A stretch of DNA of 64,000 nucleotides from Arthrobacter sp. YN (GTDB taxonomy: Bacteria; Actinomycetota; Actinomycetes; Actinomycetales; Micrococcaceae): NCBI RefSeq assembly GCF_002224285.1, contig NZ_CP022436.1, positions 558,001-622,000 on the forward strand, read 5' to 3'. The notes below the pieces were generated by a model. It saw only the letters and a program-made list of their open reading frames with translations, was not told where the DNA came from and made no database searches. Position 1 is the stretch's first letter; every line of letters begins with the position of its first letter. Shown here one piece after another: positions 1 to 64,000 of the stretch. The position numbers and the translations under genes are program-made.

Positions 1-610
1 GGAGCATCATGACCACGCCAGTGGAGATCCGGACGGGTCCGATCGGGAAGGTGCTTCCCAGCCAGGTGAGCATGTCCGGCATGGCGGAGCCACGCACGGT
101 GCTTCCGCCGGAGTAGAGCAGCGTCAGAGCGATGAAGATGTTCAAGGTTCCCAGCGTCACGATGAACGGCGGGAGCCGGAATCTTGTGACCAGGAAGCCG
201 TTTAATGCTCCGGAACCAAGGCCGACGACGAGACCGGCCAGCAGCGCAACAGGCCCCGGAATGCCGTTGCTGACCGCGAGCTGGGCGATCACCATTGAAG
301 ACAGGATCATGACCGCGCCCACGGAGAGGTCAATGCCGGCTGTCAGGATGATCAGCGTCTGGGCGATCGCCAGGGTGCCCACCACGGCAACCTGTTGAGT
401 AATCAGGGACAGGTTCTCAACGCGCAGGAAACGATCATTGAGGAGCCCGAAGACCACCACGGCGATCAGCAGCACAATAGCCGGGCTGAGGGCTGGGTAT
501 CGGTGGAGGAGGTTACGGATTCTGCTGAGAGGCGTCTGGCGGTCAAGGAATTCCTCGGCCAGGTCAGCATGCCCCGCGCTCGGGGGGCCGGCGGTCTGTT
601 GCTGGGTCAC
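1..610 (-). CDS. Ribose/fructose-type sugar ABC transporter permease (3' end outside window)
   Basis: Membrane subunit of a RbsC/FrcC-class sugar importer, partial because the reading frame runs off the left edge after about 203 codons. The start is GTG at 610, preceded by AGGAG with a 9-base gap. The visible part has a soluble N-terminus, several hydrophobic segments and the family-typical stretch LTAGIDLSVGAVM. It lies 88 bases after the substrate-binding protein gene on the same strand, so the two form an operon; the ATPase is presumably further left. Divergent LacI and levanase genes with the same operator suggest fructose or fructo-oligosaccharide as cargo. This is inference, since the family also carries ribose, xylose and galactose. 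Confidence 0.9.
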   Translation of the reverse strand, partial: MTQQQTAGPPSAGHADLAEEFLDRQTPLSRIRNLLHRYPALSPAIVLLIAVVVFGLLNDRFLRVENLSLITQQVAVVGTLAIAQTLIILTAGIDLSVGAVMILSSMVIAQLAVSNGIPGPVALLAGLVVGLGSGALNGFLVTRFRLPPFIVTLGTLNIFIALTLLYSGGSTVRGSAMPDMLTWLGSTFPIGPVRISTGVVMML

Positions 611-654
611 TTAGGTTGCTCCTGAACTTCCATGTTCTGATAACTGCTGGGTAT

Positions 655-687
655 GCGGGGGAGACGCTGGTTGGAGCGTCTCCCCGC
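655..687 (-). promoter_or_regulatory. Intercistronic stem-loop between binding-protein and permease genes
   Basis: Arms GCGGGGGAGACGC (655-667) and GCGTCTCCCCGC (676-687) pair over 12 bp with one bulged G and an 8-base loop. No T-run follows in the direction of transcription. Such a structure between an ABC binding-protein gene and its permease gene usually lowers downstream expression or protects the upstream message; that role is inferred here. Confidence 0.6.
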
Positions 688-698
688 GTCGGAACGGG

Positions 699-1811
699 TT
701 ACTTGCCCCAGCAGATCTGGGATGCTTCGGTGGTGGTGATGCTCTTCACGCCGTCGGCGGGCTTGTCAGTGACGAGCTCGACGCCGGTGTTGAAGAAGTC
801 AAGACCCTCAGAGTTGGCAGGCTTTTTGCCGGTCTTTGCCAGCTCAACGATGGCTTTTACGCCCAGCTCGGCCATTTTGACGGGGTACTGCTGCGCCGTT
901 GCGCCGATCACGCCGGACTTGACGTTGTTCACACCTGAGCAGCCGCCGTCAACGGAGACGATCAGGACGTCCTTTTCCTTGCCCGCGGACTTCAGAGCCT
1001 CGAAAGCACCTGCGGCAGCGGGCTCGTTGATCGTGTAGACAACGTTGACATTGGGGTTCTTGGCCAGCAGGGTCTCCATCGCGGTACGTCCACCGTCTTC
1101 GGCTCCCTGGGAAGCCTGGCTGCCGACGATTTCGTAGTCGCCGCCCTTGCCGCCGGTGTACGTTCCCGTCTTGGCTTCGTCACCGTTCTTCTTCTTATCC
1201 GCGGTGTCGATGCCGAGGCCGGTCAGGAAGCCCTGGTCGCGGTTGTAGTCCACCGAGACCACCTTGTCGTCAAAGAGGTCGATGAGGGCGATGACGGCCT
1301 TCTTGCCCGCCAGTTGCTGGGCGGTCCACTTGCCGATGAGCTCTCCTGCGTTGAAGTTGTCCGTGGCAAACGTGATGTCAGCGGCGTCGGCCGGGTCCGG
1401 CGGGGTGTCCAGTGCAATGACGAACAAACCCGCGTCCTTGGCCTTCTTCAGGGCATCCACTACTGAGGGACCGTTGGGGGTAATCAGAATGCCCTTGTCA
1501 CCCTTGGAGATTGCATTTTCAATGGCCTGGATCTGGGTGTCCTCGTCGCCGTCGGCCTTGCCGGCCGCAAGCTTAAGGTCGACGCCGTCAGCCTCGGCGG
1601 CCTTCTTCGCGCCATCCTGCATGGAGACGAAGAACGGGTTGGAGGTGGTCTTGACGATCAGCGAAACGCCGATCTTTTCATCGGAGCCCCCGCTGGATGA
1701 AGGGGAGGAGCTGCCTCCGCAGGCGGTTAGGCTCAGCGCGCCGAGCGTCAGGACTGCGCCGGCGGCAAGAAAACGGGTCCGGGCGGACCGAGTTACTTTG
1801 GAACTCAACAT
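699..1811 (-). CDS. Sugar ABC transporter substrate-binding lipoprotein (FrcB/RbsB class)
   Basis: Extracytoplasmic sugar-capture protein of the ribose/fructose class, 370 residues. The start chosen is ATG at 1811, preceded by AGGAG five bases upstream; longer in-frame starts would run through the operator region. A lipoprotein signal peptide ends in LTAC with the lipidated Cys at residue 31, followed by a Gly/Ser linker. The remainder has the type-1 periplasmic-binding fold pattern, including IGVSLIVKTTSNPFF near the start, an ALDTPPDP segment and EPAAAGAF. First gene of the importer operon continuing to the left. An operator palindrome lies 46 bases upstream of the start. The sugar is not provable from sequence; fructose is favoured by the linked levanase. 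Confidence 0.92.
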   Translation of the reverse strand: MLSSKVTRSARTRFLAAGAVLTLGALSLTACGGSSSPSSSGGSDEKIGVSLIVKTTSNPFFVSMQDGAKKAAEADGVDLKLAAGKADGDEDTQIQAIENAISKGDKGILITPNGPSVVDALKKAKDAGLFVIALDTPPDPADAADITFATDNFNAGELIGKWTAQQLAGKKAVIALIDLFDDKVVSVDYNRDQGFLTGLGIDTADKKKNGDEAKTGTYTGGKGGDYEIVGSQASQGAEDGGRTAMETLLAKNPNVNVVYTINEPAAAGAFEALKSAGKEKDVLIVSVDGGCSGVNNVKSGVIGATAQQYPVKMAELGVKAIVELAKTGKKPANSEGLDFFNTGVELVTDKPADGVKSITTTEASQICWGK

Positions 1812-1856
1812 TGAAACTCCTGGTTTTGTGGCTGTTGGCGGCGCATTTTCTGCGTC

Positions 1857-1870
1857 TGACAACGTTGTCA
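1857..1870. promoter_or_regulatory. LacI-family operator of the importer operon
   Basis: Perfect 14-base palindrome TGACAACGTTGTCA. On the minus strand a TTGACT -35-like element lies at 1905-1900, which would put the transcription start close to the palindrome, a repressing position. The same core is repeated before the levanase gene at 6065-6078. Confidence 0.75.
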
Positions 1871-1933
1871 TGGAACATGTAAGCAAGCTCACACGATAGA
1901 GTCAAGTAGTAAATCGAGTTGAGGAGCAGCAAG

Positions 1934-2998
1934 TTGACAACGATGTCTAATCGTTACCAGTCCGACTCCGGACGCAAGCGCCCCACCATGAAAAATGTTG
2001 CCGATCTCGCGGGCGTTGGGATCAAGACAGTCTCCCGCGTAGTGAACGATGAGCCAGGGGTCTCCGAGGCGACCCGTCAGCGGGTCATGCGGGCAACGGA
2101 ACAGCTGCAGTACCAACTGGATATCACGGCTGGCAGCCTGAAGCGTTCCGGACGCAAGACCCAGTCCATCGGCCTGCTGCTTCCGAGCGTTTCCAACCCC
2201 TTCAGTGGCGAGATCCACAGGGCCATGGAAGACGCCTTGGCTGTGCGCGGCATTGCCGTCTTCGCTGCAAGCCTGGATGACGATCCCGACCGGGAGAGGA
2301 AACTCATTTCAGCTTTCCTGGGCCGTCGGGTCGACGGGCTGGTGCTGACGACCATCGCCAAGAGCCAGGCGTACATGATTCCGGAGCACTCCCGCGATCT
2401 GCCACTGGTATTCGTTGACCGTGAGCCCGTGGGTATTGAGGCCGACGCGGTGGTGACTGACAACGAAATTGGTGCGGCAAAGGCGGCGGCCCATCTCATC
2501 CAGCATGGGCATACCCGTCTGGCTTACCTTGGCGACCGGACTGACATTCAGACTGCCGGGAGACGCCGGACAGGGTTCCTGAATGGAGTGGGACAAGCGG
2601 GCATTTCCACGTCCGGCGTCGCCGTTCGTGAGAACCTGCATGACGAGGAAACCGCATGTCGGGCGGCTCACGAGCTGCTTACCTCAGAGAACCCGCCGAC
2701 GGCGATTTTTTCCAGTCAGAACCTGGTGACGTTCGGAGCCATGCGGGCCCTGAAAGCCCTTGGACTGCATCACAAGGTTGCCCTCCTTGGATTTGATGAT
2801 TTCACCCTGGCCGACATGATGGACCCCGGGATCACAGTGATCGCCCAGCATCCCGAACGCATCGGCAAGCTTGCGGCAGAGCGGATCCTTGCCAGGATCG
2901 ATGGCGACGAGAGCCCCGCCCAGACGTATGTCATCCCCACTGAACTGATACAGCGGGGTTCCGGTGAAATCCGGCCTCAAGATGACACGGGCAGATAG
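1934..2998 (+). CDS. LacI-family repressor of the fructan/fructose genes
   Basis: DNA-binding repressor of about 354 residues. An N-terminal LacI helix-turn-helix (TMKNVADLAGVGIKTVSRVV) is followed by a hinge and a sugar-binding periplasmic-type core with IGLLLPSVSNPFSGEI. The TTG at 1934 sits seven bases after GAGGAG (1921-1926) and is preferred; ATG at 1943 is the alternative but lies 16 bases from that site. Divergent from the importer operon and close to the levanase. A near-copy of the shared operator overlaps its start codon, suggesting autoregulation. The effector is probably fructose or a phosphorylated or oligomeric fructoside, by inference from the target genes. Confidence 0.88.
   Translation: MTTMSNRYQSDSGRKRPTMKNVADLAGVGIKTVSRVVNDEPGVSEATRQRVMRATEQLQYQLDITAGSLKRSGRKTQSIGLLLPSVSNPFSGEIHRAMEDALAVRGIAVFAASLDDDPDRERKLISAFLGRRVDGLVLTTIAKSQAYMIPEHSRDLPLVFVDREPVGIEADAVVTDNEIGAAKAAAHLIQHGHTRLAYLGDRTDIQTAGRRRTGFLNGVGQAGISTSGVAVRENLHDEETACRAAHELLTSENPPTAIFSSQNLVTFGAMRALKALGLHHKVALLGFDDFTLADMMDPGITVIAQHPERIGKLAAERILARIDGDESPAQTYVIPTELIQRGSGEIRPQDDTGR
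1935..1948. promoter_or_regulatory. Degenerate operator overlapping the lacI start
   Basis: TGACAACGATGTCT differs at two positions from the perfect TGACAACGTTGTCA at 1857-1870. It covers the start codon region of the repressor gene, about 78 bases from the perfect site. It could allow autorepression or looping; it could also be chance similarity. Confidence 0.4.
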
Positions 2999-3035
2999 CA
3001 GAACGATCCGAAACCAACCGAGCAAAGGACTGGCC

Positions 3036-3329
3036 ATGACCAAGACACTGTACGCAGAGTTCACCGTCAAGGAAGGCAGTGAAACCCGCGTCGCGGAAAT
3101 GATGGCAACGCTGGCGGAACACGTCCGGAACGAACCGGGAAACGTGATGTTCCTGCCGTACACACGGGAAGCCAACCCGCGGGAGTACTTCGTCTTCGAG
3201 GTATACCGGGACGAGCAGGCCTTCCAGGAGCATATCGTCGCCGACTACGGCCGGGAGTTCAATGCCGAACTTGCCGATCACATAGAGGGCGACGGTTCCG
3301 CCCTGACCTGGCTGAACCCACTGGCATAG
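3036..3329 (+). CDS. Antibiotic-biosynthesis-monooxygenase (ABM) domain protein
   Basis: Small cytoplasmic protein of 97 residues with the ABM/YgiN ferredoxin-like fold pattern: a first strand LYAEFTVKEG, a helix with MMATLAEHVRNEPGN, then EYFVFEVYRDEQAFQEHI. Family members are dimeric cofactor-free monooxygenases or act on small aromatic or reactive carbonyl compounds; the substrate here is unknown. The ATG at 3036 has AAAGGA seven bases upstream, so the long in-frame extension upstream of it is not used. It follows the LacI gene by 37 bases and is probably co-transcribed with it. A strong hairpin terminator follows. Confidence 0.8.
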   Translation: MTKTLYAEFTVKEGSETRVAEMMATLAEHVRNEPGNVMFLPYTREANPREYFVFEVYRDEQAFQEHIVADYGREFNAELADHIEGDGSALTWLNPLA

Positions 3330-3340
3330 CCGTAAAAGCA

Positions 3341-3377
3341 AGGGACGGCGGCCCGGCGAAAGCCGGCCGCCGTCCCT
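3341..3377. terminator. Bidirectional hairpin terminator
   Basis: GC-rich stem of 16 bp (AGGGACGGCGGCC on the left side) with one bulged C and a GAAA tetraloop. It lies between two convergent genes that stop at 3329 and 3394. Confidence 0.75.
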
Positions 3378-3393
3378 CGCTACGGGCGGTGCG

Positions 3394-6021
3394 TTACTTC
3401 TTTCCGGGAAGGAACATTGATCCTTCCATGGGGGTCACGGTGAGGGACTTCAGTTGCGCTGTTCCACCCTCCGCGAAAAGGGTCATCTTGTCAGCGCCGG
3501 CGTTCGGGAATACCTGATCGGTGATGGTCCGGAGACCATCGCCGGAGAACACTTCCACGGATGAACGGTCTACGTACACCCGCAGAGTGACATTGCCCTT
3601 TTCGTCCAGTGCGACAGGGGCGTCCTCAACTGAAGCGAAGGTCGGGTGGAAAGCGGTGTTTCCCGATTTCGTGCGGTCAACGAAGACCTTCCCGGTGGTG
3701 GAGTCGTAGCCGATGGCGGTGGAGGAGTTGCCGTCGCCCAGCACGGTGATGCCTGCCTTTTTCGCCGTGCCGGGTGCGAACGTGATGTCCACACGCTGGA
3801 CCTGACCTGAAGCGGCAGGGGGCAGCGGGGTTGTTCCGGCCTTGATGGCACCGCCCTTCATGTCCGCATAGCTGGGCTTTTTCGCGAGCTTGTCCACCTG
3901 CTTGACCACGCTTTGGGCAAGGCGAGGTCCATCGGGTGTCTGCGTCAGCTGTACCTCCCGGGGCAACGACATGGCGCTGCGCCACGGGTTGGTGGGGATG
4001 GTGTTGGCGTAATCCCAGTTGTTCATCCAGCCCAACATGACCCTCTTGTTATCGGGCATGTTCGCAAAGGAAACAGCCGCGTAATAGTCGCGTCCGTAGT
4101 CCAACCAGTCGTAAGACTCCAGCTTGGACTTCGCTGCTGTGGAGCTGGCTGTGAACTCGTCCGCGAGGATGTGCCCCCATCCGAATCTGTTGTTATCGAC
4201 AACCTTGATGTGTGCCTGCTGGCCAACGAATTCCTTGGTATCCCATGAGGCCCAATCCAAGCTTTCGCTGTCGTTGCCGGTGGCGGTACGGACCACTTGT
4301 CCGTTGACAACCAGGTTCACCGTTTCTTCATCGGACCTGGCGACGGCGGCTGTGTCAGTAAGCATGACGTGATCAAGGGTCATGTGGCCCCACCCGCCGG
4401 TAGCTTCGTCGACGATCCGCAGCTGTGCCTTCTGTCCGGCGAACTCCGAGACATCCCAGCCTTTCCAGTTCAGCAGTCCCGCGTTATCACCCGCCAGGGA
4501 GCGGACCACAGTGCCGTTGACGAGCAGCTGGACGGCCAGGGTCTGGCCTGAGTCCGCTGTTCGGTTGCCGCCTCCCACCAGCATGGACATGAAGTTCTTG
4601 GTGATGGGGAACTCGGGGGAGATCAGGGTTCCTTGGCGGTCATCACCGGGTACGGCGCCTGTTTCGAAGGTGTTGATGCGCTTGGCGCCGATGTAGAAGT
4701 CCCCGCCGCTGGTGGCCGGCTGGAAATTGGGGGTCAGGTCGCCTGTCCCAGTCCAGCCTGCATTGGCCAGCGTTGTGCCGTCGGGAACCTCGAAGCCGTC
4801 AAACTTCAGCTCTCCCGGGGGCGGGGTGTTGTCCAGCTTGTCGGAGACGCGGGGGTGCTTGCCGCCGCCAATGAGGAAATTAAGGTAGTCGTCGGTCACG
4901 GTGAAGGTTGGTGACTGCATGGAACCCAGTGGCCAGTCGCCGTCGTTGAATGAGTTGATCAGTCCTGTTCCGCCGAACCCGGATACCGGACTCTGGCCGG
5001 GCAGGGAGCCGGAGGCGGGAGCGTCACCGAAAGGACCGTTCTTCCAGTTGCCTGGTTCGTTGTTCAAGGTCCATCCGTTGTAGGTGCCGTCGTTGAAGCC
5101 TGCCATGACGGTGCCGGCCGGGACCTCGGCCACTGGTTCGGTGGTTTCGGAGGTGAACGTGGTGCCGTCAAAGTCGCCCACGAAATACTGTCCGGCCGAT
5201 CCTCCCGCGACACCGCCGGGATTGATATTGACCACCATGACCCATTTGATGTTGTTCGTATCCCCATCCACCGCCAGCGGGAACAAATCAGGGCATTCCC
5301 ACTGGCCGCCGGTGGCGTTGGCGGGCCCGAATTCGCTCAGGGCAGTCCAGTCCTTGAGGTTGCCGGACTTGTAGAGGAGCACCTTGTGATCCTGCGATTC
5401 GACGACGGTCATAACCCAGTAGCCGCCGCCGGACGGGTTGTCGTACCAGAAGACCTTGGGGTCCCGGAAGTTTGCAGAATTGCGGTTCAATACAGGATTT
5501 CCTGAGTACTTGGTCCACGTCTGGCCATCATCCAAGCTGTAGGCCAAGGACTGGGCCTGAAGGCCCCGGTGCGGGGAAGCTTCCTTGTAAGCGCTGGTGT
5601 AGACGGCCACCAAGGCGGGGTTTTCTTTGGTCCCCAAGCCCGTGGTGTTGTCCTTATCAACCACGATGCTGCCGGAGAACACGTCCTCCTGCGCGTCGGT
5701 GGACAGGGCCAGAGGCTGCTCTTGCCAGTGAACCAGGTCCTTCGACGTCGCGTGACCCCACGACATATTCCCCCAGGTGTTGCCGGAGGGATTGTGTTGG
5801 TAGAACAGGTGATAGACCCCCTTATGGAAAACCATCCCGTTGGGATCGTTCATCCAATTTTTCTCCGGCGTGTAGTGGTAAGCAGGTCGAAAGTCCTCAC
5901 TTCCCACCCCGGGTGCTGCAGAAGCCGGTGCCACGCCGGCCATGATGCCCGAAAGCGTCAGGCCCGCCAGCGTCAACGCAGACGTCGCTGCCCGCATCCT
6001 ACTGATCGTGAATTTAGTCAT
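3394..6021 (-). CDS. Secreted GH32 levanase / exo-fructanase with inserted repeat modules
   Basis: Extracellular beta-fructosidase of 875 residues acting on levan or inulin. A signal peptide runs to about residue 36 (ending APASAA). GH32 catalytic motifs are complete: WMNDPNG with nucleophile D59, FRDP with D187, and ECPD with acid/base E242. The propeller is interrupted from about residue 300 to 635 by a Gly-rich beta module in repeated, partly truncated copies; the catalytic fold resumes at YDWLDYGRDYYAAVSF and ends in the usual beta-sandwich. The start ATG has GGAAGAAC just upstream. A LacI operator lies about 45 bases upstream. Released fructose would feed the importer at the left edge. 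Exo- versus endo-action and levan versus inulin preference cannot be read from the sequence. Confidence 0.93.
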   Translation of the reverse strand: MTKFTISRMRAATSALTLAGLTLSGIMAGVAPASAAPGVGSEDFRPAYHYTPEKNWMNDPNGMVFHKGVYHLFYQHNPSGNTWGNMSWGHATSKDLVHWQEQPLALSTDAQEDVFSGSIVVDKDNTTGLGTKENPALVAVYTSAYKEASPHRGLQAQSLAYSLDDGQTWTKYSGNPVLNRNSANFRDPKVFWYDNPSGGGYWVMTVVESQDHKVLLYKSGNLKDWTALSEFGPANATGGQWECPDLFPLAVDGDTNNIKWVMVVNINPGGVAGGSAGQYFVGDFDGTTFTSETTEPVAEVPAGTVMAGFNDGTYNGWTLNNEPGNWKNGPFGDAPASGSLPGQSPVSGFGGTGLINSFNDGDWPLGSMQSPTFTVTDDYLNFLIGGGKHPRVSDKLDNTPPPGELKFDGFEVPDGTTLANAGWTGTGDLTPNFQPATSGGDFYIGAKRINTFETGAVPGDDRQGTLISPEFPITKNFMSMLVGGGNRTADSGQTLAVQLLVNGTVVRSLAGDNAGLLNWKGWDVSEFAGQKAQLRIVDEATGGWGHMTLDHVMLTDTAAVARSDEETVNLVVNGQVVRTATGNDSESLDWASWDTKEFVGQQAHIKVVDNNRFGWGHILADEFTASSTAAKSKLESYDWLDYGRDYYAAVSFANMPDNKRVMLGWMNNWDYANTIPTNPWRSAMSLPREVQLTQTPDGPRLAQSVVKQVDKLAKKPSYADMKGGAIKAGTTPLPPAASGQVQRVDITFAPGTAKKAGITVLGDGNSSTAIGYDSTTGKVFVDRTKSGNTAFHPTFASVEDAPVALDEKGNVTLRVYVDRSSVEVFSGDGLRTITDQVFPNAGADKMTLFAEGGTAQLKSLTVTPMEGSMFLPGKK

Positions 6022-6064
6022 GTTCTTCCAAGTCGCCCTTCATCGCGCGTGCCCATCCCCACTT

Positions 6065-6078
6065 AGACAACGTTGTCA
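6065..6078. promoter_or_regulatory. LacI-family operator of the levanase gene
   Basis: AGACAACGTTGTCA contains the 12-base palindrome GACAACGTTGTC and matches 13 of 14 bases of the importer operator. On the minus strand a promoter TTGACT (6117-6112), 18-base spacer, TAGCTT (6093-6088) puts the transcription start just before the operator, the same geometry as at the importer. Confidence 0.75.
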
Positions 6079-6206
6079 GTGCGTTGAAAGCTACGATAAG
6101 TCCACCGGACAAGTCAACGGTCGTTCGAGATGTCTGCAGGTGGTTGCCAGGGCTTGGATCGGTCGGACATCGTTGTCGGTGATCGAGCGCGCGGTAACAG
6201 ACGGCC

Positions 6207-6233
6207 GACGACGGCGGTGCTGCCGCCGTCGTC
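6207..6233. terminator. Perfect GC hairpin upstream of the uronate dehydrogenase gene
   Basis: Arms GACGACGGCGG (6207-6217) and CCGCCGTCGTC (6223-6233) with a TGCTG loop, followed by GTCTTTC. It resembles the other terminators in this window but no + strand gene ends before it. It may isolate the dehydrogenase gene from the levanase promoter region or attenuate its transcript. Confidence 0.5.
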
Positions 6234-6303
6234 GTCTTTCAGAAGTCTCTGCAACCGGAAGCGGAAACCGCCAGCGGGGGGGAAGGCGCAGTACGGTTGG
6301 GGG

Positions 6304-7095
6304 ATGGTCGATGTTGCGGGGAGTCGTTGGGTCATTACAGGTGCGGCCGGGACGATTGGAACTGCCTTGCGGACGGCCCTCGCCGAGATGCAGGTTGAGC
6401 TGGTGTCCACCGATATCCGCCCGGTGTCGCCGGTGGCCCCGCAGGATGTGGTGGCGACCGCGGATCTCAGTGACCTGAACTCATTGGTGGAGCTGTTCGA
6501 AAACGCGGATGGCGTGATCCACCTTGGGGGAATTCCTGATGAGGCGGATTTCCATGACTTGGCGGAGGTGAATATCGTCGGTACGTATCACGTTCTCGAG
6601 GCTGCCCGACGTGCCGGGGTGCCTCGAGTGGTGTACGCCAGCAGCAACCGATTGACGGGTATGTACTCCGCCGGCGATCCTGTCTCCTCGGACATGCCAC
6701 CCCGTCCCGATGGCTTCTACGGAGTTTCGAAGGTCGCGGGAGAAGCCCTGTGCCGGCTCTACGCGGACAAATTTGGCATCAGTACCATCGCCGTACGTAT
6801 CGGCAGCTACGAACATCGACCGGGTTCCGCCCGCGAGCAGCGGACCTGGCTTAGCCCGTCAGATGCGGTTCGGGCTTTCCTCGCCGCGATGACCACCGCA
6901 GAACACGTCGCCGTCTTTTACGCCGTCTCCGCGAACACCGGCCGGTGGTGGGACCTGAAGGCGGGAGACGCCGTCGGGTTCATTCCTGAGGATGACGCAG
7001 CCCGATGGGGAGCGGCGGAGGATTATGATCCAAACTTGCCTCAGGGCGGGATCTACGCGAGCAAAGAGTACTCCATCGACAAGATGTCCTTGTAG
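6304..7095 (+). CDS. NAD-dependent epimerase/dehydratase-family protein, uronate dehydrogenase-like
   Basis: Cytoplasmic short-chain dehydrogenase/reductase of 263 residues. The N-terminal Rossmann motif is ITGAAGTIG (residues 11-19) and the active-site motif is YGVSK. The C-terminal stretch RTWLSPSDAVR and the later YAVSANTGRWWD resemble bacterial uronate dehydrogenases, which oxidise glucuronate or galacturonate to aldarolactones with NAD+. The start at 6304 is chosen because the fold begins there; its ribosome site is poor and longer in-frame starts exist. It converges on a TetR gene with 10 bases between. The substrate call is by resemblance only. It could complement the glucuronate genes near 34.7 kb. 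Confidence 0.65.
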   Translation: MVDVAGSRWVITGAAGTIGTALRTALAEMQVELVSTDIRPVSPVAPQDVVATADLSDLNSLVELFENADGVIHLGGIPDEADFHDLAEVNIVGTYHVLEAARRAGVPRVVYASSNRLTGMYSAGDPVSSDMPPRPDGFYGVSKVAGEALCRLYADKFGISTIAVRIGSYEHRPGSAREQRTWLSPSDAVRAFLAAMTTAEHVAVFYAVSANTGRWWDLKAGDAVGFIPEDDAARWGAAEDYDPNLPQGGIYASKEYSIDKMSL

Positions 7096-7105
7096 GAGGG
7101 GGTGC

Positions 7106-7699
7106 TTAGCGCTGCGACGGCGCGAAGGCGATCTCTTCCGTGCGGGCAATGCCCCGCTCTATGGCGGCCTTGTCGATGCCCAACAGCGTGGTGAGCCACA
7201 TGCCGTTCTGCACAACAACAATGTCGGCCGCCCGCTCCCTGCATTCTTCAGGAGACAAGCCGGAAATGGCATTCCCGATCAACGCCGCAAGCCCTTGGAG
7301 ATACCGGTCAAAAGCTGCGGCATTGATCTGTGCAAAGTCCTCATGTGCCTGGGCGAGAGCCCACAAATGGAGGCGGAGGGACAGATACGGCGTGGTCAGG
7401 AGCCCTGGGTCCGCAACGCGACGAAGAGACTCGCGGAGTTGTTCGTCCGGGGTGGAGGTGGGTGAAGGCTCCACCAGCAGGAGGTCGTGCTCTTCGATCT
7501 GGTGGAGGACCGCACGGATCAAGCTCGATTTGTCTTCGTAGTAGTAATTCACCAGGCCAAGTGCGACGCCGGCTTCACGGGCCACTGCGCGCATATTGAT
7601 GCCCGAAATGCCGTGGCGGGACAGCAGTTCCAGTGCCGCTTCAAGAATGCGCTTCTGTCGGTCAACCTGTTCGCCGGACTTGACGGTGCTTGTACCCAT
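7106..7699 (-). CDS. TetR-family transcriptional regulator
   Basis: One-component repressor of 197 residues. The N-terminal TetR helix-turn-helix runs from about residue 15 to 62 (ILEAALELLSRHGISGINMR, then VNYYYEDKSSL), with a BetI-like ligand domain after it. The NYYYEDK turn is typical of BetI/RutR-like members. It is the last of three consecutive regulator genes on the minus strand, ends 10 bases from the uronate-dehydrogenase-like gene, and has no clear structural target beside it. The ligand is unknown. Confidence 0.88.
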   Translation of the reverse strand: MGTSTVKSGEQVDRQKRILEAALELLSRHGISGINMRAVAREAGVALGLVNYYYEDKSSLIRAVLHQIEEHDLLLVEPSPTSTPDEQLRESLRRVADPGLLTTPYLSLRLHLWALAQAHEDFAQINAAAFDRYLQGLAALIGNAISGLSPEECRERAADIVVVQNGMWLTTLLGIDKAAIERGIARTEEIAFAPSQR

Positions 7700-7743
7700 C
7701 CGGCCAGACTATTGCCTAACTCAGATCAGCGCATCCTGACCGT

Positions 7744-8502
7744 TTAGAGGTTCTTTTCCGCGTAAACCCGCAGGGCATCCCGGACGAAGGCCGCGCCTGA
7801 TTCCCCGCCGTAATTGGCGGCAAACCTAGGGTCGGCGACGTACATCTCGCCGAGTCCCGTGACGTAACCCTTGACGTCTCCGCCAGGTGCCGTCGTCGGG
7901 GTTCCCGGAATGCCGCGAAGCCACTCGACGTGGCGCCGTGCAAGATCCTGCGCTTCAGCGCTGTCCGGTGCTACGCCTGATTCGGCGGCGGTTATCCAGT
8001 CCGTGCCCAACTTTTGTGAGCGGTCCTTCCACTGCTGCTTTTCGTCGGCGCTCATCCCGCGCCACCACGAATCGCCGGCGGCGTAGGCATCCTTGCCCCA
8101 ACGCTCCTCCACCTCGTCCTTGTACTGAGTGTGGTCGAAGCCATCAAACATGTTCTGTGCCATGTACTTTCCATCCCCTTTCAATGTGTCGATGGTCTGC
8201 CGGACGGACGCGATCTGCCGGGTCAGCCTGTCCTGCTCCTGCCCGAGCCATTCCAGATGGCCGCTCAGCGCTTTGACGGTGTCCGTCTCGCGATCCAGAA
8301 CTTCGGCGATGGCCGGGAGGCCAAGCCCCAGTTCCCGGAGCAGGAGGATGCGCTGGAGTTGGACCAGGGCCGGACCGTCATAGTAGCGATAGCCGTTATG
8401 GCCGGTCCGGCTTGGTTTCAGCAGCCCGATGTCGTCGTAGTGACGCAGCGTGCGGCTGGTGGTTCCTGCGATTTTGGCGATTTCCTGAATTGACCAGTCC
8501 AT
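7744..8502 (-). CDS. MerR-family regulator with TipAS-like ligand domain
   Basis: Activator of 252 residues related to TipAL. It has a winged helix at the N-terminus (IQEIAKIAGTTSRTLRHYDD, GYRYYD), a coiled-coil dimer helix at about 80-110, then a TipAS-type antibiotic-recognition domain (WGKDAYAAGDSWW, LGEMYVADPRFAANYG). TipA of Streptomyces binds thiopeptides covalently through a cysteine; this protein contains no cysteine, so any ligand would be held non-covalently. It has its own textbook MerR promoter, so autoactivation on drug binding is likely. The gene runs in the same direction as the PadR gene upstream and the TetR gene downstream. Confidence 0.9.
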   Translation of the reverse strand: MDWSIQEIAKIAGTTSRTLRHYDDIGLLKPSRTGHNGYRYYDGPALVQLQRILLLRELGLGLPAIAEVLDRETDTVKALSGHLEWLGQEQDRLTRQIASVRQTIDTLKGDGKYMAQNMFDGFDHTQYKDEVEERWGKDAYAAGDSWWRGMSADEKQQWKDRSQKLGTDWITAAESGVAPDSAEAQDLARRHVEWLRGIPGTPTTAPGGDVKGYVTGLGEMYVADPRFAANYGGESGAAFVRDALRVYAEKNL

Positions 8503-8530
8503 ACGTCCTCCGTCCTGTGCCTGTTCTTCG

Positions 8531-8561
8531 ACAGTAGGGGTTGACGTTACGTCAAGGTCAA
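8531..8561 (-). promoter_or_regulatory. MerR-type promoter with 19-base spacer and palindromic operator
   Basis: Read on the minus strand: -35 TTGACC (8561-8556), a 19-base spacer, -10 TACTGT (8536-8531). The spacer contains the 15-base palindrome TTGACGTAACGTCAA. An overlong 19-base spacer holding a dyad is the hallmark of promoters that MerR proteins activate by DNA distortion. The predicted transcript starts about 20 bases before the regulator gene. Confidence 0.85.
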
Positions 8562-8579
8562 GGGGATGGCTGCCAACAC

Positions 8580-9218
8580 TTAGTCGGCCAGGATCAGGTA
8601 GAGGGCGCGGCGGGTTTCGTCCAGCTTTTCAATGGCTGCCTGGCGCTGTTCATCGGTGGCGGCTGAGCGGAACTGGTGGACGACGCCCATGAGCTTGCCG
8701 ACGCTCTGGTGGAAGGCGGCGGCGGTTCCGTCGGCTTCCGTATTCCAGGCGTTGGCCAGTTCTTCCTCGTGCTCGGCAACATAGGCCTTGCCATCGTCCG
8801 TGAGCGTGAACTCGGTACGTCGGCCTTCGCCGACGGCGACGATCAGTTCTTCATCCACCAGTTGCTGCAGGGTGGGGTAGACGGATCCGGGGCTGGGACG
8901 CCATGCGCCGGATGTTTTCTCCGCGATGGTCTTGATGAGGCCATAGCCGTTGGAAGGAGCCTCCGCCAAGAGCGAGAGAATCGCCGCCCGGACGTCGCCG
9001 CGGTTGGCTCGGCGGGAGCCGCCAAGACCGAAGCCCCGTGGGCCGAAGCCGGGGCCAAAACCGCCCGGTCCGAAGCCCGGGCCAAACCCGCCGCCTCCGT
9101 GTCCGCCCGGTCCTCGTCGGCCCTTGCCCCGGTTAAAGCGGCCTCGGCCGTGTCCGGGTTCGGGGTGTCCGTGGTCGTGCTCGGGGAATGGGTTGCCGTG
9201 TTCGTTGATGCCTTTCAT
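8580..9218 (-). CDS. PadR-family transcriptional regulator with Gly/His-rich N-terminal tail
   Basis: Repressor of 212 residues. The first ~70 residues are a low-complexity tail rich in His, Gly, Phe and Pro, with repeats of GFGPGFGP. The PadR winged helix follows (VRAAILSLLAEAPSNGYGL, then PSPGSVYPTLQQLVDEELI and RRTEFTLTDDGKAYV), and a C-terminal helical dimerisation segment closes it. PadR proteins respond to phenolics or drugs and often repress themselves; a symmetric site lies just upstream. The His-rich start (HGNPFPEHDHGHPEPGHGRG) could bind metal, which is speculation. No transporter or decarboxylase target is adjacent. Confidence 0.88.
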   Translation of the reverse strand: MKGINEHGNPFPEHDHGHPEPGHGRGRFNRGKGRRGPGGHGGGGFGPGFGPGGFGPGFGPRGFGLGGSRRANRGDVRAAILSLLAEAPSNGYGLIKTIAEKTSGAWRPSPGSVYPTLQQLVDEELIVAVGEGRRTEFTLTDDGKAYVAEHEEELANAWNTEADGTAAAFHQSVGKLMGVVHQFRSAATDEQRQAAIEKLDETRRALYLILAD

Positions 9219-9262
9219 AACAGCATCGTCCTTTCGGTTGTCCTTACGCCGAAGGATTGTCG

Positions 9263-9294
9263 GCGATAGTTAACGATATATCGGTGACTATCGC
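9263..9294. promoter_or_regulatory. Concentric dyad, likely PadR operator
   Basis: Outer arms GCGATAGT (9263-9270) and ACTATCGC (9287-9294) share their centre exactly with the inner palindrome CGATATATCG (9274-9283). It lies 45 bases upstream of the padR start, so autorepression is the simplest reading. Confidence 0.7.
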
Positions 9295-9368
9295 GACGTC
9301 AAGAGTCGTTAGGAATCAAAACTGCCCCCGCCCAGTGGGCAGGGGCAGCAATGTGGGGCGAAGGGCGG

Positions 9369-10151
9369 CTATGACAGCGGGGTGACGTAAGCTCCCGAAA
9401 TACCGCCATCCACCAGGAATGTCGACGCCGTTATGAAGGATGCGTCGTCACTGGCCAAGAAGGCGACGGCGGCCGCCAGCTCTTCCGGTTCCGCGAAGCG
9501 ACCCAGCGGCACATGGACCAGGCGGCGTGCTGCCTTCTCCGGATCCTTGGCGAAGAGTTCCTTCAACAGCGGCGTGTTCACCGGCCCCGGGCAGAGTGCG
9601 TTGATGCGGATGCCCTGGCGCGCGAATTCGACGCCGAGTTCCCGGCTCATGGAGAGCACGCCACCTTTGGAGGCGCTGTAGGAAATCTGGGAAGTAGCGG
9701 CACCCATGACGGCAACGAAGGACGCCGTGTTGATGATGGAGCCCTTGCTCTGCTCCTGCATGTAGGGAATGGCGTATTTGCAGCAGTAGTAGACCGAGGT
9801 CAGGTTCACTTCCTGGACCCTCCGCCAGGCATCGATGCCCGTGTCCAGGATCGAGGCATCGTCCACGGGGGAGATGCCGGCATTGTTGAAGGCAATGTCA
9901 ACGCTGCCATATGTCTCTTTGGTCTGGGCATAAAGGTTGCGGACTTCTTCCTCGCTGGTCACGTCCACCTTCACGAACAGGCCGCCAACTTCGCTGGCCG
10001 CGGCAATGCCGGAGGTCGGCTCGATGTCCGCGATCACGACGTTGGCGCCCTCTGCGGCCATCCGGCGTGCTGTGGCCAGGCCGATGCCGCTGGCGCCGCC
10101 CGTAATGACTGCACTGCGGCCTGCGAGGCGGTTGGAAACTACTGCTTGCAT
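9369..10151 (-). CDS. SDR-family oxidoreductase in the gamma-glutamyl-amine operon
   Basis: Classical NAD(P)-dependent short-chain dehydrogenase of 260 residues. The cofactor motif is TGGASGIG (17-24), NNAG follows strand 4, and the active site has Ser with YSASK. ATG at 10151 has AGGAG seven bases upstream; the upstream extension overlaps the end of the preceding gene and is rejected. It is the last gene of the minus-strand operon after the aldehyde dehydrogenase, 31 bases away. Its substrate is unknown; a hydroxy or keto intermediate of amine or amino-alcohol breakdown fits the context. Confidence 0.85.
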   Translation of the reverse strand: MQAVVSNRLAGRSAVITGGASGIGLATARRMAAEGANVVIADIEPTSGIAAASEVGGLFVKVDVTSEEEVRNLYAQTKETYGSVDIAFNNAGISPVDDASILDTGIDAWRRVQEVNLTSVYYCCKYAIPYMQEQSKGSIINTASFVAVMGAATSQISYSASKGGVLSMSRELGVEFARQGIRINALCPGPVNTPLLKELFAKDPEKAARRLVHVPLGRFAEPEELAAAVAFLASDDASFITASTFLVDGGISGAYVTPLS

Positions 10152-10182
10152 GGGGTGCTCCTTAGGGAAGTGGTGGAAAAGA

Positions 10183-11553
10183 CTAGGCGGATTGGGTTGA
10201 GATGAAAACGTTCTTGACGTCGGTGAAGGCGTCCAAGGCATCCGGACCGAGCTCGCGCCCCAGACCTGATTGTTTGAAGCCGCCAAAAGGTGTGGAGTAA
10301 CGGACGGACGAGTGTGAATTGACGGACAAGTTGCCGGACTCGACGCCGCGCGCCACGCGAAGGGCCCGGTCTACCTTGGACGTCCAGATGGAACCGGACA
10401 GGCCATACTCGGTGTTGTTGGCGATCCGGATGGCGTCGGCTTCGTCCTCGAAAGGGACGACGGCGACTACCGGACCGAAGATCTCATCGGTGAATGACGG
10501 CGCGTCCACGTCCGGAGTCAGAACGGTGGGTGGGAACCAGAAACCCGAACCCTCCGGCGCCTTGCCCTGGAAGGCGACCGGGGCGCCGTCGGGCACGAAT
10601 CCTGAAACTGTACTGAGCTGCTGTGCGGAGATCAGTGGACCCATCGTTGTGGCTGCGTCGGCGGGATCGCCGACGCGCATTCCCATAACCTCGGGTTCCA
10701 GCAGTTCGAGGAAGCGGTCGTAGACATTTCGTTGAACCAGGATCCGGGAGCGTGCGCAGCAATCCTGGCCCGCGTTGTCGAAAGCGCCAGCCGGCGCCGC
10801 AGCCGCCGCAAGCTCAAGATCGGCGTCGTCGAAAACGATGTTGGCGCTCTTACCGCCAAGTTCCAGCGTCACCCGCTTCACTTGGTCTGCACAGCCGGCC
10901 ATGATCTGCTTCCCGACTCCGGTGGAGCCGGTGAAAACCACTTTGCGCACGGCAGGGTGGGTGACGAATCGCTGCCCCACCACGGAGCCCTTCCCGGGAA
11001 TCACCTGGAAGACACCTTCGGGAATGCCTGCTTCAAGGGCAAGCTCACCCAGCCGGATCGCCGTCAGCGGTGTCACCTCTGCGGGCTTGAGCACCACGGT
11101 GTTCCCTGCCGCCAGTGCAGGTGCGAAACCCCAGCCGGCAATCGGCATGGGAAAGTTCCACGGGACGATCACACCCACCACGCCCAGCGGCTCATGGAAC
11201 GTCATGTTGACCCCGCCGGCCACGGGAATCTGGCGGCCGAAATGCCGTTCCGGAGCTGCGGCATAGTAGTTCAGCACATCACGGACATTGCCGGCTTCCC
11301 ACCGGGCATTTCCGATGGTGTGCCCTGCGTTGCGTACCTCCAGTTGGGCGAGGTTCTCCAGGTCATGGTCGACGGCGGCGGCGAACCGCCGGAGCAGCAG
11401 CGCACGGTCCGCGGGCGCCACGGACCGCCACGACTCGTATGCGGCAGCGGCCTTTGCGATCGCAGCGTCCGTCTCTGCCAGGCCTGCGAGTGGGACCGTC
11501 TGGATGACCTCCTCGGTGGCCGGATTGATGACATCAAAGACTGTTGCAGTCAT
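10183..11553 (-). CDS. NAD(P)-dependent aldehyde dehydrogenase (PuuC-like)
   Basis: Enzyme of 456 residues oxidising an aldehyde to an acid. Family motifs are complete: VPWNFP, FTGSTGVGK, LELGGKSANIV, the catalytic GQDC with Cys265, and EIFGPV. A second Cys266 follows directly. In Puu-type pathways this step converts the gamma-glutamylated aldehyde to the acid before the glutamyl group is removed. The start overlaps the stop of the upstream C26 hydrolase gene in an ATGA, giving translational coupling. The true aldehyde depends on the amine that the operon handles. Confidence 0.9.
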   Translation of the reverse strand: MTATVFDVINPATEEVIQTVPLAGLAETDAAIAKAAAAYESWRSVAPADRALLLRRFAAAVDHDLENLAQLEVRNAGHTIGNARWEAGNVRDVLNYYAAAPERHFGRQIPVAGGVNMTFHEPLGVVGVIVPWNFPMPIAGWGFAPALAAGNTVVLKPAEVTPLTAIRLGELALEAGIPEGVFQVIPGKGSVVGQRFVTHPAVRKVVFTGSTGVGKQIMAGCADQVKRVTLELGGKSANIVFDDADLELAAAAAPAGAFDNAGQDCCARSRILVQRNVYDRFLELLEPEVMGMRVGDPADAATTMGPLISAQQLSTVSGFVPDGAPVAFQGKAPEGSGFWFPPTVLTPDVDAPSFTDEIFGPVVAVVPFEDEADAIRIANNTEYGLSGSIWTSKVDRALRVARGVESGNLSVNSHSSVRYSTPFGGFKQSGLGRELGPDALDAFTDVKNVFISTQSA

Positions 11554-12308
11554 GCGGGGGACATCGCTTTCATGGTTGCGGTGTGGTCGTTACGGTAGTT
11601 CGCGGCTGCTTCCACGAAGCCGCGGAAGAGCCGGAGATCGTGCGGGTTCTGCTCCGGGTGGAATTGGACTCCCAACACCCAGCCGCCCTCCCTGGTTTCC
11701 AGGGCTTGGACCATGCCGTCTGCGGAGCGGGCTGTCACGCGCAGGGCCCGGGGCACAGAGTCCATGGCCTGGTGGTGGTAGCAGGGCGACTCAGCGGTGT
11801 CGCCGAGGAGATCGTTGATCAGGCTGCCCGGCGTGGTGCTGAAGGCCGCCTCGCCGTACACGCCGGGCGCTGGTTGGCACCTGGCATCCGGGTTGACGTC
11901 CGGGATGTGCTGGATCAGGGTCCCGCCCAACACGACGTTCAGGAGTTGCGCGCCACGGCAGATGGCGAACAGCGGCAGCTCACGTTCCAGCGCAGCGCGG
12001 AGAAGGACGGAATCGTGGCTGTCCCGCAAGGGCTGCGGCTGCGTCCTGGGATGGGGGGCCTGCCCGTAAAGTGAAGGATCGACGTCGGGCCCTCCCACCA
12101 CGATCAGCCCGTCCACCACGTCCAGGACCGTAGGGTCGGTACCGCTGGGTGGCAGCAGTATTGGAGTGGCGCCGGCCGCCACCACAGCCTCGACGTACGT
12201 GGCGGGGAGGATGGCCGCCGTCGTATTCCACACTCCCCAGGAGGCCTCCTGCAGGTAGCTCGTGAGTGCGATCCGGGGCCTGTACTTTTCAGAGTCGCTC
12301 GAAGCCAC
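11550..12308 (-). CDS. Gamma-glutamyl-gamma-aminobutyrate hydrolase-family protein (peptidase C26, PuuD-like)
   Basis: Class-I glutamine-amidotransferase-type hydrolase of 252 residues that would cut a gamma-glutamyl amide. It shows GGPDVDPS, the nucleophile elbow FAICRGAQLLNV, and the C-terminal FHPEQ with catalytic His and Glu. The GTG start at 12308, seven bases after GGAG, lies inside the end of the synthetase gene, giving a 20-base overlap. A longer in-frame start exists upstream, but its extra residues are antiparallel-frame sequence of the synthetase and are rejected. Together with the synthetase it forms the load-and-release pair of the glutamylation pathway. Confidence 0.88.
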   Translation of the reverse strand: MASSDSEKYRPRIALTSYLQEASWGVWNTTAAILPATYVEAVVAAGATPILLPPSGTDPTVLDVVDGLIVVGGPDVDPSLYGQAPHPRTQPQPLRDSHDSVLLRAALERELPLFAICRGAQLLNVVLGGTLIQHIPDVNPDARCQPAPGVYGEAAFSTTPGSLINDLLGDTAESPCYHHQAMDSVPRALRVTARSADGMVQALETREGGWVLGVQFHPEQNPHDLRLFRGFVEAAANYRNDHTATMKAMSPA

Positions 12309-13670
12309 GGGTCCGCTCCCAGTCTGTGATGGCGCTGTCGTACGCGGTGAGTTCCACCGTGGCGGCGTGGACGTAGTGGTCCACCACGTCGTCGCCGAAG
12401 GCCTTGCGGGCGATGCTGCTTTCGGCGAGCAGATCGCGGGCGTCCCGCAGGGTGGTGGGCAGACGGTCCGCATCGGATTCGTACGCGTTGCCCTTGGTGA
12501 TGGCCTGCAACGGGAGGTCATTCTCGATCCCGTGAATCACCGCCGCGATCATGGCTGCGACGGCGAGGTACGGGTTGACGTCGCCGCCGCCCACACGGTT
12601 TTCGGTGCGGAGGCCCCGGCCGTGTCCCACGACGCGCAGCGCACAGCTGCGGTTATCAAGGCCCCAGGCGATAGCCGTCGGCGCAAAGCTGCCCTCCACG
12701 AACCGCTTGTAGGAGTTGATGTTCGGGGCCAGGAAGTAGGTGAGTTCGCGCAGTGCTGCCAACTGTCCCGCCACGAAACGTTCCATCACGGGACTGAAGC
12801 CGTGGTCGCCGTCGCCCGCCAAGACGGGGTTGCCCTCAAGGTCGGTGAGGCTGAAGTGGATGTGGCAGGAGTTGCCTTCGCGCTCGTTGAACTTGGACAT
12901 GAAGGTGATGCTCTTGCCGTGCCGGTCCGCGATCTCCTTGGCACCGTTCTTGTAGAACGAGTGCTTGTCACAGGCCGCCAGGGCCTCGTCGAAGCGGAAC
13001 GTGATTTCCTGCTGCCCCAGGTTGCATTCGCCCTTGGACGATTCCACAACCAATCCGGCGGCCTCCATGTTGGTGCGGATGGAGCGGATCACCGGTTCCA
13101 GGCGCGCGGTAGCCAGCAGCGAATAGTCCACGTTGTACTGCGTTGCGGGCGTGAGGCTGGTGTAGTTCTTCTCCCAGGCCTGGCTGTAGGAGTCGTCGAA
13201 CATGATGAACTCCAGCTCGGTGCCGGCGTAGGCACGGTAGCCAAGCTTTTCGAGTCGTTCGATCTGGGCCTTCAGGATCTGGCGGGGGAGGCAGCAACAG
13301 GGGTGTGATCGGTCCAGAGCACGTCGCACTGCACTATCGCGGTGCCTTCCAGCCACGGAACCCGCCGCAGGGTTGAGATATCAGGCATCATCACCATGTC
13401 CCCATAGCCTGTCTCCCACGAGGACATGGCGTAACCGTCCACCGTCTTCATCTCGACATCGACGGCGAGAAGGTAGTTGCAGCCTTCGGCTCCGTGGTCC
13501 AGGACGTCCTCCATGAAGGACCGTGCTCCACAGCGCTTGCCCTGCAGGCGTCCCAGCGCATCTGTGATGGCGACAATGACTGTATCGATGTCGCCGCTGT
13601 CTATCAGCCCCCGCAGTTCGTCGAGGGTCAGTTGTTGGTTCCGGGCTGACGCTTTGTTTTGCTCATTCAT
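12289..13670 (-). pseudogene. Glutamine-synthetase-like gamma-glutamyl-amine ligase, split by a one-base frameshift
   Basis: Would be a ligase of about 460 residues. The first part starts at ATG 13670 (GGAG just upstream) with the N-terminal domain and runs to a stop after VLWTDHTPVAASP. The rest, from PRQILKAQIERLEKLGY, is in another frame and carries the catalytic core: GTELEFIMFD, NSCHIHFSL, and NRVGGGDVNPYL. The frames meet at a run of five G on the + strand (13284-13288, C on the coding strand); six would restore the reading frame. The rest shows no decay, so a recent mutation, a sequencing error or slippage are all possible. Related enzymes glutamylate putrescine (PuuA) or, in Streptomyces GlnA4, ethanolamine. 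Confidence 0.85.
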
Positions 13671-13706
13671 GGTGTCTCCGGGGTTCTTGTGTGTGGACAT
13701 TTGTTG

Positions 13707-15137
13707 TTACTTCAGTTCGGCTTCCGCCATGGCCAGTTGGGCGAACTCTTCTTCGGGCGCGCCCGCCACGATCCGGTGCCGGCTGTAGAGCCAGTAGTAG
13801 AGAAGGGCGGCGGCAAAGATTGCCGCCGTGATGGAAGCTGCAAAGACGTCGACGACGAACGTCGCCACGACTGCCACGGCGGAAAGGACCAGGGCAACCG
13901 AGGTTGTGACGATCCCGCCGGGAGTCCTGTAGCCGCGCTCCAAATGGGGTTCCTTTTTGCGCAAAACGATGTGGGAGAGGTTGAGCAGGACGTAGGAGAC
14001 CGTGGCTCCAAAGACGGCTATGTTGATCAACAAGGCGCCGTCCTGCGTCACTGCTGCGAGCAGGAAGCCTATGGTGCCGGGAATAATGAGGGCCCAGTAG
14101 GGGGTGCGACGCGCCCCGGTGAGGGAGAGCCAGCGGGGGAGGTAACCTGCCCTCGAGAGTGCGAAGAGCTGCCGGGAGTAGGCGTAGATGATGGAGAAGA
14201 AACTGGCAACCAACCCTGCCAGGCCGGCGTAGTTGACGAAGTCGGCCAGGAACGTGTTACCGCCGTAGGCGATGCGCAATGCTTCGGGGAGCGGGTTGTC
14301 GGATCCGCTCATGGCTTGGGAGCCGGCGGCTCCGGGTACGAGGACCAGCATCAACGCTCCGAAGGCCACCAGGATGATGACGGCCACGATGATGCCTCGT
14401 GGCATGTCCCGCTTCGGGTTGGACGTTTCTTCGGCCGCCAGCGGAACGCCCTCCACGGCCAGGAAGAACCAGATGCCGTAGACGAGTGCTGCGAGGATGC
14501 CGCTGACACCCATGGGTAGGAAGGCGCTGGAGCCTGCGGAGCCGTCCGGGACGATGTCGAAGAGCCTGGCAGGGTCGAATTTGGGAAGGAGGCCTATCAC
14601 CGCGGCGATCAACGCAACCGTGGCTACTGCCGTGATGCCGAACATGATCTTCAGCGCCTCACCTACGCCACGGAGGTGGATCCCAATGAAGATCACGTAG
14701 GTGACGAGGTAGACCGGCCAGGAGTTGGTGAGCCCGAAGAGCCCCAGCGCTTCCACATAGCCGCCGATGAACGTAGCAATGGCAGCCGGCGCTACCGCGT
14801 ACTCAATCAGGACTGCCATGCCCGTGGCGTATCCGCCGAGTGGACCTAAAGCCCTGCGTGCGAACGCATAGCCGGCGCCCGCCGTCGGGAGCGTTGATGA
14901 AAGTTCGGCGAGGCCGAAGACCATGCAGGTATACATTACGGCCATCAGCACGAAGGCAATGAGCAGGCCGCCCCAGCCTCCCTGGGCGAGGCCCAGGTTC
15001 CAGCCCGCGAAGTCTCCGGAGATGACATACGCAACCCCCAAACCGGCCAGGAGGATCCAGCCGGCGGCACCTCTTTTGAGGCGGCGGTGCTTCAAATACT
15101 CTTCCTCGCCACCGGGTGGCTGGTGCGCTGTTTCCAT
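13707..15137 (-). CDS. APC-family amine/amino-acid permease (ethanolamine permease-like)
   Basis: Integral membrane transporter of 476 residues with about 12 hydrophobic segments. It has the APC signature near the start (YVISGDFAGWNLGLAQGGWG) and a conserved region around EGVPLAAEETSNPKRDMPRG. These features resemble ethanolamine permeases (Eat family) more than putrescine antiporters, though specificity is uncertain. ATG at 15137 has AGGAAC upstream. First gene of the amine operon, 36 bases before the synthetase start. A divergent FadR-type regulator lies across a 265-base gap. Confidence 0.88.
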   Translation of the reverse strand: METAHQPPGGEEEYLKHRRLKRGAAGWILLAGLGVAYVISGDFAGWNLGLAQGGWGGLLIAFVLMAVMYTCMVFGLAELSSTLPTAGAGYAFARRALGPLGGYATGMAVLIEYAVAPAAIATFIGGYVEALGLFGLTNSWPVYLVTYVIFIGIHLRGVGEALKIMFGITAVATVALIAAVIGLLPKFDPARLFDIVPDGSAGSSAFLPMGVSGILAALVYGIWFFLAVEGVPLAAEETSNPKRDMPRGIIVAVIILVAFGALMLVLVPGAAGSQAMSGSDNPLPEALRIAYGGNTFLADFVNYAGLAGLVASFFSIIYAYSRQLFALSRAGYLPRWLSLTGARRTPYWALIIPGTIGFLLAAVTQDGALLINIAVFGATVSYVLLNLSHIVLRKKEPHLERGYRTPGGIVTTSVALVLSAVAVVATFVVDVFAASITAAIFAAALLYYWLYSRHRIVAGAPEEEFAQLAMAEAELK

Positions 15138-15205
15138 GCGTGTTCCTAACGTCTGAGGAATGCTTGTGGGAGAGTTCAACGTGAGGATCAAGGGGAGATC
15201 CTAAA

Positions 15206-15221
15206 GGACTGTTTTCAGTCC
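15206..15221. promoter_or_regulatory. Inverted repeat in the permease/gntR divergent region
   Basis: GGACTG-TTTT-CAGTCC, a perfect 6+6 dyad. Nearby AAGTGTG occurs twice in direct orientation (around 15223 and 15241). It is a candidate binding site for the adjacent GntR-family regulator; no conserved motif was matched. Confidence 0.4.
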
Positions 15222-15402
15222 AAAGTGTGTTTCAAAGTCTGAAGTGTGATCTGCGCCTCGTCAAGTGTTTTCGTAAAAACACTCACTCTTGCTCGTATAG
15301 GTACCGGCCCAATGGTGTCTTTGATGACCATTGATGATCCACACGGCTACTATGAAAGCAGCAGGCACCCTGGGTGCCGCGGTCCGCGCGGAAGGAGATG
15401 CA

Positions 15403-16119
15403 GTGCCCGACTCGCCCTTTGGCCCGTCCTTCTCGATGCTGCGTCCGGTGAGGGGCGGCAATGCGTTCGAGGAAACCATCGAGCACATACTGCAGACCAT
15501 CAAGCTGGGTATTTTCGCTCCCTCTGAAAAGTTGCCCCCGGAACGTGAACTGGCCGAACAGCTGGGGGTCTCCCGTGCAACACTCCGGGACGCCTTAGGG
15601 GAACTGCAGAGCGCTGGTTACCTTGAGGTGCAGCGGGGGCGGTACGGGGGAACATACGTCTCCACCGCCACAGTGCAACGGACGCCTGATAACAGCCCAC
15701 TGGACCCGGCCGAAGTTGAAGACGTTCTGCTCTTCCGGTCCATCATTGAACCCGCTGCGGCCGTCCTGGCAGCGAAAGCGGATCTATCGGCGGCAGCACG
15801 GCAGCACCTCCAGGTGTGCCTTTCCGAAGTCAGCGCGTCCCCTGCTGAGGGCTACCGTCCACGGGATGCGCGGTTCCACATCGCGATCGCAGAATTGTCC
15901 GGATCCGCAAGCTTGGTCAGTGCAGTGGCTGAAACCCGTGCGCGACTCAATGATCTCCTGGACCGCATTCCACTGCTTGCTACCAACCTGGACCATGCCA
16001 ACGAGCAGCATGTCGAGATTGCGGATGCCATTCTGCGTGGTGATGCTCCTGCTGCCGAGCGGGCTGCCGTGGAGCACCTTGAAGGAACCGCTTCGCTCCT
16101 GCGCGGCTTCCTGGCCTGA
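15403..16119 (+). CDS. FadR-subfamily GntR transcriptional regulator
   Basis: Regulator of 238 residues. The winged helix is at about 25-90 (LPPERELAEQLGVSRATLRD, then GYLEVQRGRYGGTYV) and a FadR-type all-helical ligand domain follows, with the metal-binding type residues in RDARFHIAIAE and later His positions. GTG at 15403 is chosen because AGGAG ends five bases before it; ATG codons further up have no ribosome site. Divergent from the amine permease operon, which is its likely target. The ligand is probably a glutamylated amine or a downstream acid, by inference. Confidence 0.88.
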   Translation: MPDSPFGPSFSMLRPVRGGNAFEETIEHILQTIKLGIFAPSEKLPPERELAEQLGVSRATLRDALGELQSAGYLEVQRGRYGGTYVSTATVQRTPDNSPLDPAEVEDVLLFRSIIEPAAAVLAAKADLSAAARQHLQVCLSEVSASPAEGYRPRDARFHIAIAELSGSASLVSAVAETRARLNDLLDRIPLLATNLDHANEQHVEIADAILRGDAPAAERAAVEHLEGTASLLRGFLA

Positions 16120-16140
16120 GTTCCTTCACACCCGCAGCCG

Positions 16141-17340
16141 TCAGGAATCGGATGGCTCGGCGGCGTCGAACTCGTTGGTCTTGCACGCCAGATACAACGC
16201 CAGGTAGGCCACGGCTGTTCGTGTGGTCCAGCCTTGGAGATGCTCGATCCTCTCCAGCCGATGAATAAGCGTGTTCCGATGGATATGAAGGCGGCGCGCA
16301 GCACCCACCAAGGAAAAGCCGCTTTCGCACCAGGCAATCACGGTGCTGCGAACGGTGTTCCAATCGCCCGCGGCCATAAGTGGCTCGGCCACGGCCGCTG
16401 TGTAGCGCTGCCTGGCACGCAGGCCGATGCCTGACAGCAACTGTTCCATGCGTACTTCATCGATGGTGGTGACGCTGCGGCGGGTGATCCGGCGACCCAG
16501 ATGAAGGGCATCGGCTGCGTCTTCGTAGGCGGTGCGCATTTGGGTGGGGCCGGCCCCTTCGGTTCCGATGCCGATTTCGACGTCGGAGCCTAAGTGCGTG
16601 CGGAACTGCTCGACGCAATGACGGGCTTGGGACAGGATTCCGTCCATTCCATCCGGCGTGGGGTGTGCGAAGACGACGTAGCGATTGGCGCTGATGGAGA
16701 CCGCGATTGTCTGGCGATGCTGAAAGCTCTCACGGAGCAGTACCAGTGCCCGTGGAAGCCACTCCGAAGTAGTGGAAGGAACAGGGGTGCGGCCGGGTGT
16801 GTGGACGACGACGGCGACCCGGCTGGCGGTAAGGTCTACGCCTTGGTCGTTCGCTTGGTCCAGCAGGGTTGAATGCCCCGTCACCAAGGGATCGAACGCA
16901 AGAATGCTGCGCACCAGGTCTTCCAGCTCACGCTCGCGTTGAAGGGTGGAGCGCAGCAGGGAAGCTTGATGGAGCAGGATTTCCGTCTGGCGTTCCACCA
17001 TCAACCCAAAGCGGGTGACCTGGGCCGGGGAACCGGTGATACCCACAGTGCCCACGGCCTGGCCATTGAGCAGGATGGGTAGGGTGACGCCGGGTTTGAC
17101 GCCCTCCAGCGCCCGGGCTTGGGCAGCCGAGTGGGTGGCCGACAGCCGTGTTCGGATCACCTCCAGGGACGCTTCATGGAAGCTGCCAACTCGGCTCGTA
17201 TCGCCACTGCCGATAACAGTGCCGTGGGCGTCGGTGATTAGGATGTTGAAGCCCACGATATGGCTGGTGTCACCAGCGATTTGCTGGGCAAGCGCCGGGG
17301 TCAGGGGTCCGGAGCCGGTACGGATGGTGGTCGCTGCCAT
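16141..17340 (-). CDS. CdaR/PucR-type regulator with sugar-diacid recognition domain
   Basis: Regulator of 399 residues. The N-terminal sugar-diacid recognition domain opens with LTPALAQQIAGDTSHIVGFN, a GGDEF-like middle segment spans about 170-290, and a C-terminal PucR helix-turn-helix (FSLVGAARRLHIHRNTLIHR) closes it. CdaR of E. coli activates glucarate and galactarate genes, yet the divergent neighbours here are amino-acid uptake and oxidation genes. The effector may therefore be a different organic acid, such as a keto acid. The 177-base divergent gap to the next gene shows no strong palindrome. Confidence 0.87.
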   Translation of the reverse strand: MAATTIRTGSGPLTPALAQQIAGDTSHIVGFNILITDAHGTVIGSGDTSRVGSFHEASLEVIRTRLSATHSAAQARALEGVKPGVTLPILLNGQAVGTVGITGSPAQVTRFGLMVERQTEILLHQASLLRSTLQRERELEDLVRSILAFDPLVTGHSTLLDQANDQGVDLTASRVAVVVHTPGRTPVPSTTSEWLPRALVLLRESFQHRQTIAVSISANRYVVFAHPTPDGMDGILSQARHCVEQFRTHLGSDVEIGIGTEGAGPTQMRTAYEDAADALHLGRRITRRSVTTIDEVRMEQLLSGIGLRARQRYTAAVAEPLMAAGDWNTVRSTVIAWCESGFSLVGAARRLHIHRNTLIHRLERIEHLQGWTTRTAVAYLALYLACKTNEFDAAEPSDS

Positions 17341-17517
17341 GTCGGGATCGCCTTCGGTTTATTCGTACAACAAATCGGCCTGGAATCGCAGAGAACATGG
17401 ATGAATAGTCCAATGACTTTCATCACACCCAAGCCTACGGTTGTTACTAAGCGGCGCAAAGCCGAAACAGCAGACGGCGTTCTGCATCAGCATTAAACCC
17501 ATCGAAAGGCGACCACC

Positions 17518-18438
17518 ATGTTTCGTCGCATCCCCAAACCCCTTCGTACATCCGTCGTCGCTGTCCTTGGCGCCGTGACGTTGGCGCTGACAGCCTGTGG
17601 CGGCAACGGCGTCGCCAGTAATTCAGACGCACTGGACACCATCGAACCGGGCAAGCTGAAAGTGGCCATTCAGCCCTATATGCCATACACGGCAATGAAG
17701 GACGGCCAGCTGGTTGGCCTTGATGCCGAGATCCTGCAGGCTGCAGCGAAGAAGCTGAACCTCACTATCGAACCCCAGGTCACCGATTTCAACGGCATGC
17801 TTGGAGGTGTACAAAGCCGCCGCGTTGACATCTCCATCGGGGGAATTGCCTGGACCAAAGAACGTGCGAAGGCCGGCCTGTTCACCGATCCTCCCTACTA
17901 CTCCCCGCCGGCGATGGCCGTCCAGGGCGACAAGGACGTCAAAACCCTTGCAGACCTCCGCGGCAAGAACCTGGGCACCGTTACGGGCTACGTTTGGGTG
18001 AAGTCGATCAAGGCGGTTCCAGAGGCCAAGCTCAATGCCTACCCTGACGCCAATGGGCTGTTCGCCGACGTCGGCTCCGGACGGGTTGACGTAGGTTTCG
18101 TGGACCCCTTGCTCATTTCCTATACCCAGGCGCAGCGCCCTGATCTAGGCATGCAGACCAAGTACCTGACGCCGCCCACGGACGAAGAAGTGCAAAAATC
18201 TCCGGACCTGGCCTATTTCCAGCCGTACATGACCAGCTTCTACGTGCCAAGGGAGGCACCGAAGCTGGAGAAGGCCGTCTCCGGAGTGATTCGCGAAATG
18301 TACGCCAACGGGGAGCTTGCGAGCCTGATCACCAAATACGGTGGCGACCCGGACCAGTACCTGAAGCCGTCGCCGTCCATGACAGCGGATCGGCGGGCCG
18401 AGGACCGCCCGGCCGACTGGACGGCTCCGTCGAACTGA
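17518..18438 (+). CDS. Polar amino-acid ABC transporter substrate-binding lipoprotein
   Basis: Extracytoplasmic binding protein of 306 residues, SBP family 3 (HisJ/GlnH type). The lipoprotein signal ends in LTAC with Cys27. Typical features are KLKVAIQPYMPYT, GLDAEILQAAAKKL and DISIGGIAWTKERA, followed by the second lobe. First gene of a same-strand set: binding protein, permease, ATPase, RidA, D-amino-acid dehydrogenase. The context suggests D-amino acids or related compounds as cargo. ATG at 17518 has AAAGG upstream. Confidence 0.9.
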   Translation: MFRRIPKPLRTSVVAVLGAVTLALTACGGNGVASNSDALDTIEPGKLKVAIQPYMPYTAMKDGQLVGLDAEILQAAAKKLNLTIEPQVTDFNGMLGGVQSRRVDISIGGIAWTKERAKAGLFTDPPYYSPPAMAVQGDKDVKTLADLRGKNLGTVTGYVWVKSIKAVPEAKLNAYPDANGLFADVGSGRVDVGFVDPLLISYTQAQRPDLGMQTKYLTPPTDEEVQKSPDLAYFQPYMTSFYVPREAPKLEKAVSGVIREMYANGELASLITKYGGDPDQYLKPSPSMTADRRAEDRPADWTAPSN

Positions 18439-18474
18439 ACCGCCCGGTACCCATTCCAAAGGACAGGAACAATC

Positions 18475-19233
18475 ATGAACCCCGCACCCGGCCTGTTTCA
18501 GGTGCCATGGCAGGAATACGTGCCAGCACTTGCCGATGGTCTGCTGAGGTCCCTTGGCTACACCGCAGCCGGCTTCGCCGGCGCAGTGGTGATTGGACTC
18601 GGCGTCGCACTCCTGCGCATCAGTTCCCGTCGGCTGCTCCGGATTCCGGCTGCCGTCTACACGGAACTGTTCAAGAACATCCCCCTGCTGGCCATCATTT
18701 TCATTACTTACTTCGGCTTGGCTTCCATCGGTATCCGTCTGGATGCATTCCAAGCGGGCACTCTTAGCCTGGTGATCTTCTACGGAGCATACCTTTCGGA
18801 GATTTTCCGGGCTGCCCTCCTCGGAGTCCACCCCGGACAGCGGGAAGCAGGCCAAGCCCTGGGCCTTGGGCCCACGGTGACCTTCACTGGCATCATCTTC
18901 CCGCAGGCACTCCGGCTCGCATTGCCCGGAACCGGCACCATGCTGGTGGACCTTTTGAAGTCCACCTCCCTGCTGGTGGTGATTTCGGCAGCGGAGCTCA
19001 TGTCCCAGGCGCAGCTGATCGCCAGCGAAACGTTCCGCGCCCTTGAGGTCTACATCGTCATTTCCGCGATCTACTTTGTGGTCTGCTACCCGCTCTCGCA
19101 ATTGGTCCTCAGGCTCGAACGGCGCGTGCAAGCAGGCGCCCCCTTGTCCCTCCGCCGGTACCGCAGATTGGCTCAGGCACGCGCCCTCTTGGCAGCAGCG
19201 GAAACCACGTCATACTCGGAGGTAAAGCCATGA
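18475..19233 (+). CDS. Amino-acid ABC transporter permease (HisM/GlnP type)
   Basis: Inner-membrane subunit of 252 residues with about five hydrophobic segments. The family signature for the ATPase contact is EIFRAALLGVHPGQREAGQA, then LGLGPTVTF. ATG at 18475 follows AGGACAGGAA. Its stop overlaps the ATPase start in ATGA. Only one permease gene is present, so the pore is probably a homodimer. A charged tail of about 35 residues follows the last membrane segment. Confidence 0.9.
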   Translation: MNPAPGLFQVPWQEYVPALADGLLRSLGYTAAGFAGAVVIGLGVALLRISSRRLLRIPAAVYTELFKNIPLLAIIFITYFGLASIGIRLDAFQAGTLSLVIFYGAYLSEIFRAALLGVHPGQREAGQALGLGPTVTFTGIIFPQALRLALPGTGTMLVDLLKSTSLLVVISAAELMSQAQLIASETFRALEVYIVISAIYFVVCYPLSQLVLRLERRVQAGAPLSLRRYRRLAQARALLAAAETTSYSEVKP

Positions 19234-20027
19234 CGATCGGAAGAATTGAAACCAAAGGTCAAACGGTGAACAACGCCCGTCCGGTGGTCGAGATCAAATC
19301 CCTGGTGAAGTCGTTCTCGGGCCGCGTCGTGCTGGACAACGTGGACTTTACGGTCGAGCCAGGCAACATTGTCAGCATCATCGGCCGAAGCGGCGGTGGC
19401 AAGACCACCTTGATGCGATGCATCAACCTCCTTGAGCAACCCGATTCAGGCACCATAACGTTGCAGGGTGAGCCGGTGTTCGCAGGGAGGAAGACGGTCT
19501 GCAAGGATCTGGCCAAGCTGAGGCAGCGGGTTGGGATGGTCTTCCAACGCTTCTACCTTTTTCCCCACCTGACAGCCGTGGAGAATGTCATGTTGGCCCA
19601 AATGAAGGGGCTTAAGATCCCTGAGAAGAAAGCCCTCCACACTGCGCTGGAGTTGCTCGCCGAAGTGGGCCTGTCGCACCGGGCCCTGGCATTTCCGGAA
19701 CAGATGTCCGGAGGCGAACAGCAGAGGGTTGCGATTGCCCGGGCATTGGCCCTGGGTCCCAGCCTCCTCCTGTTCGACGAGCCGACATCCGCGCTCGACC
19801 CCGAATCCACCCGGGACGTGCTGGCCGTCATGCGCCGCTTGGCCCAGTCCGGTATGACCATGGTCATCGTCACGCACGAGGTGCCCTTTGCCAGGGAGAT
19901 CTCCGACCAAATCGTCTTCATAGATGGCGGCCACATCATCGAACAAGGTCCTCCGTCCGAGGTCATCGATAATCCGCGCGAAGAACGCACCAAGGCATTC
20001 CTCCGCTCCTACAACTCGGACAGCTAA
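19230..20027 (+). CDS. Amino-acid ABC transporter ATP-binding protein
   Basis: Cytoplasmic ATPase of 265 residues. Walker A is GRSGGGKTT, the signature is MSGGEQQRV, Walker B is LLLFDEPTSALD and the switch is VIVTHEV. The class matches GlnQ/HisP polar amino-acid systems. ATG 19230 has GGAGG eight bases upstream and overlaps the permease stop by four bases. The first ~15 residues before the ABC domain are a short extension; internal GTG starts are possible. Confidence 0.92.
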   Translation: MTIGRIETKGQTVNNARPVVEIKSLVKSFSGRVVLDNVDFTVEPGNIVSIIGRSGGGKTTLMRCINLLEQPDSGTITLQGEPVFAGRKTVCKDLAKLRQRVGMVFQRFYLFPHLTAVENVMLAQMKGLKIPEKKALHTALELLAEVGLSHRALAFPEQMSGGEQQRVAIARALALGPSLLLFDEPTSALDPESTRDVLAVMRRLAQSGMTMVIVTHEVPFAREISDQIVFIDGGHIIEQGPPSEVIDNPREERTKAFLRSYNSDS

Positions 20028-20117
20028 GTTCCACTCCCGCACCGGCGGCGTCCATTTGGCCTGATTCGCCTTTTCCGCTTCACGCTCCTACGCGCCCAAT
20101 TTCCTTGAAAGAGAACC

Positions 20118-20549
20118 ATGACTTCACTTCATAGCCCCGGCCGGACGGTTGACGTCGACGGCATCACAACCCCGGATTCGCCCTATCCATCGGCCACACG
20201 GGCAGGGGATACCGTCTACGTATCGGGTCAGGTTTCGTTTGGCGACGGCGGATCCGTCGTAGGTGAAGGCGACATCGAGGCTCAGACCCGGTGTTCCCTG
20301 GAGAGGCTTGGCAAGGTCCTGTCCACCTACGGCGCCAGCCTTGGCGACGTGGTTTCCTGCACGGTCTATCTCCGGGACGCCGCGCTCGCGGAGGCATTCA
20401 ACAGGACCTGGGTCTCTGTCTTCGCCGGACATCGACCGTCCAGGGCCACGGTTGTTGCCGAGTTGCTGGACCCGCGGCTCCTTGTGGAAGTGCAGGCAAC
20501 AGCCTGTTTGCCGCAGGGCGGACCTGACCGGGCGGAGGCATGGAAATGA
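20118..20549 (+). CDS. RidA-family enamine/imine deaminase
   Basis: Small trimeric-type protein of 143 residues of the YjgF/YER057c/UK114 family, recognised by DSPYPSATRAGDTVYVSGQV, the middle TRCSLERLGKVLSTYGASLGD and the late RPSRATVVAELLDPRLLVEV. RidA proteins hydrolyse reactive 2-imino acids made by PLP enzymes or amino-acid oxidases. The gene overlaps the D-amino-acid dehydrogenase start by four bases, and that enzyme makes just such imino acids, so the two probably work in sequence. The conserved Arg in the PSRATV region is present. Confidence 0.9.
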   Translation: MTSLHSPGRTVDVDGITTPDSPYPSATRAGDTVYVSGQVSFGDGGSVVGEGDIEAQTRCSLERLGKVLSTYGASLGDVVSCTVYLRDAALAEAFNRTWVSVFAGHRPSRATVVAELLDPRLLVEVQATACLPQGGPDRAEAWK

Positions 20550-21808
20550 AACTCCTGGTGGTCGGCGCTGGCATCATTGGTGTCACAACGGCCTACGAGT
20601 TGGCTCGGCGCGGACACGACGTTGAAGTAGTGGACAGGGAGGCCGCTGAAACACTCGCCACCAGCGACGCGACGGCGGGCCTGATCGCGCCGGGGCACTC
20701 CTTCGCCTGGGCCTCGCCGTCCGCACCCAAGGAATTGCTGAAATCAATCTTCAGCGCAGATACCTCGATCCGGGTAAAGCCGCGCCTCGACGCTGAGCTT
20801 GTGTCGTGGGGGCTGAAGTTCCTGCGTGAATGCACCGGCCCACGGGCACATCGAAACACCCTGGCAAAGCTGCGCCTCGCCCAGCGGAGCCAACAGCTCT
20901 TCAACGCGATGATCGCAGGAAAGGGCATGGACTTCCGGCCTTCAACCGGCGGCGTCCTCTATCTCTATCGCGACGCGGATGCCTTGGAACGGGCGATGGC
21001 GCATGGCAGCATCATGCGGGAGAACGGCCAGGCACAGCGGATCGTGTCCCGGGAGGAGCTGCTCCAGCTCGAGCCAGCCCTGGCCAACAGCCACGTCAGG
21101 TTCATCGGTGCTGTCCATGATGAAACTGATGCAACGGGAAATCCCGCCATATTTGCCGCGGAGGTCCGAAAGCTGTGTGAGGAGTTGGGGGTGCGCTTCA
21201 CGTTCGACACGGCCATAGTGGGGATCCGATCAGACAGTTCACCGGCCGGTGTTCCCCGGGTGGCAGCGCTCAGGAGCAGCCAAGGTGAGCTTGTCGCTGA
21301 CCGGTTCATCCTTGCAGGTGGCCCGGAGAGCGCGCGCCTGGCCAGAACTGCCGGTGTCCGCCTCCCCGTTTATCCGGCGAAAGGCTACAGCCTCACCGCT
21401 CCCATCAATGAAGGAGCCCCCGCCCCCGGCTTGGGCGGCATTGACGAGAGGTCGTTGGTGGCATGGTCAAGGTTTGGGGATCATTTGAGGATGTCCGCTA
21501 CGGCAGAGTTCGCCGGTTACTCGCAGCAGTACGCCCGGAAGGACTTTGCAAACATCCTCAAAGCAGGGAAGGAACTCTTCCCCGGGGTGCTGGACCTCAG
21601 CAGGGCTACCTACAAAGTGGGGCTAAGGCCCATGACTCCGGACGGACCGCCCATCATTGGCCGGGCAGGCGAAAGCAACCTCTACATCAACACCGGTCAC
21701 GGGCACCTCGGGTGGACCATGGCCTGCGGGTCCGCAGAGATGCTGGCGGACCTGATCGACGGCAAACCTACGGTGCTCGCGGCCGAGCCTTACGCCGTTG
21801 GCCGCTAG
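20546..21808 (+). CDS. FAD-dependent D-amino-acid dehydrogenase (DadA-like)
   Basis: Flavoprotein of 420 residues oxidising D-amino acids to imino acids, which become keto acids and ammonia. The N-terminal dinucleotide motif is VVGAGIIGVTTAYELARRGH; the C-terminal GLRPMTPDGPPIIG and NTGHGHLGWTMACGS are typical of DAO/DadA enzymes. ATG at 20546 is preferred over 20540 because GGAGG lies seven bases upstream and it forms an ATGA overlap with ridA. Last gene of the cluster; it meets nadE tail to tail with six bases between. Sarcosine or proline-type substrates cannot be excluded. Confidence 0.88.
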   Translation: MKLLVVGAGIIGVTTAYELARRGHDVEVVDREAAETLATSDATAGLIAPGHSFAWASPSAPKELLKSIFSADTSIRVKPRLDAELVSWGLKFLRECTGPRAHRNTLAKLRLAQRSQQLFNAMIAGKGMDFRPSTGGVLYLYRDADALERAMAHGSIMRENGQAQRIVSREELLQLEPALANSHVRFIGAVHDETDATGNPAIFAAEVRKLCEELGVRFTFDTAIVGIRSDSSPAGVPRVAALRSSQGELVADRFILAGGPESARLARTAGVRLPVYPAKGYSLTAPINEGAPAPGLGGIDERSLVAWSRFGDHLRMSATAEFAGYSQQYARKDFANILKAGKELFPGVLDLSRATYKVGLRPMTPDGPPIIGRAGESNLYINTGHGHLGWTMACGSAEMLADLIDGKPTVLAAEPYAVGR

Positions 21809-21814
21809 GTCAGG

Positions 21815-22636
21815 TTATTTCCACCACGTATCAAAGATCGTGACCGGAACCGTGCGCTTGTGGCGCGTGCGGAGGTACTTCTGCTCGATGAGCTCGGCGG
21901 CGTCCTGGGGGATGTCGCGGCCTTCGAGGTAGTCGTCGATCTGGTCGTAGGTGATGCCGAGCTCGTCCTCGTCGGTGCGCCCGGGCTTGTTATCCAGGAG
22001 GTCGGCGGTGGGAACCTTCTCCCAGACCCGTGAAGGTGCGCCGAGTTCGGCCAGGAGGGTGCGGTTCTGGCGTTTGTTCAGGCCGAACAGCGGCAGGATG
22101 TCCGCGCCGCCGTCGCCGAACTTCGTGAAGAAGCCCGTCACTGACTCTGCGCCATGGTCAGTGCCGATCACCAGGTAGTTGTGTTCGCCGGCCAGTGCAT
22201 ACTGGGCGATCATGCGCGCGCGGGCTTTGGTGTTGCCCTTATGGAAATCGGAGATCGGGGCGCCCGTGGTCTTCTCGAATTCGTCCTCGAAACCATCCAC
22301 GGCCTGGGAGATGTTGTAGGTCCACTCGGTCTTGGCCTTGATGAAGTCGAGGGCCGCCTGCGCGTCGTCTTCATCATGCTGGATGCCGTAGGGGAGTCGG
22401 ACGGCGACGAAGTTCGCTTCTACGCCCTCGGCGTCGAGCTCTTCCACGGCCAATTGGGCCAAGCGGCCGGCAAGGGAGGAATCTATGCCGCCGGAGATGC
22501 CAAGAACGAATCCCTTGGTGTGCGTCGCCTTCAGGTAATCCTTCAGGAAATCGACGCGCTTGCGGACCTCCTCTGCAGGGTTGATCCGGGGCTGGACGCC
22601 CATTTCTTCAATGATCTTTTCCTGGAGTTCGCGCAT
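21815..22636 (-). CDS. nadE: NAD(+) synthase, ammonia-dependent
   Basis: Last step of NAD biosynthesis: ATP-dependent amidation of deamido-NAD. It has 273 residues, the usual length of the ammonia-only form without a nitrilase domain. The ATP-pyrophosphatase P-loop is SGGIDSS (48-54). Other hallmarks are [34 protein letters not shown], and the C-terminal [14 protein letters not shown]. Monocistronic, convergent with dadA, and a few tens of bases from the LacI gene upstream. It has no functional link to the catabolic loci beside it. Confidence 0.97.
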
Positions 22637-22694
22637 GGTCCAACACTAGTCAGCCCGGTCACGCAGGCTCAACCATATTGCGCCGCGATTCGGG

Positions 22695-23714
22695 CTAAGC
22701 GGAAGGAGCCGGACCCGTTGAACCGCGGACTGTGAGATGCGTGGGCATGACCGAGCGATTCCGGTTCCCGCCGCCGGCGAGCGGGTTCAATTGGGCCAGC
22801 AACATGGACACGGCCACCCTGCCGGCCTGCTCGATGGGAGAACTCATGGTGGTCAGGGGAGGGTTGCAAAAATCCGCGCCAAAGATGTCGTCACAGCCCA
22901 CGATGCTCATGTCTTCGGGCACCCGGAGGCCCCGTTCGCGGAGTCGTTGCAGCATCCCGATGGCGATGAGGTCATTGAAGACGATGCACGCCGTGACTCC
23001 GCTGTGGACGGCAGCATCCGCAGCAGCAGCGCCGGATTGGGTTTTGGGTGCGAAGGGGCCAAGGCGGCGGACCTCAACTCCGCGTTCCTCCGCGGCTGCT
23101 GACAGTGCGGCCCAGCGCCGGGCACTGGACTGCGAAACGGCGGGACCGGAAACGTAGGCAACGGACGTGTGGCCCCATGAAATCAGGTGGTCCAGGGCCT
23201 GCGGCATGGCTGAGGGGGTGTCGATGATGACTGCGGGGACGCCATCGACGTCGCGGTTTACAGTGACCATGGGCATCAGGGCGGCGGCAGCGGCCAGTGC
23301 TTCATCGTTGAGGCGGGACGCTGCCACAATCACGCCGTCGGCGCTTTTGCGCAGCTGCTCCAGCGTGCTGGCCTCCACCTCGTCCGATTCTTCGGTATCC
23401 ACCAGCAACTGCGTGTAGCCGGCTGCCTTAAGCTGCAGCTGGGTGCCCCGGATGAGGTCGAAGTAGAACGGGTTGGTGATGTCCGGAACCAGGACGCCAA
23501 CAGCGCCGGTCTTCCCTGAGCTCAAGGCTTTCGCCTGCGAGTTGGGCGTGTAATTAAGCTCGACGGCGGCAGCCTGGATCCGCTCGCGGGTGCGGATATT
23601 GACGCGCTCCGGGTTGGCAAGGGCCCTTGAAACTGTGGACGCCGCGACGCCGCACAGCGCGGCGATGTCGTGGATGGTGGCAGGCCGGCCTGTTGCCATG
23701 GGTTGCGTCGCCAT
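22695..23714 (-). CDS. LacI-family repressor, left member of a paralogous pair
   Basis: Repressor of 339 residues. The LacI helix-turn-helix is ATIHDIAALCGVAASTVSRA, with a hinge ending NSQAKALSSGKTGAVG, and the effector core contains VLVPDITNPFYFDLIRG and VGCDDIFGADFCNPPLTT. It is closely similar to the LacI at 33.5 kb, which shares the IFGADF segment and the ITNP motif. ATG 23714 follows GAGAGGAACGCCC. Divergent from a sugar isomerase gene; a TGGCAATCGGTTGTCA operator lies in the gap. It probably represses the uronoside regulon together with or in place of its paralogue. Confidence 0.88.
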   Translation of the reverse strand: MATQPMATGRPATIHDIAALCGVAASTVSRALANPERVNIRTRERIQAAAVELNYTPNSQAKALSSGKTGAVGVLVPDITNPFYFDLIRGTQLQLKAAGYTQLLVDTEESDEVEASTLEQLRKSADGVIVAASRLNDEALAAAAALMPMVTVNRDVDGVPAVIIDTPSAMPQALDHLISWGHTSVAYVSGPAVSQSSARRWAALSAAAEERGVEVRRLGPFAPKTQSGAAAADAAVHSGVTACIVFNDLIAIGMLQRLRERGLRVPEDMSIVGCDDIFGADFCNPPLTTMSSPIEQAGRVAVSMLLAQLNPLAGGGNRNRSVMPTHLTVRGSTGPAPSA

Positions 23715-23798
23715 GGGCGTTCCTCTCTGAACGACAAAATCATCCGGCTGTGACCACTGCCACACCGTGGGTCAAGAATGCCACACGATGGCAGCGAA

Positions 23799-23838
23799 TG
23801 GCAATCGGTTGTCAAAATGGTGCCAAGATGGCTAAACT
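23799..23838 (+). promoter_or_regulatory. Operator (23799-23814) overlapping a sigma-70-type promoter
   Basis: TGGCAATCGGTTGTCA is a LacI-type dyad with six of eight positions symmetric. It overlaps the -35 TTGTCA (23809-23814), followed after 18 bases by -10 TAAACT (23833-23838). Binding here would block the isomerase/oxidoreductase transcript. Confidence 0.7.
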
Positions 23839-23915
23839 CGTGGGGACAAGACACTCCTGTGAACTGCGTCACCGTGCTTCGGCCGGTGGCGTCGCAGGGC
23901 TACCTAGGAGAATTC

Positions 23916-24761
23916 GTGACCCACCCCCAAGCCGTGTGGAGCCTGTCCGGTTTCGGCGACGAAGTAGATCCAGATCCCGCCATCCAAGCCGCCGTGCTCC
24001 TGGCCCTCGGCGCCAGCCACCTTGAAGTCCGCAGCGCCTGGGGCACCAACGTGTCCGAACTGGAGCCTGAAGCTGTCCAGCGACTGAAAGCGATCCTCGA
24101 CGACAAGGGCCTCAAAGTCTCCGCTGTAGCCAGCCCCATTGGCAAGGTGGATGTCAGCCTGCCGGTGGAGCATGAGCTCGCGCGGCTCCGCCAGATCATC
24201 TCGGTAGCGAAAGCCCTGGATACCAAGTACGTGCGCATCTTCTCCTTCTACCGGGGCGAGGATCAGGGCCAGGATGAGATTCGGGATGCCGTGATGGAGC
24301 GCATGACGGCCTTGGCCTCTGAGGCAGCCGCCAGTGACGTGATCCTGCTTCACGAAAACGAGAAGGGCATCTACGGAGACACCCCTGAGCGTGTCCTGGA
24401 CATCATGGAAACGGTGAACTCCCCGGCACTGCGCGTCGCCTGGGACAACGCCAACTTTGTCCAGGTAGGCGTCAAGCCGTACACCGAGGGCTACGCCTTG
24501 CTGCGACCGTACCTTGAGTACTTGCAGGTGAAGGACGCGATCGCCACCACTGGCGAGGTTGTTCCTTCGGGCGAAGGCGACGGCGAACTGGATGCCACCA
24601 TCGCGGCACTGGCCGCCGACGGGTACAAGGGCTTCGCGTCGCTGGAGCCACACCTTGCCAGCGCCCACGAACTGGGCGGTTACTCCGGCCCAGTGGCTTT
24701 CGGCATCGCAGCCAGGGCCTTCGCCGGCCTCGCAAGCAAAAACGGCGTCACGCTCGCCTGA
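23916..24761 (+). CDS. Sugar phosphate isomerase/epimerase-family TIM-barrel protein
   Basis: Xylose-isomerase-like TIM-barrel enzyme of 281 residues (AP endonuclease family 2 fold). Visible elements are VWSLSGFGDEVDPD at the start, LEVRSAWGTNV, YVRIFSFYRGE, VILLHENEKGIYGDTPE with metal-type His/Glu, VAWDNANFV, LQVKDAI, and the last metal-site region ASLEPHL. GTG 23916 has AGGAG five bases upstream. The substrate is unknown. Members of this superfamily isomerise or dehydrate 3-keto sugars made by Gfo/Idh oxidoreductases, and one such enzyme is encoded next (78 bases downstream). Confidence 0.85.
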   Translation: MTHPQAVWSLSGFGDEVDPDPAIQAAVLLALGASHLEVRSAWGTNVSELEPEAVQRLKAILDDKGLKVSAVASPIGKVDVSLPVEHELARLRQIISVAKALDTKYVRIFSFYRGEDQGQDEIRDAVMERMTALASEAAASDVILLHENEKGIYGDTPERVLDIMETVNSPALRVAWDNANFVQVGVKPYTEGYALLRPYLEYLQVKDAIATTGEVVPSGEGDGELDATIAALAADGYKGFASLEPHLASAHELGGYSGPVAFGIAARAFAGLASKNGVTLA

Positions 24762-24838
24762 TCCGGGCAAAGCAGCGCCCAGTACCACCAGCACTGAGCA
24801 TCACCATCCGGCAGCATCATCCTTCGAAGGAGCAGGAC

Positions 24839-25846
24839 ATGCCAACAGCGGCAGTCATCGGTTGCGGCGACATCTCAACCGTTCATTTTGAGGCACTATC
24901 TGCGGTGGGGGACGCGGAGTTGGTGGCAGTGTGCGATACCGACCCGGAAAGGTTGGCAGCGGCGGCAGCCGCCCACGGCGTCCCCGGCTACGCGGACTAC
25001 CTGGACATGCTCCAGAAGGTGCGTCCCGACGTCGTGCATGTTTGTACGCCGCACCACCTTCATGCCTCCGTGGCCGCTGACTGCCTTGAGTGGGGCGTCC
25101 ATGTGATCGTCGAGAAGCCGCTGGCCCACACGTTGGAAGAGGGGCAACGCCTGATTGAGGTGGCGGAGCGGAGTACGGCAAAGATCGGCGTTTGTTTTCA
25201 GAACCGGTACAACGCGACGTCGCAAGCAATGCATGAACTGCTCGACGGCGGCACATTGGGTCAGGTGATCGGCGCCTCGGCGACTGTCATGTGGCACCGG
25301 GACGGCAGCTATTACGAAAGCCGTCCGTGGCGTGGAACCTGGGCCGAGGGCGGAGGCGGTCTGATGATGAACCAGGCCATCCATACCGTGGACCTGCTGC
25401 AGTGGCTGGTGGGTGATGTTGCCAAAGTGGAGGGCCACGCGTCCACCCGTTCGTTGGGTGGCGTGATTGAGGTGGAAGACACTGCGGAGTTTGTTGCCGA
25501 GCATGTCAACGGTGCCCGCAGCGTTTTCTACGCAACCCTGGCCAATGCCGTCAATGCTCCGGTGACGCTGGACATCGTCACCGAGAAGGCGACCCTCAGC
25601 CTGCGGGGCGATCTCACGGTGACCTATGCCGATGGGGCCGTCGACGTCGTCCAGGAGCGGGTGGCGGAAACCGGGGGCAGATCCTACTGGGGAGTTTCCC
25701 ATCAGTTGTTGATCGCGGACTTCTACGCCACGTTGGCCCATCCCGGACCTTTCTGGATCAACCCTGCCGAGGCGGGCAAGTCCTTGGGGATCATCAAGGA
25801 CATTTACGCGCAAAGCTACCCGGACATGCTTGAGCGGGTGGGCTGA
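24839..25846 (+). CDS. Gfo/Idh/MocA-family oxidoreductase (first copy)
   Basis: NAD(P)-dependent sugar oxidoreductase of 335 residues. The Rossmann start is AVIGCGDISTVHFEAL; the conserved VIVEKPLAHTLEEG and the downstream GGGLMMNQAIHTVDLLQWLVG give the active-site Lys and His pattern. ATG 24839 has AAGGAG upstream. Same operon as the isomerase before it. Activity could be oxidation of a glycoside at C3 or of a cyclic polyol; only the family is certain. It differs from the second copy at 32.3 kb in length (335 against 388) and in its C-terminus. Confidence 0.9.
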   Translation: MPTAAVIGCGDISTVHFEALSAVGDAELVAVCDTDPERLAAAAAAHGVPGYADYLDMLQKVRPDVVHVCTPHHLHASVAADCLEWGVHVIVEKPLAHTLEEGQRLIEVAERSTAKIGVCFQNRYNATSQAMHELLDGGTLGQVIGASATVMWHRDGSYYESRPWRGTWAEGGGGLMMNQAIHTVDLLQWLVGDVAKVEGHASTRSLGGVIEVEDTAEFVAEHVNGARSVFYATLANAVNAPVTLDIVTEKATLSLRGDLTVTYADGAVDVVQERVAETGGRSYWGVSHQLLIADFYATLAHPGPFWINPAEAGKSLGIIKDIYAQSYPDMLERVG

Positions 25847-25966
25847 ACCATCCGTGCAATCGTTGGGCGAAGGGCCGGAAACCTCAGGGATTCCGGCTGT
25901 TTTCGCGTGACGGGTCCGTGTCTCCAGGCGTCTCATCCCGGCGCTTGGCAACAATTTAAGAAACTT

Positions 25967-25984
25967 TTGACAATCGGTTGCCAA
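25967..25984. promoter_or_regulatory. LacI-type operator before the oligosaccharide/peptide-class ABC operon
   Basis: TTGACAATCGGTTGCCAA, with core CAATCGGTTG identical to the site at 23802-23811. TTGACA inside it can serve as a -35 element. A half-site TTGGCAACAATT lies about 20 bases further upstream. The binding-protein gene starts 107 bases downstream. Confidence 0.7.
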
Positions 25985-26091
25985 GATCGAACAAAGTCCG
26001 TACTGTAAATCTCACACCCAGAAAAGTGTGGTGCAGGCCACACGCCCCAAGCTCTGACTCGCATCAGGCAAAGACTCAGTAGGAGCCGACA

Positions 26092-27630
26092 ATGAAGTTA
26101 GGTCCCAAGGCGGCAGCAGCCGCCATCGTCCTCAGCGCATCCCTGGCGCTTACCGCATGTGGCGGCGGAGGTGCCGGCGCTGGAACTGGTTCGACTGCCG
26201 GCAGCAAGACCGTCACGGCCCTGACGTTGGGCACCCTGAGGGACCTCACCTCCTGGGATCCGGCACAGGCCCACGTGGGCCACGCGCTCCAGCCCTACCA
26301 AGCAGCCTACGATTCACTGATCCTCCGCGAACCGGACGGCAAGCTCAGCCCCATGCTGGCAACCGCCTGGAAGTACAACGAGACCAACACCAAGCTCACC
26401 GTGGACCTCCGCACGGACGTCACCTTCAGTGACGGTGCCAAGTTCGACGCCACGGCAGCCAAGGCCAACATGGACCACTTCAAGAAGGCCAATGGCCCGC
26501 AGATGGGTCAGCTTGCCTCCGTATCCGACATTGCCGTGGTGGACGCTGACACCATTGACATCAACCTCAGCGCACCGGAACCGGCCCTTGAGTACTTCCT
26601 CAGCCAGGCTGCGGGCCTGATGGGAAGCCCGGCCGCACTGGGAACCGACGCCATCAAGACCGTCCCGGTAGGCTCCGGCCCCTACGTGATGGACAAGGCC
26701 GCCTCCGTGAAGGATTCCCAGTCCGTGTTCACTGCCCGTGAAGGTTACTGGAATAAGGATCTCCAGAAGTTCAAGAAGCTGACGCTCAAGATCCTCCTGG
26801 ACCCCACCGCCCGCACCAACGCGCTGGTGTCCGGCCAGATTGACGCCACGCTGCTGGACCCCAAGAACGGGAAGCAGGCCGAGGGCGCCAAGATGAAGCT
26901 CCAAACCAACCAGGTTGACTGGTCCGGATTGCTGCTCCTTGATCGGGACGGCACCAAGAACCCGGCCCTGGCCAACCTCAAGGTCCGCCAGGCCATCAAC
27001 CACGCCTTTGACCGCAAGACCATCCTGGATCAAGTCATGCTGGGCCAGGGCACTCCCACCACGCAGCCGTTCGGCAAGGACAGCGGAGCCTGGACCGAGG
27101 AGCTGGAGAACTACTACAGCTACGATCCCGAGAAAGCCAAGCAGCTCCTGAAGGATTCCGGCTTTGAAGGCAAGGTCAGCTTCGAGGTTCCCACCCTTCC
27201 CGGCGCGGAAACCCTGATCTCCGTCCTCAAGCAGCAGCTCGCTGATGTGGGCATCACCCTGAACCCGGGCGCGGCCATCACCAACACCTTCACCTCGGAC
27301 GTTGCCGCCCAGAAGTACCCGGCACTCTTCTTCAACCTCTTCCAGGGGCAGCCGACAGTGGCAATCGACCAGATCGTCTCCACCAAAGCCCTCTATAACC
27401 CGTTCAAGACCACCACCCCTGAGCTTGAGGCCAAGATCGCGGCCGTGCGCACCGGTGGTACGGATGCCGGCAAGCTGGCCCAGGAAGTCAACAAATACGT
27501 GGTGGAACAGGCTTGGTTCGCTCCGCTGTTCCGCGTGAACCAGATGTACTACCACAACGACAAAGTGAACGTCACACCGCAGGTCCAGCAGGCCGTTCCG
27601 TCCATCTACAACTACTCGCCCGCCAAGTAG
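26092..27630 (+). CDS. Family-5 ABC substrate-binding lipoprotein (peptide/oligosaccharide class)
   Basis: Extracytoplasmic binding lipoprotein of 512 residues, SBP family 5 (DppA/OppA fold). The lipobox LTAC puts Cys at 23, followed by a Gly-rich linker. Family features are DPAQAHVGHALQPYQAAYDSL, FSDGAKFDATAAKANMDH and VRQAINHAFDRKTI. Family 5 proteins mainly carry peptides, but several actinobacterial and archaeal members carry oligosaccharides. Flanking glycoside and uronate genes favour a sugar ligand here. AGGAG lies upstream of ATG 26092. First gene of a coupled transporter operon. Confidence 0.9.
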   Translation: MKLGPKAAAAAIVLSASLALTACGGGGAGAGTGSTAGSKTVTALTLGTLRDLTSWDPAQAHVGHALQPYQAAYDSLILREPDGKLSPMLATAWKYNETNTKLTVDLRTDVTFSDGAKFDATAAKANMDHFKKANGPQMGQLASVSDIAVVDADTIDINLSAPEPALEYFLSQAAGLMGSPAALGTDAIKTVPVGSGPYVMDKAASVKDSQSVFTAREGYWNKDLQKFKKLTLKILLDPTARTNALVSGQIDATLLDPKNGKQAEGAKMKLQTNQVDWSGLLLLDRDGTKNPALANLKVRQAINHAFDRKTILDQVMLGQGTPTTQPFGKDSGAWTEELENYYSYDPEKAKQLLKDSGFEGKVSFEVPTLPGAETLISVLKQQLADVGITLNPGAAITNTFTSDVAAQKYPALFFNLFQGQPTVAIDQIVSTKALYNPFKTTTPELEAKIAAVRTGGTDAGKLAQEVNKYVVEQAWFAPLFRVNQMYYHNDKVNVTPQVQQAVPSIYNYSPAK

Positions 27631-27636
27631 GACCCC

Positions 27637-28578
27637 ATGATCAAGTTCATTGCGAAAAGACTGGGCAGCGGTCTGGTGGTGTTGTTCGTCGTCTCGGTCC
27701 TCACCTTCACCCTGCTGTACACCTCCAGCGGAAGTATTGCCCAGAACATCCTGGGGGATCAGGCAACACCTGAACAGGTGGCCCTGAAGGAACAGGAACT
27801 GGGACTCGACCAACCGCTCTTTGTCCGCTACTTCGCCTGGTTGGGCGATGCCCTGACCGGCAACCTGGGAGCATCCTGGTTCACCTCGGAGCCGGTGGCC
27901 AGCTCCCTGGCCACCCGCATCCCGGTGACCATGACCATGGTCTTCACCGCAATGATCCTGATCGCCATCTGCGCAGCACTGATCGGTGTTGCCGCAGCCG
28001 TCAAGCGCGGCTGGGTGGACAGGGTGGTCCAGATTGGCGCGATCGTGGGGGACTCCATCCCCGGCTACGTGATCGGCGTGTTCCTGGTGACCATCCTGGC
28101 CATCCAGCTCGGCTTATTCCCCGCCACCAGCACCATCTCCCCGGAGGTGGGGCCAGAGGCCTGGGTCTACTCCATGACCCTTCCGGTCATTGCACTGCTG
28201 ATCAACGGCGTAACCGGCGGCGCGCAGCAGATCCGGTCCGCCGTGATCAAGCAGCTTGAGCGTGACTACGTCAGGACGCTGCGCAGCCGAGGCATCGGAG
28301 AGCGTGAAATCCTCTTCAAGCACGTGCTGCGCAGCGCCGCACCGGCAGGCCTCACCGTCTTGAGCCTGCAACTGATCGGCATGCTGGGCGGTGTGGTGAT
28401 CATCGAGCAGATCTTCGCCCTCCCGGGAATGGGTCCGCTGGCCGTCGCCGCTACCACCCAAACCGATCTTCCCGTCGTCATGGGAGTGGTGATGTACACC
28501 GTGGTGGTGGTCATCGTCGTGAACCTCCTGGTGGACATCCTCAATGGCTGGCTCAACCCGAAAGTACGTGTGTCATGA
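27637..28578 (+). CDS. ABC transporter permease (DppB-like)
   Basis: Membrane permease of 313 residues with six predicted spanning segments. The N-terminal helix is followed by the external region carrying QATPEQVALKEQELGLDQPL, typical of DppB. The ATPase-contact loop is IKQLERDYVRTLRSRGIGER. It starts six bases after the binding-protein stop with no hairpin between, unlike the two other sugar importers in the window. Its last four bases overlap the next gene (ATGA). Confidence 0.92.
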   Translation: MIKFIAKRLGSGLVVLFVVSVLTFTLLYTSSGSIAQNILGDQATPEQVALKEQELGLDQPLFVRYFAWLGDALTGNLGASWFTSEPVASSLATRIPVTMTMVFTAMILIAICAALIGVAAAVKRGWVDRVVQIGAIVGDSIPGYVIGVFLVTILAIQLGLFPATSTISPEVGPEAWVYSMTLPVIALLINGVTGGAQQIRSAVIKQLERDYVRTLRSRGIGEREILFKHVLRSAAPAGLTVLSLQLIGMLGGVVIIEQIFALPGMGPLAVAATTQTDLPVVMGVVMYTVVVVIVVNLLVDILNGWLNPKVRVS

Positions 28579-30461
28579 GCGATTCCGTAGATTCAGCAGC
28601 AGTATCGGCAGACTCCATGGGCCTCGCAGCGAAGCCCGAGGCCGGCCAGAGCGGCACGGTGGTCCGTTCCACCGTCCTGCGCCGACTCCTGAAGAACCCC
28701 ATGGGCATCGCCTCGCTGGTGATCCTGCTGACCATCGCTGCGCTGGCCATCCTCGCCCCGGTGATCGCGCCTTTCGAAGAGAACTTCGCCAACATTTCCA
28801 AGACCTTGGCCGCCCCGGACTCAGTCAACATCCTGGGCACTGACAGCGCAGGACGCGATACCTGGAGCCGCCTGCTCTTCGGCGCCCAGCTGACCTTGTT
28901 GTCCGCGTTGCTGTGTGCCGGCGTGGCCATTGCCATCGGACTCCCGGCAGGCCTGATCGCCGGCTACTATGCGGGCAAATTCGAAGCCGTCTCCAACTGG
29001 GTAGTCAGCATCCTCATGAGCCTGCCCGGCCTGATCGTCCTCCTCACCATCCGCGCAGCTTTCGGCCCGTCGGTATGGATCTCCATGATCGCGTTTGGTG
29101 TCCTGATCAGCCCGGCGTACTTCCGGCTGACCCGCACCGCCGTGCAGTCGGTCCGGAACGAACTCTACGTTGACGCCGCCCGGGTCTCCGGCTTGTCTGA
29201 CCTGAGCATCATCGCCCGCCACATCTTCTCCGTGGTCCGCGCACCGATCATCATCCAGACCGCGGCCATCGCAGGTGTTGCCATCGCCATCCAGTCCGGA
29301 CTCGAATTCCTGGGCCTGGGCGATCCCACTAAGGCAACGTGGGGGGTCATGCTCTCCGAAGGCTTCAAGAACGTCTACCTCACGCCCACCCTGCTGCTCT
29401 GGCCGGCACTGGCCATGGCACTCACCATCGGCGGACTGGTCCTCCTGGGCAACGCCATCCGCGACGCCCTGGAAGACGGCGAAAAAATCAAGCACCGCAA
29501 GAAGCGTGCCATTGCTTCAGCGGAACGCACGACGACGGACCCCGCCAAGGCGCGACAGTCACGGAAGTCTGTGGCCGCCGTCGACGTCGGAACCGAGCAC
29601 CACCTGGTCAAGGTGACCAACCTCGGCGTCGGCTATCCGCAGGCTGACGGTACCGTCAAAAAGGTCGTGGACGACGTCTCTTTCCACGTGGACCGCGGCG
29701 AAATCCTGGGCATCGTTGGCGAATCGGGTTCGGGCAAGTCCCAGACCGCGTTCTCCATCCTTGGCCTGCTGCCGGATAACGCACGGATTGTTGGCGGTTC
29801 CATCCAGTTCGATGGCAACTACACGGTTGCCCCTGGCGAGGACCTCGTCAACCAGGAACGGCTGTCCAAGCTGCGCGGCAAGCGGATCTCTTACATTCCG
29901 CAGGAACCCATGAGCAACCTGGACCCGGCCTTCACCATTGGCTACCAACTGGTCACACCCATGGTCCGTGTCCTGGGAATCTCCAAAGCAGAAGCCCGCC
30001 AGCGTGCACTCAAGCTGCTCACCGACGTCGGCATTGCCAACCCGGAGCGAACCTTCAACGCTTACCCGCACGAGGTTTCCGGTGGCATGGCCCAGCGCGT
30101 ACTCATCGCCGGCGCCATCAGCTGTGAACCGGACCTGGTGATCGCTGACGAACCCACCACGGCGCTGGATGTCACCGTCCAAGCGGACGTGCTGGACCTG
30201 CTGCGCGAGCTGCAGCAGCGCCTGAACATCGGCGTGATCCTGGTGACCCACAACTTCGGAGTTGTTGCCGATCTGTGCGACCGCGTGGCCGTGATGCAGA
30301 ACGGGCGGCTGGTGGAAGAAGGCACCGTCCGCGAGATCCTCCGGAACCCGAAAGAGCCGTACACGCAGACCCTGCTCGGGTCCATGCTCGAAGGAAAGAC
30401 CCCCATGACCATGCTGGTATCGAAGCCTGGATCAGCAGCGCAGAAGGAGCCTGTCGCATGA
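28575..30461 (+). CDS. Fused ABC permease (DppC-like) and ATP-binding protein (DppD-like)
   Basis: Single polypeptide of 628 residues. Residues ~35-300 are a DppC permease with an N-terminal helix, LGTDSAGRDTWSRLLFGAQ, and the contact loop VRNELYVDAARVSGLSD. A basic linker (KIKHRKKRAIAS) leads to an ABC ATPase from ~345, with GESGSGKSQT, signature VSGGMAQRV, Walker B VIADEPTTALD and a C-terminal oligopeptide-type tail RNPKEPYTQTLL. The signature has Met-Ala in place of the usual Gln, a variant seen in this family. Permease-ATPase fusions of this kind are known in actinobacteria. Coupled on both sides by ATGA overlaps. Confidence 0.92.
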   Translation: MSDSVDSAAVSADSMGLAAKPEAGQSGTVVRSTVLRRLLKNPMGIASLVILLTIAALAILAPVIAPFEENFANISKTLAAPDSVNILGTDSAGRDTWSRLLFGAQLTLLSALLCAGVAIAIGLPAGLIAGYYAGKFEAVSNWVVSILMSLPGLIVLLTIRAAFGPSVWISMIAFGVLISPAYFRLTRTAVQSVRNELYVDAARVSGLSDLSIIARHIFSVVRAPIIIQTAAIAGVAIAIQSGLEFLGLGDPTKATWGVMLSEGFKNVYLTPTLLLWPALAMALTIGGLVLLGNAIRDALEDGEKIKHRKKRAIASAERTTTDPAKARQSRKSVAAVDVGTEHHLVKVTNLGVGYPQADGTVKKVVDDVSFHVDRGEILGIVGESGSGKSQTAFSILGLLPDNARIVGGSIQFDGNYTVAPGEDLVNQERLSKLRGKRISYIPQEPMSNLDPAFTIGYQLVTPMVRVLGISKAEARQRALKLLTDVGIANPERTFNAYPHEVSGGMAQRVLIAGAISCEPDLVIADEPTTALDVTVQADVLDLLRELQQRLNIGVILVTHNFGVVADLCDRVAVMQNGRLVEEGTVREILRNPKEPYTQTLLGSMLEGKTPMTMLVSKPGSAAQKEPVA

Positions 30462-31333
30462 GTGCCACAGATAAGTCACCGCTCCTGTCGGTAGAAAACC
30501 TGGTGGTGGAGTACCCCAGCAAGCGGTTCCGGGCCAAGCCTTTCCGGGCGTTGACGGACATCAACATCACCATCGGCCAGGGCGAAACCCTTGGCTTGGT
30601 GGGGGAGTCCGGCTCAGGCAAGACCACCCTTGGCCGTGCCGTCCTGGGCCTGGCACCGGTTACCTCTGGAAAGGTGATCTTCGAAGGCAACGACATCAGC
30701 CACGCGTCCCGCAAGGAACGCCGCACGCTGAGCCGCGACCTCCAAGTGGTGTTCCAGGACCCCTACACCTCGCTGAATCCGGCGCTGGAAATCGGCGACA
30801 TCCTGGCCGAACCACTGGGGGTGCAAGGCATGGCACCTGCTGCAGCCAAGAAACGTGTCAAGGAATTGCTGGACCAAGTAGGCCTGCCAACCGACGCCAT
30901 TCACCGCCTTCCCCGCGAGTTCAGCGGCGGCCAGCGGCAGCGCGTTGCGATCGCCCGGGCTCTTGCCCTGTCCCCGAAGTTGATTGTCTGCGACGAACCC
31001 GTCAGCGCATTGGACCTGTCCACCCAAGCCCGCGTGCTGGATCTCTTCCTGCAGATCCAAAAGGACACCGGCGTTTCGTACCTGTTCGTTTCCCACGACC
31101 TCGACGTCGTCCGGCATATCAGCCACCGCGTCGCCGTCATGTACCACGGCGAAATCGTGGAGCAAGGCCCCGCCGAGGTGGTCACCCGCGATCCCGAACA
31201 CCCCTACACGCAGCGGCTTTTGCTCGCCTCGCCCGTGCCCGATCCGGACCGGCAGGAACAACGCCGGGCAGACCGGCACCGCTTGCTCGCCAACCAACAC
31301 AGCCAAATCGAACAGCAAGGTGCGGTGGCCTGA
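30458..31333 (+). CDS. ABC transporter ATP-binding protein (DppF-like)
   Basis: Second ATPase of the importer, 291 residues. Walker A is GESGSGKTT, the signature FSGGQRQRV, Walker B LIVCDEPVSALD, then FVSHDLDVV and the DppF tail DPEHPYTQRLLLASPVPDP. ATG 30458 has AGAAGGAG upstream and overlaps the fused gene's stop by four bases; the open frame upstream of this ATG is not used. It pairs with the ATPase domain of the fused protein as a heterodimer. Confidence 0.93.
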   Translation: MSATDKSPLLSVENLVVEYPSKRFRAKPFRALTDINITIGQGETLGLVGESGSGKTTLGRAVLGLAPVTSGKVIFEGNDISHASRKERRTLSRDLQVVFQDPYTSLNPALEIGDILAEPLGVQGMAPAAAKKRVKELLDQVGLPTDAIHRLPREFSGGQRQRVAIARALALSPKLIVCDEPVSALDLSTQARVLDLFLQIQKDTGVSYLFVSHDLDVVRHISHRVAVMYHGEIVEQGPAEVVTRDPEHPYTQRLLLASPVPDPDRQEQRRADRHRLLANQHSQIEQQGAVA

Positions 31334-31397
31334 ACAGCCCTGCACCCCCATCACACATCCCAGGGTCCGGAAGGGCCCGGAAACCCCGGAGGAAAAA

Positions 31398-32282
31398 GTG
31401 GCCACAATAGGCGTCCAAGCCATGATGCTGAAGGACAGTTTTGCCGACGTCGGAGCGTTCGAAACGCTCCGCAAGGTCAGCGCGATCGGCTATAACGCCG
31501 TCGAAATTTCCCAAATCCCCATGACTCCGGAGAACGTGGGTGAACTGGACCGCTCCCGCACGGAGCTCGGCATGGACATTGCAGCGCTTTCGGTCAATAT
31601 CGAAGGCCGCAAGGGCATGCCCGTGGAATCACTGGCGGACAACTTCGACAAGATTGTGGACGACGCCAAGCGCTTGGACTCTTCCTTGCTGCGCATCGGG
31701 ATGCTTCCGTTCGGGGCCATGAGGTCCTTGGACTCGGTGGTTGAATTCGCCAAGCAGGCCAACGGCTACGCTGAACGCCTCCAGGAGCACGGCATCAGCC
31801 TGTACTACCACAACCATCACATTGAGTTCGCGAAATTTGACGGCAAGTACATGCTGGACATCATCGCTGGGAACTCACCGGCCATGGGCATGGAAATCGA
31901 CGTCCACTGGGTCCAGCGCGGTGGCTTGGACCCTGTCCGCACCGTCGAAAAATACGCGGGCAAGACTGCCATGGTGCACCTCAAGGACTACAGGATCGGT
32001 CAACTGCCGGAATCGTCCTTCGGGCTCCTGGAGAAGGGCGATTTTCCCGGCTTCATGGCCGAGTTCCGCAACGTGGTGCAGTTCGCCGAAGTGGGAGAGG
32101 GCAACCTGGACTTCCCGTCCATCGTTCCTGCCGCCGTGGCCGCGGGTGCCAGGTACCTCTTGGTGGAGCAGGACGAGCTCTATGGGCGGACCGTATGGGA
32201 TGCGCTCCAGACCTCATACGACAACCTGGTGGCCATGGGCCACGCCGACCTTTTCCAGAATTCAACAAGTTTCAGTTCTTAG
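31398..32282 (+). CDS. Sugar phosphate isomerase/epimerase-family TIM-barrel protein (second)
   Basis: TIM-barrel enzyme of 294 residues with the xylose-isomerase-like pattern: IGYNAVEISQIPM, SLYYHNHHIEFAKFDGK, MGMEIDVHWVQRGG, MVHLKDYRIG and late LVEQDELYGRT, which supplies the metal ligands. GTG 31398 follows GGAGG by five bases. It precedes the second Gfo/Idh gene by 18 bases, repeating the isomerase-then-oxidoreductase pairing at 23.9-25.8 kb. Substrate unknown; keto-glycoside or inositol-like isomerisation is plausible. Confidence 0.87.
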   Translation: MATIGVQAMMLKDSFADVGAFETLRKVSAIGYNAVEISQIPMTPENVGELDRSRTELGMDIAALSVNIEGRKGMPVESLADNFDKIVDDAKRLDSSLLRIGMLPFGAMRSLDSVVEFAKQANGYAERLQEHGISLYYHNHHIEFAKFDGKYMLDIIAGNSPAMGMEIDVHWVQRGGLDPVRTVEKYAGKTAMVHLKDYRIGQLPESSFGLLEKGDFPGFMAEFRNVVQFAEVGEGNLDFPSIVPAAVAAGARYLLVEQDELYGRTVWDALQTSYDNLVAMGHADLFQNSTSFSS

Positions 32283-32300
32283 ACACGGGAGATTGCAGTC

Positions 32301-33467
32301 ATGAGCAAGAAAGTACGCCTCGGCATCATCGGCCTGGGCCAGCAGGGCGGCGCTTACGCCAGGTTCATCGCCGACGGCCTCGTGCCGAACATGGAGATCG
32401 CCGCCATCTGCGACATCGATCCCGCCAAGAAGGAGCTTGCCGCGTCCCAGTACCCGGATGTCCCGTTCTTCGAGGATTACATCGCGATGCTGGAGAGCGG
32501 TTCCGTGGACGCGATCGTCACCTGCGTGCCGCATTTCCTGCACCCGGAGATGGGCATCGAGACACTCAAGCGCAATATCCACGCGTTGGTGGAGAAGCCC
32601 GCCGGCGTCTACACCAAGCAGGTCAAGGAGCTTAACGAGTTCGCGGCCTCCAAGCCGGAGCTCTCCTTCGGCATCATGTTCAACCAGCGCAACAACCCGC
32701 TGTATAAGAAGCTCAAGGAAATCGTCGATAACGGCGAGATTGGCAGCATCCGGCGTACCAACTGGATCATCACCAACTGGTGGCGTCCCCAGGGCTACTA
32801 CAACTCCAGCGAATGGCGCGCCACCTGGGGCGGCGAAGGCGGCGGCGTCCTGGTCAACCAGGCACCGCACCAGCTGGACCTCTGGCAGTGGATCTGCGGC
32901 GTCCCCAAGTCCGTGTACTCGAAGGTGGCGTTCGGCTTCCGCCGCGATATCGCCGTCGAGGATGAGGTCACCGCGGTAGTGGATTACGGCAACGGCGCCA
33001 CTGGCGTTTTCGTGACGGCCACCCACGACATCGTGGGAACGGACCGGTTCGAAATCCTGGGCGACCAGGGCAAGATCGTGGTGGAGGGCAGCAAGGTTGC
33101 CACCGTCACCCGCTTGGTCAAACCGGAACGGGACATCAGCGATTCGATGGGCATGGACGATGTCCGCAAGCTCTTCATGGGCCAGCTGAACCGCGACGAG
33201 CTATACACCAGCGAGGTCATCGAATTCGAGTCCGTGTGGGGCGGCCAGCACGCAGGTGTCCTGGAGAACTTCGCTGCCAACATCCTGGACGGTACGCCTC
33301 TGCTGGCCCCGGGGTCCGATGGCATCAACGGTGTCCGCCTGGCCAACGCCATCCACCTCTCAGCCTGGACCGGCAAGGAAGTATCGCTGGACTTTGATGA
33401 GGACGAATTCCTGCACGAGTTGAACAAGCGCATCGCGGAAGAGGGCAAGTTCCCCGAGCGTTCCTGA
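32301..33467 (+). CDS. Gfo/Idh/MocA-family oxidoreductase (second copy)
   Basis: NAD(P)-dependent oxidoreductase of 388 residues. The cofactor start is LGIIGLGQQGGAYARF; HALVEKPAGVYTKQ carries the conserved Lys; GGVLVNQAPHQLDLWQWICG supplies the active-site His. The later YYNSSEWRATWGGEG segment is typical of a subgroup acting on glycosides. GGGAGA lies upstream of ATG 32301. An intrinsic terminator follows 15 bases after the stop, ending this transcript. Exact substrate unknown. Confidence 0.9.
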   Translation: MSKKVRLGIIGLGQQGGAYARFIADGLVPNMEIAAICDIDPAKKELAASQYPDVPFFEDYIAMLESGSVDAIVTCVPHFLHPEMGIETLKRNIHALVEKPAGVYTKQVKELNEFAASKPELSFGIMFNQRNNPLYKKLKEIVDNGEIGSIRRTNWIITNWWRPQGYYNSSEWRATWGGEGGGVLVNQAPHQLDLWQWICGVPKSVYSKVAFGFRRDIAVEDEVTAVVDYGNGATGVFVTATHDIVGTDRFEILGDQGKIVVEGSKVATVTRLVKPERDISDSMGMDDVRKLFMGQLNRDELYTSEVIEFESVWGGQHAGVLENFAANILDGTPLLAPGSDGINGVRLANAIHLSAWTGKEVSLDFDEDEFLHELNKRIAEEGKFPERS

Positions 33468-33481
33468 CAAAGCGCGAAACG

Positions 33482-33518
33482 GGCCGGTTGCTGATTTATT
33501 TGGCAACCGGCCTTTTTT
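33482..33518 (+). terminator. Intrinsic terminator containing an operator-like arm
   Basis: Arms GGCCGGTTGC (33482-33491) and GCAACCGGCC (33503-33512) with an 11-base loop and six T (33513-33518). The arms carry GCAACCGG/CCGGTTGC, the half-site of the local LacI operator, and the next lacI gene starts about 30 bases later, so the element may also serve in regulation. Confidence 0.85.
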
Positions 33519-33544
33519 GTTGCCATGCGGTCTACGATGGAGCG

Positions 33545-34591
33545 GTGACTGACGTGACGAGCACTGGAACAGCAACCACCCCCACCAAACGAGGCCGGGG
33601 GGATAAGTCGTCTGCCACGATTTACGACATCGCGAAGCTGGCGGGCGTGAATCCCTCCACTGTGTCCCGCGCGCTGAGCAAGCCCGGCCGCGTTAGCGCC
33701 AAGACGCAGAAGATCATTGAGGATGCGGCTGCGGAGCTGAACTATCAGGTCAACCCCTTCGCGCGGGCCTTGCCCACCGGCCGCACCCAGACCATCGGCT
33801 TGATCGTTGCGGACATCACCAACCCCACGTTCTTCGACATCATCCGCGGCGCCGAAACCACCGGCTCAGCCCGCGATTACACTCTGGTTTTGGCGGAATC
33901 CGCGGAGTCGCCGGAGACGGAAGTCACCGCCGCCCGGCGCCTGCTGAGCACCGTGGACGGACTCATCCTGGCCAGCCCCCGCATGGACGATGACCACATC
34001 CGCGCCCTGGCCGCTGACAAACCCGTGGCCGTCATCAACCGCGAGATCCAAGGCGTGCCGTGCGTTGTTCCCGACGTCAACAAGGGCATCAGCGAAGCCG
34101 TGCGCAGCCTGGCCGCCAATGGCCACGAAAAGCTCGCTTACGTCGCCGGCCCCCAGCAGTCCTGGATGACGGCCCGCCGTTGGGAAGGCGTCAAAGCCGC
34201 CGCCGAATGGTCCAAGCTCAGCGCGGTGCGCCTCGAGTCGTCCAAACCAACGGTCGACGGCGGCCGGCAGGTTGCGCGCGACGTCCTGGAGAGCGGGGCG
34301 ACGGCGGTGATCACCTACAACGACCTCCTGGCCATTGGCTTGATGCAGGAACTGCAGGCCGGCGGCATGCGCGTCCCGGACCAGATCAGCATTGTTGGCT
34401 TTGACGACATCTTCGGCGCCGATTTCACTACTCCCGCATTGACCACAGTGCGCTCGCCGTTGGGGGAGTGCGGCACCCGTGCCGTGACCATCCTGCTGGA
34501 CATGCTCCAAGGCCAGGAGGCCCCGGGCGAAGCTGTCCGGGTGGAGACGGAACTCGTGGTGCGCGGCTCCAGTGGGCGGCTGTTGGTTTAG
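33545..34591 (+). CDS. LacI-family repressor, right member of the paralogous pair
   Basis: Repressor of about 348 residues. The helix-turn-helix is ATIYDIAKLAGVNPSTVSRA and the effector core has IGLIVADITNPTFFDIIRG and IVGFDDIFGADFTTPALTT. It is strikingly similar to the LacI at 22.7 kb. GTG 33545 lies two bases from a GGAG and GTG 33554 lies 11 bases from it; either may be used. It sits between the transporter/oxidoreductase half and the glucuronate half of the locus. The operator family CAAYCGGTTG occurs in front of both halves. Confidence 0.87.
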   Translation: MTDVTSTGTATTPTKRGRGDKSSATIYDIAKLAGVNPSTVSRALSKPGRVSAKTQKIIEDAAAELNYQVNPFARALPTGRTQTIGLIVADITNPTFFDIIRGAETTGSARDYTLVLAESAESPETEVTAARRLLSTVDGLILASPRMDDDHIRALAADKPVAVINREIQGVPCVVPDVNKGISEAVRSLAANGHEKLAYVAGPQQSWMTARRWEGVKAAAEWSKLSAVRLESSKPTVDGGRQVARDVLESGATAVITYNDLLAIGLMQELQAGGMRVPDQISIVGFDDIFGADFTTPALTTVRSPLGECGTRAVTILLDMLQGQEAPGEAVRVETELVVRGSSGRLLV

Positions 34592-34652
34592 CCCCACCTG
34601 AGGAGCGCCATTGGCCGTGATGGACGGCCACTCAGCAACTAGTTGGCAATTT

Positions 34653-34699
34653 TTGGCAACCGGTTGACAAAAGTTGGACCGGACCGCCAAGATTGACCT
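34653..34699 (+). promoter_or_regulatory. Operator and promoter of the glucuronate operon, possibly leaderless
   Basis: Operator TTGGCAACCGGTTGACAA (34653-34670) with perfect core CAACCGGTTG. TTGACA (34664-34669) is a consensus -35; 18 bases later CAAGAT (34688-34693) can be the -10. The start would then fall at or next to the A of the uxaC ATG at 34700. An extra half-site TTGGCAA lies at 34643-34649. Confidence 0.65.
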
Positions 34700-36106
34700 A
34701 TGTCACAGTCCATCGCAGCACACCCTGACAGGCTCCTGCCCGCAGATCCCGGGACGCGCGGCATCGCGCGGTCCTTGCTGGAGCGCGTCCAGGACCTGCC
34801 CATCATTTCCCCGCACGGCCACGTTGACGCCGCAGTCATCGAGCAGAACACCCCGTTCCCCGATCCCGCAGCGCTCCTGGTCAGCCCGGACCACTACGTC
34901 ACCCGCCTGATCCACGCCAACGGAGTTCCGATGGATCAGTTGCTGGTCGGCGCCGCGTCCGCGCCGGAGTCCCGGGAGATCTGGCGACAGTTCGTTGAAG
35001 CCTGGCCCCTGTTCGAGGGCACGGCCTCCGGGTATTGGCTGCGCACCCAGTTCAACGATGTGTTCAAGCTCGGAGCCGACCTCAGTGAGCTGTCCGCAGA
35101 TGCAAGTTACGACGCTATTGCTGCCAAGTTGATGGAACCGGACTTCCGCCCGCGGCAGCTCTTCAAGGACTTCAACATCGAGGTCCTCGCCACCACGGAT
35201 GATCCGCTGGACACTCTGGCCAGCCACAAGGCACTCACCGAAGATCCGAGCTTCAACGGCCGCGTCGTACCCACGTTCCGCCCGGACGCCTACCTGAATG
35301 TGGCCCACCCCAGCTGGAGTGCCAACGTCGATCGGCTCATCCAGACCGCGGCTGACGGCGCCACTGGCTACGCCGGCTACATCGCGGCCCTGGAAAACCG
35401 GCGTCGTTATTTCGTGGAGCATGGCGCGGTATCGGCGGACCATGGCGTCCGCACCCCGGCAACCCTCAAGCTTGACCCCCGGGAAGCGGAGGCCCTCTTT
35501 GAGAAAGCGCGCGCCGGCAGTGCAACTGCGGAAGACCGCGACGCGTTCGAGGCCCACATGATGTACCAGATGGCCCGGATGTCCGTGGAAGACGGATTGG
35601 TCATGACCATCCACCCGGGCTCCTACCGGAACCACCACGGTCCCACGTTCGAGTCCTTTGGCGCGGATACCGGTCACGACATTCCTTTCGCCGTGAACTA
35701 CACCGAGGCCATCCGTCCGTTGCTGCAGGACTTCGGCACGGCCAAGGATTTCCATCTGGTGCTCTTCACGCTGGACGAGACAGTGTTTTCCCGCGAACTC
35801 GCGCCGCTGGCCGGTTTCTACCCGTCCGTGTACATCGGCGCCCCGTGGTGGTTCCTGGATGCGCCCGACGCCATGTTGCGCTTCCGCTCCGCGGTGACAG
35901 AAACCGCCGGCTTCTCGCGGTCCTCCGGCTTCATCGATGACACCCGCGCCTTCTGCTCCATTCCCGCACGGCATGACGCCTCCCGCAGGATCGAAGCGTC
36001 CTTCCTCGCGCGCCTTGTAGCCGAGCACCGCGTCACGGAAGACCGCGCGCACGAGCTGATTCTCGACGTCGTCGATTCCTCGCCACGCAGGGTGTTCAAG
36101 CTGTGA
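34700..36106 (+). CDS. uxaC: Glucuronate isomerase
   Basis: Converts D-glucuronate to D-fructuronate (and galacturonate to tagaturonate) in the cytoplasm. It has 468 residues, the usual length. The conserved start PIISPHGHVDAAVI carries the metal-type HGH; other hallmarks are TTDDPLDTLASHK, the middle FRPDAYLNVAHP, MTIHPGSYRNHH and late PWWFLDAPDAMLRFR. No ribosome site precedes ATG 34700, consistent with a leaderless message. It overlaps the next gene by four bases (GTGA). Confidence 0.95.
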   Translation: MSQSIAAHPDRLLPADPGTRGIARSLLERVQDLPIISPHGHVDAAVIEQNTPFPDPAALLVSPDHYVTRLIHANGVPMDQLLVGAASAPESREIWRQFVEAWPLFEGTASGYWLRTQFNDVFKLGADLSELSADASYDAIAAKLMEPDFRPRQLFKDFNIEVLATTDDPLDTLASHKALTEDPSFNGRVVPTFRPDAYLNVAHPSWSANVDRLIQTAADGATGYAGYIAALENRRRYFVEHGAVSADHGVRTPATLKLDPREAEALFEKARAGSATAEDRDAFEAHMMYQMARMSVEDGLVMTIHPGSYRNHHGPTFESFGADTGHDIPFAVNYTEAIRPLLQDFGTAKDFHLVLFTLDETVFSRELAPLAGFYPSVYIGAPWWFLDAPDAMLRFRSAVTETAGFSRSSGFIDDTRAFCSIPARHDASRRIEASFLARLVAEHRVTEDRAHELILDVVDSSPRRVFKL

Positions 36107-37470
36107 GCGCCGCACTGCCGCGTCTCAACCGCGAGTCCCGGCCTGCCGTTAATGCGCCGGTCCGCATGGTGCACCTGGGCCTGGGGGCCTTCCACCGTTC
36201 GCATCAGGCCTGGTACACGCAGCACGCCGGCGACGCGGGGGAGTGGGGCATCGCCTCCTTCACCGGACGCCGACCGGACGCCGCCGATGTCCTCGCCGCG
36301 CAGGACGGTCTGTTTACCGTGGTGGAGCGATCCGATGCCGGCGACTCCTTCGAGGTAGTGGGCAGCATCGTCGAAGCGGTGGATGGCGCCAATGTCGGCC
36401 GGCTGGTTGAACTGGTCGCCGCGCCGCAGACCGCCGTGGTCACCCTGACCATCACCGAAGCGGCGTACGGCCCCGGTGCCGACGACGCCCCGCTGCTGTC
36501 CGGTCAGGAACCCACGACGCCGTTGGGCCGATTGGTCTCGGGTCTCGCCGCGCGTAAGGATGCCGACGCCGGTCCGCTGGCGGTAGTGTCGTGCGACAAC
36601 CTCTCGGACAACGGAAGCGTCGCCCGGGATGGCGTGCTGGGTATTGCCAGAGGGTTCGACGGCGGCCTGGCCGCCTGGATCGAGGCGAACGTGAGCTTCG
36701 TGAGCACGTCCGTTGACCGGATTACGCCCCGAACAACTGCGGATGACGTTGCCCTGGTGAGTGAAAAGTGCGGCTACCGGGACGACGCTCCCGTGGTCAC
36801 CGAACCTTTCCGCAACTGGGTACTGAGCGGAGACTTCCCTGCAGGCCGTCCGCGGTGGGAGGACGCCGGGGCTGTCTTTGTGGACGACATTGCGCCCTAT
36901 GAAAACCGCAAGCTCTGGCTTCTCAATGGTGCGCACTCCATCCTGGCCTACGCCGGGCAACTGCGTGGGCACTCCACGGTGGCCGAAGCCCTGGCCGATC
37001 CGGTATGCCTGCGAGCTGTTGAAGATTTCTGGGACGAAGCGTCCAGGCACCTTACCGGTGACGATCTGGGCATTCCCGACTACAGGGAGGCGCTCCTGGA
37101 GCGCTTTGGCAACTCCCGGATTGCACACCACTTGGCCCAGATCGCCGTGGACGCCAGCACCAAGCTGCGCATGCGGGCCGTCCCCGTACTCCGCGCCGAA
37201 CGCGCATCAGGGCGAACCGGTGAAGCTGCAGCCAGGATGATCGCCGTCTGGGCTGCTTACGTGGAGTCGAACCCCGGCCTTCAGGACCCCCGCGCTTCGG
37301 AGGTGGAGCAGGCCAACCAGCTTTCCAGCCTTGACCGCATTGCTGCCCTGATGTCGCTGCTGGATGCCGGGCTTGCGGGGGAGCCCCCGGTAGTGGAGCT
37401 GGTCCATCGGCTCGGCAAAGCGTTTGTACCACAGGCGCAACCGGTTGCCATAAGCGGTAATCCAACCTAA
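36103..37470 (+). CDS. uxuB: Mannitol dehydrogenase-family protein, fructuronate reductase-like
   Basis: NAD-dependent reductase of 455 residues that would convert D-fructuronate to D-mannonate. The N-terminal motif is [16 protein letters not shown]; the family signature region is [20 protein letters not shown], with the catalytic Lys in this class. GTG 36103 overlaps the uxaC stop. Mannitol and tagaturonate enzymes share this fold, but position between glucuronate isomerase and mannonate dehydratase makes fructuronate the clear choice. Its 3' end carries a palindromic operator for the next gene. Confidence 0.9.
37437..37448. promoter_or_regulatory. Palindromic LacI-type operator inside the uxuB 3' end
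   Basis: GCAACCGGTTGC is a perfect 12-base palindrome with the same CAACCGGTTG core as at 34657-34666. It lies 58 bases before the mannonate dehydratase start, suggesting an internal, separately regulated promoter or a roadblock site. Confidence 0.55.
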
Positions 37471-37505
37471 CCCTTCACCCCAGCCACATCCCGAAAGGAA
37501 AAGCT

Positions 37506-38735
37506 GTGAAAATCATTGCCGCTGAAGTCTTTGTGACCAGCCCGTCCCGCAACTTCGTCACCTTGCGCATCACCACGGAGGACGGTGTGACGGGCATCGG
37601 AGACGCCACCCTCAACGGCCGGGAACTCGCGGTAGCTGCGTACCTCAAGGAACACGTTGCGCAGCTCCTGATCGGCAAGGATCCGCACAGGATCGAGGAC
37701 ACGTGGCAGTTCCTGTACCGCAGCTCGTACTGGCGCCGCGGGCCCGTCACCATGGCGGCCATTGCCGCCGTCGACATGGCACTGTGGGACATCAAGGGCA
37801 AGGTTGCCGGCCTGCCGGTGTATCAGCTGCTGGGCGGCGCTTCCCGTAACGGGCTGCGCGCCTACGGCCACGCATCCGGCGCTGACATTCCGTCGCTGTT
37901 CGACTCTGTTCGCGAACACCTGGAGCTGGGCTACAAGTCCATCCGCATCCAGACCGCGGTCCCTGGCATCAAAGCCGTCTACGGTGTTGCCGCGCAAGCC
38001 CAGGCCTCGGGCGAACGGTACGACTACGAGCCCGCCGGCCGTGGCAACTTCCCGTTGGAAGAAGACTGGGACACCCGCGCCTACTTGCGCCACCTGCCCA
38101 CCGTTTTTGAGGCAGTGCGCAACGAGTTCGGCCCGGAAATCCCGTTGCTGCATGATGGCCACCACCGCATGACGCCCATCCAGGCGGCCAAGCTTGGCAA
38201 GGCCCTGGAACCGTACGACCTCTTCTGGTTGGAGGACTGCACCCCGGCCGAGAACCAGGAAGGGCTGCGCCTGGTCCGCCAGCACACCACCACCCCGCTG
38301 GCCATCGGCGAAATCTTCAACACCGTGTATGACTTCCAGACCCTCATCAAGGAACAGCTGATCGATTACGTCCGCGCAGCCTCCACCCACTTCGGCGGCA
38401 TCTCCCCGTTGAAGAAGGTCATGGACTTCGCCGCGCAGTACCAGATCAAGTCCGGCTTCCACGGCCCCACGGACATCTCCCCGGTGGGCTTCGCCGCCCA
38501 GTTGCACGTCGGCCTGGCCATCCACAACTACGGGATCCAGGAATACATGCAGCACTCTGACAAGACCAACGAGGTCTTCCAGCAGTCCATGACCTTCAAG
38601 GACGGCTACCTGCACCCCGGCGACAACCCCGGCATCGGCGTCGAGTTCAACGAGGAAGCCGCCGCCGCGTTCCCGTACCAGCAGGCCTACTTGCCGTACA
38701 ACCGCCTCGTGGACGGCACTGTCCATGACTGGTAA
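37506..38735 (+). CDS. manD: D-mannonate dehydratase, enolase-superfamily (ManD/RspA type)
   Basis: Dehydrates D-mannonate to 2-keto-3-deoxy-D-gluconate. It has 409 residues and belongs to the enolase superfamily, unrelated to UxuA. Diagnostic parts are the N-terminal capping domain with [20 protein letters not shown], then [12 protein letters not shown] and [15 protein letters not shown] with metal ligands, [11 protein letters not shown], and [15 protein letters not shown] 37506 has AAAGGA upstream. Some members of this family act weakly on gluconate, but adjacency to uxaC and a uxuB-like gene supports mannonate. The end overlaps the following gene by 11 bases. Confidence 0.92.
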
Positions 38736-41004
38736 ACCTGTTTCCTTTGCAAGCGGGCGCGGCCACCACATCGTAGTGATGGGCGTGGCCGGCTGCGGCA
38801 AGAGCACCGTTGGTGCCGCCCTCGCCGAACGCCTCGGTGCTGGATTCCTCGACGGCGATTCGCTGCATTCCCAAGCGAACATCGACAAGATGGCCGCAGG
38901 TACTCCGCTGAACGACGACGACCGCGCACCCTGGCTGGCTGAAATCGGCAGGCGGTTCCCGGCGTCGAACTCTGCTCTTGTCATCGCGTGCAGCGCGCTC
39001 AAGCGCTCGTACCGCGACATCATCCGCAGCGCCGACCCATCCGTGGTGTTCGTGCACCTGCACGGCACCCGTGAGTTGCTGAATGCCCGTGTGAGTGCCC
39101 GTCCCGGGCATTTCATGCCGGCCTCGCTGCTGGAGTCGCAACTGGCTGCGTTGGAACCGCTCGAGGACGACGAAGCCGGGATCGACGTGGACATCGCATC
39201 GCCCGTGGAGGACATCGTGAATGACGTACATGCCGCGCTGACAGGCCAGTCCGCAGGGTCTGCCGGGCCGCACTTGGTGGATTTGGCAGCGGCTCCCTAC
39301 AACCTGGATGACGCCGCGGTGGAGTGGGTGGAGAGCACCATTGGCTCCATGACGCTGGAAGAGAAGATCGGCCAGCTGTTCATCAATCACAACAACGATT
39401 ACTCCCCGGCATATCTCGACGGCGTGCTGGAGAACTTCCACGTGGGCGGTATGCGGTACCGGCCGGGGCCCTCTTCTGCCGTGCAGGAACACATCCGTTA
39501 CGCCCAGTCCAAAACCCGGATTCCGCTGCTGATCGCGTCCAATCCGGAGATGGGTGGCGCCGGCAGTTGCGACGACGGCACGTTCGTTTCTACGCACCTG
39601 CAGGCGGGCTCGCATCCGGACAAGGCCATTGCGCGGCAAATGGGCCAGGTGGCCGGCGTCGAAACTGCCGCGCTGGGCTGCAACTGGGCGTTCGCGCCGA
39701 TCGTGGACATTCACTACAACTGGCGCAACACGGTCATTTCCACGCGGGCTTTCGGCAACACCCCGGAGATTGTGGTGGAGCGGGCCAAGGAGTACTTCGA
39801 CGGCATCAGTGAATCACCCACCGTCTGTGCCATGAAGCACTTCCCGGGGGACGGGATTGATGAGCGCGATCAGCACGTAGTGACCTCGTACAACACCCTT
39901 GGCTACGAGGAGTGGAACGCCAGTTACGGGCACGTGTACCGCGAGATGATCGGGCATGGCGTGCAGTCCATTATGGTTGGCCACATCGGCGCTCCCGAGG
40001 TTTCCCGGCATTTCCGGCCAGGCTTGTCGGACGCTGAAATCCTCCCTGCGACGCTGGCGCCTGAGCTGTTGCAGGATCTGCTGCGTGGCGAACTCGGTTT
40101 CAACGGGCTGGTCCTGACGGATGCGTCCCTGATGGTGGGTCTGACGCAGGCCATGAAACGGCGCGACCTTGTACCTGCGACCATCGCGGCCGGCTGCGAC
40201 ATGTTCCTGTTCTTCCGGAACCTCGAAGAAGACTTCGGGTACATGCTGGATGGTTACAAGTCCGGGGTCATCGGCGAGGAGCGTTTGCAGGATGCCCTGC
40301 GGCGGATCCTTGGGCTCAAGGCGAGCCTCGGGCTGCATATGCGCCAGGAATTGGTGCCCCCGGTTGAGGCACTCGCTGTGATCGGCAGTGAGGCCCACCG
40401 TGCCATCGCTGCGGACGTTGCTGACAAAACCGTCACGCTGGTGAAGGACACCGCCCGCAACCTGCCCATCACCCCTCAGACGCATCCGCGGATCCGTCTC
40501 TACGGCATCTCGGGCGGTGCCGACTTCACGCGCGCCGATCCTCTGGCCTACCTGGACGCCGTCCGCGAAGAACTGGAAACCGCAGGATTTGAGGTCAGCG
40601 TCTTCAGGACCGCTGAGCAGCGCGAAGCCGAGGGGGAGGCCGGCATGAACTTCATGCGGGTCCTGTCCGAGGAAGCCACCGGCGACTATGCGGAGCGTTA
40701 CGACGCCGCCTTCGTCTTCGCGAATGTGAAGGGTTTCGCGCAGGAGGCCTCAATCCGGATCAAGTGGTCCTCGCCCATGGCCGCCGAGATCCCGTGGTAC
40801 GCCACGGAGGTTCCCACAGTGTTCGTCTCCTTGAACCAGCCGAACCACTTGATCGACGTGCCCATGGTCAAGACCGCCATTCACGCACACGCGGCAACGC
40901 GCGAGGCCATTCGCGCCACGATCCACAAGATCCAGGGCAAGTCCGGGTTCCAGGGGACGTTCAACCAGAACGTGTTCTGCGATTCGTTCGACACCCGCCT
41001 CTGA
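38725..41004 (+). CDS. Fusion of a gluconokinase-like kinase with a GH3 glycoside hydrolase
   Basis: Single frame of 759 residues. Residues ~14-172 are a GntK-type kinase: P-loop GVAGCGKST (20-28), [28 protein letters not shown] and [13 protein letters not shown]. From ~197 a GH3 barrel follows ([12 protein letters not shown]), with KHFPGDG (371-377), a NagZ-like Asp-Gln-His dyad (D382, H384), and candidate nucleophile D466 in [12 protein letters not shown]-terminal alpha/beta domain ends it. No signal peptide, so it acts in the cytoplasm. The 11-base overlap with manD places it in the uronate operon. It may hydrolyse an imported glycoside and phosphorylate a product. I do not know this domain pairing from characterised proteins. 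Confidence 0.9.
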
Positions 41005-41061
41005 TTTCCCTGTTCCCAGCAGGGAAGAGTTCCTCGCGGCCATCACGCCAGGAGCGATCGT

Positions 41062-41098
41062 AGCCCGGTACCGCCCACAAAGCGGTGCCGGGCTTTTT
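41062..41098 (+). terminator. Intrinsic terminator of the uronoside operon
   Basis: 13-bp stem (AGCCCGGTACCGC at 41062-41074 with GCGGTGCCGGGCT at 41082-41094, one G-T wobble), 7-base loop and a T-run at 41094-41098. The rest of the gap 41005-41397 holds the two operators and promoter of the next operon. Confidence 0.9.
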
Positions 41099-41157
41099 CC
41101 TGTCCTCCGGATGCTTGGCCCTGCCGTCCGGGACGTTCAACCCGGGTGAAGCCGCCA

Positions 41158-41174
41158 ATTGTGAACGCTAACAA
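41158..41174 (-). promoter_or_regulatory. Upstream operator of the sugar importer operon
   Basis: ATTGTGAACGCTAACAA, the exact reverse complement of the 17 bases at 41250-41266. Centres are 92 bases apart. It is a likely binding site of the LacI repressor encoded at 45473-46570. Confidence 0.75.
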
Positions 41175-41249
41175 CGTTTCAAGTCAAGAGTTCCGGGGGT
41201 GGCCCGAGTCTGCAATCAATTCGTGATCCACGGCACTTGACCGACGGTA

Positions 41250-41266
41250 TTGTTAGCGTTCACAAT
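41250..41266 (+). promoter_or_regulatory. Promoter-overlapping operator of the sugar importer operon
   Basis: TTGTTAGCGTTCACAAT. A TTGACC -35 lies at 41237-41242 and, after 18 bases, the -10-like CACAAT (41261-41266) falls inside this site, so repressor binding would hide the promoter. Confidence 0.75.
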
Positions 41267-41397
41267 GGCATTCGCATCACTTTTCACCGGCATGTGCCGC
41301 CCCCAGCACACAGGCCACCCAGCTTTACCGTGCCGGACGCGCAGATGCTCCGGCTGCATCAGAGTTCGCGGCAATGCTGCCGCGGAAGGAGAGCATC

Positions 41398-42522
41398 GTG
41401 AGATTGAAAAAACTCCTGGGCGCCGTAGCGGTTGTCCTGACCTTGACCGTGGGAGCCACGGGCTGCGGAAGCCGTGGAGGCACTGCGGAGTCCACCAGCA
41501 GCGCGAACCCCAGCGATTCCCTGGTGGGCATTTCGATGCCCACCCAGACCTCCGAACGCTGGATCGCAGATGGCGCCAACGTGGAGAAGTCGCTGAAGGA
41601 CCTCGGCTACAAGACGGACCTCCAGTTCGCCAACGACGACATTCCTACGCAGGTTTCCCAAATTGAGAACATGCTGACCAAGGGCGCAAAGGCCCTGATC
41701 ATCGCGGCCATCGATGGCACCACCCTGACCGACGTCCTGGCCAAAGCCAAGGAGCAGAACGTCAAGGTCATCGCCTATGACCGCCTCATCAACGGGACGC
41801 CGAACGTGGACTACTACACCACCTTCGACAACTACACCGTGGGGGTCCAGCAGGCCACTTCGTTGCTGACCGGGCTTGGCCTGGTTGACGCCAGCGGCAA
41901 GAAGGTAGAGGGCAAGGGCCCGTTCAACGTGGAGCTTTTCGCGGGAAGTCCGGACGACAACAACGCCAACTTCTTCTGGACCGGCGCCATGGACACCCTC
42001 AAGCCATACATGGATGCCGGCACCCTGAAGGTCCCCAGCGGCCAGACCAAGTTTGAGCAGGCAGCCATCCTCCGCTGGCAGGCACCCGTAGCCCAGAAGC
42101 GCATGGAAGACATCCTTACCTCGGCCTACAGCTCCGGCACCAAGCTGGACGGCGTCCTGTCCCCGTATGACGGTCTCTCCATCGGTATCATTTCCGCCCT
42201 GACCAGCACCGGCGGCTACTCCACCGGAAGCCTTCCCGTGGTCACCGGACAGGATGCAGAAAAGGGCTCCGTGAAGTCCATCGTCGCAGGCGAGCAGTAC
42301 TCCACGATCTTCAAGGACACCCGCCAGCTCGGCGCGCAGGCCGTGAAGATGGTGGACGCTGTCCTCAAGGGCACCGAGCCGGAAACCAATGACACCAAGA
42401 CCTACAACAACAAGGTCAAGGTTGTTCCGGCCTTCCTCCTGAAGTCCGTCATCATCACCAAGGACAACTTCCAGAAGGAACTCATCGACTCGGGCTACTA
42501 CAAGGAATCCGACGTCAAGTAA
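41398..42522 (+). CDS. Multiple-sugar-binding lipoprotein (ChvE/XylF class)
   Basis: Extracytoplasmic sugar-binding protein of 374 residues. GTG 41398 follows AAGGAGAG; the lipoprotein signal ends in GATGC with Cys23. Core features are [69 protein letters not shown] and [10 protein letters not shown], which mark the ChvE/xylose/galactose-binding class. Followed by ATPase and permease genes of matching type. The sugar is likely an aldose such as xylose, arabinose or galactose; sequence alone does not decide. Confidence 0.92.
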
Positions 42523-42534
42523 CTAGTTCCCGGT

Positions 42535-42583
42535 CTGTGGTCCCGCCGCCTGTGCTGCAGCGCGCAGTGCGGCGGGACCGCAG
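42535..42583 (+). promoter_or_regulatory. Intercistronic stem-loop after the binding-protein gene
   Basis: 15-bp stem: CTGTGGTCCCGCCGC (42535-42549) pairs with GCGGCGGGACCGCAG (42569-42583) with one G-U wobble and a 19-base loop. No T-run follows. It lies 13 bases after the stop of the binding-protein gene and 64 before the ATPase start, the same arrangement as at 655-687. Confidence 0.7.
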
Positions 42584-42647
42584 CCTCCCTTAGAGCCTGT
42601 CGAGTCCTCGGCCCGGCCAAGTTCCAACCAGTCAGCGGGAATTGACG

Positions 42648-44177
42648 ATGAACGTACCCATTCTTCAAATGCGAGGAATCACCAAGACCTTCCCCGGGGT
42701 AAAAGCCCTGCAGGACGTCACCCTGGACGTCAACCGCGGTGAGGTTCACGCCATCTGTGGTGAGAATGGCGCCGGGAAGTCCACCCTCATGAAGGTGCTC
42801 TCCGGCGTTTACGCCCACAACACTTTCGACGGCGACATCCTCTTCGAGAACGAACCCTGCGAATTTTCGAGCATCACGGACAGCGAAAAGCGCGGCATCG
42901 TGATCATCCACCAGGAACTGGCCCTCAGCCCGTACCTGTCCATCGCCGAGAACATCTACCTCGGCAATGAGCTGGCCAAGAACGGCTGGGTGGACTGGCG
43001 GAAGACCAATCTGGAAGCCGCCAAGCTGCTGGCCCGGGTGGGCCTCAGCGAAAATCCGGTGACCCCCATCCAGCACATCAGTGTTGGCAAGCAGCAACTG
43101 GTGGAGATCGCCAAGGCGCTGTCCAAAGAGGTGAAGCTCCTCATTTTGGATGAGCCAACAGCGGCGCTGAACGACGAAGACTCAGACCATTTGCTGGACC
43201 TCATCCTTCACCTCAAGGGCCAGGGCGTCACCAGCATCATCATCAGCCACAAACTCAACGAGATCCGCAAAGTGGCAGACGCCGTCACCATCATCCGCGA
43301 TGGCAAGTCCATCGAGACCCTGCGGCTGGATCAGGGCCAGATCACGCAGGAACGCATCATCCGTGGCATGGTGGGCCGCGACCTTGAAAGCCTCTACCCG
43401 GACCGGACGCCCAATATCGGCGAGGAAGTCCTCCGCATCGAGGATTGGACAGTCCAGCATCCCCAGGACCACTCCCGCATGGTGGTGAAAAATGCCAGCC
43501 TCAACGTCCGCAAGGGCGAAGTTGTAGGCCTGGCAGGCCTCATGGGTGCCGGCCGGACCGAGCTGGCCATGAGCGTCTTTGGCCGGACGTACGGGCGGGC
43601 AGTCTCGGGCAAGGTTTACAAGTACGGGGAAGAGATCAACACTTCCACCGTTTCCGACGCCATCGAGCACGGGATCGCCTACGCAACCGAGGACCGGAAG
43701 CACTACGGCCTGAACCTGATCGAAGACATCAAGCGCAACATCTCCATGGCCGCACTGAACAAGCTGGCCAAGCGCGGCTGGGTGGACGGCAACAAAGAGA
43801 CCACCGTTGCCAACCACTACCGCAAGAGCATGAACATCAAAGCTCCCTCCGTTGCTGCCATCACCGGCAAACTCTCGGGTGGAAACCAGCAAAAGGTGGT
43901 CCTGAGCAAATGGATGTTCTCAGACCCGGACGTCCTGATTCTGGACGAACCAACCCGTGGAATCGACGTCGGCGCCAAGTTTGAGATCTACACGATCATT
44001 GCCGAGCTCGCAGCCGCGGGGAAAGCAGTCATTGTGATCTCCTCTGAGCTTCCGGAGCTCCTGGGCATCTGCGACAGGATCTACACGCTGTCCGCAGGCC
44101 ACATCACCGGCGAAGTCCCCATCGCCGAAGCCACCCAGGAAACCCTCATGCACTACATGACCCAAGAGAAGGAATAG
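42648..44177 (+). CDS. Sugar ABC transporter ATP-binding protein (GguA/XylG class, two ATPase domains)
   Basis: Tandem ATPase of 509 residues. The first domain has GENGAGKST, a signature region [15 protein letters not shown] and [11 protein letters not shown]; the second has a degenerate Walker A ([10 protein letters not shown]), [13 protein letters not shown] and [15 protein letters not shown]. This two-domain layout is standard for the ribose/xylose/ChvE class. ATG 42648 is preferred over an in-frame TTG two codons earlier because GGGA lies eight bases upstream. Next gene starts five bases after its stop. Confidence 0.94.
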
Positions 44178-44182
44178 CGAAC

Positions 44183-45466
44183 ATGTCCGCCCTACGAGAA
44201 TCCCTTGGCTTCCTCACAAGCCGCCTCCGCCAGGTTGGCATCTTCGTCGCCCTGATCCTGATCGTCATCCTTTTCCAGGTCCTGACCGACGGCATCCTCC
44301 TGCAGCCGCAGAACGTCACCAACCTGGTGGTCCAAAACAGCTACATCCTGATCCTGGCCATTGGCATGGTAATGGTCATTATTGCCGGACACATTGACCT
44401 TTCCGTCGGGTCCATCGCAGGCTTCATCGGTGCTGTGGCCGGCGTGATGATCGTGCACTGGGGCTGGGCGTGGTGGCTCGCCATCCCGGCCTGCCTCCTG
44501 GTTGGTGCCTTGGTGGGAGCGTGGCAAGGCTACTGGATTGCCTATGTGGGCATTCCAGCCTTCATCGTCACCCTCGCCGGCATGCTCATCTTCCGTGGCC
44601 TGACCCTCATCACCCTCAAGAACCAGCAGATCACCCCCTTCCCGAACGAACTCCGTGCACTGGGCGGCGGCTTCCTGCCGGACATTTCCGGGGGTACCTC
44701 CGTGCTGGAATGGCTGACGGTCATCCTCGGCGTCGGCGGTACTGCAGCCATCCTCTTCCAGGCATTGAAGGAACGCCGGGTACGCCGCAAGTTCAACCTC
44801 GAGAATGAGCCGATGGCCTGGTTCGCCGTCAAGAACGGCTTCATCGCAGTGCTGATGCTCATCATCACCTTCCTGCTGGCCAGCTACCGCGGAACCCCGA
44901 TTGTCCTGATAGTCCTGGCTGTCCTGGTGATCGTCTACTCGGCGCTGATGAACAACAGCATTTTCGGCCGTCACACCTACGCGATCGGTGGAAACCTCCA
45001 CGCCGCCGAGCTTTCCGGCATCAAGACCAAGAAGGTCACCTTCCGCCTGTTCGTCAACATGGGTGTCCTGGCCGCGTTGGCCGGGCTGGTGTTCACGGCC
45101 CGCCTGAACTCGGCACAGCCTGCCGGTGGTACCGGCTTCGAACTCGACTCCATTGCCGCCGCGTTCATTGGTGGCGCAGCGGTCCAGGGCGGTATCGGCA
45201 CGGTAGCGGGCGCCATGATCGGTGGCCTGATCATGGGCGTCCTGAACAACGGCATGTCCATCCTCGGCCTGGGGACCGATTACCAGCAGCTCATCAAGGG
45301 CTTGGTGCTCCTGCTCGCCGTCGGCTTCGACATCTTCAACAAGAACCGCACCGGTTCGGGTGGAGGGTCCACCATGGGGCGTCGCTTCAAGTGGAAGACC
45401 ACGCCTCCGGCCACCGAAGCGGCTCCGGCTACCAAAGCGGAGCCCGTGGGCGTCGACGCTAAGTAG
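44183..45466 (+). CDS. Sugar ABC transporter permease (GguB/XylH class)
   Basis: Membrane protein of 427 residues with about 10-12 hydrophobic segments, longer than RbsC and typical of the XylH/GguB group. Conserved parts are GHIDLSVGSIAGFIGAVAG, the middle AYVGIPAFIVTLAGMLIFRG and NSIFGRHTYAIGGNLHAAEL. The tail after the last helix is Ala/Pro/Lys-rich. AAGGAA precedes ATG 44183. The LacI gene follows six bases after the stop. Confidence 0.93.
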   Translation: MSALRESLGFLTSRLRQVGIFVALILIVILFQVLTDGILLQPQNVTNLVVQNSYILILAIGMVMVIIAGHIDLSVGSIAGFIGAVAGVMIVHWGWAWWLAIPACLLVGALVGAWQGYWIAYVGIPAFIVTLAGMLIFRGLTLITLKNQQITPFPNELRALGGGFLPDISGGTSVLEWLTVILGVGGTAAILFQALKERRVRRKFNLENEPMAWFAVKNGFIAVLMLIITFLLASYRGTPIVLIVLAVLVIVYSALMNNSIFGRHTYAIGGNLHAAELSGIKTKKVTFRLFVNMGVLAALAGLVFTARLNSAQPAGGTGFELDSIAAAFIGGAAVQGGIGTVAGAMIGGLIMGVLNNGMSILGLGTDYQQLIKGLVLLLAVGFDIFNKNRTGSGGGSTMGRRFKWKTTPPATEAAPATKAEPVGVDAK

Positions 45467-45472
45467 GAACGC

Positions 45473-46570
45473 ATGTCACGCGGCGAACATCCGCCCGCAG
45501 CGGGGCTCCGGGCACAGTCCGGGGCCCCGTTGGGCTCGCCCGTCCCGCTGGACCCGCCCGCGCTGCCGGCCCGGCCTCCCGTCATGGGTGACGTTGCGAA
45601 GATGGCCGGTGTCTCGCACCAAACCGTTTCCCGCGTCCTGAACAACCATCCGAACGTCAGTGGAAAAACCCGGGAACGCGTGGAATCAGCCATCGCGCAC
45701 CTTGGCTACAGACGGAACACGGCAGCCCGCAGCCTGGTGACCCGGCGGTCCAGGACCATCGGGGTACTTGCGTGCGAGACGGGCCAGTTTGGTCCGGCGA
45801 ACACGCTCCTGGGGGTTGAACAGGCGGGCAGGGAAGCAGGGTACTTCGTCAGCATCGCCAATCTTCGCGAAGTAACCGGCGAAAGCATCAACGATGCCAT
45901 TGCGCACTTCCGCAACCAGTCCGTGGACGGCATTGTCATCCTGGTTCCGCACCCCGATGTCCTGGCCGTCCTCCGCGACGTTTCGGTACCCGTGCCAATC
46001 GTTGCCGTGGGTGCAGGAGCCGGTAACCAACTGACGGGCGCCTCCCTCGATCAACGGTTGGGAGCCCGCTTGGCCGTCGACCACCTGATCGGTCTGGGGC
46101 ACCGGAGTATTGCCCACATCTCGGGCCCTCCGCACTGGATCGACGCCGCGGAGCGCATTAAGGGCTGGCAGGAAGCGCTCGGTGCTGCGGGGCTGGGAGC
46201 TGACGTCCTCCTGGAAGGTGGGTGGGATGCCGCCTCGGGTTACCGTGCCGGCCGCGATCTCCTGCAGCACAGCAGCATCACCGCTGTCTTCGTAGCCAAC
46301 GACCAGATGGCGGTGGGCGTCCTTCGCGCCGTTCAGGAAGCGGGACGCCACGTGCCCGGCGACATCAGCGTGGTGGGCTACGACGATCAACCGGAAGCTG
46401 AATTCTTCATGCCGCCCCTGACCTCCATCAAGCAGGACTTCGAGGAACTCGGCCGCCGCTGCATGGAGGCTGTGCTGCAACAGCTGGACGGAGAGCCGGC
46501 AAGCGGTGAGCAAATGGTCAACCCCCGCTTGGTGATCCGCTCCACCACGGCTGCCCCTGCGCCTCGCTGA
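45473..46570 (+). CDS. LacI-family repressor of the ChvE/GguAB importer
   Basis: Repressor of 365 residues with an unusually long Pro/Ala-rich lead of about 35 residues before the helix-turn-helix (VMGDVAKMAGVSHQTVSRVL). The hinge is RRNTAARSLVTRRSRTIGVL. The effector core includes IVGVGAGAGN-like residues near 180, HISGPPHWIDAAER and SVVGYDDQPEAEFFMPPLTS. AGGAACGC precedes ATG 45473. Last gene of the importer operon, so it would regulate itself through the paired operators at 41.2 kb. Confidence 0.9.
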   Translation: MSRGEHPPAAGLRAQSGAPLGSPVPLDPPALPARPPVMGDVAKMAGVSHQTVSRVLNNHPNVSGKTRERVESAIAHLGYRRNTAARSLVTRRSRTIGVLACETGQFGPANTLLGVEQAGREAGYFVSIANLREVTGESINDAIAHFRNQSVDGIVILVPHPDVLAVLRDVSVPVPIVAVGAGAGNQLTGASLDQRLGARLAVDHLIGLGHRSIAHISGPPHWIDAAERIKGWQEALGAAGLGADVLLEGGWDAASGYRAGRDLLQHSSITAVFVANDQMAVGVLRAVQEAGRHVPGDISVVGYDDQPEAEFFMPPLTSIKQDFEELGRRCMEAVLQQLDGEPASGEQMVNPRLVIRSTTAAPAPR

Positions 46571-46596
46571 ACGTCACTCCTACTAAACTAGGAGCC

Positions 46597-47169
46597 ATGA
46601 CTTCCACGCTTGATACTGCTGCTGCCCGCGCCCGCCTTCTTGAACTCATCAAGGAACTGGCGGTGGTCCGCGGCAAGGTGATCCTCTCCAGCGGCAAGGA
46701 AGCGGACTACTACATTGACCTCCGCCGCATCACCCTGCACCACGAGGCCTCCAAGCTGGTGGGCCAGGTCATGTTGGCAATGATCGACGACGCCGGCGTG
46801 TCAGTTGAGTGCGCGGGCGGACTCACCATGGGTGCCGACCCCGTCGGAACCGCTGTGATGCACGCGGCTGCCGACGCCGGCCGTGCCGTGGACGCCTTCG
46901 TGGTCCGCAAGGCCCAGAAGTCCTACGGCATGGGCCGTCAGGTGGAAGGCCCCTCCGTTGAGGGCCGCAACGTGGTGGTCCTCGAGGACACGTCCACCAC
47001 CGGCGGGTCCGCGCTGACCGCCGTCGAAGGTGTCCGTAAAGCGGGCGGCAATGTAGTGGCCGTCGCTGTGATCGTTGACCGTAGCACCGGCGCCAAAGAG
47101 AAGATCGAAGCCGAAACCGGCGTGCCGTACCTCTTCGCTTTCGGCAAGGACGAACTCGGCCTCGACTAA
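46597..47169 (+). CDS. pyrE: Orotate phosphoribosyltransferase
   Basis: Pyrimidine biosynthesis enzyme of 190 residues joining orotate to PRPP. The N-terminal GKVILSSGKEADYYIDLRRI and the PRPP loop VVVLEDTSTTGGSALTAVE are diagnostic. AGGAG precedes ATG 46597. It stands apart from the catabolic operon before it by only 26 bases, so read-through from the LacI gene is possible; no terminator was seen in that gap. A long dyad follows its stop. Confidence 0.96.
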   Translation: MTSTLDTAAARARLLELIKELAVVRGKVILSSGKEADYYIDLRRITLHHEASKLVGQVMLAMIDDAGVSVECAGGLTMGADPVGTAVMHAAADAGRAVDAFVVRKAQKSYGMGRQVEGPSVEGRNVVVLEDTSTTGGSALTAVEGVRKAGGNVVAVAVIVDRSTGAKEKIEAETGVPYLFAFGKDELGLD

Positions 47170-47172
47170 GGA

Positions 47173-47231
47173 GTTTTTGTACAGCTCCCGACCTTAAAGG
47201 CGCATCTTAAGGGCATCAGCTGTACACAAAC
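47173..47231. promoter_or_regulatory. Large concentric dyad between pyrE and a hydrolase gene
   Basis: Outer arms GTTTTTGTACAGCT (47173-47186) and AGCTGTACACAAAC (47218-47231) pair at 13 of 14 positions. Inner arms CCTTAA (47192-47197) and TTAAGG (47207-47212) share the same centre at 47202. No T-run. It could be a double operator for the hydrolase gene or an RNA fold after pyrE. Confidence 0.6.
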
Positions 47232-47275
47232 TACGGGGCTGTGAGGCACCACCTTCCGAAGCCTATGCTTGCTGC

Positions 47276-48400
47276 GTGGACGTTCAAATAGGGAAGCTCG
47301 CGGCACCGGCGGAGGTGGACCAAAACCTCCCCGTGCCGGCTTCTCCTGAACCGGAGAAGGCAGAGGATCCGGGCGCATGGGCCCGGATCCTGCCTTACGC
47401 TGCCCGCCTCAAGAAGACGTCCCGCCGAAACTTCCTCATCACCGCCGGAGCGTCCGCAGCGCTGGCCGGGGACATGCTGTTCACCCGTCGTGTCCAGGCC
47501 GAGCGGCGGGCTACCAAGATCCTCCGGGTTCCTGATCCGTACTCGGACTTGTACTTCCCCAAAGCCAGCTGGATCCTGTTCCCCGGGTACAAAACAAGCT
47601 GGGAAGAAGCCCAGTGGATTCTGAACTCACTGCGTCCTGCCCTGCACCAGCGCGGCCGCCTCGCCGCCGTCGGATATTCCAACCTGGGACTGGACGTGGA
47701 CGAGATCGTCCGGGAAATCATCCTGCACGTCCGCGAACTGGAACTGGAGAAGCTCTACTTCTACGGGCACAGTTTTGGCGGGATGCTCGCCACCCAGGTG
47801 GCCGCCCGCCTCTTGGAACTGCACGGCGTGGAAACGCAGCTGATCGTTCTGGATTCGAGCCCGTTCAGCCGCGCCGACGTCCTGGACCAGAGCTGGTTCG
47901 ACGGCGTCGTGTTCCTGTACGAGAATGGCTTCCGCATCCCGTCGGTCCTCCGCGGCGGCTACGAACTGGGGGAGCGCGTGGCGCACAAGGACGAGCGCAC
48001 ATGGCGGCAAATCCTCGACCAAAGCCTGGAACAGCTCTCGCCCATCGCTCCTTCCAGCGTGCTCATCCAGACGGAGTCGGCGTACATTTACCACTTTGAC
48101 GGACTCCGCCTGGCCGGAAAGATCGGTGGCGCCAAGATGGCCTTTTTGGGCAATCCCAAGGATGGCACCGTGGACTATGAGTCGGCGCGCGCCGGGTGGA
48201 GCAAGGTCTTCGGAGCCAACATGGCCCTGCCCACCCTCAGCACCGAAGGCGCGCGGCCCGCCCACGCCAGCCCGCAATGGAACGGCGGCGTGTACCGGCC
48301 ACTGCTGGAACGGGTCCAGGATGAACTCCAGCCGCTCCCACCCCAGCCTGAGGAGCCGTCGTACCAGGAGCCGAATGGCAGGGTCATCCGCCCGGCCTAG
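47276..48400 (+). CDS. Alpha/beta-hydrolase-fold protein with Tat-like anchor
   Basis: Protein of 374 residues. A long N-terminal region precedes a twin-arginine-like hydrophobic segment (TSRRNFLITAGASAALAG, about 48-65), suggesting export or membrane anchoring through Tat. The globular part has the nucleophile elbow YGHSFGGM and an aspartate-containing strand LIVLDSSPFSRAD. A Pro/Glu-rich tail ends it. The start GTG 47276 has no good ribosome site, so an internal start is possible. Substrate unknown; esterase, lipase or peptidase are all open. Confidence 0.7.
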   Translation: MDVQIGKLAAPAEVDQNLPVPASPEPEKAEDPGAWARILPYAARLKKTSRRNFLITAGASAALAGDMLFTRRVQAERRATKILRVPDPYSDLYFPKASWILFPGYKTSWEEAQWILNSLRPALHQRGRLAAVGYSNLGLDVDEIVREIILHVRELELEKLYFYGHSFGGMLATQVAARLLELHGVETQLIVLDSSPFSRADVLDQSWFDGVVFLYENGFRIPSVLRGGYELGERVAHKDERTWRQILDQSLEQLSPIAPSSVLIQTESAYIYHFDGLRLAGKIGGAKMAFLGNPKDGTVDYESARAGWSKVFGANMALPTLSTEGARPAHASPQWNGGVYRPLLERVQDELQPLPPQPEEPSYQEPNGRVIRPA

Positions 48401-48430
48401 GTATTGACCGAACTAGCTTAGGCGCCACAC

Positions 48431-49165
48431 TTAACGCAGCGCTTCAACCTCGACGGCGGTGAGGCCCGCCTCGCGCAGGAAGCTCCGCGCGTCGCCGAAT
48501 TCCTCCGCGAAGGCAGCGAGGAAATGCCGCATCGCTGCTTCAGGGCTCTGCAGGACCATCAGTTCGGGGCTGAAATAGGCCGCAGGAGTGGAGGGGACAT
48601 GCAGTCGCCACGTTTCAGCCATGACTTCCAGCATGGTGGGAAGGCTGAGGGTGGTGGTGGTGTAATCCTCCACCACGGCATCCTCTGATCCGCCACCGGC
48701 CAGGAGTGCGATTGCCGACACCACTCCCGTGCGGTCCTTGCCCAGCGAACAGTGGACCAGCGTGCGTTTGCCACGGGCGACCGGCCGCAGCGCTTCAGCG
48801 ACCCACTCCGGACGCAACTTGATCCAGCCGAGGTACAGCTCGCCCAGATCCTCCGCTGTCTCCACCGCATGGAGCGAGCCGGCGATTGCGTTCGGGTCCA
48901 GCGGGTTGTTGACGAGTTCGACGACAGGCGGGACGACGGCGGCGGGCCGGTCACCGTCGTCGTGGACTTTGTCGTCTCGAACTGCTTCATGGCTGGGGAT
49001 CAGCCACGGAACCAAGGAGCGCTCAAGCTCACTCCGCAGGTCCACGATTGCCTGGATGCCGTGCTCCGCCAGGAAACCCGACGTCGCAGCGGCATCCAAA
49101 CCGAACGGCTGGCTCCCCCTGAGAATCCGGCCACCGGCCAGAGGACGCAGATTGAGCACAGCCAT
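48431..49165 (-). CDS. Tyrosine-protein phosphatase (DSP/PTP-B type)
   Basis: Phosphatase of 244 residues. The C-x5-R active-site loop is HCSLGKDRTG with nucleophile Cys139 and Arg145. The N-terminal GGRILRGSQPFGLDAAATSG and IVDLRSELER are typical of the bacterial PtpB/lipid-and-tyrosine phosphatase group, and the Lys in the loop fits that dual-specificity class. AAAGGA precedes ATG 49165. It follows the HAD phosphatase gene by 12 bases on the same strand, so the two are likely co-transcribed. The target is unknown. Confidence 0.88.
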   Translation of the reverse strand: MAVLNLRPLAGGRILRGSQPFGLDAAATSGFLAEHGIQAIVDLRSELERSLVPWLIPSHEAVRDDKVHDDGDRPAAVVPPVVELVNNPLDPNAIAGSLHAVETAEDLGELYLGWIKLRPEWVAEALRPVARGKRTLVHCSLGKDRTGVVSAIALLAGGGSEDAVVEDYTTTTLSLPTMLEVMAETWRLHVPSTPAAYFSPELMVLQSPEAAMRHFLAAFAEEFGDARSFLREAGLTAVEVEALR

Positions 49166-49177
49166 GGTTCAGTCCTT

Positions 49178-49999
49178 TTAGATCTGGCTCTTGAGGTCGG
49201 CCACGGAGTTCAGGATCTGGTTGGGACGGAACGGGAAGGAAACGATCTCCTCGCGCTGCGTGATGCCGCTGAGCACCAGGACTGTGTGCAGGCCTGCTTC
49301 CATTCCCGCCACGATGTCCGTGTCCATGCGGTCACCGATCATGGCCGTGGTCTCGGAGTGGGCATCGATCTGGTTCATGGCTGAACGGAACATCATGGGG
49401 TTCGGTTTGCCCACAATGTAGGGCTCGCGGCCGGTGGCCTTGGTGATCATGGCCGCGATAGCACCGGTTGCCGGCATGGGGCCGTCCTTGGAGGGACCGG
49501 TAGCGTCGGGGTTGGTGGCGATGAAGCGGGCGCCGGCCAGGATGTGGCGGACGGCCATGGTGATCGCTTCGAAGGAGTAGGTGCGGGTTTCGCCAAGGAC
49601 CACAAAGTCGGGATCAGTATCGGTGAGGATGAACCCGGCCTCGTGCAGCGCGGTAGTCAGGCCGGCTTCGCCGATGGTGTAGGCGCGGTTCCCCGAATCC
49701 GAGGACTGTACCTGGTCCTTGAGGAACTGGGCCGTGGCCAGCGCGGACGTCCAGATGTTCTCTTCAGGAACCTCCAGGCCGGACGCGCGCAGGCGGGCTG
49801 CGAGGTCGCGTGGGGTGAAGATGGAGTTGTTGGTCAGGACCAGGAAGCGCTTGGACGTATCTACCCAGCGCTGGATGAGTTCAGCTGCGCCGGGGATCGC
49901 CTGGTTTTCATGAACCAGGACTCCGTCCATGTCCGTGAGCCAGCATTCAATTTCGTGGCCGTTCCGATAAACCGATGTGGACGTGGTTTCTTCTGCCAT
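49178..49999 (-). CDS. HAD-superfamily IIA phosphatase (NagD-like)
   Basis: Hydrolase of 273 residues. Motif I is WLTDMDGVL with nucleophile D23 and acid D25; motif II is FLVLTNNS; the C2 cap follows; motif III/IV is VGKPNPMMF with GDRMDTDIVAGMEAG. NagD-type enzymes dephosphorylate nucleotides or sugar phosphates. ATG 49999 has GGAGG upstream; the longer frame to 50065 is rejected. The gap 50000-50303 holds only promoter space; no dyad or conserved element was recognised there. Confidence 0.9.
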   Translation of the reverse strand: MAEETTSTSVYRNGHEIECWLTDMDGVLVHENQAIPGAAELIQRWVDTSKRFLVLTNNSIFTPRDLAARLRASGLEVPEENIWTSALATAQFLKDQVQSSDSGNRAYTIGEAGLTTALHEAGFILTDTDPDFVVLGETRTYSFEAITMAVRHILAGARFIATNPDATGPSKDGPMPATGAIAAMITKATGREPYIVGKPNPMMFRSAMNQIDAHSETTAMIGDRMDTDIVAGMEAGLHTVLVLSGITQREEIVSFPFRPNQILNSVADLKSQI

Positions 50000-50303
50000 A
50001 TTTGCCTCCGGCTGGGATTGTTCATGCACTGCCACCAGTCTTTCATCAATCTGCGGCCCTAACATCCTGTGATCCCGCTTATGTGGGTAGTTCTGCCCAT
50101 GTGGATATTCGCTGTGACTTGCCGTGGACGCCTCGGACTCGACTACGCTGGGGGCGGCGCAGGCGTGCCACCACCGTGGGTCGGGGGATCGACATGGTGG
50201 TTTTTATGTGCCGCCCACGCTTCAGCAGGTCCCCTCTTCCGGTCTATCCATCGGGTGTCCCCAGAAACATCCCGGTGACTCACTGCCTTCGAAAGGGCCC
50301 GCC

Positions 50304-51416
50304 ATGAGCAACAACAACGGAGCGCCTCAGCCTCCCTACAACCCCGACGGCGTGCCGCAGCCACGCTACGACACCGGTCAGGGCCAGTACGGCCAGTACC
50401 AACCGGGGCAGACCCAGCCCATGTACCAGCCGGAAGGCCAGCAGCAGGACGCACAGCAGGGCCAGCAGGGCTTCCCTCCGCCGGGTGCCGGATACCCGGG
50501 CCAGCCGGGCTACCCAGGCGGACCTGCCGGACCCGGCCAGAACCCGGGCGACCACAACAAGAAGTCGCTGTTCCTCATCCTCGGTGGTGTCGCCGTCGTC
50601 GTGATTATTGCGCTGGTGGTGGCGTTCACCTGGCTGATCCCGTCGATGACCAAGCCCACCGCGGTGGAGACCCCGGCGCCGTCGGCAACATCCTCGGACG
50701 AAGCTTCGGAGGCAGCGTCCGAGCCTTCTGCTGAACCCTCAGGCGACGCTGAACCATCAGGCGACGCATCGGCGTCGAGTGATATCCCTGCCGGCGCCAT
50801 CCCGCTGCCGGCCGTGTGGGAAGAGCTCGCCGGACCCAGCAACGTTCCGGCGGACGGCGATCCACTGTTCAGCAAGTGGGTCACGGGCGAATCCTCCTTC
50901 CAGTACTTGGCCGAGTGGACCCACGACGAGTCGTTCGGCATCACCAAGGACCCCACCACTGGCGAAGAGATCCAAAAGAAGGCACAGGGCACGGTAGAAG
51001 CCGACGGCGACGGCATCGCGCTCGCCTACGCGTTCTTTGCGGAGTCCGAGGAAGGCAAGTTCGGCAAGGACCCGGCAGAGGTCAAGAAGGCCATCCAGGA
51101 CATCGAAGCCCGATACAAGGGCATGACCGCCACGGAGCTGCCCCAGAACCTGGTGGGCCACAAGTGCACCTCTGACTTCAAGACGTCCATGCCGGAAATC
51201 CGTGAGTTCCGCCGTGGTGCCGCAGTAGTCATCGGCTTCACCTGCACCAATGCCCGTGGCGAAGCCATCCAGGCCGTGAACTTGTTCTCCGTGACTCCCT
51301 GGGGAACCCCACAGATGCTCGGCGTCAGTGGTCACAAGACGTACTGGGATGCGCATCCGGGACTCTTCGAGCAGTTGGCCAACTCGTACCGCATCAACAA
51401 GTGGAAGATGGGCTAA
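50304..51416 (+). CDS. Membrane-anchored protein with Pro/Gln/Gly/Tyr-rich cytoplasmic tail
   Basis: Protein of 370 residues with no recognised enzyme domain. The first ~85 residues are low-complexity (PQPPYNPDGVPQPRYDTGQG, then Gln- and Gly-Tyr-Pro-rich). One membrane span follows (LFLILGGVAVVVIIALVVAF), then an acidic Ser/Pro/Glu/Ala linker and an extracellular globular domain of about 220 residues with paired Cys. ATG 50304 follows GAAAGG. Such layouts are common in actinobacterial envelope proteins. Monocistronic. Function unknown. Confidence 0.8.
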   Translation: MSNNNGAPQPPYNPDGVPQPRYDTGQGQYGQYQPGQTQPMYQPEGQQQDAQQGQQGFPPPGAGYPGQPGYPGGPAGPGQNPGDHNKKSLFLILGGVAVVVIIALVVAFTWLIPSMTKPTAVETPAPSATSSDEASEAASEPSAEPSGDAEPSGDASASSDIPAGAIPLPAVWEELAGPSNVPADGDPLFSKWVTGESSFQYLAEWTHDESFGITKDPTTGEEIQKKAQGTVEADGDGIALAYAFFAESEEGKFGKDPAEVKKAIQDIEARYKGMTATELPQNLVGHKCTSDFKTSMPEIREFRRGAAVVIGFTCTNARGEAIQAVNLFSVTPWGTPQMLGVSGHKTYWDAHPGLFEQLANSYRINKWKMG

Positions 51417-51472
51417 GAGCCGCCCGACTCAGCGCGCTCAGGCGGGCGACGGGGCAGGGCTAAAGTTGAGGG

Positions 51473-52183
51473 GTGACTGACCTTCCCCCCAACACAGCCC
51501 TGCCCACGCCTGCCGGGTCTCCCGTTCCCGCCTCTGCGGAGACCTCCGTGGAGGGCGAGGCAGAAGCGAAACCCGAGGTCGGCGTCGGGCCTTGGGAAGG
51601 CGAGTTGCCGGCGGGTGACCATTGGGACCCGGACCTGTTGAGGGATGGTGACCGCCGCAACGTGGTGGACCAGTACAGGTACTGGAAGCACGAGGCAATC
51701 GTGGCGGATCTCGATTCCAAGCGTCACGACTTCCACATTGCCATCGAGAATTGGCAGCACGATCTCAACATCGGCACCGTGGTGCGGACCGCCAACGCGT
51801 TCCTCGCCAAAGAGGTCCACATCATAGGACGACGGCGGTGGAACCGTCGCGGGGCCATGGTCACCGACCGCTACCAGCACGTGCGCCACCACCCCACCGT
51901 TGAGGAATTTGTCCAGTGGGCGGAGGGGGAGGGGCTTGCGGTGATCGGCATCGATATTTTCCCGGATTCCGTGCCCTTGGAGACGTACGACCTCCCGAAA
52001 AACTGCGTGCTGGTGTTCGGACAGGAAGGCCCCGGCCTGTCGCCCGAGGTGCACGATTCCGCCGTCGCAACACTGTCCATCGAGCAGTTCGGCTCCACCC
52101 GGTCCATGAACGCGGCCTCAGCGGCGGCCATCGCTATGCACGCGTGGGTCCGCCGACACGTGTTCCAGCAACCTGTCAGCTAG
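51473..52183 (+). CDS. TrmH/SpoU-family RNA 2'-O-methyltransferase
   Basis: SPOUT-class methyltransferase of 236 residues. Motif 1 is NIGTVVRTANAF, motif 2 VLVFGQEGPGLSPEV and motif 3 STRSMNAASAAAIAMHAW, the trefoil-knot SAM site. The N-terminal ~75 residues are a Pro/Glu-rich extension before the catalytic part. GTG 51473 sits directly after GAGG, so a slightly later start is possible. tRNA or rRNA target unknown. Converges on the next gene with 35 bases between. Confidence 0.9.
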   Translation: MTDLPPNTALPTPAGSPVPASAETSVEGEAEAKPEVGVGPWEGELPAGDHWDPDLLRDGDRRNVVDQYRYWKHEAIVADLDSKRHDFHIAIENWQHDLNIGTVVRTANAFLAKEVHIIGRRRWNRRGAMVTDRYQHVRHHPTVEEFVQWAEGEGLAVIGIDIFPDSVPLETYDLPKNCVLVFGQEGPGLSPEVHDSAVATLSIEQFGSTRSMNAASAAAIAMHAWVRRHVFQQPVS

Positions 52184-52218
52184 GCAAGCCTCAAGTATCA
52201 GCCCCCGCCGATGCCCGT

Positions 52219-53301
52219 CTACCGATCTTTCAGGGTGGCTTTTCCGTCCACGATCTGGATCTCACCAGAGGCCCTGGGTGTTAGAAGCTCAACCTTTGGT
52301 TCCCATTGCGGGGCGTCGTCACGGCCGCTGTTGACCTCGTAGCTCACTGAAGCCTTGCCTGGTTCCTCCGACTGGATGATCCAACCGTCCTCGCTGCGAA
52401 GGAGAGTGAAGGTGGGCTCCTTCTCTATGGTCCATTTCACGTTGCGGGTAGGCCGGTATTCGTAGAGCGTGAACCCGGAACAACCACGACGGGTCGCTTC
52501 GGATGCATTGGCCGGAGTGGAGGCAGAACATTCGCTTCGTTTCTTCTCAAGAAGCGTCCGGGTCTCATCCAGAAGCAGCTGGCTGGGTATCACCGTCAAA
52601 CGTTCGGTGGTCTTGGAAATCGCCCGGTCAATGCTGACCAAGGCCTTCTGCTCTTCGGCCGTTGCGTACTTGTCTCCGGAAATGCCCAGGGTGTACTCGC
52701 CGGGGAAGGCCGGCATCAGCAGTTGGGAATCCCTCGCCCCGGTTCCGGCGCCAGGAGCGGCAACGTCGACGCCGTTCACGGTGAACGACTCCACGGGACG
52801 GCTGGAACTGAGCCGGACCTTTTGGAAGTTTTTGGGCCCAACCTTCCACTCGCCTTCAGGTGACTTGGTCATCCTCAGAATGATTTCCTGCTTGCGGCCG
52901 TTCTGGGTGACTTCGGCAGTGACAGAATCCGACCTTGCGTCCATGATCCGGTAACCGTCAATGTGCTGCCCTGCATTTTTGTACACGTTGTTCTGTAGGA
53001 GAGCCTTTTCATTCTCGGGGACGCCGGGGTCGGATACGCTCAGGGCCCTCTCGCTGTCCCCGTCGATCAGTGACTGGAAGTATGTTTTAGCTGTCGTGCT
53101 GACGTCCTGCGCCGGTGAGAACGATGAAACCAGGAGAACCACACCAGCGGTGGCAGCGGTGAGGACTACCGCTGCGCCCGCTGCGATGGCAATAATCAGC
53201 TTCCGGTTCCGTCTGGGTTTCCCTTCGGCAAAAGTACCGCCCTGCTGCTGCAGGTATGGCATGGGGAGGGGCTTGTTGTTTGCGCTCGGGGGGATCTCCA
53301 T
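52219..53301 (-). CDS. Membrane-anchored protein with extracellular domain, function unknown
   Basis: Protein of 360 residues. A short basic cytoplasmic tail (GKPRRNRKLI) leads to one membrane span (IIAIAAGAAVVLTAATAGVV), then an extracytoplasmic part with AKTYFQSLIDGDSERALSV, an NTF2- or MCE-like opening often seen in actinobacterial tail-anchored proteins. Two Cys in the C-terminal half may form a disulphide. ATG 53301 lacks a clear ribosome site. Divergent from fba; the gap 53302-53488 has a -10-like TAGGAT near 53414. No domain is confidently named. Confidence 0.72.
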   Translation of the reverse strand: MEIPPSANNKPLPMPYLQQQGGTFAEGKPRRNRKLIIAIAAGAAVVLTAATAGVVLLVSSFSPAQDVSTTAKTYFQSLIDGDSERALSVSDPGVPENEKALLQNNVYKNAGQHIDGYRIMDARSDSVTAEVTQNGRKQEIILRMTKSPEGEWKVGPKNFQKVRLSSSRPVESFTVNGVDVAAPGAGTGARDSQLLMPAFPGEYTLGISGDKYATAEEQKALVSIDRAISKTTERLTVIPSQLLLDETRTLLEKKRSECSASTPANASEATRRGCSGFTLYEYRPTRNVKWTIEKEPTFTLLRSEDGWIIQSEEPGKASVSYEVNSGRDDAPQWEPKVELLTPRASGEIQIVDGKATLKDR

Positions 53302-53488
53302 TCCCGCAGTATATCCACCGTTTAGATGAATCGGGGGTGGCAGGTGGAGTGCCAACCCGGCGGAAGTGTTAAGAGCTCCAGTGACCCGAAACACGGCGGC
53401 CCGGCGGATATCGCTAGGATGGGTGCTAGCCGTAAGCGGTCTACTCCAGGGTTACCAACCCATAGACGAATTCAGCATAGGAGTCACC

Positions 53489-54508
53489 ATGCCCATTGCA
53501 ACCCCAGAGATTTACTCCGAGATGATCGACCGCGCAAAGGCAGGCGGATTCGCTTTCCCCGCGGTCAACGTGACGTCGTCGCAGACTCTGAACGCTGCGA
53601 TCCGCGGTTTCGCCGAGGCCGAATCCGACGGCATCATCCAGGTTTCCACCGGTGGCGCAGCCTACTGGTCCGGTGCCTCGGTCAAGGACATGGTTGCCGG
53701 TTCCCTCGGCTTCGCCGCGTTCGCCCGCGAAGTTGCCAAGAACTACAACGTCAACATCGCCCTCCACACGGACCACTGCCCGCAGGACAAGCTGGCAGAC
53801 TTCGTCCTCCCGCTGCTGGCCGCTTCCGAGGAAGCCGTCAAGGCCGGCAAGGACCCGATCTTCAACTCGCACATGTGGGACGGCTCGCACGAAGCCCTCG
53901 ACGAGAATCTGCGCATCGGCCGCGAACTGCTTGAGCGTGCTGCTGCTGCCAAGATCATCCTCGAAGTTGAAATCGGCACTGTTGGTGGCGAAGAGGACGG
54001 CGTTGAGAACGAAATCAACGAGAAGCTCTACACCACCACCGAAGACGCCCTCGCCACCATTGAGGCACTCGGAGCCGGCGAAAACGGCCGCTACCTCACC
54101 GCGCTGACCTTCGGCAACGTGCACGGCGTGTACAAGCCGGGCAACGTGAAGCTCCGCCCGGAACTGCTCAAGCAGATCCAGGCCGAAGTTGGCGCCAAGA
54201 TCGGCAAGGAAAACCCGTTTGACCTGGTCTTCCACGGCGGCTCGGGCTCCACGGAGCAGGAAATCGCTGACGCCGTTTCCTACGGTGTCATCAAGATGAA
54301 CATCGACACCGACACTCAGTACGCGTTCACCCGTCCGGTGGCCGGCCACATGCTTGCCAACTACGACGGCGTCCTGAAGATCGACGGCGAAATGGGCAAC
54401 AAGAAGACCTACGACCCCCGCGTTTGGGGCGCTTCCGCCGAAGCCGGCATGGCCGCGCGCATCGTCGAAGCCGCCCAGCAGCTCGGATCGGTGGGCAAGA
54501 CCTTCTAA
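53489..54508 (+). CDS. fbaA: Class II fructose-bisphosphate aldolase
   Basis: Glycolytic and gluconeogenic aldolase of 339 residues, zinc-dependent. The zinc ligand region is NIALHTDHCPQDK; LEVEIGTVGGEEDGV and the phosphate-binding VFHGGSGS and IKMNIDTDTQYAFTRP follow. ATG 53489 has AGGAG upstream; the longer frame to 53366 is rejected. Its stop TAA shares a base with the next start (TAATG), coupling it to the DUF3151 gene. Confidence 0.97.
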   Translation: MPIATPEIYSEMIDRAKAGGFAFPAVNVTSSQTLNAAIRGFAEAESDGIIQVSTGGAAYWSGASVKDMVAGSLGFAAFAREVAKNYNVNIALHTDHCPQDKLADFVLPLLAASEEAVKAGKDPIFNSHMWDGSHEALDENLRIGRELLERAAAAKIILEVEIGTVGGEEDGVENEINEKLYTTTEDALATIEALGAGENGRYLTALTFGNVHGVYKPGNVKLRPELLKQIQAEVGAKIGKENPFDLVFHGGSGSTEQEIADAVSYGVIKMNIDTDTQYAFTRPVAGHMLANYDGVLKIDGEMGNKKTYDPRVWGASAEAGMAARIVEAAQQLGSVGKTF

Positions 54509-54930
54509 TGTCCGACGAATTCCGTAAGAACCTGATGGGGCCGGAGCCCACGCTCCTGCCTGCTGAAACCGAGATCTACCAGCACCTGGCGCTCGGCAAC
54601 GAAGCGCTGGACCTGGTGGCCAAGAACCCCACGTCGTCTCTTCTGTGGGCCATCCTCGCCGAGGAAGCCTGGGCCGAAGGCCGGACCATCGAGTCCTACG
54701 CCTACGCCCGCGTCGGCTACCACCGCGGCCTGGATTCGCTGCGCCGCAATGGCTGGCGCGGCGTCGGACCCATTCCGTGGGAGCACGAGCCCAACCAGGG
54801 CTTCCTGCGTGCTCTCTACGCGTTGGGCCGTGCGGCGTCGGCGATCGGCGAGGCTGAAGAGCCGGAGCGGATCGAGAAGTTCCTGAACGACTCGGACCCG
54901 AGGGCCAAGGCAGCGCTCGAAGCCCGCTAG
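54508..54930 (+). CDS. DUF3151-family protein
   Basis: Small protein of 140 residues of the actinobacterial DUF3151 family, recognised by NLMGPEPTLLPAETE, LLWAILAEEAWAEG, YAYARVGYHRGLDSLRRNGW and PIPWEHEPNQGFLRAL. The function is not known. It is often found directly after the class II aldolase gene, as here with a one-base overlap, which hints at a role in central metabolism. A strong terminator follows. Confidence 0.88.
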   Translation: MSDEFRKNLMGPEPTLLPAETEIYQHLALGNEALDLVAKNPTSSLLWAILAEEAWAEGRTIESYAYARVGYHRGLDSLRRNGWRGVGPIPWEHEPNQGFLRALYALGRAASAIGEAEEPERIEKFLNDSDPRAKAALEAR

Positions 54931-54944
54931 GACCCAAGCAAACA

Positions 54945-54984
54945 ACGACGGCGACCCTCACCAGAAGGCGAGGGTCGCCGTCGT
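54945..54984. terminator. Bidirectional hairpin terminator
   Basis: 15-bp perfect stem ACGACGGCGACCCTC / GAGGGTCGCCGTCGT with a 10-base loop, between the convergent DUF3151 and siderophore ATPase genes. Confidence 0.85.
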
Positions 54985-54995
54985 CGTTAACAGCG

Positions 54996-55817
54996 TTAGT
55001 CTGTCACCGCCGAGTGCCGTGGCCGTCCCAACGGGACCACCAGCGGCGTGTGTGTCACGGGGTCATCGATGATCCGGCAGGCCATGCCGAACACTTCCTC
55101 CACCAAGGACTCGGTGATCACGTCGGCGGGAGCACCCTCGGCCACCACCACGCCGGCCTTCATGGCGATGATGTGGTCCGCGTAGCGGGCGGCGTGGTTG
55201 AGGTCGTGCAGCACGGCAACCAGCGTGTGGCCCTTGTCCAGGTTGAGCTCGCGGAACAGCTCCAACAGCTCGATCTGGTGCGCGATATCGAGGAACGTGG
55301 TGGGCTCGTCCAGGAGCATTAACGGTGTCTGCTGGGCGAGGACCATGGCCACCCACACGCGCTGCCGCTGGCCGCCGGACAGTTCGTCCACCAGCCGGCC
55401 GGACAAGGACGCGGTGCCCGTGGCTTCCATGGCCTCCACCACCGCAATCTCATCGGACTCGGACCACTGCCGGAGCAGCTTCTGGTGCGGGTATCGACCG
55501 CGGGCCACAAGGTCCGCCACGGTGATGCCGTCGGGGGCAATGGAGGACTGGGGGAGCAGCCCGAGGCGACGTGCCAGTTCTTTTGCAGGCAGGGACGTCA
55601 CGGATTTTCCGTCCAGCAGCACCTGGCCACTGCGGGGCTTGATGAGCCGGGCGAGGGCACGCAGCAACGTGGATTTACCGCAGGCGTTGGGCCCCACGAT
55701 CACCGTGAAGTGTCCCTCGGGAATGCGCACATTGAGGTTCTCGGAGATGATCCGTTGCTCGTAGCCGATGGTCAGTGCTTCGGCATGGAGCTGTGGCGCG
55801 GCCGTAATGAGGCTCAT
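54996..55817 (-). CDS. Iron-siderophore ABC transporter ATP-binding protein
   Basis: Cytoplasmic ATPase of 273 residues (FepC/FecE type). Walker A is GPNACGKST, the signature LSGGQRQRVWVAMVLAQ, Walker B LMLLDEPTTFLD, and the switch is AVLHDLNHAARYAD. The signature with VWVAM is characteristic of siderophore systems. ATG 55817 has AAGGAA upstream and overlaps the permease stop by four bases; a longer upstream frame overlaps the permease gene and is rejected. Last gene of the operon. Confidence 0.94.
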   Translation of the reverse strand: MSLITAAPQLHAEALTIGYEQRIISENLNVRIPEGHFTVIVGPNACGKSTLLRALARLIKPRSGQVLLDGKSVTSLPAKELARRLGLLPQSSIAPDGITVADLVARGRYPHQKLLRQWSESDEIAVVEAMEATGTASLSGRLVDELSGGQRQRVWVAMVLAQQTPLMLLDEPTTFLDIAHQIELLELFRELNLDKGHTLVAVLHDLNHAARYADHIIAMKAGVVVAEGAPADVITESLVEEVFGMACRIIDDPVTHTPLVVPLGRPRHSAVTD

Positions 55818-56860
55818 GATTTCCTTGCTTCCCTGGCCAGCAGCCAGACGAGGTAGATACCGCCGATGCACACCGTCACCACGCCCACAGGCAACTGGAT
55901 CGGGGCGAACAAACGCTGGGCCGCGAGGTCGCTGGCCACCAGGAGGAAGGCGCCCATCACGGCCGAAGGCACCAGCGTGATGCCGGCGCTGCGGGTAAGA
56001 CGACGTGCAAGCTGCGGTGCTGCGAGGGCAACGAACGCGATGGGACCGGCAACCGCCGTGACGGCTGCAGTCAACGCCACGCCCAGGACGAGCAACAGCA
56101 AGCGGGTGGGTTCCGCCCGGACGCCCAAGGCGCGCGCGGCGTCGTCGCCCATTTCCAGAAGCTGCATCCGGCGCGCGGCCGCCAGCGTAGCCAAGCCAAC
56201 CACCACAACCACGACGGCGGCAGGCGCCGCTTGCTCCCACGCGATGCCGTTGAGGGACCCGGCTCCCCAGACGGCTGCCGCCAAGGCGGCTTCAAGTTCT
56301 GCCTGCAGGATCAGCCAGTGGTTGAACGCGGCCAGCATCGCACTGATGCCGATGCCCACGATGATGAGCCGGAATCCTTGGGAGCCGCGTCGGTAGGCCA
56401 GCAAGTAGACGGCCAACGCGGTGAGGATACCGCCAACAAGTGCTCCTGCGGCAATGCCAAGATAGCCCCCGCCAAGGGTCAGCATGACGATGAGCGCCCC
56501 GGTGTAGGCGCCGGTATTGAAGCCGATGATGTCCGGGCTGCCCAAGGGATTCCGGGTCATGGATTGGAAGATTCCGCCGCTCATTCCCAAGGCCGCACCG
56601 AACACCAAGGCCGCGAGTACCCGGGGGAGCCGCCACTCCATGACGATGGTTTGGGCCAGCCCGGGGGCATCACCGGTGAAGGCTTGCAGGACCTGTTGTA
56701 CTGAAACGTCGTAGTCGCCGGTGGCCAAGCTGATCACAGCAACAGTCAGGGCGGCGAGGATCAACGGGATGCAGACAAGGATGCTCCGGACATCGAACCG
56801 GAGGCTCAGCGAACGGTTGCGGAGCAGGACAGTAGGCCGGCCAACATCCAGGCGCGTCAT
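55814..56860 (-). CDS. Iron-siderophore ABC transporter permease (FepG-like)
   Basis: FecCD-family membrane protein of 348 residues with about nine hydrophobic segments. Hallmarks are RLPRVLAALVFGAALGMSGG, NPLGSPDIIGFNTGAYTGA and PIAFVALAAPQLARRL. ATG 56860 overlaps the stop of the upstream permease gene by four bases. It forms a heterodimeric channel with that protein. Confidence 0.93.
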   Translation of the reverse strand: MTRLDVGRPTVLLRNRSLSLRFDVRSILVCIPLILAALTVAVISLATGDYDVSVQQVLQAFTGDAPGLAQTIVMEWRLPRVLAALVFGAALGMSGGIFQSMTRNPLGSPDIIGFNTGAYTGALIVMLTLGGGYLGIAAGALVGGILTALAVYLLAYRRGSQGFRLIIVGIGISAMLAAFNHWLILQAELEAALAAAVWGAGSLNGIAWEQAAPAAVVVVVVGLATLAAARRMQLLEMGDDAARALGVRAEPTRLLLLVLGVALTAAVTAVAGPIAFVALAAPQLARRLTRSAGITLVPSAVMGAFLLVASDLAAQRLFAPIQLPVGVVTVCIGGIYLVWLLAREARKS

Positions 56861-57978
56861 AGCCCACTCACCTTCCGGCGCCGCGCCAATGCGATGAGCA
56901 CCGGCGCCCCGATGAATGCGGTCATCACACCCACCTGGAGTTCCCCGGGAGCGGCGATCCGGCCCACCACGTCCGACACCAAGAGCAGGATAGGTGAGAG
57001 CAGCACTGTGGTTGCCAGGATCCATCGCTGGTCAGGGCCGACGATCCAACGGGCAACGTGCGGAATCATGAGGCCCACGAAGCCGATGGCACCGGCACCG
57101 GCAGTTGCCGCACCACTGAGGAGGGTGATGGCCACGACGCCCATGATCCGGGTGCGGTTGACGTTGGCGCCGAGGGAGGTAGCAAGGTCGTCGCCCAACG
57201 CCACGGCGTTGAGGCCGCGGACGCAGAACAAGGCGATGATCAGTCCCAAGGCCATGAACGGCGCAACGGTCATCACCGACTCCATGCTCCGGGTGTCCAG
57301 CGAGCCAATGCTCCACGAGCGCAGGTGGTCAAATGCCTTGGGGTTCAGGAGCGTCAGCCCTGAGCCGATTCCCGTGAGGACCGCTCCCAAGGCAACTCCG
57401 GCCAACGTCAGGCGGATCGGGTTCACCACGTTCCTGCCGGAAGTACCGATCAGGTAGACGGCCGCGGTTGTCAGGATGGCGCCAAGGAACGCGAACCAGA
57501 TGTAGCCGCTGAGGGATCCGATCCCGAAGACGCCGATGGCAATGACAATGGCGAACGACGCTCCCGCGTTGACGCCCAGGATGCCGGGATCGGCCAAAGG
57601 ATTCCGCGTGATCGCCTGGATGAGCGCGCCCGCCACGCCCAGGGCAACACCGACGGCGATGCCCATCAACGTTCGCGGCAGCCGGTTCTGCAGGATGATC
57701 GCGTGATCGGCTGAGTCCTGGGGGTTGGTGAAGGCTTCAAGGACGGTGGACGCTGGGATGAATTTGGCTCCCACGCCGAGGCTCAGGATCGCGGCACCGA
57801 GAAGGACCGCCGCCGCGAACGCCAGAAAGAGGATCCGCCAGCGGGACTTGACGACGACGCCGGAACTGGCAACTGCGCTTGCAGCCGGAAGGGCGGGAGC
57901 GGCTACCGGGGACATAGCGCCGTCAGTGGGGACACAGCAGGGGACCATTTCGAAGAGGGGCAACAATAAGACGGCCAT
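56857..57978 (-). CDS. Iron-siderophore ABC transporter permease (FepD-like)
   Basis: FecCD-family membrane protein of up to 373 residues. Hallmarks are NRLPRTLMGIAVGVALGVAG, NPLADPGILGVNAGASFAIV and GAIGFVGLMIPHVAR. The start is uncertain: ATG 57978 has no ribosome site, and ATG 57915 is an alternative that removes a Cys-containing lead. First gene of the operon, divergent from the binding protein over a 58-base gap that carries an iron box and a second dyad. Confidence 0.92.
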   Translation of the reverse strand: MAVLLLPLFEMVPCCVPTDGAMSPVAAPALPAASAVASSGVVVKSRWRILFLAFAAAVLLGAAILSLGVGAKFIPASTVLEAFTNPQDSADHAIILQNRLPRTLMGIAVGVALGVAGALIQAITRNPLADPGILGVNAGASFAIVIAIGVFGIGSLSGYIWFAFLGAILTTAAVYLIGTSGRNVVNPIRLTLAGVALGAVLTGIGSGLTLLNPKAFDHLRSWSIGSLDTRSMESVMTVAPFMALGLIIALFCVRGLNAVALGDDLATSLGANVNRTRIMGVVAITLLSGAATAGAGAIGFVGLMIPHVARWIVGPDQRWILATTVLLSPILLLVSDVVGRIAAPGELQVGVMTAFIGAPVLIALARRRKVSGL

Positions 57979-58007
57979 TTCGTGACTGTCATCACAACGT
58001 CACGAAA
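57978..58007. promoter_or_regulatory. Second dyad in the iron-uptake divergent promoter
   Basis: TTTCGTGAC (57978-57986) and GTCACGAAA (57999-58007), perfect 9-base arms 12 bases apart. Inside it CGTGACTGTCATCACA (57981-57996) matches the CRP/GlxR pattern TGTGA-N6-TCACA at all but the first base. It overlaps the permease start codon. Confidence 0.5.
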
Positions 58008-58018
58008 GTGTGCCTTAA

Positions 58019-58037
58019 TTAGGTTAGCCTTACCCAG
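58019..58037. promoter_or_regulatory. DtxR/IdeR/DmdR iron box
   Basis: TTAGGTTAGCCTTACCCAG matches 16 of 19 bases of the actinobacterial iron-box pattern TTAGGTTAGSCTAACCTAA. It abuts the GTG of the binding-protein gene and lies 41 bases from the permease start, so iron-loaded repressor could shut both directions. Confidence 0.85.
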
Positions 58038-59104
58038 TGAAAAATGACGATTTTGAAGTACAGCCGCACAAGGCTTCCCGCGTGCGCCGAGGTGCAGTGC
58101 GCAGGCTGGCTATGAAGATGGCCGGAGTCGCTGTGGTGGCAGGCCTCCTTGCGGGCTGCGGCACCAGTGGTGGCTCAGGTTCGGCCGCCGGCAACGCCGA
58201 TGTTGCCACCGGCGGCTCCAAGTTCACCACTGCGGACCAGGAAACAGCCAAGTTGGGCACCGACGCCGCTCCCGGCGTTTTCCCGCGCACCCTGAAGCAC
58301 GCCAACGGTGAGACCACCCTGGAGAAGAAGCCCACCCGCGTGGTGGTCCTCGACACCGGCGAGTTGGACGACGTCGTGACCCTCGGCATCACGCCGGTGG
58401 GCATGGCCACTACTGAAGGCGCCAACCCTGTCCCCACCTACCTGGCTGACAAGGTCAAGGACGTGGCGTCGGTGGGCACCATCCAGGACCTCAACCTCGA
58501 AGCAATCGCGGCGCTGAAGCCGGACCTCATCCTGGGCAGCCAGCTCCGCGCCGACAAGTTGTACAAGCAGCTGTCCACCATCGCCCCCACGGTCTTCAGC
58601 ATCCGTCCCGGCTTCCCCTGGAAGGAAAACTTCCTCCTGGTGGGCAAATCCCTGGGCGAGGAAGACAAGGCCGTCAAGGCCCTCAACGATTACCAGGCCG
58701 AAGCTGACGCCCTGAAGGCAGATGTGAAGGGCGATCCCAAGATCTCCCTGGTGCGCTTCCTCCCTGGCAAGATCCGCCTCTACGCCAACAAATCGCTGAT
58801 CGGTGTCATCCTGAAGGACGCAGGCCTTGCCCGCCCGGAGAACCAGAACATCGACGAACTCGCTGCCGAAATCTCGGCCGAGAACATCGAGCAAGGCGAC
58901 GCCGACTGGATCTTCTACAGCAGCTACGGCGATCCCGCGGCAACCGGTGAAACCTCCGTGGTTGAAGGCGCTGTCTGGCCCAAGCTCGGCGCAGTCAAAG
59001 CCGGCCAGGCAAAGGCCGTCAGCGACGACGTCTGGTTCCTCGGCCTCGGCCCCACCGGCGCGCAGTTGATCCTCAAGGACCTCCGGAGCATGCTGGTCGG
59101 CTAA
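58037..59104 (+). CDS. Iron-siderophore ABC transporter substrate-binding lipoprotein
   Basis: Extracytoplasmic siderophore-binding protein of 355 residues (FecB/FepB, cluster A-2). A long basic N-region precedes the lipobox LAGC with Cys41; ATG at 58112 would give a more usual signal peptide and is an alternative start. The core has KKPTRVVVLDTGELDDVVTL, LNLEAIAALKPDLILG and the interlobe helix. Divergent from its permease/ATPase operon and repressed by iron through the abutting box. The particular siderophore cannot be told. Confidence 0.92.
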   Translation: MKNDDFEVQPHKASRVRRGAVRRLAMKMAGVAVVAGLLAGCGTSGGSGSAAGNADVATGGSKFTTADQETAKLGTDAAPGVFPRTLKHANGETTLEKKPTRVVVLDTGELDDVVTLGITPVGMATTEGANPVPTYLADKVKDVASVGTIQDLNLEAIAALKPDLILGSQLRADKLYKQLSTIAPTVFSIRPGFPWKENFLLVGKSLGEEDKAVKALNDYQAEADALKADVKGDPKISLVRFLPGKIRLYANKSLIGVILKDAGLARPENQNIDELAAEISAENIEQGDADWIFYSSYGDPAATGETSVVEGAVWPKLGAVKAGQAKAVSDDVWFLGLGPTGAQLILKDLRSMLVG

Positions 59105-59131
59105 CGCCGCCCCGCCAAAAGCACTCCAACG

Positions 59132-59172
59132 ACGACGGCGGCCCTCACCGGAAAGGTGAGGGCCGCCGTCGT
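59132..59172. terminator. Bidirectional hairpin terminator
   Basis: 18-bp perfect stem ACGACGGCGGCCCTCACC / GGTGAGGGCCGCCGTCGT with a GGAAA loop, between the convergent binding-protein and glycosylase-like genes. The stem shares most of its sequence with the hairpins at 54945 and 3341. Confidence 0.88.
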
Positions 59173-59184
59173 ACGTACTGGTAA

Positions 59185-59817
59185 TTAGGCCTTGCGGGGG
59201 ATACCCGTGCGTGCCATGGCCTCGGCGTAGGCGCCGTGGATGGCGTCCAGGTATTCCTGCTGGCGGGCCGGGGTGCCGGCGAAGGAGCGGCCACCCAGCG
59301 AACGGACCTTGAAGGTCTTGAAGCCGCGGCGGGCGATGCTGGCCGGAGCGGCCTTCATCAGCTGGTCGGCCAGGCGGTGTGCCTCATTGCCGTGCGCCAC
59401 CAGGGCGGAGGTGCGCGGCAGAAGCTGCAGGAGGCGCAGGAGCGGCTTCAGGCCTTCGGTGATGTTGGCGGGTGTGAGCTTGCCCGGTTCCTCATTGGGC
59501 TCGATCCACGGGTAGGCGTTCCACGGCATCATGAGCGCGGGACGGAGGCCCAGCTGCCACTGCATGCCCAGCATGCGGGTGGTGGCTTCTTCGTCGCCCG
59601 GGTTGATGAAACCCTCGCCGGTGGTGGTGCGCTGATTGGAGAAAAGGCTGACGATGCGGCAGTCATCCATGCTGTGGGCGGGGTCAACGTAGAGGACCTC
59701 GCTGCCCGGCTTCTGCACCTTGATGGAGTCGCACAGCTCGTTGACCTCGGCGATATGCGGTTCGTAGCGGCGGTTCCAGAGGATTTCTTCGGGTGATTCA
59801 GTCGCCAGTTCTTGCAT
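59185..59817 (-). CDS. Uracil-DNA glycosylase-superfamily-like protein
   Basis: Protein of 210 residues. The region MMPWNAYPWIEPNEEPGK followed by LRLLQLLPRTSALVAHGNEAH resembles the UDG superfamily fold, with Asn/Trp/Pro after the active-site strand and a late His loop. The classical GQDPYH motif is absent, so glycosylase activity is doubtful and the call is tentative. AGGAG lies 13 bases before ATG 59817, a loose ribosome site. Monocistronic, between two convergent terminators. Confidence 0.55.
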   Translation of the reverse strand: MQELATESPEEILWNRRYEPHIAEVNELCDSIKVQKPGSEVLYVDPAHSMDDCRIVSLFSNQRTTTGEGFINPGDEEATTRMLGMQWQLGLRPALMMPWNAYPWIEPNEEPGKLTPANITEGLKPLLRLLQLLPRTSALVAHGNEAHRLADQLMKAAPASIARRGFKTFKVRSLGGRSFAGTPARQQEYLDAIHGAYAEAMARTGIPRKA

Positions 59818-60214
59818 CAGGGGTTAGGTCTCCTAGGTGTTACAGCGCACCGTTCCAAGGGGCCGCGGGCATGCCGCAGCCGAACCTCAAAGGGTGCTGT
59901 TGGGGGCTAACTAACCTTACCGGACTATGGGGGTGAACGGGGCCCGCTTCGGCGCGCCCTTTAAATGCGACGCGGCGTGTTGCCCGGAAACGTGTCCAGC
60001 GTCTCGACGGCCGCGGCCCACGTTCACCGAAGCAGAACTGGAGTTCGTGGCGGGTGAGTAAATTCAATAACTATTTCTGCAGGTCAAAGCGTTGACATAG
60101 CCCCGCGGGAATGATGGGTTGTAACCAGCGGTTTTGGGGGGAACCAACCGGGGACCTCCACCTCCGGGCTCCGATCTCTTGATCGTCAGCATCACATCAA
60201 TCGTGGGGGTAGTA
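59818..60214. other. Intergenic stretch of 397 bases
   Basis: No convincing gene. It holds the promoter space of the UDG-like gene (leftward) and of the SipW-type operon (rightward). CTAACTAACCTTA (about 59908-59920) resembles an iron-box half-site but lacks the second half. Short frames here have poor coding character. Confidence 0.5.
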
Positions 60215-60844
60215 GTGGTTGCAGCAGCAGCATCACCAGAGACGGATCCGGATCATCGCGACACCACGCCCGGAAAGTCACCTAAAATCCGTGCAATCCT
60301 TGCTGGCGGGCTCGTGCTGGGGGTGGGCGCAGCCATCACCTTGGCAGCGTGGAATGACTCCGAGTTTGCCCAAGGAACCTTCACCGCCGGTGCGTTCAAC
60401 CTTGAGGGCAGCACGGACGGGACCGCCTTCGGAGAAAACCCTGTTTCCGACCCGGCAACTCTTGGCTTCACTGCCGCGCCAGCCAACCTTGCGCCCGGCG
60501 ATGTGGTCACTGCACCCTTCGCAGTCAGGCTGGATGGCACAACAACCAACGACGCCACGGTCACTGTTTCCACGGAAGCATCCACCGGAGCTTTGACCGG
60601 ACTGACGTACTCGCTCACGCAGTCCACCGATTTCGGGTGCGCTGAACCGGTAACGGGAACGCTGGTGGCAGCCGGTCAGGCATTGGGTACGACGCCGGGC
60701 AGCGTCACTTTCGCGCTGACGCAAGGAGCCGGCACGGCCGACGGCGACGCCGTGAACCTCTGCTTCCGGATCACTGCCGATGATGGCCTCGTCCAATCCC
60801 AATCCGGGACCACCACCTGGGAATTCGCCGCACAATCGCAGTAA
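60215..60844 (+). CDS. SipW-dependent-type exported protein (first)
   Basis: Secreted protein of about 209 residues. The alternate signal peptide has a basic stretch, the hydrophobic segment AGGLVLGVGAAITLAAW, then NDSEFAQGTFTAGAFNLEGS, the pattern of TasA/camelysin-like proteins cleaved by SipW peptidases. The mature part is Thr/Ala/Gly-rich and likely beta-sandwich, with two Cys. GTG 60215 is preferred; GTG 60203 or a far TTG are possible. First gene of a five-gene set with minimal gaps. Confidence 0.78.
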   Translation: MVAAAASPETDPDHRDTTPGKSPKIRAILAGGLVLGVGAAITLAAWNDSEFAQGTFTAGAFNLEGSTDGTAFGENPVSDPATLGFTAAPANLAPGDVVTAPFAVRLDGTTTNDATVTVSTEASTGALTGLTYSLTQSTDFGCAEPVTGTLVAAGQALGTTPGSVTFALTQGAGTADGDAVNLCFRITADDGLVQSQSGTTTWEFAAQSQ

Positions 60845-60847
60845 TCC

Positions 60848-61507
60848 ATGGGCCGACGAGAAGCCGAAACCAAGCGCGGTGCGGCCCTGCTCCGCATCCG
60901 CGCACTCCTTGCCGGGACGTTGGTGCTGGGGCTCGGGAGCTCCATGACCCTGGCATCGTGGACTGACAGCGATTTCGCCACGGGTTCCTTCGGAGCCAGT
61001 GTGTTCGTCACCGAATCCAACGTCACCAAGCCGTACAGCGCCTCAGGGACGTGGAGTGCCAACGACGTTTCGCCCGGTGCGGCGCTGGTCTTCACAGCAA
61101 CTGCCATGAGCCCCGGCAGTGTGGCTTACGCGCCGTTCGCCATCAGGACCAAAGCAACCTCCGTGGCGGGCGAAGTGGTACTCGGTGTCCCTGTGGTGAC
61201 CAGCAGCGGCGTCGGCACTGCCGATCTGGGCGCCGCACTGCGCTACCGGGTGGTTCGTTCTGCGACCTGCGAGGCCGCGTCCTTCACGGGGTCGCCAACG
61301 TTCGTGGTGGGCAGCGACGGTGCCAAGCCGTTCACGCAAGGGCAAGCGGCCGGCGTCGTCAATCCCCTGGCCGCTGCGACGGCGACGCTGCCCGGGGCGC
61401 CCACGCAGTTCTGCTTCGAAGTGACGCTTCCGGCCGGCGCCAACAATGCCCTGCAGGGCCAAACCGCCACCGCTACCTGGCAATTTACTGCCACCTCAAG
61501 CTCATGA
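60848..61507 (+). CDS. SipW-dependent-type exported protein (second)
   Basis: Secreted protein of 219 residues, paralogous in layout to the one before it. The signal region is RIRALLAGTLVLGLGSSMTL, then ASWTDSDFATGSFGASVF, the same W-x-D-S-x-F ... G-x-F pattern. The mature domain is beta-rich with two Cys (TCEAASF, QFCFEV). It starts three bases after the previous stop and overlaps the signal peptidase start by four bases. Confidence 0.82.
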   Translation: MGRREAETKRGAALLRIRALLAGTLVLGLGSSMTLASWTDSDFATGSFGASVFVTESNVTKPYSASGTWSANDVSPGAALVFTATAMSPGSVAYAPFAIRTKATSVAGEVVLGVPVVTSSGVGTADLGAALRYRVVRSATCEAASFTGSPTFVVGSDGAKPFTQGQAAGVVNPLAAATATLPGAPTQFCFEVTLPAGANNALQGQTATATWQFTATSSS

Positions 61508-62028
61508 ACCGCCCTCGGTTCCGTGGCAGGCTGCAGGAAACCGTGTTGAACATCGCTGCGGCGGGTGGCGCTGTGTGCATCCTTGCGGTGGTCTGCGCGC
61601 TGCTGTTCAACATCACGTTGATCATGTTCAAGACGGGGTCCATGTCACCGGCAATTCCGGCTGGTTCACTGGCCGTAGTCCGCGAGATTCCGGCGGATGA
61701 GATCACGGTTGGCGATGTGGTGACCGTGGACAGGCCCGGGAAGCTGCCCATCACACACAGGGTCCAATCGATTGCGCCTGCGGACGGAACCGCGCGAACC
61801 ATCACCATGAAGGGCGACGCCAACACCGAAGCCGATCCCGCGCCCTACGTCGTGGAGGAGGTCCGGCTGGTCCTTTGGTCCGTACCCGGGCTCGCGCATC
61901 CGCTGGCCGCAGCCGCCAACCCCTTGGTCCTGGGCGCCACCACCGTGGCCGTGTCCGCGCTGGTGACCTGGGTGCTGTGGCCGCGGAGCCCACGCCGACG
62001 CAGGACCGGGCAGCATGCGGCGGCGTAG
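61504..62028 (+). CDS. sipW: Signal peptidase I of the SipW/ER type
   Basis: Membrane-bound S26 peptidase of 174 residues. One N-terminal span (~17-40) is followed by FKTGSMSPAIPAGSL with catalytic Ser46. The general base is His85 in LPITHRV rather than Lys, the mark of the SipW/ER type, and GDANTEADP is the conserved late box. A second span lies near the C-terminus. ATG 61504 overlaps the previous stop. Co-transcription with proteins bearing the cognate signal predicts that it cleaves them. Confidence 0.92.
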   Translation: MNRPRFRGRLQETVLNIAAAGGAVCILAVVCALLFNITLIMFKTGSMSPAIPAGSLAVVREIPADEITVGDVVTVDRPGKLPITHRVQSIAPADGTARTITMKGDANTEADPAPYVVEEVRLVLWSVPGLAHPLAAAANPLVLGATTVAVSALVTWVLWPRSPRRRRTGQHAAA

Positions 62029-62740
62029 CCCGGCGGGGATGGCGGGTTTGCTGGGTGTACTGATGCTTGGCGCCGCGCCTGCTGCTCCGGCAGCAGCAAC
62101 CACTCTTGCCGCCGGCAGCGACCCGTCCGGATGGTTGGAGCTCGACGCCGGTCCGGCCGGGCAGGTGCATCGGCTCACCCCGGGCGGGAGCGCAGATTGG
62201 GCGATGGACGTCAATGTCCGCGGTGAGCCTGCCGCCTCCCTCGAAGTGGGACTGAAATCCGAGCCGGCGGCAGCAGATGTGCTGCGGGATTTCCTGAGCG
62301 TTGAGCTGCAGTCCTGCTCTGAACCCTGGAGCGGAGGTTCATGCGCCGGCGGCCACCGCGTTTTGATGCACCGGACATCGCTGAGCAGTGTCGGAGGGGT
62401 GCGGGTGGACCTCATGGGCCCTGGCAACTCCGAATCGTCCAATGCCCACGTCCTGCTGACGGCAACCCTGGCGGAGGATGTTCCCCGTGAAGTGCAGGGG
62501 AGCCGGACGCAGATCGTTGTGGGCTTTCACGGTTCGGGGGACGGGGATGGGGCTGGAGCGGGCGGCGGGGCCGGCTCAGGTGGGAACGCCGGGAGTGGAG
62601 GCTTCCCCGGAAACCCAACCGGGCCGTCGTCGGGCGCTCTGCCTGACACCGGGTTTCGGCTGGGAGGCTTCGCGCTCCTTGGTTTCGTTGCGGTCGCGGC
62701 CGGTTTTGGGCTGGCCCGGCTGCGGGGTGGTGTGCAGTGA
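62015..62740 (+). CDS. Cell-wall-anchored LPxTG surface protein
   Basis: Protein of 241 residues with a conventional signal peptide (to about residue 28), a globular part of ~140 residues with two Cys, a Gly/Ser-rich spacer (about 172-205) and a sortase signal: LPDTG (209-213), a hydrophobic stretch and a basic tail. ATG 62015 overlaps the peptidase gene by 14 bases. No sortase is encoded in the window, so a housekeeping sortase elsewhere is implied. It may anchor the SipW-processed proteins to the wall. Confidence 0.82.
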   Translation: MRRRSPAGMAGLLGVLMLGAAPAAPAAATTLAAGSDPSGWLELDAGPAGQVHRLTPGGSADWAMDVNVRGEPAASLEVGLKSEPAAADVLRDFLSVELQSCSEPWSGGSCAGGHRVLMHRTSLSSVGGVRVDLMGPGNSESSNAHVLLTATLAEDVPREVQGSRTQIVVGFHGSGDGDGAGAGGGAGSGGNAGSGGFPGNPTGPSSGALPDTGFRLGGFALLGFVAVAAGFGLARLRGGVQ

Positions 62741-63267
62741 CTGTGGTTAAGCGGGCACGGGCGGGACTGTTGCTGGCGCTGCCTCTTGCCGTGGTGCTTT
62801 CGGTGGTGAACCCGCCGTCCGTCACGGAGGCGGCGTGGCAACGGGGACAGTTTTCGGCAGGCAGTTTCGGGACGGTGACTATTCCAGCGCCCACGCTGAA
62901 TGGCCAGTGCACCTACGATCCCGGCTTTCTCGGCGTCGGTGCTTTCGTTCGTATTCTCTGGAAACCACCGGCGGGCTACACAGTGGCGAGTGCCGAACTG
63001 CAGGCCTCCACCAGCGGACTGGGATCGGCACTGGCTCCACTGACGGGGTACAACCTGGCCGGTAACACCACAGGGAACGCTACCTCCGGATACATCACGG
63101 AGGTCCAGACGAACCTGTTGGGCGGGCTCATTGGCCTCGGAACGGAGCTTCAAATCGCCATCGTGATCAAGGACCTCGGGTGGACGTCCAAGTCCGCCTC
63201 CGTCGCCTCCAACGCCGGGCTGGTGGGCGGTCTCGGCGGAAACTGCCGGAATCTGCCCGCGGCGTAG
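62737..63267 (+). CDS. Exported protein of the SipW operon (third candidate substrate)
   Basis: Secreted protein of 176 residues. A basic start and hydrophobic segment (GLLLALPLAVVLSVVNPPSV) are followed by EAAWQRGQFSAGSFGTVTIP, which echoes the W ... F-x-A-G-x-F pattern of the first two, though shorter. The mature part is Gly/Thr/Leu-rich with two Cys. GTG 62737 overlaps the previous stop (GTGA). Last gene of the set; the gap 63268-63493 before purA holds no obvious hairpin, only a possible -10 TAAACT at 63359-63364. Confidence 0.78.
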   Translation: MTVVKRARAGLLLALPLAVVLSVVNPPSVTEAAWQRGQFSAGSFGTVTIPAPTLNGQCTYDPGFLGVGAFVRILWKPPAGYTVASAELQASTSGLGSALAPLTGYNLAGNTTGNATSGYITEVQTNLLGGLIGLGTELQIAIVIKDLGWTSKSASVASNAGLVGGLGGNCRNLPAA

Positions 63268-63493
63268 TGTCCGCAGGCCCGCCGAAGTTCCCCTGGGGAA
63301 AACTTCACCCGGCCGCCTTTCACGACACCTTGACACCAGAGAAACCGGCGTCATCGGCTAAACTTGGCTGGTAAGAGCCCCGAACTCTTGCGTATGCCAG
63401 CCCTCATGGCAGGCTGCACCGGTATCGTCGGGGCATTCTCATGTACGGCGCCAATCCATCGCGGCTTGGCCCGAAAGAATGGGGGAGGATCCC

Positions 63494-64000
63494 ATGCCCG
63501 CTATCGTGATCGTCGGAGCCCAGTGGGGCGACGAAGGCAAAGGCAAAGCAACCGATCTGCTCGGTGGCCGCGTTGACTACGTGGTCAAGCCCAACGGCGG
63601 TAACAACGCCGGGCACACCGTGGTTGTTGGCGGTGAGAAGTATGAGCTGAAGCTCCTTCCCGCGGGCATCCTGAGCCCCAACGCCATTCCCATTATTGGC
63701 AACGGCTGCGTGGTGAACCTCGAGGCCCTGTTCCAGGAGATCGACGGCCTCGAAGCCCGTGGCGCGGACACGTCCCGCCTGCGCGTCTCGGCCAACGCCC
63801 ACCTGGTTGCTCCGTACCACCAGGTGCTGGACAAGGTAACTGAGCGCTTCCTCGGCAGCCGCGCCATCGGTACTACCGGCCGTGGCATCGGTCCTGCCTA
63901 CATGGACAAGGTGGCCCGCCTGGGCATCCGGGTCCAGGACGTCTTCGACGAGTCCATCCTCCGCCAGAAGGTGGAAGGTTCGCTGCGCCAGAAGAATGAA
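63494..64000 (+). CDS. purA: Adenylosuccinate synthetase (3' end outside window)
   Basis: Purine biosynthesis enzyme joining IMP and aspartate with GTP. The first 169 residues are present: [19 protein letters not shown] with the catalytic Asp and P-loop, [14 protein letters not shown] with the catalytic His, and [18 protein letters not shown] precedes ATG 63494. About 260 residues remain beyond the right edge. Confidence 0.97.

Follow-up and report, generated by a model that had tools for sequence, protein, structure and literature searches.

The available sections of a 2022 review name only two characterized phosphorylases of glycoside hydrolase family GH3, neither for uronides, and list BglX as acting on glucosides (PMC8950772). 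A His/Asp dyad alone is insufficient for phosphorylase activity, as none was seen for LpqI in the accessible part of its report (PMC6572805). Among sugar-acid kinases, mannonate kinase activity has been reported for Lactobacillus suebicus, and the text available says that its genes had not been identified (PMC6978723). Our literature search, covering titles, abstract openings and few subscription papers, found no description of a kinase–GH3 fusion, of a GH3 uronide phosphorylase or of a GntK-type kinase for 2-keto-3-deoxygluconate (KDG).

We analyzed a gene that joins two such domains in the window, a 64,000-nucleotide stretch of DNA from Arthrobacter sp. YN. Our preferred reading, to which we give an even chance, is that the protein works in glucuronic-acid catabolism as a two-headed cytoplasmic enzyme, combining a retaining phosphorylase of the BglX kind with a GntK-type sugar-acid kinase. 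The role that an earlier note on this DNA proposed for the fused protein, an entry enzyme for acidic disaccharides, is a guess.

A kinase and a GH3 domain in one reading frame

The fused gene is an uninterrupted frame of 759 codons with no stop inside, and its ATG overlaps the 3′ end of manD by 11 nt (Table 1). Searched separately, as the earlier note had advised, both halves scored over cut-off, residues 16–170 against TIGR01313 (GntK/IdnK-type gluconokinase; 197.4 bits, cut-off 113.75) and residues 210–530 against PF00933 (GH3 N domain; 182.2 bits, cut-off 27); that note's picture of a complete GntK-type kinase with its P-loop, running on in frame into a complete GH3 domain with a candidate Asp nucleophile, is borne out. 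Both halves are confidently folded in an AlphaFold model built from a 58-row alignment (mean pLDDT 93.0, pTM 0.77), with runs of at least 3 residues below pLDDT 50 only at 1–7 and 175–181. No signal peptide is evident by eye, as had been claimed. The uronate operon described earlier is also recognizable, UxaC and ManD exceeding their equivalog cut-offs and the UxuB-type reductase falling below its own. The downstream chvE-gguAB importer is probably a separate transcription unit; the hairpin before it is backed by its position and stem strength and not by numbers, the region holding 5 terminator-like sites against 10.2 expected in shuffles.

Table 1 Features of the fused gene and its surroundings in the window.
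Feature	Position	Strand	Basis
LacI-type regulator	33488..34591	+	profile match
uxaC, glucuronate isomerase	34700..36106	+	equivalog, 561.7 bits, cut-off 387
Mannitol-dehydrogenase-family fructuronate reductase (UxuB-type)	36103..37470	+	below curated cut-off, 242 vs 603
manD, D-mannonate dehydratase	37506..38735	+	equivalog, 689.4 bits, cut-off 550
Fused gene, GntK-type kinase + GH3 phosphorylase-type domain	38725..41004	+	759 aa, ATG start
GntK/IdnK-type sugar-acid kinase domain, residues 13–173	38761..39243	+	TIGR01313; PDB gluconokinases 3t61, 4eun, 1knq
P-loop GVAGCGKS, residues 20–27	38782..38805	+	sequence
Linker, residues 174–186	39244..39282	+	pLDDT <50 at 175–181
GH3 domain, residues 187–759, BglX-type glycoside phosphorylase relative	39283..41001	+	5VQD, Foldseek
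Arg244, candidate C6-carboxylate binder	39454..39456	+	clade comparison
Predicted acid/base dyad, Asp382-Gln383-His384	39868..39876	+	aligned with BglX DQH
Asp466, predicted catalytic nucleophile	40120..40122	+	BglX alignment
Terminator-like hairpin with T tail, directly 3′ of the fused gene, before chvE-gguAB	41062..41098	+	
chvE-gguA-gguB multiple-monosaccharide ABC importer	41374..45466	+	all three over cut-off

A survey of conservation, also proposed earlier, found the fusion to be wide in the genus though not universal. A single match running from query residue 15 or lower to 758 or higher was present in 113 of 198 same-genus genomes (among the matches listed), which rules out an annotation or sequencing artefact; 112 of these 113 lack an internal stop, and G071 carries one TAG. 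Five further genomes (G098, G123, G013, G015 and G087; loci L050–L054) hold the kinase in the same ORF, and a regular expression for the kinase gave 51/129 matches. In other relatives the two halves are encoded by separate genes, or one of them, kinase or GH3, occurs by itself. Two ORFs encode them in one genome (L117/L148) and at L149, an arrangement that the earlier note had named as evidence against its proposal and that leaves the fusion itself standing. L118 has a GH3 without the kinase, as do some uronate clusters, and 16 fetched kinase loci have no GH3, three of them (L044, L047 and L058) retaining scars of its deletion. This range of arrangements shows, at the level of gene content, that the two predicted activities are separable.

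Such separability, with each half found alone at the same operon position, three scars of GH3 loss and the ease with which adjacent genes fuse, is what would be expected had an ordinary second gluconokinase merely become joined to its downstream neighbor without functional meaning; we nevertheless doubt this account, given that so many genomes of the genus keep the fusion and that two kinase lineages, 54–62% identical, sit beside GH3 halves that are 82–90% identical.

The GH3 half and its relatives

The GH3 half matches the BglX structure 5VQD end to end (388 bits, E 7e-115, 36% identity), the only solved sequence to cover it in full, the next match scoring 134 bits. The best fold matches of the model in Foldseek are likewise 5VQE and 5VQD (TMt 0.93/0.94). 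In a set of 131 sequences that includes the window protein and BglX, the positions of Asp466 and Asp382 are Asp throughout (131/131 each) and His384 is conserved in 130/131; 122 of the 131 carry a G-D-G…R-D-Q-H signature, where YbbD and 6K5J have G-H-G…D-S-H. The NagZ resemblance noted previously is thus confined to the Asp-x-His dyad: the window reads KHFPGDG where the NagZ motif is KHFPGHG, and the score against the NagZ equivalog PRK05337 is 104.6 bits, below the cut-off of 207. Together with the BglX kinship, these differences led us to reject a NagZ-like hydrolase as the family of this half.

Beta-phosphoglucomutase (bPGM) consumes beta-glucose-1-phosphate. A bPGM-motif domain lies N-terminal to the GH3 in seven genomes of one other genus (L103–L109), the three tested passing the TIGR01990 bPGM equivalog (202, 217 and 220 bits, cut-off 189), and a separate neighbor gene at L194 passes it too (238 bits). 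These fusions belong to a GH3 clade (clade I) in which BglX is also placed, with bipartition support of 0.978 for all 131 sequences and 1.0 for a thinned set of 77. We found bPGM in 6 of the 8 clade I loci scored and in 0 of 55 loci of the window's own clade II outside its genus; the window protein itself has Arg244 and no bPGM partner, neither being a clade I trait. Because of the full-length BglX kinship, the best fold match and the bPGM fusions of the sister clade, the GH3 half is likely to cleave by phosphorolysis rather than hydrolysis. In this retaining mechanism Asp466 would attack the anomeric carbon with the Asp382/His384 dyad as acid/base, and phosphate in place of water would resolve the intermediate, so that a beta-sugar-1-phosphate is formed and the other part of the substrate is released.

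The earlier proposal of hydrolysis, which would make the GH3 half a water-using beta-glucuronidase (or glucosidase) inside the cell, is weakened by the same sister-clade fusions, by the RDQH signature and by BglX being the sole full-length solved relative, and we consider it unlikely. It would explain why we found no consumer of a beta-sugar-1-phosphate, either by a bPGM model search of this genome, whose best match reached 92 bits against a cut-off of 189, or by a search, run without a positive control, for the HAD-family protein HAD301 in the genus (0/61 genomes). A further point in its favor is SN243 (7QE1), reportedly assigned to GH3 by its authors, although its match is distant (E 3.2e-11) and covers residues 120–475 of the GH3 half. 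SN243 cleaves pNP-beta-glucuronide efficiently, according to the part of its report that is available (PMC9730296), and LpqI illustrates, in the accessible part of its own report, that a GH3 enzyme with a His/Asp dyad can hydrolyze (PMC6572805).

If phosphorolysis is accepted, the sugar in the −1 site would most likely be a beta-linked uronic acid, because glucuronide and hexuronate genes often accompany its clade. The uncharacterized HAD301 occurs in 31 of the 55 clade II loci outside the genus and directly adjoins the GH3 in 27; the other neighbors include a GPH symporter (21), GUS-like GH2 (14), UxuA (11), UxaC (10) and Eda (7). Sample checks of these labels gave scores over cut-off for references of GUS and glucuronide transporters, as well as for UxaC, UxuA, D-mannonate oxidoreductase and Eda of L172; 8 of the 14 GUS-like matches are just 25–28% identical, and the single one tested falls under its cut-off (704 vs 950). 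Twenty of the 55 loci, including those of the closest outside group, that of Cryobacterium and similar genera (L152–L157, L161 and L095), have neither HAD301 nor UxaC, UxuA, UxuB, ManD or GUS in the stretch examined. Arg244, which perhaps holds the uronic acid, is Arg in 116/116 clade II sequences and in clade I (n = 12) is replaced by Met in 11 and Leu in 1; it is also present in the long-branch group L111–L113, and its conservation may simply track phylogeny. Asn273 was rejected as a uronate-specific residue, being Asn in both clades. On the strength of these neighbors, the HAD protein and the invariant Arg244, we predict that the GH3 half is a beta-uronoside phosphorylase, a prediction that could fall either way. 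Should the clade phosphorolyze glucuronides, the glucuronide metabolism of gut and soil bacteria would gain a new reaction, along with a sugar phosphate and a HAD partner that are themselves new.

The substrate of the kinase half

The kinase half matches AAA_33/SKI models besides TIGR01313 and no PfkB model. It falls below the gluconokinase equivalogs PRK11545 (151.8 vs 265 bits) and PRK09825 (132.1 vs 304 bits), which says little about its substrate since a second GntK of this genome, adjoining a GntP-like gene, also does so (147 and 135 bits). That second GntK excludes the fused kinase as the cell's only gluconokinase. ManD lies directly upstream of the kinase at 16/16 fetched GH3-less loci and at 8 of the 22 best-matching kinase loci from outside the genus. 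The three deletion scars indicate that the kinase was retained for its own sake, and its place after ManD even where the GH3 is gone argues that it probably serves the uronate pathway itself. The clade that sets it apart from GntP-linked kinases has a support of 0.51, with 7 of 45 members lacking a shown ManD link; the clearest separating residue is Ile100 (37/38 ManD-linked kinases, against Leu in 12/12 others).

The half would thus phosphorylate a C6 sugar acid of its own operon, the simplest option being KDG from ManD. This candidate, raised by the earlier note, gains support from the GH3-less genomes, and we hold it tentatively, at somewhat under even chances, ahead of gluconate, which is rather unlikely. 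Counting against KDG, a PfkB-type KdgK candidate is present in 25 of 40 scorable fused-gene genomes and an Eda-type aldolase is missing from 4 of the 40. As a possible source of another KDG aldolase where Eda is missing, PF00701 was considered, and each of six genomes searched has 2 to 9 matches to it. Elsewhere in this genome a KdgK-like PfkB gene, itself under the KDG-kinase equivalog cut-off, adjoins an Eda-type gene, so the fused kinase is not supported as the only possible KDG kinase.

Were gluconate the substrate, the GH3 half might phosphorolyze cellobionate or another beta-glucosyl-gluconate, releasing beta-glucose-1-phosphate together with gluconate, and the GntK half would convert the gluconate to 6-phosphogluconate; this would parallel, with a GH3 enzyme, the pathway of GH94 cellobionic acid phosphorylase and gluconokinase. 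The kinase family fits, domains acting on consecutive metabolites are the classic rationale for a fusion, and gluconate-using GH94 cellobionate phosphorylases are known from the review sections available (PMC8950772). The scheme is nonetheless improbable, as this genome has no bPGM over cut-off, the operon neighbors are uronate genes, the kinase persists after ManD without the GH3, and the GH3 occurs without the kinase in uronate clusters. Least probable is a mannonate kinase feeding 6-phosphogluconate via an epimerase, an activity reported for L. suebicus and for which GntK homologues are suggested in the accessible text (PMC6978723), which would suit the four genomes without Eda but would have the adjoining ManD compete for mannonate.

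Comparison with known systems

Taking the preferred two-headed enzyme one step further, a large unrecognized GH3 clade of Firmicutes and Actinobacteria might be beta-glucuronide phosphorylases producing beta-D-glucuronic acid 1-phosphate, handled in Firmicutes by a dedicated HAD, with the Arthrobacter-type fusion adding a GntK-type KDG kinase and so placing the first and last committed steps on one protein; we regard this whole as a long shot. With the kinase half it could be tested whether GntK-type enzymes are able to stand in for KdgK, or whether this one matches the mannonate kinase type of L. suebicus, as far as the available text describes it (PMC6978723).

KdgK, of the PfkB type, carries out the reaction proposed for the kinase half from a different family. 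The GntK/IdnK gluconokinases (TIGR01313; 1KNQ, 3T61, 4EUN) share its P-loop and conserved motifs, whereas the fused kinase lies below their equivalog cut-offs and sits after ManD, not beside GntP. The GH94 pathway likewise couples phosphorolysis of an acidic disaccharide to a sugar-acid kinase, but with an inverting family, separate proteins and alpha-glucose-1-phosphate, according to the review sections available (PMC8950772). NagZ-type GH3 enzymes (YbbD 3BMX, LpqI) have the Asp-x-His dyad in common with the window protein but a G-H-G…D-S-H motif and amino-sugar substrates. SN243 matches the GH3 half and acts on beta-glucuronides, yet is a distant relative and a hydrolase in the accessible part of its report (PMC9730296). 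Closest is the retaining beta-glucoside phosphorylase BglX/BglP (5VQD, 5VQE), collinear over the full length of the GH3 half with the same dyad, nucleophile and RDQH signature; at 36% identity it differs in having no kinase, in belonging to the bPGM-linked clade and in carrying Met63 where the window protein has Arg244.

Architecture and spread of the kinase-GH3 fusion

The fused gene is read in one frame without an internal stop and encodes a 759-residue protein, in which residues 16-170 match the GntK/IdnK-type family TIGR01313 (197.4 bits against a cut-off of 113.75) and residues 210-530 match the GH3 N domain (182.2 bits against 27), with homology of the GH3 half to the solved structure 5VQD extending as far as the C-terminus. 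An AlphaFold model of the protein has a mean pLDDT of 93.0, with low confidence only at residues 1-7 and in the linker at 175-181. Its start codon (ATG) lies within manD, the two genes sharing 11 nt; uxaC and a UxuB-type gene are also closely upstream, and a chvE-gguAB importer begins about 370 bp downstream. The region has 5 terminator-like sites against a mean of 10.2 in shuffles, so the argument for the hairpin following the gene is one of position and strength only.

The source genome is a single contig of 5.06 Mb. Over the GH3 half, the nearest named relatives, at 90-94%, come from Arthrobacter and Paenarthrobacter. Among the matches listed, a single match spans both halves in at least 113 of 198 same-genus genomes, 112 without a stop; in 5 further same-genus genomes the kinase shares an ORF with the GH3 domain and the scored match starts later. 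The fusion posited by the earlier note is real and conserved. A GH3-half search of 149 family genomes gave 11 matches at E <= 1e-60, 5 from the same genus; outside it, the genes were fused in G333 and G224, not fused in G289 and G272, and in pieces in G291, and no kinase match was found within the 18 kb of G308 (L115). Searching titles and abstract beginnings, we found no published description of such a fusion. For Arthrobacter sp. PAMC25564, PMC8171050 lists a GH3 beta-glycosyl hydrolase gene of 2313 nt, a length that would fit a fused gene; a GH2 beta-glucuronidase lies about 2.8 kb away.

Widespread as it is in the genus, the single frame is not universal. In Arthrobacter wenxiniae (L117/L148), ManD is followed by separate kinase (176 aa) and GH3 (581 aa) ORFs with 37 bp between; L149 is split in like manner, and in L118 the GH3 gene follows ManD and the kinase is absent. 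Frames in the GH3 gene or its neighbours are broken in L055, L056 and some others. In at least 17 same-genus genomes among the matches listed, the match is limited to the kinase or ends soon beyond it. We fetched 16 of these 17 loci (L035-L049 and L058, leaving out G166). Each has the kinase after ManD, and none of the 14 kb stretches gave a GH3 match at E <= 1e-15. Because the kinases of L044 and L058 end in residues resembling the GH3 N-terminus, and the last 20 residues of that of L047 resemble the GH3 C-terminus, these sequences indicate that GH3 was deleted from a fused gene in the three lineages and the kinase retained.

Compared with the 16 stand-alone kinases, that of the window shows 69-88% identity; its identity to the GH3-adjacent kinases of L050-L054, L056, L057 and L059-L066 is only 54-62%, despite GH3 halves there that are 82-90% identical to the window's own. 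Fused and separate copies are intermixed inside the window's lineage of the kinase tree. The two lineages reflect either a swap of the kinase part by recombination or repeated fusion. A second GntK-type kinase also stands near the kinase/GH3 genes of three loci (table).

Positions of features in the window and in loci fetched from other genomes (L numbers)
Locus	Positions	Strand	Feature
Window	23778-33467		AP_endonuc_2/Gfo-Idh-MocA/SBP_bac_5/Opp-type ABC cluster, upstream of fused gene
Window	38725-41004	+	Fused kinase-GH3 gene
Window	41062-41094		Terminator-like hairpin, 13 pairs
L044	6855-7538		Stand-alone kinase
L047	7013-7582		Stand-alone kinase
L058	6492-7235		Stand-alone kinase
L116	5985-6602		Second GntK-type kinase, 52-59% identical to the window's
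L117	8025-8501		As L116
L149	15168-15626		As L116
L105	7815-10190		bPGM-motif domain joined to GH3
L097	10235-11140		HAD301
L172	6098-6940		HAD301
L170	8806-11859		1017-aa ORF matching GUS-like GH2 and, at residues 749-998, HAD301; possible further fusion

Context and substrate of the kinase half

Among the 30 best kinase loci of the order-wide search, 22 belong to other genera. Eight of those 22, spread over six genera and three families, have ManD immediately upstream; one kinase follows a UxuB-like gene and three stand beside GntP-like genes, which settles the context in 12. Over all 131 loci with a kinase match, including duplicates and many from the same genus, 113 have ManD immediately before the kinase. 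ManD-linked kinases cluster apart from GntP-linked ones, but the support for this grouping is only 0.51, and 7 of the kinases in it lack an established context. L218 carries a GntK-type kinase between two different ManD-like genes on opposite strands, one sharing 93% and the other 74% identity with the ManD of the window.

The window genome has a separate GntK adjoining a GntP-like gene, and a PfkB gene resembling the 2-keto-3-deoxygluconate (KDG) kinase KdgK, adjoining an Eda-type (KDG aldolase) gene. Among 61 sampled genus genomes, 40 carry the fused gene, 55 an Eda-type aldolase and 19 a KdgK at >=58% identity. Of the 40, 12 have a close KdgK, 13 more have only a 42-45% relative, and 15 yielded no KdgK match at E <= 1e-60; Eda was not found in four (G004, G030, G040, G047). 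Given the ManD linkage, KDG is the most economical substrate, short of proof. For Lactobacillus suebicus, PMC6978723 reports mannonate kinase activity and ties it to GntK homologues, the genes responsible not having been identified there.

The GH3 half as a probable phosphorylase

The GH3 half had been taken for a hydrolase with a NagZ-like dyad, a reading we replace with that of a probable phosphorylase, on full-length kinship with BglX and a fusion in its sister clade. BglX, a beta-glucoside phosphorylase (5VQD), is the best solved relative at full length (388 bits, runner-up 134; Foldseek TMt 0.94, 36% identity). Across 131 sequences including the window's and BglX, Asp382 and Asp466 never vary; 130 of the sequences have His384, and 122 match the RDQH motif exactly. 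According to PMC8950772, retaining phosphorylases exist among the GH3 enzymes that have a His/Asp dyad, two of them characterised; for the NagZ-type LpqI, PMC6572805 describes hydrolysis only.

In seven genomes from one genus of another family (L103-L109), a beta-phosphoglucomutase (bPGM)-motif domain is N-terminal to a BglX-type GH3, and all three domains tested pass the curated cut-off; in Paenibacillus ferrarius (L194), bPGM is the adjacent gene (238 versus 189 bits). As bPGM consumes the product expected from a retaining beta-glucoside phosphorylase, this domain fusion is the strongest extra evidence for phosphorolysis. Opp-type ABC genes lie close to several of L103-L109. BglX and the bPGM-linked GH3s form clade I (support 0.978 with 131 sequences, and 1.0 once the set is thinned to 77 and L111-L113 are removed), where bPGM occurs in 6 of 8 sampled loci scored (L104, L109, L110 and BglX left out).

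Clade II comprises the window's GH3 and the remaining homologues except the long-branch group L111-L113, which belongs to neither clade. Its counts are a sample, named homologues being the best 80 of 567 candidates and several loci sharing a genome or contig. We scored neighbours at 55 loci outside the genus, counting BLAST matches from 60 bits upward in the sequence fetched around each. L115, from the window's family, is among the 55; L098, which duplicates L201, and six Arthrobacter/Pseudarthrobacter loci are not. In this sample from the best 80 of 567, HAD301, a HAD-like protein, occurred in 31 of 55 loci (27 directly beside GH3), GPH symporters in 21, beta-glucuronidase (GUS)-like GH2 in 14, UxuA in 11, UxaC in 10, Eda in 7 and bPGM in none; 20 had none of HAD301, UxaC, UxuA, UxuB, ManD or GUS. 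Label checks placed the reference GUS (889 versus 544 bits) and glucuronide transporter (645 versus 528), the GUS of L163 (799 versus 544) and the UxaC, UxuA, D-mannonate oxidoreductase and Eda of L172 above cut-off. Two proteins fell short: the GUS-like one of L189, 765 aa long (704 versus 950), and the KdgK-like one of L172. Of the 14 GUS-like matches in these sampled loci, 8 were of the weaker kind found in L189, at 25-28% identity. Genes related to the window's upstream Opp-type cluster adjoin unfused GH3 in L095, L153, L155, L157 and L161, with Gfo 78-81% identical.

Position 244, within predicted strand 242-245, separates the clades absolutely: Arg in 116 of 116 clade II sequences, Met in 11 and Leu in 1 of 12 from clade I. 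Arg is also present in L111-L113, and Glu380 and other GH3 positions likewise differ between the clades. From gene context and a single residue, Arg244, we infer that clade II enzymes may be uronoside phosphorylases.

A GH3 half making beta-sugar-1-phosphate would require some consumer. The window genome holds no bPGM above cut-off (best 92 versus 189 bits), and a search of 61 genus genomes for HAD301, run without a positive control, gave none. HAD301 is about 280-300 aa and keeps the full set of HAD motifs, with its DSDG motif, Lys208 and GDA...GD Asp pair invariant in 20 of 20 aligned; its model (pLDDT 94.2) is similar to HAD phosphatases and bPGM, the best E being 4.5e-06 and the highest TMt 0.66. 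Neither of two members tested had an NCBIfam match, and one gave a marginal Pfam HAD_2 match (24.6 versus 23.8 bits). A general phosphatase, an unrecognised enzyme, or hydrolysis replacing phosphorolysis would resolve the missing consumer.

The kinase-GH3 fusion is not a lone curiosity; it is one of two different fusions, to a kinase and to bPGM, in a GH3 group that has been little studied and that includes a large branch linked to uronate genes.
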